From a virus, in IMG/VR virus record IMGVR_UViG_3300020183_004721, positions 1 through 32,163 of that record: a stretch of 32,163 bases of DNA, one strand, 5' to 3'. Positions within the stretch are counted from its first letter, which is position 1. Every line of letters starts with the position of its first letter. The notes under the pieces were generated by a model. It saw nothing but the letters and a program-made list of their open reading frames with translations, had not been told where the DNA came from and ran no database searches. Positions 1 to 32,163 of the stretch are shown piece after piece. The translations under genes were made by a program, and so were the position numbers.

Positions 1-2
1 TA

Positions 3-320
3 TGGCAGGATTTTGATCAGGCCGACGATGTAGAACTGTTAACTTTGGCAGAAGATTGGCAAAAAGTCAATAAGCGTGATAAGACTTCAGGCATGAGTAG
101 AAAGGCAGTAAAAGCTTATCGTAGGGAAAATCCAGGTTCGAAATTACAGACTGCTGTAACTACTAAGCCTAGTAAGTTAAAAAAAGGTTCTAAAGCGGCA
201 AAAAGACGTAAAAGTTTCTGTGCACGTATGCGAGGAATGAAGAAAGCACACGCCAGTGCTAAGACAAAACGAAATCCCGACAGTCCAATAAACAAGGCAC
301 TACGCCGTTGGAACTGCTGA
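3..320 (+). CDS. C-terminal part of a basic Cys/Trp-module phage protein (5' truncated)
   Basis: The frame is open to the left edge (it reads WQDFDQADDVELLTLAEDWQ before the first TTG at 45) and has no ATG, so this is the 3' end of a longer gene and not a small TTG-started gene. The visible part is very Lys/Arg-rich. It ends in a compact module with RRKSFCAR, a Lys/Ala stretch, NPDSPINKALRR and a terminal W-N-C. From memory, this ending recurs at the C-termini of marine T4-like phage proteins; its function is unknown. The protein at 24683-25699 ends with a related RRKSFRAR module with Cys and Trp. Basic charge plus conserved Cys/Trp would suit nucleic-acid binding or packing inside the virion, but that is inference. 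Confidence 0.75.
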   Translation, partial: WQDFDQADDVELLTLAEDWQKVNKRDKTSGMSRKAVKAYRRENPGSKLQTAVTTKPSKLKKGSKAAKRRKSFCARMRGMKKAHASAKTKRNPDSPINKALRRWNC

Positions 321-336
321 TAACCGTGAGAAATAG

Positions 337-1260
337 ATGCCAATACAGTTAATAAATCTGGGAACATATGCCAACTCTGGTACAGGAGATGATCTACGCA
401 CGGCCTTTGAAAAAGTCAATAACAACTTCCAGTTCATAGATGACACCAGTGCGGTCACAGCAGAAAATATTGGTGCTGGCGCACAGATATTCAAAGAAAA
501 ATCTGGTGATAATCTACGACTGCGTAGTATTTTGGCCGGCACTGGCATGACAGTGACACAGAACGCGAACGATGTCACGGTTGCCAGTGTCATTGACATC
601 ACTAGAGACACTGTGCCAGTGCTTGGTGGGAATTTGCAGCTAGGTGGGTTTAATATCACCGGAACAGGAAACATCATCATCACAGGAGGTAGTACATTTA
701 GCGGCGATGTAGAAATCAATGGCGGTGATTTGACCAGTTCTGTTAACACTTTCAATATCCTTAACACCACAGTGACCAATGTGAATTTTGGTGGGCAGGC
801 AGATAATATAAACATCGGTAAAAATACCGGGATAGTTACTGTTGCCAGTGAATTCCGTGTAAATGAAGATATAGTTATAGGCAATAACGGACGGTTAAAA
901 ACTACAAATAGCAGTGGTTATGTTTACAATGAAACTGCTAATTACGTATTCATGGGGCAGGCAGCCATAAGAATAGACATTGGTAGTCCGTCGGGGGAAG
1001 TCGTACTTGGAAATGATCTAGAAGTTCCCGGTGATGTTCAAGTGATAGGAAATACAGCACTGACCGGCACACTGACATTAGGTTCGGTCGCAAACTTGGT
1101 TATACCAGGCGGGCTTAACGGCTATGTGCTCAGCACCAACGGCAGTGGCAGTTTGAATTGGATTCCAGCTCCTTCTGGCGGTGGGGGTAGTGGCGGGCTG
1201 GATTTTGGATCATTTGCTAGTCCGGCAGGGTTCACTTTAGACTTAGGATCATTTGTTTAA
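337..1260 (+). CDS. Tail fibre-like virion protein with KVNxNF adaptor module
   Basis: A 307-residue structural protein. Residues about 5-35 form the adaptor module (INLGT..NSGTGDDLRTAFEKVNNNF) shared with the genes at 5617 and 5985. The middle is Gly/Asn/Thr/Val-rich beta-repeat sequence (GGNLQLGGFNITGTGNI, then repeated GD(V/L)..G units), typical of trimeric fibre shafts. Near the C-terminus a GYVLSTNGSGSLNW unit precedes a glycine linker. The last residues, DFGSFASPAGFTLDLGSFV, match the ending of the 5985 product (DFGTITTPSGLEIDLGPI). No enzyme motif is visible. It starts 16 nt after the previous stop, and another fibre gene follows 12 nt downstream. Likely a distal tail or baseplate-attached fibre; receptor specificity cannot be read. 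Confidence 0.75.
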   Translation: MPIQLINLGTYANSGTGDDLRTAFEKVNNNFQFIDDTSAVTAENIGAGAQIFKEKSGDNLRLRSILAGTGMTVTQNANDVTVASVIDITRDTVPVLGGNLQLGGFNITGTGNIIITGGSTFSGDVEINGGDLTSSVNTFNILNTTVTNVNFGGQADNINIGKNTGIVTVASEFRVNEDIVIGNNGRLKTTNSSGYVYNETANYVFMGQAAIRIDIGSPSGEVVLGNDLEVPGDVQVIGNTALTGTLTLGSVANLVIPGGLNGYVLSTNGSGSLNWIPAPSGGGGSGGLDFGSFASPAGFTLDLGSFV

Positions 1261-1272
1261 TAGGATAATAAA

Positions 1273-2628
1273 ATGGCATTACAGATAAGACGCGGTACAA
1301 GTGCACAAAGAACGAGTATCACACCCGCAACAGGTGAATTGATCTACACCACAGATACAAAATTAGTCTATGTTGGTGATGGGTCCACTGCTGGCGGCAA
1401 TATAATTTCAGGTGGCGGAGGTGGACTTACTGATATTGTAAATGATACTAGTCCTCAATTGGGTGGAAATTTAGACGTTAATGGACGTAGCATTGTGTCA
1501 GCAAGCAATGGTAATATAACCATTGCTCCAAATGGTACTGGTAGATTGTTTATTAATAGTAGTATTACACGTACATCAGGTAACCTCAATATTGCACCAC
1601 TTGCAGGACTAGTCGTGATTGGCGATCAGCCAAATGGCTTAGATGGAAACTTGTACGTTGTAAGAGAAACTTATAGCTCAACTCCAGGTGTAGGATTTGT
1701 ATTTGCACAACATCATAACACAGCGGAAGCAGTAAATTTTAGTTTTTATAGAACAAGGGGTACTGCTGCCGCTCAAACAACAGTTCAGAACAATGACAGA
1801 CTTGCTAATATTGTATTTTCTGCCAGCGACGGCACACAGGCCGTAGGCGGAGCCATTATTCAAGCTACCGTTGATGGGGCTGTTTCATCTGGAAGAATTC
1901 CTAGCAAATTTAATTTTGTATTACATGACGGATTAGTTTCTGGTGTAGCTGGTTTAAAAAATAGGCTCCAGATCTTAAGCAGTGGGTTAGTAAAGTTTGA
2001 TACCATAGGCGAATTGACCGCTGCCAACGGAATAAATGTTAGTTCAAATTTGCAATTAAATGGCCAAAATGATTTAAGATTCGCAGATGCTGACAGCAGT
2101 AATTGGGTAGCATTCCAGGCTCCATCTACTGTATCTGCTAATGTTACTTGGACACTGCCAGGTATTGATGGAACAGCCGGTCAGGCATTGACTACGAATG
2201 GATCCGGTACATTAACATGGACCACGGTAGGTGGGGGCGGTGGTGTTCTGGCCAGTAGAACCAGTCAAACTGCCTCTACGGGCAATATTGCAGATTTAGC
2301 CAATGCGGATATTGTCTTGACTGCCTTTAAAACTTTTGCCCTGCTTAAAATACAGACATCACATGCTGCTTGGGTAAGATTGTACACTGACACTGCTAGT
2401 AGATCTGCTGATAGTGGTAGAGCAGAAGGTGTAGATCCTAGTCCAGGAGCCGGTGTCATTGCGGAGGTTATCACTTCTGGTGCGCAAACTGTGCTAATGA
2501 GCCCGGCTGTGTTAGGCTTTAACAATGAAGGAGCCGTTGCTAACGCAGTCTATGCTGCGGTTAAAAATAAGTCAGGAGCCACGGCTAATATTGCAGTGAC
2601 CTTAACGATGGTACAATTAGAGAACTAA
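1273..2628 (+). CDS. Tail fibre protein with Mtd-N-like N-terminus
   Basis: A 451-residue fibre. The N-terminus (LQIRRGTSAQRTSITPATGEL, then a VYVGDGSTAGG turn) matches the short domain that opens many phage fibres and the major tropism determinant N-domain. It is followed by a Gly linker, DTSPQLGGNLDVNG (also seen in the 337 product as VPVLGGNLQLGG) and beta-repeat shaft sequence. A G..LTTNGSGTLTW unit and five glycines (about residues 300-325) precede a compact C-terminal domain of about 125 residues (KTFALLKIQTSHAAWVRLY ... GVIAEVITSGAQ ... GFNNEG) that I recall as a recurrent C-terminal domain of marine myovirus fibres. The start is supported by AGGA at 1262-1265. Probably a host-recognition or fibre-tip component. 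Confidence 0.8.
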   Translation: MALQIRRGTSAQRTSITPATGELIYTTDTKLVYVGDGSTAGGNIISGGGGGLTDIVNDTSPQLGGNLDVNGRSIVSASNGNITIAPNGTGRLFINSSITRTSGNLNIAPLAGLVVIGDQPNGLDGNLYVVRETYSSTPGVGFVFAQHHNTAEAVNFSFYRTRGTAAAQTTVQNNDRLANIVFSASDGTQAVGGAIIQATVDGAVSSGRIPSKFNFVLHDGLVSGVAGLKNRLQILSSGLVKFDTIGELTAANGINVSSNLQLNGQNDLRFADADSSNWVAFQAPSTVSANVTWTLPGIDGTAGQALTTNGSGTLTWTTVGGGGGVLASRTSQTASTGNIADLANADIVLTAFKTFALLKIQTSHAAWVRLYTDTASRSADSGRAEGVDPSPGAGVIAEVITSGAQTVLMSPAVLGFNNEGAVANAVYAAVKNKSGATANIAVTLTMVQLEN

Positions 2629-2629
2629 A

Positions 2630-5605
2630 ATGTCTTTGATAGATTACATTCGACGCAGAAAATATATTGTCACTGTGCGACAAGCTGCCGATTTGGATAT
2701 CATCTACGACGAACTTGAAACCAATGGCAAAACTCCACAGGGTTTAGACTTGTCAAGACCTATAGACTGTGTTGATCGCAGACCTTCTAGCAGAAATACA
2801 GTGTATCTAATGACAGATTGGGAAGCAGGCGAATTACGTCAAGATCCTAGAATAATTTCTGTAGAGTTAGAACCTGCCGAACTGGGTATTTCAGCGGGTA
2901 TCAATTCAACTACACAAACCAGCAGTGATTGGAATAAGTCTAATACTACTTCTAGCACAAATAAAAATTGGGGCTTGCTTCGCTGTGTCGAAGGTGAACA
3001 GCGAGTAGGGTGGGGTGGTACGGGCCGTCAAGGCAATGGTGTTGGTACTGCGGCACAGACAGGCACTATTACCCTTACACAGACAGGCCGGAATGTCGAT
3101 GTAGTAGTCTGTGACGAAAACGGTTTGGTATGGAATCATCCTGAATTTGCAGTAAATGCTGATGGCACTGGAGGCACTAGAACTATTCAATACAATTGGT
3201 ATCAGCATAATCCCGCAGTTAAAGGCACTGCTGCAGGCTCATACTCATACGGTGTTGGCGCCCATAGCACTCATGTTGCTGGTACGGTGGCTGGTAACAC
3301 ACAAGGTTGGGCGAGAGACTCTAATATCTATAATTTGTATTATCTAGCAGGAGACGACCTTGATTATACTTTTCCCTACGTTTATGATTATATTAGACAA
3401 TTTCATGCGACTAAGCCAGTAAATGTAAACACTGGAAGAAGAAATCCTACTATAGTTAACAATAGTTGGGGCATGAGTATATTTCCTCCTTCGTGGAGTC
3501 TTAGTGATATAACTGCGGTAACATATCGTGGCATTAGGTATACGCCAGCTGCCACTCCAACAACTTTTCTAGGTACTAGTGGTGTTTGTAATGCTAATTC
3601 CAAGTTAGCAGACTTATTAAATCTAGAGGCAGGCGGCAATAGAATTACAACCACTGGTCCTTCACCAGCAGGTGCCGGTAATATTACCAGTAGGCCTGGA
3701 ACTTGGAGCCAAGACGGCGGCCAAGCCTATATCACAGAAATAACTGCACCAGCAGCTACCTATGCTGTAGTTGTACAAGGTCCTTGCACTGTGACACTGT
3801 TTTCTAATGTAGCATCAGGTGGGATAGCTGGAGTAACTACATTATCTATTGGTATCACTGCGGCCACAAGTGTTGGGGTCATAATCGCTTCCTATAATCA
3901 AGGACCAACCAGTTCCGGTGAAGGCGGCAACGTTGAATTAACAATAAATGAAGTGCTCAACTTACCACTGAACGAGGCATATACGCTGACATTCACCACA
4001 GCTTTAACATATCAAGAAGTTGCTAGTCCATTGACAGCCTTTGCTATGAGTGTGACTGTCAGTGTGGCTACTGGTGCTGAATCGGCCTCTGTAGCCGGTA
4101 TCGCAAGTAGTCTGCTAGGCGCCGCAGCACTTACCGCATCAACCACGCCATCAGTTGGCAGTAACGATGACGGATATTGGACTTTAAATTTACCATTTGG
4201 TATAAATTTTTTAGGCAATACGTATAATACAATCTACGTAGGCACAAACACATATGTCACCTTTGGTGCGGGTTCTACACAATATTTAAATGTAAGCCCA
4301 ACAACTCCTAATTTGCCTAAGATAATGTGGTGTGCAAAAGATAATTCTGTTCAAAGAATTTACTATGGTGTAGAAGGTGCAGAGGTCGGAACATTTACTG
4401 TGATTAACTCCGGATCAGGCGCATACGTTATCAATGGGTCAAGTAACCCCACACTAACTCTCAAACGAGGTAGTACATATACGTTCAATATTAGTGCCGG
4501 TGGGCATCCTTTTTGGATCAAAACAGTTTCAAGCCTTGGTACTAGTAATGCCTATAATTCTGGCGTTACCAATAACGGCACACAATCTGGCACCATAACA
4601 TTCACTGTGCCAAATGATGCTCCGGCAACTTTATACTATAATTGTCAATTCCACATTTCGATGAAAGGAACAATTGATGTCGTTTCCAGCACACAAACCT
4701 ATAGAGTAAGAATTGAAGGTAATGCCTCTACCGGTGGCACATTAGGTAGTCCTGGTATGGTCTGTGAGTATGTTTTCTATGAAAATACTCCTGCTCAGAT
4801 AGATCTACAAGTAGGAGTAAACAATGCCAAACAGAACAGCAGTGGATTTTCCACTGCCCAACTAAATGAATGGGGATTTATTTCTGGACAAAGAATACCT
4901 GCTAGAGTCGCGGCACTAGATGCAGATATCGAAGATGCCATAGATGAAGGAATAGTAAATGTTGGCGCTGCCGGTAACGGTCGTTGGAAACATAGTATAC
5001 CTGGTGATGCAGACTGGAACAATACCTTTGAAATGGGAATAAGATATCCTGCTAGTGTTACGACACCCTATTACTATATGCAGGGCTCAAGTCCAACTGC
5101 TAATGACAGCACCAGTGGTGGCACTTATGATCTACCAAATATCTGCGTAGGAGCAGTAGATAGCATACAGATTGATCAAAAAGTTATTTTTAGCGACTGT
5201 GGCAGCGGTGTCGACCTTTGGGCCCCAGGTACCGCTATAGTAAGTGCATATACAAGCGGTATTGCCGATCCTAGAAACGCCAGTTATTATGTATACAAAA
5301 TCGATGGAACCAGCATGGCTTCTCCACAAGTTTGCGGAGTTTTAGCCTGTGCTTTAGAAGTATATCCACGCATGACTCAAGAAGAGGCCAAAGCGTATAT
5401 TTTATTCTATACAAAATTATCTCAATTAACTGCGACAAATGGCGGTCCAACAGATGCACAAGACTTGCAGGGTGCGCCAAATAAGTTTTTGTTTTACTAT
5501 AAAGAAAGACAGACAACCGGAAATATATTTCCTAAAATTAATTTCAAGACTAGACCAACTAGCGGCGCGGTGTGGCCTAGACCTAGAATTCGAAGAACAA
5601 TTTAA
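2630..5605 (+). CDS. Virion-associated subtilisin-like serine protease (S8) with inserted cupredoxin-like domain
   Basis: A 991-residue protein with a full subtilase signature: Asp162 (VVVCDENG), His212 (AHSTHVAGT, with Ser where HGTH is usual), oxyanion Asn783 (GAAGNG) and Ser895 (DGTSMASP). Residues about 10-85 (KYIVTVRQ...LRQDPRIISVELEP) resemble an I9-type propeptide/inhibitor. The catalytic fold is split: about 450 residues lie between NNSWG (277-281) and the Asn783 block. That insert holds a beta-rich segment and, at about 585-690, a cupredoxin-like domain with His626, Cys672, His675 and Met678. The gene lies between fibre genes with 1-11 nt gaps, so I infer a virion-bound protease, perhaps cutting host surface proteins or maturing neighbouring fibres. 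Fold and residues are clear; substrate is unknown. Confidence 0.88.
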   Translation: MSLIDYIRRRKYIVTVRQAADLDIIYDELETNGKTPQGLDLSRPIDCVDRRPSSRNTVYLMTDWEAGELRQDPRIISVELEPAELGISAGINSTTQTSSDWNKSNTTSSTNKNWGLLRCVEGEQRVGWGGTGRQGNGVGTAAQTGTITLTQTGRNVDVVVCDENGLVWNHPEFAVNADGTGGTRTIQYNWYQHNPAVKGTAAGSYSYGVGAHSTHVAGTVAGNTQGWARDSNIYNLYYLAGDDLDYTFPYVYDYIRQFHATKPVNVNTGRRNPTIVNNSWGMSIFPPSWSLSDITAVTYRGIRYTPAATPTTFLGTSGVCNANSKLADLLNLEAGGNRITTTGPSPAGAGNITSRPGTWSQDGGQAYITEITAPAATYAVVVQGPCTVTLFSNVASGGIAGVTTLSIGITAATSVGVIIASYNQGPTSSGEGGNVELTINEVLNLPLNEAYTLTFTTALTYQEVASPLTAFAMSVTVSVATGAESASVAGIASSLLGAAALTASTTPSVGSNDDGYWTLNLPFGINFLGNTYNTIYVGTNTYVTFGAGSTQYLNVSPTTPNLPKIMWCAKDNSVQRIYYGVEGAEVGTFTVINSGSGAYVINGSSNPTLTLKRGSTYTFNISAGGHPFWIKTVSSLGTSNAYNSGVTNNGTQSGTITFTVPNDAPATLYYNCQFHISMKGTIDVVSSTQTYRVRIEGNASTGGTLGSPGMVCEYVFYENTPAQIDLQVGVNNAKQNSSGFSTAQLNEWGFISGQRIPARVAALDADIEDAIDEGIVNVGAAGNGRWKHSIPGDADWNNTFEMGIRYPASVTTPYYYMQGSSPTANDSTSGGTYDLPNICVGAVDSIQIDQKVIFSDCGSGVDLWAPGTAIVSAYTSGIADPRNASYYVYKIDGTSMASPQVCGVLACALEVYPRMTQEEAKAYILFYTKLSQLTATNGGPTDAQDLQGAPNKFLFYYKERQTTGNIFPKINFKTRPTSGAVWPRPRIRRTI

Positions 5606-5616
5606 CGGAGCGCGAT

Positions 5617-5958
5617 ATGGCGAAACAAACGATTAATGTTGGAACAACCGCAAATGACCGAAAAGGTGACAGCCTTAGAGCTGCTTTCCAAAAAGTAAAT
5701 GCTAATTTTACAGAATTATACATTACATTAGGTTTGGATAGCGGAGGGCTTAATTTAGGGACTATTGAATTTATCGGCAGCACTATAAGCACAACAGACA
5801 GTAGCAGTATTACATTAAATCAAAAAACTATTTTGACTAGTCAACTAGATGTGGGGATGGAGGTCTTTGCTAAAAATCTTAGGCGTGTGTCAAGCACCGC
5901 TGGATTGAAACAGGTTTATTTTGATCCCACCACAGGTGAATTTGTAGTATTAGATTAA
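5617..5958 (+). CDS. Small fibre/adaptor protein with KVNxNF module
   Basis: A 113-residue protein opening with the shared module (QTINVGTTANDRKGDSLRAAF, then QKVNANFTELY), followed by a short beta-rich tail ending LKQVYFDPTTGEFVVLD. It looks like a minimal version of its neighbours: adaptor module plus a small cap. The 13-nt start region GAGCGCGATATGG at 5608-5620 is repeated exactly at the next gene start (5976-5988), which suggests local duplication of the start region. Likely a minor virion protein sharing a docking site with the products of 337 and 5985; the function of the module is inferred from its recurrence only. Confidence 0.7.
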   Translation: MAKQTINVGTTANDRKGDSLRAAFQKVNANFTELYITLGLDSGGLNLGTIEFIGSTISTTDSSSITLNQKTILTSQLDVGMEVFAKNLRRVSSTAGLKQVYFDPTTGEFVVLD

Positions 5959-5975
5959 GGTAAATATTTAAGAGA

Positions 5976-5988
5976 GAGCGCGATATGG
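5976..5988 (+). repeat. 13-nt repeated gene-start leader (copy 2; copy 1 at 5608-5620)
   Basis: GAGCGCGATATGG occurs at the start of both the 5617 and the 5985 genes, covering the Shine-Dalgarno-like GAG(CG) and the ATG. It supports both start choices and suggests that the start region was copied together with the fibre module. Confidence 0.6.
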
Positions 5989-6869
5989 CCATACAAACAT
6001 TTATCATTACTTCCGTACCAAATCCCGAAGGTGCCGGAGCTATATATCAGGTTGACGGTCAAAACAAGCCTGTGCTTAATTTGGTTCGTGGTGGAGTATA
6101 CACATTTATTCAAAGTGCAGCATCCAACACCAATCATCCAATTGCGTTTAAAGATGATACCGGCGCTGCCTATACTGTAGGAGTGGTCAGTACAGGGGTT
6201 CCTGGTCAGACAGGTGCACAAACTGTGTTTACTGTTGCAGCCAACGCTCCTGCCAGTTTAAGATACTACTGTGTCACGCACGGCAACAACATGGGTAATA
6301 CCATAGTTGTCACTGGCAATGTATCAGGTATTCAAACTATTAATATCGGAAATATAGTCAACGACGGCTTAGGCGATGACCTACGCACCGCATTCCAAAA
6401 GGTAAATGCTAATTTCACTGAATTAAATGCTAGTTTAACTGTTACCGCTAAAAACATAGGTATTTCTGGAGAGGGTATCTTCGCACAAAAGATAGGAACC
6501 GAATTACAATTTAAAAATATCGTAGGCGGTACGAAAATCACTCTGGATGCATTTGACAATCGTATCGTAATCAATAATACACAGACAGATTCCTTTGAAA
6601 ACATAACCACCCAGTCCGGAACCATCGCAGCCAGCAATCATACCAACATAACTATACAAGGTGGCAACGATGTGGCTGTTACAGCATCGGGCAGCATAAT
6701 AACAGTCGATACTCTGCTAGACCTTAATCAAATTTTGACAGTATACGATTTTGGACCTATCAATCCGCCATATACTAGTGTAGTGCAATTTTTGTCATCG
6801 GCGACTAATATCGATTTTGGAACCATAACGACACCCTCTGGATTAGAAATTGATCTAGGGCCTATCTAA
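5985..6869 (+). CDS. Virion protein: cupredoxin-like domain fused to KVNxNF fibre module
   Basis: A 294-residue protein. Residues about 1-110 form a cupredoxin-like domain: PVLNLVRGGVYTF, His51 (NHPIAF), TVFTVAANAPASLRYYC, then Cys96, His99 and Met103 (C-x2-H-x3-M), a spacing close to type 1 copper ligands. Residues about 117-150 carry the shared fibre module (INIGNIVNDGLGDDLRTAF, QKVNANFTEL), followed by beta-repeat sequence. It ends DFGTITTPSGLEIDLGPI, as does the 337 product. The domain resembles the insert in the protease at 2630. It is unknown whether copper binds; a fold retained for adhesion is equally possible. Confidence 0.75.
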   Translation: MAIQTFIITSVPNPEGAGAIYQVDGQNKPVLNLVRGGVYTFIQSAASNTNHPIAFKDDTGAAYTVGVVSTGVPGQTGAQTVFTVAANAPASLRYYCVTHGNNMGNTIVVTGNVSGIQTINIGNIVNDGLGDDLRTAFQKVNANFTELNASLTVTAKNIGISGEGIFAQKIGTELQFKNIVGGTKITLDAFDNRIVINNTQTDSFENITTQSGTIAASNHTNITIQGGNDVAVTASGSIITVDTLLDLNQILTVYDFGPINPPYTSVVQFLSSATNIDFGTITTPSGLEIDLGPI

Positions 6870-6879
6870 GGAGACAGTC

Positions 6880-9369
6880 GTGGCAGTTACGTGGATTACT
6901 CCGGCAGGCGACCTAGGCACAGTCACTGAGCGACAGATCTTAAACATCATTATACAGGCTACATCCGAAGAAGGATCGATTAGTTACTCTTTAATAGCAG
7001 GTAATTTACCTAGAGGACTTAGATTAGAATCGAGCACCGGAACGATAAAAGGCAGCGCCACAGAAGTCCGACGATTCACTACCAGCAGATTCGTCATTAG
7101 AGCCAACGATGGTGCAGATATAGAAGACCGAACCTTTAGCATAAGTGTAGATGGATCCGACGTACCTCGATGGCTGACTGAACAGGGATTTCTAAAGGTT
7201 GGTAACGGAGATAATTATTTCGTTCTCGATAATGAGCAGGTAAATTTTGCCTTGTCGGCATTGGACTCGGATCTAATAGCAGGTGATACACTAGAGTATT
7301 ATCTAATTCCCAACGGTGGAGATCTTCCCCCTGGACTTTCTTTGAGTCGCGATGGCATGATATCTGGCTTCACTGATCCTATATTCGCTCTAGAAAATGT
7401 TACCGATCCTACCGGTGCGTTTGATACCAACGGATACGATGTAACTTACTATGACAAACCAGAGGCTAGATCTAATGGTTTTGATACCTATCTCTACGAC
7501 AATGTCACTTTCGATTACACAGAACCTAGCAGAGGTCCTAGACGCCTTAGTAGATTTTATACTTTCATCGTAGCAGTATCTGACGGAGTCAACGAAGTCC
7601 GTAGAGTGTTCCGTATCTGGGTGGTCACTGAAGAATTCCTACAAGCAGATAACGGTATCATGCAGGTCGATACCAATCTATTCCGATCCGACAATACTGG
7701 CGATCGAGTACCCATATGGATCACTGACAGTTACCTAGGAAAGTATCGAGCAGACAATTACGTGACCGTGTTTATAGATGTCTATGATCCTCCTAGCCTT
7801 TCTGGGGTAATAACTTACTTTCTGCTGTCTACTAATCCCGATGACGGATCTCCCAGCATTTTGCCTCCCGGATTACAGTTAGACACTATAACTGGAGAAC
7901 TTGCAGGTCGAGTTCCATATCAAAACGCGGTAACTAAAACTTATAAATTTACCATGCAGGCCATAGACTTCCCTGCATCCTTGGCGACCACTACCTATAC
8001 CTTTGTAGGCAATTGGAATTCCACCAGAGAATATTTTCCCGACGAAGCAGTGACTTATCTAGGTTTTATTTTTATCGCCTTGGAAAAAAATAGAAATGTC
8101 ATTCCCGTAGAAGGAGTCACATGGAATCAAGCCGTGGCCACTGCGGAAAAAACTTTTACCATAGATATCATCGGAGAAATAGAAAGTGCTATATCATGGA
8201 TTTCAGATTCGGATCGTGGATCGATTAGGCCTAATCAGCCCAGCACACTGTTCGTAGAAGCACGTAGTTTATACTATGGCGGCAAAGTAGTCTATGAGTT
8301 AACTGCGGGAACGTTGCCTCCGGGATTGATACTATTAAGCACCGGAATCATACAAGGAAAAGTAAAACAGTTCGCAGATGATCAAGGTCCGGGCATCATA
8401 AGATTTTATGAAAGAGTTGACAGCATAAATCTGTTAGAAGACAGCTCGAGTCTATCTAGAGATTACACATCGGCATCTTTTGATAGTGGATCTACTACAT
8501 TTGATCGCAAATTCACCTTTTCGATCAAGGCCAGAGACACTGCCAATTTCGCAGAAAACATCAAAAATTTCTCGGTATTCGTAGATACCCAAGTAGAAAA
8601 ATCTTTCGCTAATCTTTATTTCAAGGCATTCCAGAACAAAGAAAAAAGATTAGCATGGTACGATTTTATCACCAACAGCGATATTTTTAGAAGCGAGGAA
8701 ATATATCGATACGGTGATCCTAACTTTGGAATACAATCTGAATTACGTATATTGATCTACGCTGGAATAGAAAGCCTAGACGCTGTGAAATACGTACAGG
8801 CCATGAGTCGAAACCATTATCGGAAGCAGATACATTTTGGAAATCTTAAATTTGCCGTGGCCAAAGATCTCGTGACCCAAGAAACTATCTACGAAGTAGT
8901 TTACGTAGACATAGTAGATGATTTAGAGAAAGATGGAAAAAGCATCGGTCAGGTCGTTCATTTACCAGACAATATTAACAGCAGAGTATTAGTCAGTTAT
9001 GATGCTATAAAAATAGACAGCGATATTCCATTAGTCAGCGATAGAGACCATCAACGTGTGTTTCCAAACAGTATCAAAAACATGCGACGTCGTATCAAGG
9101 CTCTAGGAGAGCGTGATCGCACTTTCTTACCTCTCTGGATGAGATCTATCCAGAGCGACAACTTTGTAGAAACTGGTTACGTGAAATCTTTGATACTGTG
9201 CTATCTCAGACCGGGATTCAGTGAATCTGTGATTTCAAGGATAAAATCTGTTAATTACGATTTCAAAAGCATAGATTTTACCGTGGATCGATATGTGATA
9301 GATATTTTAGACGGGCAGATAGAGGATAAATATCTTGCATTTCCGCAACGTGGAGAAAAATTACCGTGA
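6880..9369 (+). CDS. Large virion structural protein with He_PIG/Ig-like repeats
   Basis: An 829-residue protein starting at GTG with a strong AAGGAG 7 nt upstream (6868-6873). Four repeats of the putative-Ig (He_PIG) signature L-P-x-G-L-x-L...G-x-(I/L)-x-G are visible: LPRGLRLESSTGTIKG (about 44), LPPGLSLSRDGMISG (about 150), LPPGLQLDTITGELAG (about 330) and LPPGLILLSTGIIQG (about 480). Each is preceded by cadherin-like beta sequence. The C-terminal third (from about 570) is a different, mixed domain without repeats, with KAFQNKEKRLAWYDFI, NMRRRIKALGERDRTFLPLWM and YVIDILDGQIEDKY. Similar proteins occur among structural genes of marine myoviruses. A baseplate or fibre-attachment role is likely. 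Confidence 0.8.
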   Translation: MAVTWITPAGDLGTVTERQILNIIIQATSEEGSISYSLIAGNLPRGLRLESSTGTIKGSATEVRRFTTSRFVIRANDGADIEDRTFSISVDGSDVPRWLTEQGFLKVGNGDNYFVLDNEQVNFALSALDSDLIAGDTLEYYLIPNGGDLPPGLSLSRDGMISGFTDPIFALENVTDPTGAFDTNGYDVTYYDKPEARSNGFDTYLYDNVTFDYTEPSRGPRRLSRFYTFIVAVSDGVNEVRRVFRIWVVTEEFLQADNGIMQVDTNLFRSDNTGDRVPIWITDSYLGKYRADNYVTVFIDVYDPPSLSGVITYFLLSTNPDDGSPSILPPGLQLDTITGELAGRVPYQNAVTKTYKFTMQAIDFPASLATTTYTFVGNWNSTREYFPDEAVTYLGFIFIALEKNRNVIPVEGVTWNQAVATAEKTFTIDIIGEIESAISWISDSDRGSIRPNQPSTLFVEARSLYYGGKVVYELTAGTLPPGLILLSTGIIQGKVKQFADDQGPGIIRFYERVDSINLLEDSSSLSRDYTSASFDSGSTTFDRKFTFSIKARDTANFAENIKNFSVFVDTQVEKSFANLYFKAFQNKEKRLAWYDFITNSDIFRSEEIYRYGDPNFGIQSELRILIYAGIESLDAVKYVQAMSRNHYRKQIHFGNLKFAVAKDLVTQETIYEVVYVDIVDDLEKDGKSIGQVVHLPDNINSRVLVSYDAIKIDSDIPLVSDRDHQRVFPNSIKNMRRRIKALGERDRTFLPLWMRSIQSDNFVETGYVKSLILCYLRPGFSESVISRIKSVNYDFKSIDFTVDRYVIDILDGQIEDKYLAFPQRGEKLP

Positions 9370-9950
9370 GCAACATCAATTATTTGAGCATAAATGAAAA
9401 CTTTCCTGTGGCAGGAGAAGACAACGACACGCAGGTTTTCCGTGACAATTTTGACACGATTAAAACCAGTCTGCAAATAGCCAAAGACGAAATCACAGAT
9501 CTAGAAGATAACGCAGCTAGATTAGACATAGATAATGATTTCAATAGAACTCTCATAACTCGTGCGGTCATGCAGGACAACTACGAAAAAAGATTCGACG
9601 GAGGAACTGTTATTACTCCGTTGGTTGTGGATTTCGAGAATGGGTCGTATCAGATTTTTCGTTTTGGTGCAGATACTGTGATTGAGTTCCTTAACTTTCC
9701 GGACAGCAATACGTTACCTCCGAGCGTAGGTAAACTTACTTTAGAATTATACGGGGATGGCACGACACGAACTTTGACATTTAGTACCAGCGGTGGTACA
9801 GTATTGAAAAAGAATACCACATTTCCTGCACCTTTCACCGTGACTAGCCAAGAATTGGCTGCAGGTGGCGGTAATCCAATTATCATAGAAGTGTGGCGAC
9901 ATAAATCGGATAGGATTTTCCTTAACTATCTAGGACAGTTCTCGTCATAA
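9366..9950 (+). CDS. Small virion structural protein
   Basis: A 194-residue protein with a GTG start overlapping the previous TGA by 4 nt (GTGA), implying translational coupling. Residues 15-45 (DNDTQVFRDNFDTIKTSLQI) look like a diverged form of the LRxAFxKVNxNF helix in the upstream fibre proteins. A short coiled-coil stretch follows (KDEITDLEDNAARLDIDNDF), then a beta domain (TVIEFLNFPDS, GKLTLELYGDGTTRTLTF) ending VWRHKSDRIFLNYLGQF. Last gene of the fibre block. A virion role is inferred from position and the repeated module. Confidence 0.65.
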   Translation: MSNINYLSINENFPVAGEDNDTQVFRDNFDTIKTSLQIAKDEITDLEDNAARLDIDNDFNRTLITRAVMQDNYEKRFDGGTVITPLVVDFENGSYQIFRFGADTVIEFLNFPDSNTLPPSVGKLTLELYGDGTTRTLTFSTSGGTVLKKNTTFPAPFTVTSQELAAGGGNPIIIEVWRHKSDRIFLNYLGQFSS

Positions 9951-9951
9951 A

Positions 9952-10188
9952 ATGTTCCATCCATTCGAACAGAATCTTTCTGACTTGAAAGATAATGAAT
10001 TGGAAGAAAAAGTCCAAGAATTAACTAGAAAATACTACCAAGCATACCGTCTGGGCAAGCCAGAACTGTTGACACAGATCTCTACTTTTGTTACAATATA
10101 CAAAAACGAGTTATCTAAAAGATATCGTGAACGTACACAAACAGAACTTAATGGCGATTTGGATCAACTGATCAATGTCAACAAATAA
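9952..10188 (+). CDS. Conserved small helical phage protein, unknown function
   Basis: 78 residues, predicted almost all helical and charged (LSDLKDNELEEKVQELTRKYYQ, IYKNELSKRYRERTQ). I recall similar short proteins in marine T4-like phages, but with no known function. Its 3' end overlaps the next gene by 14 nt, so the two are probably translated together. No membrane segment or metal motif. Confidence 0.65.
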   Translation: MFHPFEQNLSDLKDNELEEKVQELTRKYYQAYRLGKPELLTQISTFVTIYKNELSKRYRERTQTELNGDLDQLINVNK

Positions 10189-10648
10189 TTTAAATAATTT
10201 AACAGAAGCAGTAATGATACACGGTCCAGACATATTGTCTGATTGTGCGATCTCTGCTGAATATCTAACACAATATCTAGATAAAATCTCCGAAGAACGA
10301 TTGCCTTATCCAATACCTTTGGCCCAAATAGATATCGAAAAATGGTTTATTCCCGATGAATATGCCGACATGGATATCGAAGAATTTTTGATCGGCATCT
10401 GTCCTGAGCAAAACTATGATAGATTAATCAGTGAACTACACCTTTTTCGTAATCATAAAATGATCCCGATGCTGTGTGCGATGAAATATATAGTAGACAC
10501 TCTGAGGAAAAATAACATAGTATGGGGCGTAGGACGCGGGTCTAGCGTGGCTAGTTATGTGCTCTTTTTACTAGGTGTGCACCGGATCGATAGTGTTAAA
10601 TATAGATTACCAATAGAAGAATTCTTCAAGGAGATACAAAATGGGTAG
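10175..10648 (+). CDS. Detached DNA polymerase III alpha (DnaE) palm-type fragment
   Basis: A 157-residue protein. Residues about 81-155 read like the DnaE segment just before its catalytic aspartates: YDRLISELHLF (DnaE: YDRLE.EL.VI), MKYIVDTLRKNNI (DnaE: MEFIQWSKDNG), VGRGSSVASYVLFLLGV (DnaE: GPGRGSGAGSLVAYALKI) and YRLPIEEFF (DnaE: FDLLFERFL). The upstream part (DEYADMDIEEFLI) fits the preceding DnaE linker. The protein stops before the PDFD-type motif, so it lacks the metal-binding Asp residues and should not polymerise DNA. A nucleotide- or DNA-binding accessory, or interference with the host replicase, is possible. It overlaps its neighbours by 14 and 8 nt. Confidence 0.7.
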   Translation: MSTNNLNNLTEAVMIHGPDILSDCAISAEYLTQYLDKISEERLPYPIPLAQIDIEKWFIPDEYADMDIEEFLIGICPEQNYDRLISELHLFRNHKMIPMLCAMKYIVDTLRKNNIVWGVGRGSSVASYVLFLLGVHRIDSVKYRLPIEEFFKEIQNG

Positions 10649-10871
10649 AGTCTACACAAGCATGCAGGGCAAACCTATAGACATGGACAGATTATCGTTA
10701 AAAAACGAACTCACGCCTGCTATAGGAAATATGAAAGTCAATGCCAGGGGCGATGAACTAGGTCCCGGAGGACAGATTCTGAGAACCAAAGAACAGATAT
10801 TACAGGATTATTACAAAAATAACCCTAGAGCATTCAAAGAAGAAGTTGTTACGAGAGGAAACAAAAAATAA
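10641..10871 (+). CDS. Conserved marine T4-like phage protein, unknown function
   Basis: 76 residues with a conserved-looking N-terminal half (VYTSMQGKPIDMDRL, GNMKVNARGDELGPGGQI). I recall this as a recurrent small protein of marine T4-like phages located near the GroES-like gene; no function is known to me. The rest is basic and probably flexible. It overlaps the preceding gene by 8 nt and its TAA shares one base with the next ATG, so translation is probably coupled to the co-chaperonin. A role in head or tail assembly would fit that coupling but is not shown. Confidence 0.65.
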   Translation: MGRVYTSMQGKPIDMDRLSLKNELTPAIGNMKVNARGDELGPGGQILRTKEQILQDYYKNNPRAFKEEVVTRGNKK

Positions 10872-11230
10872 TGAATTCGTCGTATAACGTGAAAAATATC
10901 AAGATACGTGCGCTAGGCGATAATGTTATTGTGACTGGAATGAATTTTGGCGAAAGAAAGACGCAAGGTGGAATCGTGCTGCGCAGCGATGATGGCAAAA
11001 CTCATGGTATCCGGCCACGATGGGGTCAGGTATACAAAATTGGACCGGAACAAACAGAAGTCAGCATCGGACAATGGATTCTGATAGAACACGGCCGATG
11101 GACTAGAAAAATCCGTATCAACGACGGAGACGGTGAAAAAGATATCTGGCGTGTAGATACTGATGCGATACTGGCCACGTCAGAGGACGCTCCTAGCGCA
11201 GATGCTGAACTCATTGTAGACAGTATCTAA
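10871..11230 (+). CDS. GroES-like co-chaperonin (T4 gp31-type function)
   Basis: 119 residues with the GroES beta-barrel pattern: IRALGDNVIVTGMNFGERKTQGGIVL, in which the segment after NFGE matches the mobile loop (GGIVL being the GroEL-contacting tip), then GQVYKIGPEQ and VSIGQWILIEHGRWTRKI. In T4, gp31 replaces GroES so that GroEL can fold the major capsid protein; the same role is likely here. The C-terminal 20 residues are acidic and probably flexible. It sits after the 10641 gene with a 1-nt overlap. Confidence 0.82.
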   Translation: MNSSYNVKNIKIRALGDNVIVTGMNFGERKTQGGIVLRSDDGKTHGIRPRWGQVYKIGPEQTEVSIGQWILIEHGRWTRKIRINDGDGEKDIWRVDTDAILATSEDAPSADAELIVDSI

Positions 11231-11231
11231 T

Positions 11232-11471
11232 ATGGGATTGAAAAAAAACTGGGATGTTTTCGATATCGCTAATCAAATTAATGCATTGGCCAGAGAATGT
11301 TCCAGTTCATACAATGACGGATTTACATCATTTGAATTTAAAAAAGATCTTTATCAAATCAAAAATGCTATAGATCATGCTCTTAAAATGGCTCCGGACT
11401 TTGGTGACATGGAGAAAGAGTGGTTGACAGATCAGGAGAGAAAGCGTATCATTAAGCACTTAAAGTCTTAA
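11232..11471 (+). CDS. Hypothetical small phage protein
   Basis: 79 residues, soluble and mostly helical (VFDIANQINALAREC, LYQIKNAIDHALKMAP, WLTDQERKRIIKHL). I do not recognise a family. The start follows the previous stop by 1 nt, and the gene sits between the co-chaperonin and a MazG-like gene, probably on the same transcript. Confidence 0.6.
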   Translation: MGLKKNWDVFDIANQINALARECSSSYNDGFTSFEFKKDLYQIKNAIDHALKMAPDFGDMEKEWLTDQERKRIIKHLKS

Positions 11472-11480
11472 GGAGATACC

Positions 11481-11882
11481 ATGACCAATCCATTCCTGGA
11501 TCAAGAAAAATTTATGCGGGCCTGCGGGCAAACGATAGATCAGCGCAATGCCGATCAATTTAACATGTATCTTCAACTCATCGAAGAAGAAGCCGAAGAA
11601 CTGAACCAGGCTATCAAAAACAAAGACAAAGTAGAAATGTTAGATGCTTTGATCGATATGCTGGTTGTTACTATAGGTGCTATAAATTCTCTCGGCGCAG
11701 ATGGCGAAGGTGCATGGAAAGAAGTAATGCGAACGAATTTCTCCAAGATAGACCCCGAGACTGGTAAAGTCCGCAAACGTGAAGATGGCAAAGTCCTGAA
11801 ACCAGAGGGCTGGTCTCCTCCGAATCTTAAACCATATCTTAACAAAGAATCATCATATCTGCGCCAAGGATTCGAACCATGA
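11481..11882 (+). CDS. MazG-like NTP pyrophosphohydrolase
   Basis: 133 residues with the all-alpha NTP-PPase signature: EEEAEE at 35-40 and E52-x2-D55 followed by D59 (VEMLDALID), the Mg-binding helices of the MazG/PRA-PH superfamily. The C-terminal part (FSKIDPETGKVRKREDGKVLKPEGW) is a known extension in phage and bacterial members. It hydrolyses (d)NTPs to monophosphates; in marine phages, MazG-like enzymes are discussed as nucleotide-pool or (p)ppGpp modulators, but the substrate cannot be read here. A strong SD (AAGGAG, 11470-11475) lies 5 nt from the ATG. The stop overlaps the next ATG by 4 nt. Confidence 0.8.
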   Translation: MTNPFLDQEKFMRACGQTIDQRNADQFNMYLQLIEEEAEELNQAIKNKDKVEMLDALIDMLVVTIGAINSLGADGEGAWKEVMRTNFSKIDPETGKVRKREDGKVLKPEGWSPPNLKPYLNKESSYLRQGFEP

Positions 11883-12628
11883 CTGTGAACGTCTATTGGA
11901 CTAGGTCAAATCCAGGGTGGGAAGATCTGCAAAAATTAGGGTTTTCCTCAAGTACCTATATGAGTCCTATGCGGATTGAAGAACCAATATCTCTCACTAA
12001 ACATCTAGATTATAAAAATTTCTTCGGTCCGCTTGTCAGTAAGTGCCCGGCGGTGATCGATGATCTAAAAAATACTTTCGTTATCAAGAGTCCTGTCGAT
12101 CTTACTCTATACATCGAAAATAATTCTTTTAAAATCGATCATCAAGAACTAGATTTCGCACAGTCGTTCATAGGCGAACCACAAGGAAAATTTGGCATAC
12201 ACCAACTGTCTTTCTGTTACAATTTTTTCAGTGAAAAAAGTTTAACCATAACCCAATTACCTGCGTTCTACGACAGTAATAGTTTTACTAATAATACTTT
12301 CAGCATATCTGGCAGTTTTGATATAGGACGATGGTACAGACCATCGGGCAAGCCCGCATTTATAATAAGGCCTGATACTAAAAAAATAACTATAAAACAG
12401 GGCGATGCATTGCTATACATAAAATTTAACACAGCAGATAAGATTAAATTGATCGAATTTGACGATAGCGAATTCTTATCGATGAAAGAACGTAGTCCTG
12501 AATGGATGTGCGGTACCTTAAAAAGACACACCAATAGCATCATATCTCTGTCGAAATGCTATGAAATATTCGATCAATATAAGATGCGCAGACGTATCAT
12601 GAAAACAATAAAGAACAATTTAATTTAA
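11879..12628 (+). CDS. Conserved phage protein of unknown function (possibly DUF6065-like)
   Basis: 249 residues, soluble, no catalytic motif that I can name. Landmarks are KCPAVIDDLKNTFVIKSPVD, a beta-rich centre (LTLYIENNSFKI), QLPAFYDSNSFT, GSFDIGRWYRPSGKPAFII and QGDALLYIKFNT, then a basic C-terminus (YKMRRRIMKTIKNN). The RWYRP..PAF and GDALLYIKF segments remind me of the DUF6065 family of phage and bacterial proteins, which I cannot confirm. ATGA overlap with the MazG-like gene suggests a shared transcript. Confidence 0.6.
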   Translation: MTVNVYWTRSNPGWEDLQKLGFSSSTYMSPMRIEEPISLTKHLDYKNFFGPLVSKCPAVIDDLKNTFVIKSPVDLTLYIENNSFKIDHQELDFAQSFIGEPQGKFGIHQLSFCYNFFSEKSLTITQLPAFYDSNSFTNNTFSISGSFDIGRWYRPSGKPAFIIRPDTKKITIKQGDALLYIKFNTADKIKLIEFDDSEFLSMKERSPEWMCGTLKRHTNSIISLSKCYEIFDQYKMRRRIMKTIKNNLI

Positions 12629-12662
12629 AAGGCATAACGATGAAAGAACTATGGGTGAAAAA
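12627..12662 (+). repeat. Relic copy of the clamp-loader gene start (left flank of inserted gene)
   Basis: AAAAGGCA (12627-12634) followed by ATGAAAGAACTATGGGT (12640-12656) is repeated at 13090-13097 and 13106-13122, where it is the ribosome-binding region and start of gene 44. In the left copy one A is missing after GGGT, so the frame reads MKELWVKK and stops at 12664-12666. The two copies flank the cytidylyltransferase gene. Confidence 0.75.
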
Positions 12663-13109
12663 ATGAAAGTAGGTTTTACCTGTTCAACCTTTGATCTTTT
12701 TCACGCCGGACATATCATAATGTTGAAAGAAGCTAAGGGGCAATGTGATTATCTTATTGTAGGTTTACAAACTGATCCCACAATAGATCGACCTAAAGAA
12801 AAAAATAAACCTGTACAAAGTATTTTTGAAAGATATGTACAACTACAGGCTTGTAAGTATGTAGACGAAATCGTAGTCTATGCTACAGAAAAAGATTTGA
12901 TTGATATATTGCTTTCGTATCCAATTGATGTTAGAATATTAGGCGATGAATACGAACATAAAAATTTTACTGGTAGACAGGAATGCATCACTAAAGGTAT
13001 TAAATTTTATTTCAACAAACGAGAGCATACATTCTCTACTACAGAACTAAGGCAACGTGTTATCGATACAGAAGCAGAAAAATTTATAAAAAAGGCAGAA
13101 ATTAAATGA
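12663..13109 (+). CDS. Glycerol-3-phosphate cytidylyltransferase-like nucleotidyltransferase
   Basis: 148 residues from the ATG at 12663 (MKVGFTCSTFDLFHAGH), the usual start for the family; an in-frame ATG at 12651 would add four residues taken from the gene-44 relic. HAGH (14-17) is the nucleotide-binding HxGH motif. DYLIVGLQTD, KPVQSIFERYVQL, RILGDEY..KNFTGR and the late REHTFSTTELRQRV (the equivalent of the R-T-x-x-x-S-T-T motif) complete the TagD-type pattern. Such enzymes make CDP-alcohols from CTP, for lipids or surface glycans. Here it may modify host envelope precursors or phage glycans; the substrate is unknown. It looks like a late insertion: it interrupts the junction before gene 44 and is flanked by copies of that gene's start. 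Its TGA overlaps the next ATG (ATGA). Confidence 0.82.
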   Translation: MKVGFTCSTFDLFHAGHIIMLKEAKGQCDYLIVGLQTDPTIDRPKEKNKPVQSIFERYVQLQACKYVDEIVVYATEKDLIDILLSYPIDVRILGDEYEHKNFTGRQECITKGIKFYFNKREHTFSTTELRQRVIDTEAEKFIKKAEIK

Positions 13110-13122
13110 AAGAACTATGGGT
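13090..13122 (+). repeat. Functional copy of the duplicated gene-44 start
   Basis: AAAAGGCA at 13090-13097 and ATGAAAGAACTATGGGT at 13106-13122 match the left copy at 12627-12656. This copy is in frame with the clamp-loader ATPase, so it is the working start. Confidence 0.75.
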
Positions 13123-14026
13123 AGAAAAATATCGTCCTAAAACATTAGATGAATATGTCTGGAGAGACGAAGAACAAAAAAAACAAGTACAGACTTGGAT
13201 CAAAGAAAAAAGCATTCCTCATTTATTATTAAGTGGTGCTCCGGGTATCGGAAAAACTACCATGGCCAAGATGCTGATTAACGAAATTGGAATCGAAGAT
13301 TATGATGTGCTAGAAATCAATGCTTCCAGAGAACGTGGATTAGATCTCATGAAAGAAAAAATCACGAACTTTGTCAGCATGATTGCGTTTGGTCCTTTTA
13401 AAGTTGTGCTGCTAGATGAGGCAGATCGACTGACTCCGTTCGCGCAGGATGCTCTAAAAGGAGTCATGGAAGAATACAGCAATTTTAGCAGATTCATCCT
13501 TACCTGTAACACCCCTAGCATGATCGTTCCGGCCATACATAGCCGATGCCAACAATTCCATTTTACTAGATTAGATTCTGTAGAATTCACAGCCAGGGCC
13601 GCTACTATTCTAGTCAATGAAGGAATAGATTTCGAACTAGATGTTTTAGACACTTACGTAAAAACAACATACCCAGATCTAAGAAAATGTATCAACTTGT
13701 TGCAGCAAAATAGCAGAGACAGTAAACTACATACACCAAATCAAAATGATACTGGAACCTTAGAATGGAAATTCGATATGGTCGAACTATTCAAGGCAGG
13801 AAAAATCACAGAAGCACGTAAAATGCTCTGCGGCAAAGTACAGGCGGACGAAATCATCGAAATCTATAGATGGTTATACAATAATCTTGACATCTTCGGC
13901 AGTGAAGATAATCAGGATAAGGCTATATTGATCATCAAGCAAGGCCTCGTAGATCATCCCATATGCGCAGATCCAGAAATCAATCTGTCAGCCACTCTGA
14001 TCAGACTGTCTAAATTAAATGCCTAA
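13106..14026 (+). CDS. 44: Sliding-clamp loader large subunit (T4 gp44-type AAA+ ATPase)
   Basis: 306 residues; T4 gp44 is about 319. Walker A GAPGIGKT (44-51), Walker B VVLLDEADR (100-108), sensor 1 region FILTCNTPSMI and the SRC arginine-finger motif (146-148) define a clamp-loader AAA+ subunit. The start MKELWVEKYRPKTLDEYV is the classic RFC/gp44 opening. With gp62 it would load the gp45 clamp for the phage polymerase; no gp62 gene is visible next door, where a DUF2452 gene sits instead. The start overlaps the cytidylyltransferase stop by 4 nt and the end overlaps the DUF2452 start by 8 nt. Confidence 0.92.
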   Translation: MKELWVEKYRPKTLDEYVWRDEEQKKQVQTWIKEKSIPHLLLSGAPGIGKTTMAKMLINEIGIEDYDVLEINASRERGLDLMKEKITNFVSMIAFGPFKVVLLDEADRLTPFAQDALKGVMEEYSNFSRFILTCNTPSMIVPAIHSRCQQFHFTRLDSVEFTARAATILVNEGIDFELDVLDTYVKTTYPDLRKCINLLQQNSRDSKLHTPNQNDTGTLEWKFDMVELFKAGKITEARKMLCGKVQADEIIEIYRWLYNNLDIFGSEDNQDKAILIIKQGLVDHPICADPEINLSATLIRLSKLNA

Positions 14027-14510
14027 AAAAAGCAATATCGCTAAGGGAAGACACAGTTATGACTCTGAATTAAGCACTGGATTAGTGACTTTTTTTAACA
14101 AGAACGTGTCTCCATACCCGACAGATGTCGGCTCTCCTAGTTTTGATTTGGTTCCAGTAACCAAACAAAAAGATATAATGATCAACCATGCTAGATTATA
14201 TGCGCAGCAAGAATATAATAGGATAATGGAATTGGTAGAAGTTTTACAAAAACAAGCAGCATCTATCAAACGCAGATTGGACGTCACTGATATGGTACAT
14301 GCTGCCGAATATCATTTCCAAGTCACGATGGGGCAATGCTATTGGTTAGTATGGGATAAAAGAAAACAAAAAATATTACTAGCAGGACTTGGTCCCGATC
14401 AGTGGAGTACAGGGGCGCCGGATGATTATGAATACCGACTCAGAGTAAAATATATGGGAGATCATACCTGGCTAGAAGTAGATAATTTAGGAAACCCTAT
14501 AGATGGATAA
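14019..14510 (+). CDS. DUF2452 family protein
   Basis: 163 residues with the DUF2452 layout: GSPSFDLVPVTKQKDIMINH, then a helix with RIMELVEVLQKQAASIKRRLD, HAAEYHFQVTMGQCYWLVWD and LGPDQWSTGAPDDYEYRLRV ending in YMGDHTWLEVD. The family is found in bacteria and phages; its biochemical role is not known to me. Position right after gene 44, where T4 places gene 62, could suggest a link to replication, but there is no sequence resemblance to gp62 that I can see. It overlaps both neighbours by 8 nt. Confidence 0.78.
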   Translation: MPKKSNIAKGRHSYDSELSTGLVTFFNKNVSPYPTDVGSPSFDLVPVTKQKDIMINHARLYAQQEYNRIMELVEVLQKQAASIKRRLDVTDMVHAAEYHFQVTMGQCYWLVWDKRKQKILLAGLGPDQWSTGAPDDYEYRLRVKYMGDHTWLEVDNLGNPIDG

Positions 14511-14745
14511 CAGATACATGATAGTCTGCTATGTGAAAAAGCCAGACGGAAAATTCGACGAACTTACCGAATTTAAAAGGCATTATAGAACTAGCCATAT
14601 ACAAACAGCCAAAGTCATATTAGATCTCAAAGAAAAAAAAGTCATCAAGAATGGGCTTAATCCTCAAGCCACATTCGAAGATATGATCGAGTTTTATAAA
14701 AGGATGATAGGAGATCGATTGATCCCCCATCTACCTAAAGATTAA
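14503..14745 (+). CDS. Conserved small phage protein, unknown function
   Basis: 80 residues (MIVCYVKKPDGKFDELTEF, HIQTAKVILDLKEKKVIKN, DMIEFYKRMIGDRLIPHL). It looks like a compact alpha/beta protein; I recall similar sequences in marine T4-like phages without a function. It overlaps the DUF2452 gene by 8 nt. Its TAA overlaps the stop of the convergent phoH gene (shared bases 14742-14745), so there is no room for a terminator between the two. Confidence 0.65.
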   Translation: MDNRYMIVCYVKKPDGKFDELTEFKRHYRTSHIQTAKVILDLKEKKVIKNGLNPQATFEDMIEFYKRMIGDRLIPHLPKD

Positions 14746-15479
14746 TCATCGCCGTATATAGACAAGATCTCCTTAACTGCTTCGTGTCGTTCGATATCAC
14801 CTATAGTGAAATGACATAGATCTACGTATCTATGATTTTCAAAATTATTATAGAGATTTAAAAACTCTAATAATCCGTTATTGCTAGGACGATCAGCCTG
14901 CTGTAGGTCACCAGTGACAACCATCTTAGATTCTTGACCTAATCTCGTTAACAACATCTTCATCTGGCTAGGCGTAGCATTCTGCATCTCGTCGGCGATG
15001 ATAACAGCGTTCTTGAATGTTCTTCCACGCATGTATGCTAAAGGACTGGTTTCAATCACCCCCTCAAGTATCATATTAGTAATTTCTTTAGCATAATAAT
15101 TTTCTGCGAAAACATCCATGATTGGTTTAGTCCAAGGTTCCATTTTCTGTTGCAAATCTCCCGGAAGAAACCCGTGTTCCTCATCCACCGATACAGCAGG
15201 TCTAGTAATAATAATCTTATTTGCATCGCCGTACTTGAGTTGATCTATAGCCCATTGCACCGCAAGCATAGTCTTACCTGTACCTGCAGGACCGATAGCG
15301 AAAATGATCATTTTCTGCGGATCGTTGAGTTTTAAAAGGTATGATTCTTGATTGAGGTTTTTTGGGTAGATCTGAACCCTGTGGCGTTTTTGATGTTGAT
15401 TATCTACTAACTTAATGACATTTGACTGCTGTTCTTGATAAGAGTGAGACTTTTGTGCTACTGCTCTTTTTCGCTTCAT
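14742..15479 (-). CDS. phoH: PhoH-like ATPase
   Basis: 245 residues with the PhoH P-loop domain: Walker A GPAGTGKT (63-70), IITRPAVSVDEEHGFLPGD, PLAYMRGRTF, Walker B VIIADEMQNATPSQMKMLLTR (about 159-178) and VVTGDLQQADRP. It is the phage-length form, with a short basic N-terminus. PhoH is very common in marine phages; suggested roles are RNA metabolism or phosphate-stress response, neither settled. It is the only minus-strand gene in the window. Its ATG is preceded by AAGGAGGG (complement of 15489-15496), an excellent SD. It is transcribed away from 15621 and ends tail-to-tail with 14503-14745. Confidence 0.92.
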   Translation of the reverse strand: MKRKRAVAQKSHSYQEQQSNVIKLVDNQHQKRHRVQIYPKNLNQESYLLKLNDPQKMIIFAIGPAGTGKTMLAVQWAIDQLKYGDANKIIITRPAVSVDEEHGFLPGDLQQKMEPWTKPIMDVFAENYYAKEITNMILEGVIETSPLAYMRGRTFKNAVIIADEMQNATPSQMKMLLTRLGQESKMVVTGDLQQADRPSNNGLLEFLNLYNNFENHRYVDLCHFTIGDIERHEAVKEILSIYGDD

Positions 15480-15620
15480 ATAAGGTTAGCCCTCCTTGTT
15501 AAGTGCTAGGCACGGACCTTGGACCGTAGTGCCCGTACCGAGCACAAAAGTATTTAACAAAGTCTCTGAAAAGTTAACTGTAATGATAAACTATCGTCGA
15601 TAAATACAAAGGGAGATATT
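15480..15620. promoter_or_regulatory. Divergent regulatory region between phoH and the 15621 gene
   Basis: 141 nt without a gene, the only divergent junction in the window, so it must hold start signals for both strands. Next to phoH lies its SD. Beyond it is an imperfect inverted repeat, GTGCTAGGCACGG (15503-15515) against CCGTACCGAGCAC (15533-15545), 11 of 13 pairs with a 17-nt loop. It is clearly more GC-rich than the surroundings and would form a hairpin in the phoH 5' leader. On the + side lies a GATAAATA late-type element. I see no convincing sigma70 promoter pair. Confidence 0.6.
15599..15606 (+). promoter_or_regulatory. T4-type late promoter (GATAAATA)
   Basis: CGATAAATAC matches the T4-like late -10 element TATAAATA at 7 of 8 positions and lies in a non-coding stretch 14 nt before the ATG at 15621. 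With standard late spacing, transcription would begin near 15612, at the SD itself (GGGAGA, 15611-15616), which makes an unusually short leader. That is a reason for caution. Confidence 0.5.
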
Positions 15621-16142
15621 ATGGCTGATATTAAAGACGTTATACAAAATATAGAGCAGATCTACGGATCAAATAATAGTCTAAACATGCTTAAAGATTT
15701 TGAACGTGTCATAGACGAATTAGATGTCTATGTCTTTGACAATTGGATCGACGGTGAATTAATAGCAGGCCCGAAAGAAAGTCGTTATTTTGTAGAATGT
15801 ACTTTTATGTGGCCTAAAGAAAAGATGCCGGAACCAATCGGCGGGCAGAGATTATTAGATTACGGATGCAAGGTACAATTTGCAGAAAGCCAGATGGCCA
15901 AAGTGAGAAAAATTAAAACTCCAGATGATATACGTCCAGGCACCCGTAAAGGCAAAATTGACCAAGAAGATATCTGGATGGTTAAAATTATTATGCCTAA
16001 AAAATTAATGAACGACATCAATAGAGGATATAGAACTCTAGATAAAAATAAAGTAGAAGATATTCTCAATCAAAACAATGTTGTTAATGTCCAACCAGAA
16101 CCTACACAGGAACCAGCAAATGCAGAACAACCTGCCGCTTAA
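15621..16142 (+). CDS. Conserved phage protein of unknown function
   Basis: 173 residues, soluble alpha/beta. Landmarks are LKDFERVIDELDVYVFDNWIDGELI, VECTFMWPKEKMPEPIGGQRLL, IRPGTRKGKIDQEDIWMVKI and MPKKLMNDI, then a Pro/Gln/Glu-rich tail (QPEPTQEPANAEQPAA) that is probably disordered. I recall related sequences in marine T4-like phages but no function. A good SD (GGGAGA) and a candidate late promoter precede it. Its end overlaps the start of the next gene by 23 nt, which suggests that the pair works together. Confidence 0.65.
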   Translation: MADIKDVIQNIEQIYGSNNSLNMLKDFERVIDELDVYVFDNWIDGELIAGPKESRYFVECTFMWPKEKMPEPIGGQRLLDYGCKVQFAESQMAKVRKIKTPDDIRPGTRKGKIDQEDIWMVKIIMPKKLMNDINRGYRTLDKNKVEDILNQNNVVNVQPEPTQEPANAEQPAA

Positions 16143-16860
16143 TGAAGGTCTGAGATCCAGTGATCTCAAAGAGATGGTATATAATACTTTAGAGATCGAC
16201 ACTTATAGATCTAAGATGGGTGAGGATCGAGATGTCTGCGTTTTAAGTTTTAAAGTCAAAGATCGGGCACCGGCTAAAGATCTAATGGAGTTTATAGAAA
16301 AAGGCTACAACTTCGTGTTAGATGCCGATGTCAGTTCCGGTGAAAACAAAAACGGTGAATATTTCGTTTTCGTAGAATTAGACCGCACAGAAAAACTCGC
16401 AGAACAGATACAAGAATTAATGTATGGCATCAAAAGGCTCACAGAGATAGATTCCTATAAATTTAAGTATCACAAAAACGACAAAGAGCATGAATTAACC
16501 ACAGAATCGATCAAATCGTTCGTTCCCAATACTCCGGTAGACTACGAACGTACCATGAATAAATTACAGGTAGAAAATTATAAAAGATTTTTTAATAAGA
16601 CACTCATGGACGATCTTAGTTTAGAAAAAGATATTATTACTTTTTATAAACCTTTTGACAAATCATATAAGTTTAAAATAATCGACGATCAGGATATCAC
16701 ACCTATAGCAGAGGGGGCGATATCATTAGACGAAAAATCTGTTGGAGAAACATTTTGGCTTACTAAAATGTTTGGAGATTATAATATCGCTAAAATAGGT
16801 GAAAACTTTCTATTCACCAATGGCGATAAATCAATTTTATTACAAAGGATCGAACTATGA
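16120..16860 (+). CDS. Conserved phage protein of unknown function
   Basis: 246 residues from the ATG at 16120, chosen because AGGA lies 10 nt upstream (near 16107); the longer ATG at 16078 lacks an SD. N-terminal domain: LKEMVYNTLEIDTYRSKMGEDRDVCVLSFKV, AKDLMEFIEKGYNFVLDADV and YFVFVELDRTEKLAEQI. After about residue 110 a second, mixed segment follows (YKRFFNKTLMDDLSLEKDIITF, YKFKIIDDQDI), ending MFGDYNIAKIGENFLFTNGD. No family recognised, no membrane helix. It is coupled to the gene before (23-nt overlap) and to the endolysin after (4-nt ATGA overlap), so it is probably co-expressed late with lysis genes. Confidence 0.65.
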   Translation: MQNNLPLNEGLRSSDLKEMVYNTLEIDTYRSKMGEDRDVCVLSFKVKDRAPAKDLMEFIEKGYNFVLDADVSSGENKNGEYFVFVELDRTEKLAEQIQELMYGIKRLTEIDSYKFKYHKNDKEHELTTESIKSFVPNTPVDYERTMNKLQVENYKRFFNKTLMDDLSLEKDIITFYKPFDKSYKFKIIDDQDITPIAEGAISLDEKSVGETFWLTKMFGDYNIAKIGENFLFTNGDKSILLQRIEL

Positions 16861-17486
16861 GTTTTACATTCGAATTTAAAAAAGAGCACCTATCTGAATT
16901 AATAGGAAAAAACCCCTATACAGATTATTGGTATAACGCGATGTGTGAAATATTACCCGTATATGATATCAACACTCCGGAGCGTGTAGCAGCATGGTTG
17001 GCACAGTGCGCACACGAAAGCGGTTATTTCAAATTCTTAAAAGAGAATTTAAACTACAAAGCAGAAAGTCTGCTGAAAACTTTTCCCAAGTATTTTAAAA
17101 CACTGGATGAAGCCAAGCAGTACGAAAAACAGCCAGAGAAGATCGCCAATCGTGTCTATGCCAATCGCATGGGCAACGGTGATGAGGCTTCGGGAGATGG
17201 ATTCCGTTATCTAGGACGTGGTCTGATACAGTTAACCGGCAAGAACAATTACACGTTCTTTGCTGCCAGCATCGATACACCTTTAGAACAGGTTCCTGAA
17301 TATCTACAGACATTCGAAGGCGCCGTGCAGAGCGCCTGTTTCTTTTGGGAACAAAATGGGCTGAACAAATTCGCTGATAGCAGAGATATAGTCACTATGA
17401 GCAAGCGTATCAATGGTGGTACTATCGGCATGGAAGATCGTCTTATGAAATACGAAAAGTGCCTTAAGATGTTTGGAGTAAAATAA
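16857..17486 (+). CDS. Endolysin, glycoside hydrolase family 19-type
   Basis: 209 residues with the GH19 lysozyme/chitinase fold pattern: AWLAQCAHESGYF with the likely acid Glu54, KYFKTLDEAKQYEKQPEKIANRVY, RMGNGDEASGDGFRYLGRGLIQLTGKNNYTFF and a C-terminal MSKRINGGTIGMEDRLMKYEKCL. Phage GH19 enzymes cleave peptidoglycan. There is no signal peptide, so export would need a holin. It is directly followed by the spanin pair and holin-like genes, forming a lysis block. A second GH19-like domain occurs at 30556-31731, with the same RYxGRGxIQLTGxxNYT core. Confidence 0.9.
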   Translation: MSFTFEFKKEHLSELIGKNPYTDYWYNAMCEILPVYDINTPERVAAWLAQCAHESGYFKFLKENLNYKAESLLKTFPKYFKTLDEAKQYEKQPEKIANRVYANRMGNGDEASGDGFRYLGRGLIQLTGKNNYTFFAASIDTPLEQVPEYLQTFEGAVQSACFFWEQNGLNKFADSRDIVTMSKRINGGTIGMEDRLMKYEKCLKMFGVK

Positions 17487-17986
17487 TGTTTGGGATAGGA
17501 GGTGCCATCAAAGCGATAGTAACGCTGATCATAGTGTTGATAGTGGCTGCAGGTGGTTATTTCCTAATCAATCTCAAAGCCGACCTCGCCATAGCCCAAG
17601 AAAATAGTCGTAAACTCGAAGAAGGAGTTCGACTACAGAATGAGGCCATGGCACAGATGAAGGCTGATCAGGAAAAAATCAAGGATCTCAATAATGAACT
17701 TAATACCACAATTAAGTTACAAAACAAAGATATGGAGAACCTCAAAGACCGCTTCAGCACCAATGCTGCAGGTGAAAAAAGAGACTTTGGTAAAACCGCC
17801 GCTGCTAAACCCGCGAGTTTAGAACGTGCTGTTAACAGAGGAACTATTAACGCACTGCGTTGTTTAGAAATCGCTTCAGGAGCGCCTTTGACAGAGGCAG
17901 AAAAAAATGCAACCAAACCAAGTGAAATCAATCGTGAATGCCCCTCGTTGGCTCACCCTAACTACAAGCCTGCTGCTGGTCAGTAG
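17486..17986 (+). CDS. Inner-membrane spanin subunit (Rz-like)
   Basis: 166 residues: one N-terminal membrane helix (about 8-28, IKAIVTLIIVLIVAAGGYFLI), then a long charged coiled coil (about 30-95, AIAQENSRKLEEGVRLQNEAM, QEKIKDLNNELNTTI), then a looser C-terminus with two Cys. This is the layout of an i-spanin that bridges the periplasm. The assignment is strengthened by the lipoprotein gene that starts inside its 3' end in another frame. Its ATG shares one base with the endolysin stop. Confidence 0.82.
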   Translation: MFGIGGAIKAIVTLIIVLIVAAGGYFLINLKADLAIAQENSRKLEEGVRLQNEAMAQMKADQEKIKDLNNELNTTIKLQNKDMENLKDRFSTNAAGEKRDFGKTAAAKPASLERAVNRGTINALRCLEIASGAPLTEAEKNATKPSEINRECPSLAHPNYKPAAGQ

Positions 17987-18341
17987 TCTCTCTGGCTGTG
18001 CCAGTTTCGACTTCTTAGGCAAGCGTGAGAAGCCTATCGAGATCATAACCAAGGCTGCTGACAAGACACCATTAGATATAGCACATCCCGATCCACTGAG
18101 ACTCAAACCTGTAGAATGGGTAGTGATGACTCCTGCTAACCAAGAAGAGATATTCAAAAAAATAGAAGAAAAAGGCACAGATCCAGTAGTATTCGGTCTC
18201 ACACCGGACGGATATCAAGCATTGGCTGTGACTATTGCTGAACTGCGCAATATGATAAACACACAGCGTAATATCATAATCAAATACAAAGAATACTACG
18301 AGCCCAAAAAAGAGCAAGCGAACACAGAAGCAAAGAAATGA
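17907..18341 (+). CDS. Outer-membrane spanin lipoprotein (Rz1-like)
   Basis: 144 residues with a lipoprotein signal: basic start, hydrophobic LTLTTSLLLVSSL and lipobox LSGC with Cys31. The mature part would be anchored in the outer membrane; it has a helical C-terminus (YQALAVTIAELRNMINTQRNI, IIKYKEYYEPKKE). It starts 80 nt before the end of the i-spanin gene in a different frame, the partly embedded Rz/Rz1 arrangement. Together the pair would fuse inner and outer membranes in the last step of lysis of a Gram-negative host. Confidence 0.82.
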   Translation: MQPNQVKSIVNAPRWLTLTTSLLLVSSLSGCASFDFLGKREKPIEIITKAADKTPLDIAHPDPLRLKPVEWVVMTPANQEEIFKKIEEKGTDPVVFGLTPDGYQALAVTIAELRNMINTQRNIIIKYKEYYEPKKEQANTEAKK

Positions 18342-18562
18342 CAGACAATGACGAGATCAAAGAACTAGGCTGGTTTGCTCGATTATTTAGAAAAAGGGCG
18401 AAACTGACCTATTGGCTTGATCAACAGGCCTATGTAACCGAAGTGTGTCATTTTAAAGAAATCTCTCCAGAATGTATCGTGTTCAGCGACTATTATACGA
18501 AAAAGAACACTATGGTGAAATATCAAAACAAGATAACTTATGTCTTGGAACAGACTAAGTAG
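18338..18562 (+). CDS. Hypothetical small protein in the lysis block
   Basis: 74 residues, basic N-terminus (WFARLFRKRAKLTYWLDQQAY), then a small beta-like part (VTEVCHFKEISPECIVFSDYY). There is no clear membrane helix. ATGA overlap with the o-spanin stop. It is not recognised; its position suggests co-expression with lysis genes. Confidence 0.6.
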   Translation: MTDNDEIKELGWFARLFRKRAKLTYWLDQQAYVTEVCHFKEISPECIVFSDYYTKKNTMVKYQNKITYVLEQTK

Positions 18563-18570
18563 GAGAAGAA

Positions 18571-18801
18571 ATGGGTTGGTTTCGTAGCATATTTACAGAC
18601 GGCACGGACGACGGAATCAGCAGCAAACGTGTGGTAACCATATTGGCATTTATCATGTGTTCGGCAGGATTTATTGGTGATTTATTCTGGGATTTAGATG
18701 TTAAGGATGTTATATTTGAATCAATGATGTATATAGTTGTAGCAGGACTAGGGTTTACAGCATCGGAAAAATTTTCAAAAAATAAGAAGGATGGTGAATA
18801 G
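18571..18801 (+). CDS. Putative holin (two-helix membrane protein)
   Basis: 76 residues: a short amphipathic N-terminus (GWFRSIFTDGTDDGISSKR), then two hydrophobic helices at about 21-40 (VVTILAFIMCSAGFIGDLFW) and 46-65 (VIFESMMYIVVAGLGFTAS), then a basic tail (EKFSKNKKDGE). This size and layout fit a class II holin, and the gene sits after endolysin and spanins. SD AGGAGAAG lies just before the ATG. The gene at 19109 is an alternative holin candidate, so the call is by topology and context. Confidence 0.55.
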   Translation: MGWFRSIFTDGTDDGISSKRVVTILAFIMCSAGFIGDLFWDLDVKDVIFESMMYIVVAGLGFTASEKFSKNKKDGE

Positions 18802-18857
18802 GTTGATTTTTAATGAATTTTTTGTTAAATAAAGTTGTAGTTTTAATAGGAGCGAGT

Positions 18858-19109
18858 ATGAATTCTGACAAAAGTCTAGCGAGATGGATGATATTACTAA
18901 TACTTTTGCCTATAGGTCTAGCGGCATTCAGCGGAGATCGTTTCCGTTATCCCTGTCAGGATCCTGCCAATTGGGATAAAGCAGAATGCCAAAAACCTAG
19001 ATGCGAGGTAACAAGGACATGTCCGGAACATATTTTTAAAGGTGAAGGACCCTCGGGAACATCGGCCCCAGTTAAAACAGCCGTGGTTGGAAAAAAGGAA
19101 TGTAACTAA
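18858..19109 (+). CDS. Small membrane-anchored Cys-containing protein
   Basis: 83 residues from the ATG at 18858, chosen because AGGAGCG sits directly upstream (18849-18855); an in-frame ATG at 18813 has no SD. One hydrophobic segment at about 9-24 (ARWMILLILLPIGLAAF) could be an anchor or uncleaved signal. The rest carries five Cys (RYPCQDPANWDKAECQKPRC, RTCPEHIF, final KKECN), so it is likely periplasmic with disulfides. I recall a similar FSGDRFRYPCQDP motif in marine phages, function unknown. It shares 1 nt with the next gene. Confidence 0.65.
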   Translation: MNSDKSLARWMILLILLPIGLAAFSGDRFRYPCQDPANWDKAECQKPRCEVTRTCPEHIFKGEGPSGTSAPVKTAVVGKKECN

Positions 19110-19636
19110 TGGAAAAAATAGATCTTAAAGACGGAAAAGAAATGTTCATATATACAGAAGAACAGTTAATGGCTCGACTGAAATTTTTTATAGGTATCTG
19201 TCTAGCACTAACACTGACGGGTATCGTGTTTGTGGTGCTTTATTCGCTGATATTTGTTACACAGCCGATGAATGCCATAGCTCCTATAGATCAAAAGTTT
19301 TTTGAGCTGATCATACCTATCGCTACATTTTTAACAGGTACCCTTTCAGGAATCATGCTGGCAGGCAATGACAAGGATGCAAGGATGGAGGCACTGAAGG
19401 CTGCCAACAGAGGCGGATCACCTAGCCCTAGTCCTAGCATACCAACTCCCAGCCTAGGAGGTGGTGGTTTTTCTGCTAACGCCAATATCGGTGGCGCTAA
19501 TTTTAGTTTTAATAAATCTGCAGCACCGTCCGCAGGGGCATTTACTCCTGCGGCACCGACTGCATCGTTCGCAGCACCTAAGATGAGCAGCACCGGTAAA
19601 CCTATGCCTGTCTTAGAAGATGATGAAGAATTATAA
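19109..19636 (+). CDS. Two-helix membrane protein with Pro/Ala/Gly-rich tail (alternative holin candidate)
   Basis: 175 residues. Two membrane helices at about 25-48 (FFIGICLALTLTGIVFVVLYSLIF) and 66-86 (LIIPIATFLTGTLSGIMLAG) are joined by a short loop. After residue 95 comes a long low-complexity tail (SPSPSPSIPTPSLGGGG, APSAGAFTPAAPTASF) ending EDDEEL. Located in the lysis block, it could be a holin, an antiholin or another envelope protein. Its end overlaps upstream of the SD of the next gene. Confidence 0.6.
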   Translation: MEKIDLKDGKEMFIYTEEQLMARLKFFIGICLALTLTGIVFVVLYSLIFVTQPMNAIAPIDQKFFELIIPIATFLTGTLSGIMLAGNDKDARMEALKAANRGGSPSPSPSIPTPSLGGGGFSANANIGGANFSFNKSAAPSAGAFTPAAPTASFAAPKMSSTGKPMPVLEDDEEL

Positions 19637-19646
19637 GGAGAAAAAT

Positions 19647-19880
19647 ATGTTTAAGAAGATGATTTTCGCAGCAGGTTTAGCATTAGCCGTTTCCATGCCT
19701 ACTTATGCCGACAAGCATGAAAAGAAAGCAGAACCAGAAACCAAACAGGTCTGCGTAGATGTGCAGGGCAAGGATGGTAAACCAGTAATGGATCCTAAGA
19801 CCAACAAGCCCAAGCAAAACTGCGTCACAGTCAAAGTACGTGAAAAATTCGAAGGTACCAAAGTTCCTGAGAAGAAATAA
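19647..19880 (+). CDS. Small secreted (periplasmic) Lys-rich protein
   Basis: 77 residues from the ATG at 19647, where a perfect AAGGAG lies 6 nt upstream (19635-19640); the ATG at 19620 has no such site. A clear Sec signal peptide (MFKKMIFAAGLALAVSMPTYA) with likely cleavage after Tyr-Ala at residue 21 is followed by a hydrophilic mature part with two Cys (KQVCVDVQGKDGKP, KQNCVTVKVREKF). No family recognised. Last gene of the lysis transcript, before a strong terminator; it may act in the periplasm during late infection. Confidence 0.65.
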   Translation: MFKKMIFAAGLALAVSMPTYADKHEKKAEPETKQVCVDVQGKDGKPVMDPKTNKPKQNCVTVKVREKFEGTKVPEKK

Positions 19881-19907
19881 TTTAAACTCAGTAAATCTGT
19901 AGTAAAT

Positions 19908-19936
19908 AAAAGGACTGCTTAATGTAGTCCTTTTTT
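19908..19936 (+). terminator. Rho-independent terminator
   Basis: AAAGGACT (19909-19916) pairs perfectly with AGTCCTTT (19926-19933); a G-U and a C-G pair extend the stem to a 5-nt loop, and the stem runs into six T (19931-19936). It lies 28 nt after the 19880 stop and just before dnaJ, closing the lysis transcription unit. In this gene-dense window it is the only clear intrinsic terminator I found. Confidence 0.88.
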
Positions 19937-19951
19937 ATTATAGAAAATACT

Positions 19952-20794
19952 ATGGACTATTACTCTACTTTAGGTGTTAATAGAAACGCCACCCAAGACG
20001 AAATTAAAAAAGCGTATCGCAAGATGGCTATGAACCATCATCCTGATCGCGGTGGAGATGAGAAAAAATTTAAACAGATTTCGGAAGCCTATGAAATCTT
20101 AAGTGATCCTCAAAAAAAACAGATGGTAGACATGGGTATAGATCCCAAGAGACAACCGCAAGGTAATGGATTCGGACAAAACGGTCCTTTCGAGTTTCAT
20201 TTCAATGCTAACAATTTTGATGATATATTTGGTGGATTCGGATTTGGTGGATTCGGACACAGACATGTTCAAAGAAACAAAACTATCAGCCTCATGGTGG
20301 ATCTTACATTAGAAGATGTCTTACAAGGTAAAAATCTAGATGCAGAAATAGCCATACCTGGAGGAAGGAAAAAGATTATTAATATCGTGATACCGTCTGG
20401 AATAGAAGAAGGACAACAGATAAGATATCAAGGAATGGGAGATAATAGCATTTCTAACATACCTCCCGGAGATTTAATAGTTAATGTTAGAATCATGCCG
20501 CACGGAATGTTTCGACGAGAAGGCGATAACCTAATACTAGAAAAATTCATCTCAGCATGGGATGCCATGTTAGGAACAAAAATAGATATTTCTACACTAG
20601 ACAACAAGTCATTAGAAATCGCTGTACCGGCAGGTAGCCAGCCCGAAACAGTATTAAGTTGCAGAAACGAAGGATTGCCAAATATGCGTAGCAAGTTAAG
20701 AGGTAATCTTTTAGTAAAAATAAAAATTAAAATACCAAAAATTACATCAACTAAACAGAAAGATCTCGTAGAACAATTGAAAAATGGATTATAA
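19952..20794 (+). CDS. dnaJ: DnaJ-like co-chaperone (class B, CbpA-type)
   Basis: 280 residues. J-domain at 1-65 with HPD at 30-32 (NHHPDRGG), a Gly/Phe-rich stretch at about 70-105 ([19 protein letters not shown]), then a beta C-terminal substrate-binding region ([61 protein letters not shown]). The zinc-finger CxxCxGxG repeats are absent, so it is a class B protein. It would stimulate host DnaK on chosen clients. It starts directly after a terminator and overlaps the deformylase gene by 11 nt, heading the DnaJ-PDF-Clp cassette. No strong SD is visible, so its initiation signal is unclear. Confidence 0.9.
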
Positions 20795-21278
20795 ACTAGG
20801 ACCGCATCAAAGCCTTCAACAAGTAAGCACTTCTTGGGATTTTTCTCGAGACGGTGATTCTGAAAAATTAGAATCTGATCTATGTTATTTTATGCAGAAA
20901 CATATGGGTATAGGTTTAGCCGCTAATCAAATAGGTATTGCTAAACAAATTTTTGTAATGGGCAGCGATAATATTCCGGGATTTCCTAAACCCTTCGCAG
21001 TTTTCAATCCAAAAATAATCAGCACAGATCAAGAAAAAGAAATCTTCAAAGAAGGATGTCTGAGTTTCCCTGGACTTTGGTTGAACGTAAAAAGGCCAAA
21101 AAAAATAATAGTGGAGTACCAGAACAGTCGAGGAGACATCATAGAAGCAGAAATGGACGGATTAATTTCTAGATGCTTTCAGCATGAATTTGATCATCTC
21201 AATGGTATATGTTTCGTTGACATCGTTAGTCCCTTGAAGTTAAAATTAGCAATACAAAAACTAAGGAAACAAAAATAA
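20784..21278 (+). CDS. def: Peptide deformylase
   Basis: 164 residues with the three PDF motifs: [10 protein letters not shown] (42-51), EGCLSFPG with metal ligand Cys92 (90-97) and QHEFDH with His134, Glu135 and His138. It removes the N-formyl group from nascent proteins on the ribosome. Marine phages often carry PDF, generally explained as supporting processing of proteins made during infection. Unlike the shortened cyanophage forms I recall, this copy has a C-terminal extension ([19 protein letters not shown]) with a basic helix that could bind the ribosome. It overlaps dnaJ by 11 nt and its stop shares 1 nt with the Clp ATG, so all three are coupled. Confidence 0.93.
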
Positions 21279-23608
21279 TGATAGAGCCCAGCCAGCACCT
21301 GCATAATATCTTTAATACCGCCGTTGAAATAGCCAAGCAGTTAAATCATGAGTACATCACTATAGAACATCTAGTCTATAGCATCATGAGTGATCAAGAA
21401 TCGTATGACATGATTTCTAACTTTGGGGCCGATGCTAATTTTATTAAGACCAATCTAGATCATTATCTAAAAAATAACCTCAAAGAAATCATCTCACAAT
21501 CTCAGGTAAAGAAACCTAAAAAAACCACTAGTGTTGAACGTGTGTTGAATCGATGTTTTACACAGGTTTTGTTCAGCGGCAGGCAACGCATGGAGATCGC
21601 AGACGTTATTATCAGTGTACTGGCTGAAAAAAACAGTTTTGGTTATTATTTTCTAAACAAAGGCGGTCTGACTAAAGAAAAATTTGTGAAATATTTCCAA
21701 GAAAATGTTATCATAGAAGAAGAACAAGAAAGTATTCCAGCGACCACGAACAATCAGATAGAAAGAATTCTAAATCAATTCTGCACGAACCTAACCTTAC
21801 AGGCTAAACAACGTAAGATTGATCCGGTGATAGGACGAGACGAAGAATTAGAAAAAATCCAACTGATTCTAGCACGTAGAAATAAATGCAATGTGTTAAT
21901 GGTAGGAGAACCCGGAGTAGGCAAGACTGCGATCGCAGAGGGGTTGGCTCGAAAGATTTTCGAGGACAAGGTTCCTAAATTTATCAAAGACCATACAGTC
22001 TATACTTTAGATATATCAGCATTATTAGCCGGGTCAAAGTATCGTGGTGACTTTGAAGAACGAATCAAAGCCGTATTCACCGCACTAGAAAAAAAAGGTA
22101 AGATCATTTTATTCATCGACGAAGCACACATGATGCAGGGTGCAGGGGCCGCTAATCAATCAAGCAACGATATGAGCAATATGCTAAAACCCATATTGAC
22201 CAAAAAGTCTATGAAAATCATAGCGTCCACTACCTGGGAAGAATATCGAAAGCACTTTGAAAAAGACCGTGCTTTGATGCGTCGTTTCCAGCGTGTGACC
22301 ATCGATGAACCCAATGAAGAACTAACTATTAAAATCTTAAAAGGATTGAAAAAGTATTATGAAAAACATCATGAAGTAAAAATTACCGATGCTGCTATAG
22401 ATCAGGCTGTGAAACTTTCTATGAAATACATGTCAGATAAAAAACTGCCAGATAAAGCCATAGATATCTTAGACTGCGCAGCGGCTCGATATAAACTTAA
22501 AGATGACGAAAATATGGAAGGTGTAGAACAGATCGTAGATATAGAACAGGTTACCTACGAACTCAGTAAGATGATCAACATGCCATTAGAGATTGTTGCT
22601 CAGAAAGAAAGCAAAAATCTTTCTGATCTAGAAGGAAATATGAAATCATCAGTTTTGGGTCAAGATGGAGCTATTGATACACTGCTAGATAAAATATTCG
22701 TCAGCCAAGCAGGAATGAAATCACCTAACAAACCTGTTGGAAGTTTTCTATTCCTAGGACCTACTGGCTGTGGAAAAACTGAAACTGCCAAACAATTAGC
22801 AGAAAAGATGGGAATGCAATTAGTTCGATTCGACATGAGCGAGTACCAAGAAAAACACTCGGTGGCTCGTCTGATCGGTGCTCCACCGGGCTATGTAGGA
22901 TACGAAGATAATTCCGGTCAACTGATCACTAAATTACAAGAATATCCCAATTGTGTGTTGCTGCTAGATGAAATCGAAAAAAGCCATCCTGATGTTTCTA
23001 ACATCTTGCTGCAGTTTATGGATAACGGTTTCGTCACAGGATCGAATGGCAAACAGGCCGATGGTCGCAACTGTATCCTTATCATGACCAGCAACTTAGG
23101 TGCCCGGGACAACGAAAACAACACCATCGGGTTCGGCGAACTTGAGCGCGAAGGAGAAGATGATAAAGCTATTAAAAAGTTTTTTGCTCCGGAATTTCGC
23201 AATCGACTAGATGCAGTAGTGAAATTTGGTAGATTAAACATCGAAACTGTAGAAAAAATCGTACATAAATTTATCAACGATTTAAACTTCCAACTTAGAG
23301 ACAAGAATATTGAAATAGTAGCAGATGATAATTCTGTTAAATGGTTGGCAAAAAACGGATATGATCGAAAAATGGGAGCCAGACCGTTAGCCAGATTGAT
23401 CGATAATAAAATAAAATCACCGTTGAGTAGAAGGGTTCTGTTTGGCGATCTCGTCGACGGCGGAAATATACACATCCAACTATCTGGAGAAGAAATCACT
23501 TTTACCGTCACTGAACGGGCGAAACCGTTAACAAAACAACAGAAAAAATTATTAAAGAGAGGATCTCCTTTAGTGATGGAAGAAAAAATCGAAGATGCAC
23601 AAACATAG
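21278..23608 (+). CDS. clpA: ClpA-type Hsp100 unfoldase with ClpP-docking loop
   Basis: 776 residues (E. coli ClpA is 758). N-domain at about 1-150 in two Clp-N-like halves ([40 protein letters not shown]). First AAA+: Walker A GEPGVGKT (210-217), [11 protein letters not shown] and LFIDEAH. There is no long ClpB middle coiled coil. Second AAA+: Walker A GPTGCGKT (494-501), [20 protein letters not shown], Walker [13 protein letters not shown] (around Asp564), [10 protein letters not shown]. Ile617-Gly618-Phe619 ([10 protein letters not shown]) lies where E. coli ClpA has its ClpP-binding IGL loop, so it should dock on a ClpP peptidase. No clpP is present in the window, so host ClpP is the likely partner. 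Its end overlaps the next gene by 14 nt. Confidence 0.92.
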
Positions 23609-24266
23609 TATCACTAAAAAGAAGTTCTACGGAAAATGGTTGTATAAGGCCGCACTAAAGATTCCCGGTGTGGCTATTCTCCGTGCGAATTCATTAGATG
23701 GTGCCATCGAGTTATTGAATAAATGTTTCTCAGATGACCATACTAGATATCATTATTATAAAAAAGCCTTTGCTAACAAAGAAGATATGACTAATTTGTG
23801 TCAGTATCTCAAATCTTTAAGCGCAAATGATTGGTACAAAAGGATCGAAAGAGATAATATAGATCTCTATACGAATGATCCAAAAATTCACAATTATCTT
23901 GTTAACAGATTCCGACACATATTGTGTTTGGTCAGCGAACCAGACATTTCTAGAAAGGATGAATACGAGGATACTCATCACATACTTTGCAAAAAATTAC
24001 CTCACGATCGTTACAGATATCGCATCTATCTCAAACCGCACAATATGCATGGTGATAAATCGGCCAAAAAAAATTATATCGATTGGTTAGAAACTCAAAA
24101 TAGCGTTCTAATATCTCAAGCGGTCAAAAAATGGTTCATTGTCACTGATTGGAATTGGGATCCTAGATATATTTTAGTAGAAGATCATAAAACGCTGCTG
24201 TTTTTACACATGAGAAATTCAGAAGTTCTAGGAAGGATATATGAATATATATTATCCGATAAATAA
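23595..24266 (+). CDS. Unrecognised conserved-looking phage protein after clpA
   Basis: 223 residues, basic, rich in Tyr/His/Trp, no membrane helix or signal. Landmarks are KKKFYGKWLYKAALKIPG, DDHTRYHYYKKAF, HILCKKLPHDRYRYRIYL and KPHNMHGDKSAKKNYIDWL, then VKKWFIVTDWNWDPRYILV and LLFLHMRNSEVLGRIYEYI. I know no family with certainty. The 14-nt overlap with clpA implies co-translation, so a role as adaptor or inhibitor for the Clp machine is worth testing, though this rests on position only. It is followed by 24270-24638 with a 3-nt gap. Confidence 0.6.
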   Translation: MHKHSITKKKFYGKWLYKAALKIPGVAILRANSLDGAIELLNKCFSDDHTRYHYYKKAFANKEDMTNLCQYLKSLSANDWYKRIERDNIDLYTNDPKIHNYLVNRFRHILCLVSEPDISRKDEYEDTHHILCKKLPHDRYRYRIYLKPHNMHGDKSAKKNYIDWLETQNSVLISQAVKKWFIVTDWNWDPRYILVEDHKTLLFLHMRNSEVLGRIYEYILSDK

Positions 24267-24269
24267 GAG

Positions 24270-24638
24270 ATGCCCATCGAAAACACAGTATTATTGTCAA
24301 ACATAAGCACAGAATCAACTCCCGGAATCTTTTCTTATGGAAGCAAAAAAAAGGCCGCTGGTTATCACAAAATCAGTGATGGGCTGCATACAGCGATTTA
24401 TACCGTGAACAGTTTTTCCGGGACCATAAAAATACAAGGTACTCTAAATCTGTATCCGGGGGACAGTGATTGGTTTGATATCGATAACACAGAAATAGGT
24501 GGAGATAGTTCTGAGATAGGCGGAGCAGATGGATTAAATTTCACAGTCTCCCGTAATTTTACTGGCAATTTCCTTTGGATCCGTGCAGCATACCACTTAG
24601 AGAACGGTATCATAGTAGATCTTAGGTTTAGTTACTAA
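24270..24638 (+). CDS. Small beta-rich protein, probably virion-associated
   Basis: 122 residues with alternating beta strands and turns (GLHTAIYTVNSFSGTIKIQG, YPGDSDWFDIDNTEIGG, FTVSRNFTGNFLWIRAAY). It has no Cys, is acidic and near-complete as a single beta-sandwich-like domain. It resembles small virion decoration or fibre-tip proteins in composition, but I cannot name a family. A GATAAATA sequence lies immediately before the ATG, but it is the stop region of the previous gene and too close to serve as a promoter. Confidence 0.6.
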   Translation: MPIENTVLLSNISTESTPGIFSYGSKKKAAGYHKISDGLHTAIYTVNSFSGTIKIQGTLNLYPGDSDWFDIDNTEIGGDSSEIGGADGLNFTVSRNFTGNFLWIRAAYHLENGIIVDLRFSY

Positions 24639-24650
24639 AAAAATATTCAC

Positions 24651-24658
24651 GATAAATA
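24651..24658 (+). promoter_or_regulatory. T4-type late promoter (GATAAATA) for the modular-protein array
   Basis: GATAAATATA at 24651-24660 matches the late element TATAAATA at 7 of 8 positions, lies in a 44-nt non-coding gap and is followed by a strong SD and the ATG at 24683. Using the T4 rule that the element spans about -13 to -6, transcription would start near 24664. Similar elements occur at 15599 and 32116. Confidence 0.65.
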
Positions 24659-24659
24659 T

Positions 24660-24682
24660 AGTATCACCTCGCGGGAGATACT
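24660..24682 (+). promoter_or_regulatory. Inverted repeat covering the ribosome binding site
   Basis: AGTATC (24660-24665) is perfectly complementary to GATACT (24677-24682), directly before the ATG; two further C-G pairs can form inside after an A-A mismatch. The 3' arm and inner loop contain the SD (GGGAG, 24673-24677), so read-through RNA would hide it. A late transcript starting near 24664 would lack most of the 5' arm and keep the SD free. Confidence 0.55.
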
Positions 24683-25699
24683 ATGAGAGACCTTTTATCA
24701 AAATTAGACGCCATAATCAACGAAACAGCACTGAATCCTAAAGATCCTAAAGCAGACTATGCTGCAAAGAGCAAAGCACTTGACGATCTAGAACGGGATG
24801 GACAGACCGATAAAAGTGCCATACAACAGCGAAGATTAGATCTAGACAAAGAAGCCAAAACTAAAAACGTCAAAGAAGACACCGTTTTCGAAGTAGGTGA
24901 CGATTTCGGTATCAGTTTTTCCAAAGATCTCGAAATAGCCACAGAAATCGTGGGTTTCGTAGAAGATGGAATCGTTATCGATCTAGATGAACAGGCCCTA
25001 GCTGTGTTGGAATCCGAGGGGCTGCTGTTTCTAGAAGGTGAGTTAGTCAACGAAGAAAAACAAAAAGGTGTTGACGGCAAAGTCTGCTGGAAAGGCTACA
25101 AGCGCATGGGCACCAAAATGAAAGGTGGCAAACGTGTAGACAACTGCGTCAAGGTAGGTGAAGATAATGATGTAGATGAAAGCGGTCTACAATATTACAC
25201 AGGCAAAAAGAAATACGGCAAAGATGGCATGGCAGCATTAGCACAAGCAGGTCGAAAAGGTGCTTCTGAAGAAGAACTAGGGCGCATCAAAGACAAATAC
25301 AAAAAAGAAGATACAGATATCGAAGAAGCAAAATATCCTTTTGCTGGTGCTAAGGTAGGACAAAAAGAAGGTCCTGCAGGACAGTTGAAAGGCAAAGATC
25401 CTGCAGGTTATCCTAAAGGAAAACTAGTAGGTGGTGAAAGTATAGAAGAAGGCATGGACGAAGCCAAATATCAAGGTAGAGAGGTTCCTCTAGGTAAGAA
25501 AATGGCCGGTGATGTAAAGAAATCAAAAGTTTATGTACGCAAACCAAATGGTAATATTGTCAAGGTAAACTTCGGCGACAAGAAGATGCGCATCAAGAAA
25601 TCCAACCCCGCTCGTAGGAAATCATTCCGTGCCCGTCATAACTGTAAAAATCCTGGTCCACGTTGGAAAGCACGTTATTGGTCATGCAGGTCTTGGTAA
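24683..25699 (+). CDS. Modular internal-protein candidate with basic Cys/Trp C-terminal module
   Basis: 338 residues. The N-terminal helix MRDLLSKLDAIINE ends in I-N-E, which fits the (L/I)-x-E prohead-protease consensus. Visible modules: a charged linker (about 15-65), FEVGDDFGISFSKDLEIATE with VDLDEQ-type beta/helix (about 70-120), VCWKGYKRMGTKMKGGKRVD (about 132-155), YYTGKKKYGKDGMAALAQAG (about 173-195), AKYPFAGAKVGQKEGPAG (about 217-240), and the C-terminal basic module with RRKSFRARHNC, WKARYWSCRSW. Boundaries coincide with DVDE-S, DIEE-A and SIEE-G, all plausible cleavage sites. No enzyme motif. First gene behind a late promoter. Confidence 0.65.
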   Translation: MRDLLSKLDAIINETALNPKDPKADYAAKSKALDDLERDGQTDKSAIQQRRLDLDKEAKTKNVKEDTVFEVGDDFGISFSKDLEIATEIVGFVEDGIVIDLDEQALAVLESEGLLFLEGELVNEEKQKGVDGKVCWKGYKRMGTKMKGGKRVDNCVKVGEDNDVDESGLQYYTGKKKYGKDGMAALAQAGRKGASEEELGRIKDKYKKEDTDIEEAKYPFAGAKVGQKEGPAGQLKGKDPAGYPKGKLVGGESIEEGMDEAKYQGREVPLGKKMAGDVKKSKVYVRKPNGNIVKVNFGDKKMRIKKSNPARRKSFRARHNCKNPGPRWKARYWSCRSW

Positions 25700-25700
25700 T

Positions 25701-26036
25701 ATGAAATTATTAGAAATGTTTAGTCCCATTGGGGCTCCTAAAGACGATCAACAAGATATTGATTGGTTAGAAGATCTTAAATTTTTTATCGACAATGACG
25801 ATAAGATGCTCAATCAATTTTTCTTTCCTGCTATAAAAAAGCACAAGGAGCATCAAGGAAATCCTAATGCATACAAACTGTACATCAGACCGTTGAGTAA
25901 ATGCAAAGAAGCCTATTGCAAAAAATTTGAAATCGAGCAACCGGAAGAAAAATTTACAAAAGAAAAGATTATCGAACTAGCCAAATATATCGCTTCAGAA
26001 CAAGAAAACTTTTTGAAAAAAGGCGATTATAATTAA
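25701..26036 (+). CDS. Hypothetical phage protein
   Basis: 111 residues from the ATG at 25701 (MKLLEMFSPIGAPKDD), 1 nt after the previous stop; an upstream in-frame ATG at 25629 lies inside the preceding gene and reads shadow sequence. Acidic N-terminal part (DWLEDLKFFIDNDDKMLNQF), then helical (FFPAIKKHKEHQGN, YIRPLSKCKEAYCKKFEI, EKIIELAKYIASEQENFLKK). I recall similar sequences in marine T4-like phages without function. Its N-terminus lacks a clean (L/I)-x-E site, unlike its neighbours. Confidence 0.62.
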   Translation: MKLLEMFSPIGAPKDDQQDIDWLEDLKFFIDNDDKMLNQFFFPAIKKHKEHQGNPNAYKLYIRPLSKCKEAYCKKFEIEQPEEKFTKEKIIELAKYIASEQENFLKKGDYN

Positions 26037-28492
26037 TGTTATTATCAGAATTATTCGAAGATTCAGTCAAGCATGTTACATTCTGTTTCGGTAGAATGAA
26101 TCCTCCTACCATAGGTCACAAACAGGTCCTAGATACTATGAAATCTCAGGGCGGGGAAATAAAGATATTCGTTAGCCAGAGCCAAGATGCCAAAAAGAAT
26201 CCTCTAGATTATTCTACCAAGATCAAATTCATCAAGGCCATGTTTCCAGAATATGCCCAGGATGTGGTAGAAAATTCTAGCCTAAACACCGTGGTCAAGG
26301 TGGCCAGTTATCTCTATGATCAGGGATATACTGCTGCGACATTTGTCGCAGGTAGTGATCGTCTAGACGATATGAAAAAACTACTGGAAGCATATAATGG
26401 AGTAGAAGGTAAGAGCCACGGTTATTACAAATTCGAAGTGCTAGATTTTGCCAGCAGCGGTGAGAGAGAAGACGGTGCTGAAGGTGTTGCAGGTGTTTCA
26501 GCTAGTGGTGCCAGAGCGGCGGCAGCTAATGGCGACTTGGAATCGTTTAAAGAAGCCACAGGGGCCGGTGAACTAAGCGAAAAGTTATATGCGGCTGTTC
26601 GTAAAGGTATGGGCATATCAGAATCATACAAAATCGCAGAATCCGTTTCTATAGATTCAGCGATAAAGAATATCGTTGCTACAGGTGATAGTGTCGCAAA
26701 GACCTATGGCGATCTCAAGACCATGGCGGAGAAGTGGGTCTATAACAACGGCACGCTCAAAGGATTCCACAGGAATGCCGCAGGTGTAGGTAAACGTTGG
26801 TATGACACATTCTTTTGGAACAAGATGGAAAACGATCTACGCACACTGCTACAGAAAAATCCCAAGGCCGCAGCGAAGATACAAGACTTTCTCAACATAG
26901 AGAAGGACGACAAAGGTCATGTCAGTTTTAACATCATCGGACGCAGCCTGCCGAGAATATTAAACGACGTGGGCGAGAAAATGGGCAACGACGATCTCAA
27001 GAGATTTGGTGCTAACTGGTTCAAGCGACAGAAAGACTACGAAGATTATCTAGGTCGTGTAGAAAAAGAAGTAAACGATGAAGAAGATGATGATGACTTC
27101 TCTCCCGCACCTAAACAACCCAAAGACAATGTGGTAGGCCGTCAGAACGCTGCTGCCGAAGACATAGTAAACCAGATACTCAAGAGTATTGACAAGAAGG
27201 CTGCGGGAGAGATACGCAACATCATCGCCAGAGAGCCTAATAAACTACAGGCCCTGCAGAAAGAGTTAGCGAAACGCAACATCAAGGTAGGCGAATCGAT
27301 ACGCAGGATAAAGGAACAAATCCTCGCCGAACTGCTCGAACTAACTACAGAATTCGTGAAATTAAATGACGGTAGTTTTGTTCAGATACAATATAGACCG
27401 ATGTTAAACAGGCAACCTATGCCAGGTTCCGTACAAATATCGGTAGCAGATCCAAGAGTCATTCCTAATATCACAACAGTTAGGCCGTTGGCCTCTGCGG
27501 GAGCATGGCAGCAGGACGCAATAAACAAAGCAGCATCATCTGGACAGTTAAAACAAAAACAATCAGGACAAGGTGTGGCGGAAGGCATCCGTGTGGTAGA
27601 TCAAGACTACGATCTCGATCAAATCATATTAACTTTAGATATCGAAGGTCGGAGAGCATCATTTACCTATACTGATTACGATGAGAACTTTGAAAACGCA
27701 GAAAGAAAGGATGTGTTTGATCAACTACAGGAAAAATCATGGTATAAGGGTTTAGATCATCCTACTAAAATGGAGATCTTAGATGCTGCCTACAAGGCTA
27801 TAAGAGGTGAAGAACCGAGCGAATACAAACCTACAGTTGGTGATGAGCCATTAGACATAGACGAAGGTGTCTCGGAAGGCGATTTAGAAGAAGACTGGCG
27901 GAAGAAATTGGCCGCTGCGGGCATGGCCGGCATGATGGGACTCAGCGGTGCTGCTGGTGCAGCAGATCGTGTACCGGATACTGCCAAAGAACCTATCATA
28001 GCTACTGTAGTCATCGACGGTGAAGCGAGGAGATTAGATCTCACTCCTAAAGGGTTTGACGATGTCAAAGAAGCAGAAAGATTTTTAAAAAAATTCTTGG
28101 CGGATCGAGGTATAAAAGATTGGCAGGCCAAGATAGAACGCAGTAAACCGGGAACAGGCAAGTATGAGAGGTTGACTATCTCAGGCATGGGTGGATTAGA
28201 AAGCATACATGAAGCGCCTATAGAGATGGATCCTAGCGATCCAATGGATCCTATGATCTACGGACACGATCGAGCCAATCCCGGAAAACTGAAATATCGC
28301 ATGGCAAGAGCGGCCGGACAATTAAAAGATCTATCTTCGAGAGTAGACGGTGCAAGCGCCAGTGAATGGCAGATGATGGCTCGTCAATTCGAAGAACTGA
28401 AGATGAACATGGAACAGATAAGACATGCCTTGGAAGAACTGGGCAAAGTCAGGAAGAAGGGTGGCATTCGATCGAGAGAAATAACAGTATGA
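26036..28492 (+). CDS. Large modular protein with N-terminal nucleotidyltransferase domain; internal-protein candidate
   Basis: 818 residues. It opens MLLSELFED, close to the T4 Alt N-terminus and with L-F-E at the possible cleavage point. Residues about 12-200 form a nucleotidyltransferase of the cytidylyltransferase-like superfamily: FCFGRMNPPTIGHKQVL (T-x-G-H), IFVSQSQDAKKNPL, KIKFIKAMFP, FVAGSDR and VSASGARAAAANGD. Later parts look like joined modules: a helical domain (about 205-350), a linker (DEEDDDDFSPAPKQPKD), helices, a beta segment (LTTEFVKLNDGSFVQIQYRP), then QGVAEG (about 516), a domain with YTDYDENF, EGVSEGDLEEDW (about 614), a hydrophobic stretch (MAGMMGLSGAAGAA) and a helical C-terminus. 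The substrate is unknown. Confidence 0.75.
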   Translation: MLLSELFEDSVKHVTFCFGRMNPPTIGHKQVLDTMKSQGGEIKIFVSQSQDAKKNPLDYSTKIKFIKAMFPEYAQDVVENSSLNTVVKVASYLYDQGYTAATFVAGSDRLDDMKKLLEAYNGVEGKSHGYYKFEVLDFASSGEREDGAEGVAGVSASGARAAAANGDLESFKEATGAGELSEKLYAAVRKGMGISESYKIAESVSIDSAIKNIVATGDSVAKTYGDLKTMAEKWVYNNGTLKGFHRNAAGVGKRWYDTFFWNKMENDLRTLLQKNPKAAAKIQDFLNIEKDDKGHVSFNIIGRSLPRILNDVGEKMGNDDLKRFGANWFKRQKDYEDYLGRVEKEVNDEEDDDDFSPAPKQPKDNVVGRQNAAAEDIVNQILKSIDKKAAGEIRNIIAREPNKLQALQKELAKRNIKVGESIRRIKEQILAELLELTTEFVKLNDGSFVQIQYRPMLNRQPMPGSVQISVADPRVIPNITTVRPLASAGAWQQDAINKAASSGQLKQKQSGQGVAEGIRVVDQDYDLDQIILTLDIEGRRASFTYTDYDENFENAERKDVFDQLQEKSWYKGLDHPTKMEILDAAYKAIRGEEPSEYKPTVGDEPLDIDEGVSEGDLEEDWRKKLAAAGMAGMMGLSGAAGAADRVPDTAKEPIIATVVIDGEARRLDLTPKGFDDVKEAERFLKKFLADRGIKDWQAKIERSKPGTGKYERLTISGMGGLESIHEAPIEMDPSDPMDPMIYGHDRANPGKLKYRMARAAGQLKDLSSRVDGASASEWQMMARQFEELKMNMEQIRHALEELGKVRKKGGIRSREITV

Positions 28493-29634
28493 AAGCCAAA
28501 GATTTTATACCCGCAAGCAAACCTAGAAACTTTGTAGCCAAGAATCAACAGACCGCAGGCGCTGGTGCACATCGCGACAAGAAGAAAGCGCAGAAACAGG
28601 GCTACGAGAAGCACAAAGGCAAAGGTGTCCGGGAAGGCAGTAAAATCGCTGTAGATCGCAAAACCGGTCGATACTATGATCCAGATAAAGAACTTGACAA
28701 ACTATTGAACCAACACAAAGCTCAATTTCAAGGTATGGCCGCGATTGAAAAAGCACAGAGTTCTGCTAAAAAAGCCAAACCTAAAAAGCCAGATGTCTCA
28801 GAAGGCGACGAACCAGATGAGCAGTATCTAGACAAGGTCATCAGCGATCTATACAAGGATACCTACGGTATGCGTCCAGATCACGAGTTCGGTCGAGAGT
28901 GGATGTCAAGCAATTACGAAGAAAAACTTGAGATCTATAACAGCATATTAAAAAATCTACACAGTGATATGGATGAAGGTATTGGTGGTACGATCGCCGG
29001 TGGCGTGGGTCAGTTCATTGGCAATAAAATCGATCCTCTACATGGAGAAATCTTAAGAACTCACGGTGAGATGGCTGGTAGAAAAGCAGAATATATTATA
29101 CGAAAGTATATGCACTTACTACAGAAATCTCTCAAGAAACAACTAGATTCTGGAGAGAAGGAAGGTGTCCGAGAAGGCAGCGACTGGGGCGAACCTAGAG
29201 AGATACTGGAAGATGTTCTACAGACTTTGGAGCGTGAAGTAGAGTGGCCATTGACCGAGGTAATGGATCCTAGAGAAGTACGCCAACTATTGGCACCTAT
29301 CATAAAAGCAGTAAATGATAAAATGATGAGTATGAAAGAAGCACAAGACGACTGGGGCGGTATGAGCCACAGAGAATTCAAGCGTAAAGAATTACAGCAT
29401 GAACTAGGACATGAAGACGATCCGGACTTTGAACGCAAGATGCGCCAACAACAGATGGATAAGGATAAAGGCCCGTGGTATATCCGTATCAATGGTAAGA
29501 TCTACAAGCAGAAGGGCGAAGCCAAAGTGTTCGACTGGAAAAAAGGTGCTAACAATTATGCCCTAGCCATACTGAAGAACAAGCCGGAGTTGCAAGGTAA
29601 AGTCCTGATAACTAAAAATCCCTCGGATCAATGA
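28489..29634 (+). CDS. Modular phage protein, internal-protein candidate
   Basis: 381 residues from the ATG at 28489, which overlaps the previous TGA (ATGA); an upstream in-frame ATG at 28366 would read far into the previous gene. The N-terminus MKAKDFIPASKPRNF resembles the neighbouring MRAREFI peptides but lacks the Glu. Modules are separated by short linkers: GKGVREGSK (about 45), DVSEGDEPDEQ (about 102), DMDEGIGG (about 162) and EGVREGSDWGE (about 225). The GIGGTIAGGVGQFIG stretch is Gly-rich and hydrophobic. The last module (GPWYIRINGKIYKQKGEAKV, KKGANNYALAILKNKPELQG) is one I recall from the C-termini of marine phage proteins. No enzyme motif. Confidence 0.65.
   Translation: MKAKDFIPASKPRNFVAKNQQTAGAGAHRDKKKAQKQGYEKHKGKGVREGSKIAVDRKTGRYYDPDKELDKLLNQHKAQFQGMAAIEKAQSSAKKAKPKKPDVSEGDEPDEQYLDKVISDLYKDTYGMRPDHEFGREWMSSNYEEKLEIYNSILKNLHSDMDEGIGGTIAGGVGQFIGNKIDPLHGEILRTHGEMAGRKAEYIIRKYMHLLQKSLKKQLDSGEKEGVREGSDWGEPREILEDVLQTLEREVEWPLTEVMDPREVRQLLAPIIKAVNDKMMSMKEAQDDWGGMSHREFKRKELQHELGHEDDPDFERKMRQQQMDKDKGPWYIRINGKIYKQKGEAKVFDWKKGANNYALAILKNKPELQGKVLITKNPSDQ
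28621..28640 (+). repeat. Short coding repeat at module boundary (copy 1; copy 2 at 29161-29180)
   Basis: AAAGGTGTCCGGGAAGGCAG at 28621-28640 and GAAGGTGTCCGAGAAGGCAG at 29161-29180 match at 18 of 20 bases and both encode GVREGS. Weaker relatives encode GVAEG (27569-27586), GVSEG (27863-27882) and DVSEG (28792-28809). Confidence 0.6.
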
Positions 29635-29870
29635 TGGAAATCGCAGAATTAAAAAGGTTGGCTGGTATCAATGAATTTAAAGGATATGTAAAATACGATC
29701 CTGTAAATCCCAACGATGGTAGTAATATCAGCATAACTGGTAATGAAAAGGGCGAAATACAGAAAAAAAACAATATAAAACCAGGAACTCCTGAATGGTT
29801 CCAACTATGGTTTAGTTTGCCTTACATGACCGGGGAACGTCCAGTAGGAGATAAAAAATGGTTGAGATAA
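29631..29870 (+). CDS. Small phage protein with capsid-targeting-like N-terminus
   Basis: 79 residues (or 78 from the adjacent ATG at 29634). [14 protein letters not shown] forms an amphipathic helix ending I-N-E, a possible prohead-protease site. The rest ([41 protein letters not shown]) carries a conserved-looking [12 protein letters not shown] segment that I recall from marine phages. ATGA overlap with the preceding gene and 13-nt overlap with the Fe-S carrier gene. Confidence 0.62.
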
Positions 29871-30184
29871 CTGAAGCAGCAAAAATAAAGATCATAGATC
29901 TGTTGATTGACGAAAACAATCCCAAGTTATTTCTCCGCACCTTTGTGCAGGGAGGTGGATGTAGCGGTTTCAGTTATGGATTTACTTTTGATGAAGAAGT
30001 TAATGAAGATGATTTTGAATTTTCTCTAGATGAAAAATATAAGTGTGTTATTGATTCTATGAGTATGCAATACATGACCGGAGCGACAATAGATTATAAA
30101 GAAGAACTAATGGGTAGTCAGTTTACCATAAAAAATCCAAATGCTGAAACTACCTGCGGATGTGGGAGTAGTTTTTCTATATGA
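29858..30184 (+). CDS. A-type Fe-S cluster carrier (HesB/IscA/ErpA family)
   Basis: 108 residues with the full A-type signature: [31 protein letters not shown] with Cys35, [24 protein letters not shown] and the C-terminal CGCG (Cys100, Cys102). These proteins accept and pass on Fe-S clusters. Homologues are common in marine T4-like phages; the phage client is not known. It lacks a capsid-targeting N-terminus, so it should act in the infected cell. Overlaps: 13 nt with the gene before and 4 nt (ATGA) with the one after. Confidence 0.92.
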
Positions 30185-30552
30185 GAGCCCGAGAATTCAT
30201 CAAAGAAGCAAGAAATACACAGGGAGATGTGGCCTCTGGTTTCGATCCAATCCAGAGCGATCCTCTGACCTTGACCTATGTGTTTCCTACTATGCCTGCG
30301 AACAATCCTTACAGGACCTACAGGTTCAGCATGGCCGTGGCCAATCATGATGCAGAACCTATGGAAAACCCTACCAGCCAGATGGCCATGATGTCGGCCT
30401 ATACCAAAGAAGAAGATGACATGCTGAAGAAAGCCATGAAGAAAACCGGCGATCGTGGACACGTTGCAGGCAACCAAGGCAGTAAAGAACCAAAAGACAC
30501 CGGTCATCACAGTCCTGTGGCACGGGCCAAACGCAATCGCTGGGGAGTGTAA
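30181..30552 (+). CDS. Internal-protein candidate with [10 protein letters not shown]-terminus
   Basis: 123 residues opening [10 protein letters not shown], strikingly like the capsid-targeting peptide of T4 IPIII (MKTYQEFIAEA), with I-K-E before the expected cut. The mature part would have a beta-like segment ([34 protein letters not shown]), a Met-rich helix ([20 protein letters not shown]) and a basic, His-rich tail ([18 protein letters not shown]). The first 18 nt are nearly identical to those of the next gene at 30556 (only the first base differs), so the start peptide was copied or exchanged as a DNA unit. Function unknown. Confidence 0.68.
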
Positions 30553-30555
30553 GCA

Positions 30556-31731
30556 GTGAGAGCCCGAGAATTCGTCATCGAGAAGAAACGCCGCAAGCGT
30601 AGACCACGGTGGGCTGCCTATGGTCCAGGACCCTACGGCGGTTATGGCTACTACGCAGGTTATAGTGGAGACGGCGGAGGCGGTGATGGCGGAGTAGGTG
30701 AAGCCAGCTATCCCGGCAACGTCGGAGCCATGGAGATAACTAAATTCTTTAGGATAGCAGGTCCTAAAGAAAAAGATCTGTTGAAAGTGTTGATACAACG
30801 CAAAGACTACAGCCGAGCCTGGGCATTGATACAGGGTATCACGGGTGTAAAACTACAGGGACGAGAATTCCAAACCGACGAAGGATGGCGAGATACACTG
30901 GCTGGATTGGCGTTAGGTACCGGTGTAGCCATGGGCAGCCCTGCTGATGCTAAAACTAATGTAGAACGAGTTGTCGTATCACCGGGACAAACTGTGTATT
31001 CTATAGCCAAAGCATTTGATACTACCCCGGAAGTCATTCAAAAATTAAACAAATTAGATAAAGATTTTACTATCAAACCCGATCAGGTTATAAAAGTTCC
31101 TAAGATAGATACAGTTGAAATTCCTTCTAAAGAAAAAAAATCTATTGATAGTAAAAAATCTGTAGAAAAGAAAGATGAAAAGAAATCCGAAAAGAAAATA
31201 GACACCAACAAAACTCTAACCGGAAAACCTTTTGAAGCATTGCTAACTCGAACCGCTCGGTCGTCCGGAATCACAGATCCTATCGAACTGGCGGCTTTCC
31301 TAGCCCAGACTTCTGTAGAGACTGGAAGATTCAAACACATGAGAGAAGTCGGCAACAAAGAAAGGATCGAAAGGATGTACGATCTAAAATTCAACCGACA
31401 AGGTGCTAAGATACTAGGCAATACCAAACCCGGAGACGGCTGGAGATATCGAGGTAGAGGATTTATACAATTGACTGGCAGAGACAATTATACCAGAGCC
31501 GGCAGAGATCTCGGCCTCGATCTAGCCAAAGATCCCGATCTAGTGGCCAGAGAGCCTGAAGTCGCGGCCAGAGCCAGCGTATGGTATTGGAAAACCCACG
31601 TTAGACCACAGGTAAACGATTTTAGAGATACTGCTGCAGTTACCAAAGCGGTTCAAGGGGGGTCGTCTGCGCTGGATCGTAGAGAACGCGAATTCCAAAA
31701 TTTTAAACAATTTAAATTGGCTAAAATATGA
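30556..31731 (+). CDS. LysM-GH19 muralytic enzyme with capsid-targeting-like N-terminus
   Basis: 391 residues from a GTG start, supported by GGGAG nearby and by the N-terminus MRAREFVIE, which matches the neighbour at 30181. Order: basic Gly/Tyr-rich region (about 10-47), GVGEA junction, helical module (51-105), QTDEGW and a hydrophobic stretch (TLAGLALGTGVAMGSPADA, 114-132), LysM domain (138-182, SPGQTVYSIAKAF ... IKPDQVIKVPK), Lys/Glu-rich linker (192-216), then a GH19-type domain (about 223-391) with likely catalytic Glu255 (TSVETGRF) and WRYRGRGFIQLTGRDNY. LysM binds and GH19 cleaves peptidoglycan. Because a separate endolysin exists at 16857, this one is more likely a virion enzyme, possibly packaged and ejected. 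Confidence 0.82.
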   Translation: MRAREFVIEKKRRKRRPRWAAYGPGPYGGYGYYAGYSGDGGGGDGGVGEASYPGNVGAMEITKFFRIAGPKEKDLLKVLIQRKDYSRAWALIQGITGVKLQGREFQTDEGWRDTLAGLALGTGVAMGSPADAKTNVERVVVSPGQTVYSIAKAFDTTPEVIQKLNKLDKDFTIKPDQVIKVPKIDTVEIPSKEKKSIDSKKSVEKKDEKKSEKKIDTNKTLTGKPFEALLTRTARSSGITDPIELAAFLAQTSVETGRFKHMREVGNKERIERMYDLKFNRQGAKILGNTKPGDGWRYRGRGFIQLTGRDNYTRAGRDLGLDLAKDPDLVAREPEVAARASVWYWKTHVRPQVNDFRDTAAVTKAVQGGSSALDRREREFQNFKQFKLAKI

Positions 31732-31928
31732 AAGCTCACGAATTCATAACTGAAAATTTTGCAGACGGTAAACGCAAAGGAAAGAGTCGGCCAGGTCGTG
31801 TAAAACGTGCAGGTGCCAGTTGTAATGGTAGCGTGACAGATTTACGCAAACGTGCTAAGAATAGTTCTGGGGAACGGGCTAAAATGTATCACTGGTGTGC
31901 TAATATGAAATCAGGGCGGAATAAATAA
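31728..31928 (+). CDS. Small basic Cys/Trp protein with capsid-targeting-like N-terminus
   Basis: 66 residues. MKAHEFITEN fits the MRAREFI family and has I-T-E before a possible cut. The rest is a very basic module: GKSRPGRVKRAGASCNGSV, TDLRKRAKNSSGERAKMYHW, then CANMKSG. I recall this module from marine T4-like phages; the paired Cys (in ASC and HWC) could bind a metal, and the charge would suit contact with packaged DNA, both inference. ATGA overlap with the gene before. Confidence 0.7.
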   Translation: MKAHEFITENFADGKRKGKSRPGRVKRAGASCNGSVTDLRKRAKNSSGERAKMYHWCANMKSGRNK

Positions 31929-31931
31929 TTA

Positions 31932-32120
31932 ATGATGAAAATACGTGAAATATTCGAAACCGCCACAGCAGAATCAACATCCGCTGGAAGTGTTTCTGTG
32001 GGCGTAGTTTATCCTAATAAAAAAGCGAAAACTCCTAAAAACAAGGACGGTACAGCAAAAAACGCATTAGATCTGAAAGGAGCCAACTTGTTGACCGGTG
32101 GCTCTTTGGTCAAAAGATAA
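31932..32120 (+). CDS. Small internal-protein candidate (MKIREIFE N-terminus)
   Basis: 62 residues (61 from the adjacent ATG at 31935). MKIREIFETATA gives I-F-E at the possible prohead-protease cut. The remainder is low in hydrophobics: SAGSVSVGVVYPNKKAKTPK, then DGTAKNALDLKGANLLTGG ending VKR, a C-terminus I recall from marine phage proteins. The start is 3 nt after the previous stop. Its TAA lies inside a late-promoter-like element for the next gene. Confidence 0.65.
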   Translation: MMKIREIFETATAESTSAGSVSVGVVYPNKKAKTPKNKDGTAKNALDLKGANLLTGGSLVKR

Positions 32121-32123
32121 ATA
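32116..32123 (+). promoter_or_regulatory. T4-type late promoter (GATAAATA)
   Basis: GATAAATATA, identical over 10 nt to the element at 24651-24660, overlaps the stop of the 31932 gene and lies 26 nt before the ATG at 32150. Predicted initiation would be near 32129, giving a leader of about 20 nt with an SD. Confidence 0.55.
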
Positions 32124-32149
32124 TAATATCAACCTTTAGGAAATCTAAA

Positions 32150-32163
32150 ATGGACTTCAAATC
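32150..32163 (+). CDS. Start of a gene running off the window
   Basis: ATG at 32150 (reads MDFK, then the edge) is preceded by an AGGA SD at about 32138-32141 and a late promoter at 32116. Only four full codons are visible, so no product can be named. Confidence 0.45.

Follow-up and report, generated by a model that had tools for sequence, protein, structure and literature searches.

The gene run at 24683–32120, in a T4-like (Kyanoviridae-like) phage, is probably a payload island in which capsid targeting of the T4 type would deliver payload polyproteins into the head, to be cut there by the prohead protease. The reading draws on N-terminal tags, internal sites, the conservation of these sites in unlike contexts, the exchange of modules between proteins, and the protease and head genes of a relative. 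In most cluster genes, the N-terminal capsid-targeting sequence would bring the protein into the prohead core, where the head-maturation protease (gp21, family S77) would cleave after hydrophobic-x-Glu and free the cargo. Several genes would encode polyproteins in which the site recurs between modules, such that one precursor would yield several separate internal proteins. The released products would include a nucleotidyltransferase, small basic proteins, and a LysM-GH19 peptidoglycan hydrolase. We infer both that cutting takes place at precisely these sites and that the products are ejected together with the DNA. The earlier note had interpreted the shared starts as an address tag, and this interpretation is supported by the match to the T4 core, the tags on virion proteins of cyanophages S-CREM2 and S-SM1, and a protease with matching sites in the related genome G010. 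The window, which is the whole analysed stretch of 32,163 nucleotides, also carries a ClpA/ClpB-like gene (ClpA-like ATPase) at 21278–23608, a few genes upstream of the cluster, and a separate GH19-like gene at 16857. A nucleotide near-match search of a phage collection with window positions 14000–32163 found nothing, as did searches of the collection with the 66-aa basic protein and the 28489 protein.

Features of the gene cluster (↓, predicted cleavage position)
Feature	Coordinates	Strand	Basis or detail
Tagged protein, 338 aa	24683..25699	+	tag MRDLLSKLDAIINE↓TALN
Internal site GMDE↓ preceding basic Cys/Trp module	25451..25462	+	
Protein with tag-like start MKLLEMF, lacking a Glu site	25701..26036	+	comparison with G002 and G003
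818-aa putative polyprotein, tag MLLSELFE↓D	26036..28492	+	Pfam, PHROG, sites
Internal site GVAE↓G opening module M1	27572..27583	+	
Module M1 (IRVVDQDYDL..SEYKP)	27587..27832	+	different host proteins in other phages
Internal site GVSE↓G closing M1	27866..27877	+	
381-aa putative polyprotein, tag-like start MKAKDFIPA	28489..29634	+	modules behind GVRE↓G, DVSE↓G, GVRE↓G
Internal site GVRE↓G	28624..28635	+	
Internal site DVSE↓G	28792..28803	+	
Internal site GVRE↓G preceding module M2 (SDWGEPREIL..)	29164..29175	+	
Tagged small protein	29634..29870	+	homologue comparison
A-type Fe-S carrier PF01521, untagged, within cluster	29858..30184	+	Pfam
Tagged protein MRAREFIKE, 123 aa	30181..30552	+	
Tagged putative polyprotein MRAREFVIE↓K, 391 aa	30556..31731	+	Pfam, sites, alignment
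Internal site GVGE↓A	30691..30702	+	
Internal TDE↓ ahead of signal-like GWRDTLAGLALGTGVAMGSPADA	30874..30882	+	
Tagged small basic protein MKAHEFITE↓NFADGK, pI 10.8	31728..31928	+	
Tagged small basic protein MKIREIFE↓TATAES	31935..32120	+	

All eight N-termini listed in the earlier note are encoded as placed, although two start coordinates were off. Specifically, the ATG at 29631 yields MMEIAEL, and the 14-residue tag peptide starts at 29634, while 31932 yields MMKIREIFE and 31935 yields MKIREIFE. The start codon at 30556 is GTG. Six of the eight fit a strict (L/I)-x-E within 8–14 residues; MRAREFVIE has V-x-E, and MKAKDFIPA does not fit. Since the latter ends in PA with no Glu, the 28489 protein is without a usable tag. 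Its start lies within the last codons of the gene before it, and the same start is called in the related contig G003, with a 4-base Shine-Dalgarno match. The 25701 N-terminus, MKLLEMFSPIGAP, also has no Glu and hence no usable tag, and this protein probably escapes processing. The tag at 24683 ends in IISE in G002 and IVSE in G003, and the homologues of the 29634 protein have tags ending in INE (G015), ITE (G017), or VSE (G005). The Pfam and PHROG content behind the tags differs, in agreement with the claim that the proteins sharing this start are otherwise unrelated.

The proposed resemblance to T4 is close: the window cores EFIKE and EFITE match the EFIAE of T4 internal proteins, and the core is shared with IPII, IPIII, and gp61.1. 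A regular expression of the IPIII geometry, in which residues 4 and 7 represent targeting and residues 8 and 10 processing, matched only these three among 222 called T4 genes. C48C1, Melnitz, S-SM1, and S-CREM2 each have proteins with the exact geometry, whereas no protein called from G005, G008, or G010 shows it. Like the IPII and IPIII tags, those of the window are short N-terminal peptides (8–14 residues) that end in hydrophobic-x-Glu, contain an EFIxE core, head mostly basic, unrelated proteins, and belong to a lineage with an S77 protease. In contrast to the T4 tags, they frequently have one residue fewer and no aromatic residue at position 4, some (MKAKDFIPA) have no Glu, and they also occur on long multi-module proteins with internal sites.

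The tag is enriched in the cluster genes of relatives, as the earlier note had anticipated. Across nine genomes or contigs, loose tag expressions, written before any count but after the tags of the window, its cousins, Melnitz, and C48C1 had been viewed, matched 25/94 genes of the syntenic cluster versus 44/1147 elsewhere (odds ratio 9.1, p = 1.2e-12). For the five genomes whose N-termini were unseen at that time (G007, G008, G010, G011, and S-SM1), the counts are 9/51 versus 25/655 (p = 3.4e-4). The matches per cluster range from 4/8 in G002 and 6/13 in C48C1 to 2/7 in G007 (p = 0.14) and 1/11 in G011 (p = 0.43). On four known T4 internal proteins, the loose expressions found IPII and IPIII and missed IPI and Alt. 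Genome-wide, none of seven genomes or contigs gave a total above the maximum of 200 shuffles (count versus shuffle maximum: T4, 14 versus 17; S-SM1, 6 versus 10; C48C1, 13 versus 14; Melnitz, 10 versus 12; G002, 5 versus 7; G003, 4 versus 4; G005, 7 versus 7). The case is carried by genome position, tighter geometry, and proteomics. In 11 contigs, which include near duplicates, a tighter expression for the window's variant matched 23/107 cluster genes and 2/661 genes outside the cluster; the in-cluster count is fitted, and the outside count, for which shuffling predicts 0.8, is the test. This rarity outside the cluster argues against helical localisation or membrane-binding peptides, or a stop/start overlap bias, as a capsid-unrelated origin of the N-termini. 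ATGA overlaps do impose Met-Lys or Met-Arg starts at several cluster genes, and short amphipathic helices are common. However, an overlap cannot account for a Glu and a hydrophobic residue at fixed spacing, and the IPIII-geometry matches in T4 and S-CREM2 are limited to the three T4 proteins and to virion-detected proteins, which makes this origin highly improbable.

Published virion tables of S-CREM2 and S-SM1 were set against the sequences, and detection concerns these relatives. In S-CREM2, the IPIII geometry is found in 4/219 proteins, all of which are non-structural virion proteins detected by MS (4/28 detected non-structural proteins versus 0/191 other CDS, p = 2.2e-4); a wobble in this expression was added after the proteins had been viewed, and the counts without it are 3/28 versus 0/191 (p = 0.0019). 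The loose tag is missing from 23/28 detected non-structural S-CREM2 proteins. The four matches include a homologue of the 26036 enzyme, which is also present in S-SM1 virions. These two virion cytidylyltransferases are homologous to the window nucleotidyltransferase, and both carry a tag of T4 geometry. The tagged protein detected in S-SM1 virions is T4-GC190. According to the available text of the respective papers, other virion-associated cyanophage enzymes are the NMNAT of S-SCSM1 and the SAM hydrolase, kinase, and Cas9 of S-CREM2. That text reports or discusses carriage and names no tag, and for the cytidylyltransferase and NMNAT the S-CREM2 and S-SCSM1 papers leave packaging versus contamination undecided. 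The tag reading would explain the recurrence of these two enzymes in cyanophage virions, and it suggests that the phage-borne Cas9 and kinase of S-CREM2 are packaged cargo. Unlike the window proteins, the virion-associated enzymes of S-SM1 and S-CREM2 show no clear excess of internal sites.

The larger and more unusual feature of the cluster, absent from the earlier note, is the recurrence of the hydrophobic-x-Glu site within the long proteins, where it bounds exchangeable modules. As their boundaries consist of one kind of site, modules could move from one precursor to another or follow a tag on their own. A module that directly follows a tag in one phage can follow an internal site in another; the TATAES module of the window forms the C-terminus of a putative polyprotein in G005, behind DVAE↓. 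The internal sites of the 24683 protein are IEE↓A, IEE↓G, and MDE↓A; its C-terminus is a basic Cys/Trp module of 78 aa, which lies behind MGE, MNE, LEE, LTE, LPE, or MME in six other phages. In the 26036 protein, a nucleotidyltransferase (PF01467, residues 17–120) is followed by modules divided by hydrophobic-x-Glu sites. M1 is preceded by VAE, VSE, or FAE in 9/10 other contigs and by SSE in G010. The 28489 protein includes a DUF7230-like module (a match under the Pfam cut-off), and in its G003 copy the first GVRE↓G is joined straight to DEPDEQY, leaving one module fewer. The 30556 protein comprises, in order, a GVGE↓ASYPG module, TDE↓GWR with a signal-like segment, LysM, and GH19; the TDE breaks the hydrophobic rule of the other sites. 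A similar GGGVGE linker stands ahead of a different module (NFADG) in G017.

Among 25 upstream contexts of less than 40% identity, Glu occupies position -1 in 23 and L/I/V/M/F position -3 in 20, and the motif is missing from five; conservation falls close to background over columns -4 to -15. In cluster proteins, [LIVMF]xE[AGS] occurs 147 times where shuffling predicts 87.6 (ratio 1.68, z 7.9), and a small excess is also present outside the cluster (ratio 1.10, z 3.1). Control motifs with D, K, or Q or a shifted position gave z values from -3.2 to 2.1, and the reversed motif gave 3.3. The Melnitz cluster has almost no excess (18 versus 14.8) and the packaged S-CREM2 proteins a weak one (19 versus 14.6); the polyprotein feature thus seems confined to the window's lineage. 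Three sites lie within the nucleotidyltransferase domain, which counts against the main reading. Overall, recognised folded domains contain 3 sites in 482 aa versus 25 in 1774 aa outside, a small count with domain limits set by us and a direction as expected. For the 30556 protein, AlphaFold2 with an alignment of 4 sequences gave a poor model (mean pLDDT 48.5, pTM 0.31); the sites after residues 9, 49, and 109 fall in segments below 50 pLDDT (1–59 and 99–134), an indication too weak to build on.

The tags alone might be cut in the prohead, with the internal hydrophobic-x-Glu-Gly serving as flexible linkers that aid domain shuffling while the long proteins stay whole. Such a role would fit the Gly-rich GVAEG-like linkers, the low site excess in Melnitz and S-CREM2 cargo, and the distant M2 copies (G012, G013, and G014), in which hydrophobic-x-Glu is not kept. 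Nevertheless, we consider it unlikely, since positions -3 and -1 are kept while the glycine and all else vary (MGE, LEE, LTE, LPE, MME, VGE, and ISE), the NFADG and TATAES modules are preceded by the same kind of site at a tag end or internally, and no D, Q, or shifted motif is enriched to a similar degree.

An S77 prohead protease is encoded in the relative G010, and it retains the HP and SSRG stretches known from T4 gp21. The matching capsid sites that the earlier note had called for occur in the same genome: gp23 contains ALSE↓S, and the gp21 protease itself contains NIVTE↓A. The S77 search found the protease in 1/18 lineage records (G000 included), most being fragments. It found none in the window, in G001–G006, or in 10/11 further contigs, the long G008 (137 kb) and G011 (118 kb) included, and the window has no head genes. 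Capsid proteins align at FLTE↓A (T4), ILTE↓T (S-SM1), FLTE↓T (C48C1), and FLSE↓A (Melnitz), a position that we take to be the T4 capsid maturation site. As a positive control, T4 proteins were ranked by site excess, which placed gp22 first, gp21 third, and gp67 fourth. Both gp22 and gp67 are named as gp21 substrates (PMC5694885). The top protein is gp22 in G010 and C48C1 and one outside the cluster in G002; gp22 is outside the top nine in Melnitz and S-SM1. The excess in gp22 and gp21 of T4, G010, and C48C1, together with the like sites of the four aligned capsid proteins, speaks against processing by another protease (host Clp or the phage ClpA-like ATPase) with products acting in the producing cell. 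The ClpA/ClpB-like gene lies nearby upstream and the peptidoglycan hydrolase could serve lysis, yet the GH19-like gene at 16857 is separate and relatives of the cargo are present in virions. We accordingly give this alternative very little weight. Scaffold mimicry by the 29634 tag, which resembles the C-terminus of the G010 scaffold (INLKKLAGIR), was dropped because the motif also ends unrelated proteins, namely a clamp-loader-like protein in G011 and a 183-aa protein in G008, and because the expression misses gp22 of T4, S-SM1, C48C1, and Melnitz.

Payload polyproteins cut by the prohead protease would resemble the polyvalent proteins of phages and plasmids (Iyer et al. 2017; P1 DarA/DdrB), which are multidomain, move with the phage DNA, shuffle their domains, and in some cases are cut before packaging. 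Long cluster proteins contain several modules each. For some polyvalent proteins, such as P1 DdrB, cutting by a peptidase domain within the protein itself has been proposed, whereas Pfam and PHROGs revealed no peptidase family in the 10 cluster proteins searched, whose sites fit the head protease instead. Like the ejection proteins of the giant phages phiKZ and SPN3US, the cargo proteins of the cluster would each have several prohead-protease sites, and N-termini are shared by diverged proteins. The extra cuts of phiKZ and SPN3US lie in a long propeptide, while the window sites bound distinct modules exchanged between genes. The head probably ships an interchangeable set of helper proteins into the next cell, and a modular, protease-cut payload format would allow the delivered set to be reshuffled without redesign of delivery. 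The tags may thereby offer a readable code for proteins carried inside the heads of aquatic T4-like phages. More tentatively, one gene might ship several effectors as a tag plus a chain of interchangeable modules that the prohead protease would cut apart, with a one-generation export switch. Cutting of some precursors would leave a signal-peptide-like segment (GWRDTLAGLALGTGVAMGSPADA before LysM-GH19, or GWKEKLAAAGLAATIGLGAAGGAQA) at the new N-terminus, and the cargo would be non-exportable in the producing cell and exportable in the next, as set by head maturation. A hydrophobic signal-like segment, DWRKKLAAAGMAGMMGLSGAAGAA, also follows the site that closes M1.

The eight capsid-targeting-like N-termini that the earlier note listed are all encoded in the window, with one start corrected from 29631 to 29634. 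The proteins behind the tags are unrelated, as that note had claimed: they include a nucleotidyltransferase polyprotein (gene at 26036), a LysM–GH19 polyprotein (30556) and a DUF7230-like stretch under the Pfam cut-off (28489), and Pfam gave no match for six of the ten cluster proteins. Two loose tag regexes were written after the tags of the window, of the related contigs G003 and G005, and of phages Melnitz and C48C1 had been seen. They are noisy, since they match 14 of 222 called genes in T4, including IPII, IPIII, gp61.1 (MKTFKEFIKE) and gp24, and fail to match T4 IPI and Alt; in seven genomes or contigs, no genome total exceeded the largest of 200 shuffles. When position rather than totals was tested in nine genomes or contigs, the tag was enriched at the locus (25/94 in the cluster vs 44/1147 outside; odds ratio 9.1, p = 1.2e-12). 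The five genomes unseen when the regexes were written gave 9/51 in the cluster and 25/655 outside (p = 3.4e-4), and three single genomes were without significance (G011, p = 0.43; G007, 0.14; G010, 0.07). A window-variant regex, ^M[KRLFIM]{1,2}[AILPV].[DE][FILV].{1,2}E, matches 23 of 107 in-cluster genes on 11 contigs, a fitted count that includes some near duplicates; the test is the outside count, in which 2 of 661 genes match with 0.8 expected from shuffling.

T4-type genes in the window encode a clamp loader, PhoH, DnaJ, a ClpA/B-like ATPase and a GroES-like protein. Two contigs are near-identical to it, G001 (71 kb) and G002 (99.7 kb), and G003–G006 are cousins; in G003 the cluster continues with a tagged gene (MKINEIITE..) and one without a regex match (MDFKSL..), ending just before the DNA polymerase. 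By the 26036 protein, C48C1 and Methylophilales phage Melnitz rank best among the named phages, followed mainly by cyanophages; Kyanoviridae is the recorded family of C48C1, Melnitz and S-SM2. In contig G011, whose length is 117,666 bases, the second half has matches that mirror those of the first on the other strand, as in an inverted-duplication assembly artefact, and one half only entered the counts.

A hydrophobic-x-Glu-small motif, the same as the tag end, lies between the modules of the long cluster proteins (a slash marks the predicted prohead-protease cut point). The 28489 protein holds an extra module, absent from G003, precisely between GVRE/G and DVSE/G. The window has module M1 in its nucleotidyltransferase protein and G005 has it in its DUF7230-like protein, flanked in both by GVAE/G and GVSE/G. 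The last gene of the window (MKIREIFE/TATAES..) forms the C-terminus of a G005 polyprotein, behind DVAE/. These three cases prompted a test of the internal sites, in which copies of seven modules were gathered from the contigs (E up to 1e-3, 41 rows); four near-identical contigs (G001, G002, G004, G006) had been left out beforehand, together with hits starting beyond probe residue 3 and the half of G011 that mirrors the other. Seven window copies were set aside because the module borders had been chosen at their sites. Also set aside were nine rows, all carrying the motif, whose upstream sequence shared 40% or more identity with that of a preceding row. This left 25 contexts, which represent six of the seven modules and have Glu at −1 in 23 (0.92) and L/I/V/M/F at −3 in 20 (0.80); in columns −4 to −15, the frequencies are 0.04–0.16 for Glu and 0.08–0.32 for L/I/V/M/F. 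The contexts without the motif are those of M1 in G010 (SSE), M2 in G012, G013 and G014, and the DEPDEQ module in G015. The upstream context of the modules varies, and the preceding site is mostly kept. The NFADG module is preceded by tag ends (MKAHEFITE/, MKIRDILE/, MKVREIISE/) or by internal sites (GGGVGE/, NVGE/), the kind of site being equal at the tag end and inside proteins. Since one kind of site stands at both tags and module borders, the locus looks like a shuffling library of putative capsid payload.

Site density supports internal sites for the lineage of the window. Across nine genomes or contigs, cluster proteins contain 147 occurrences of [LIVMF]xE[AGS] versus 87.6 expected from shuffles (z 7.9), and non-cluster proteins 1036 versus 945.8. 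Motif versions with D, K, Q or two shifted positions of E gave cluster z values of -1.2, 1.9, 2.1, -3.2 and -0.6, and the reversed motif gave 3.3. As a positive control, the T4 proteins were ranked by site excess, which placed the scaffold gp22 first, the protease gp21 third and gp67 fourth. The same scaffold protein, gp22, tops the site excess in G010 and C48C1, but lies outside the top nine in Melnitz and S-SM1. In G002, the protein topping the site excess is outside the cluster. Because little excess is seen in the Melnitz cluster (18 vs 14.8) and in ten packaged or cluster proteins of S-CREM2 (19 vs 14.6), the polyprotein format seems particular to the lineage of the window, and the tag appears more widespread. 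The head precursors of S-CREM2 have 19 sites versus 5.9.

The S77 prohead protease had no match in the window or its six closest contigs, nor in 10 of 11 further contigs, most of them fragments, including G008 (137 kb) and G011 (118 kb). A match (E 2.9e-25) was obtained in G010 (168 kb), which is linked to the window through M1. The G010 protease keeps the HP and SSRG stretches, which hold T4 H85 and S140, presumably the catalytic residues of gp21, and its starting stretch includes NIVTE/AIDDG. The starting stretch of the G010 capsid protein contains ALSE/SATAG, a matching site.

In purified virions of cyanophage S-CREM2, 28 non-structural or hypothetical proteins were detected (PMC10665884 Table 3). 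A regex with IPIII geometry (F or Y near position 4, hydrophobic residues at 7 and 8, Glu at 10) matches 3 of 222 called genes in T4, namely gp61.1, IPII and IPIII, and 4 of 219 annotated proteins in S-CREM2. Against that table, all four are virion-detected (4/28 vs 0/191 others, p = 2.2e-4); Phe at position 8 was admitted after ORF136 had been seen, and without it the counts are 3/28 versus 0/191 (p = 0.0019). The loose regexes, whose form was settled before the S-CREM2 sequence was used, match 5/28 of the detected non-structural proteins versus 7/191, where the comparison set comprises 24 structural proteins with no loose match and 167 undetected by the table with seven (p = 0.010). Cas9, likewise listed as virion-detected, has RFASFMAE/A at residues 18–25 and may be carried in the head. 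According to the available text of PMC10665884, its authors consider it possible that the detected non-structural proteins were either packaged or unseparated. The 26036 domain has homologues in the cytidylyltransferases of S-CREM2 (36.8% over 193 residues, E 2e-36) and of S-SM1 (start MKKFSAFLNE/A). The family of the latter, T4-GC190, is recorded from S-SM1 virions (PMC3037559, in part); NMNAT is similarly recorded from S-SCSM1 virions (PMC9602691, in part). S-SM1, S-SM2 and S-CREM2 share a stretch of about 40 residues after the tag, found on nucleotidyltransferases in S-SM1 and S-SM2, and on the kinase and Cas9 in S-CREM2. The locus enrichment and the virion-detected tagged proteins of S-CREM2 support the earlier interpretation of the tag as an address, with putative cutting and ejection.

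In ten proteins from six contigs, the predicted cut would leave an N-terminus with a basic residue followed by at least 17 residues that are uncharged and include no N, Q or H; most of these segments have an AxA-like end by eye, and one example, GWRDTLAGLALGTGVAMGSPADA, precedes LysM–GH19. Such signal-like segments follow 14 of 408 cluster sites versus 27 of 2459 outside. A head-maturation cut might expose an export signal and act as a switch, which is only a lead because most of the 14 cluster cases are homologues. Ejection protein gp47 of giant phage SPN3US likewise has a mature fragment that starts with a transmembrane segment (PMC5694885, in the part available).

The tag is a known device in a new place, since a T4 review already describes the IPIII type; its available part assigns residues 4 and 7 to targeting and 8 and 10 to processing, and proposes the tag as a possible evolutionary route by which T4-like phages load various proteins (PMC9026906). 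Giant phages are known to cut a single precursor at several sites in its propeptide (parts of PMC5694885 and PMC10052503). Polyvalent proteins are multidomain payload proteins, for some of which the accessible part of PMC5512222 proposes cutting by peptidases of their own; in contrast, the ten cluster proteins are without a peptidase by Pfam and PHROGs. Literature on capsid targeting and cyanophage yielded only the T4 review, that on 'capsid targeting sequence' included none on aquatic phages by title, and the wider literature, with supplementary tables and most subscription papers outside its scope, held nothing closer by title among the matches listed. We found no earlier report of one kind of site at tags and module borders.

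Positions of the cluster and of individual genes, with S-CREM2 proteins of IPIII geometry
Feature	Source	Position	Observation
Tagged cluster	Window (32,163 bases)	24683-32120	
DUF6321 domain	Window	45-320	Small basic family; frame open to left end; could be further cargo
Subtilase, 991 aa	Window	2630-5605	PF00082 in two stretches; apparent long insert; near tail-fibre-like genes
GH19-like gene, then a signal-anchor and a lipoprotein-like gene	Window	16857-18341	Second GH19-like gene (209 aa, under Pfam cut-off); following genes by eye
A-type Fe-S carrier	Window	29858-30184	Within cluster, without tag
NifU-like gene and second A-type Fe-S carrier	G002	59328-60245	Close together (by eye)
M1-holding polyprotein	G010	about 40047-41770	Broken by stop and frame change; real or assembly error
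Second nucleotidyltransferase-like protein	G010	139257-139868 (reversed coordinates), other strand	Tag MLIFEVISE/ATAK; far from cluster; one of the two out-of-cluster window-variant matches
Another protein; clamp-loader-like protein	G008; G011	21006; 26631	LAGI at C-termini, as in G010 gp22 (scaffold); also within tag of window 29634 gene
Gene 61.1, 54 aa	T4 (NC_000866)	complement 18966-19130	Start closely resembles capsid-targeting sequence
Cytidyltransferase	C48C1 (OQ984149)	63448-64857	GTG at 63448 gives tag MIKNFSQYLLE; annotated start (63514) probably too late
Cas9-like, gene 12	S-CREM2 (OR473000)	complement 7704-10313	Short leader, then capsid-targeting-like core
SAM hydrolase	S-CREM2		Tag MKDFDSFLEE; virion-detected (PMC10665884 table)
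APH-like kinase	S-CREM2		Tag MKRFDAFLTE; virion-detected (PMC10665884 table)
ORF136	S-CREM2		Tag MQTFSMFFSE; virion-detected (PMC10665884 table)
Cytidylyltransferase	S-CREM2		Tag MKNFSSFLTE; virion-detected (PMC10665884 table)

The second GH19-like gene of the window and the two genes that follow it are perhaps an ordinary lysis cassette, and the tagged LysM–GH19 protein may therefore be an extra hydrolase.
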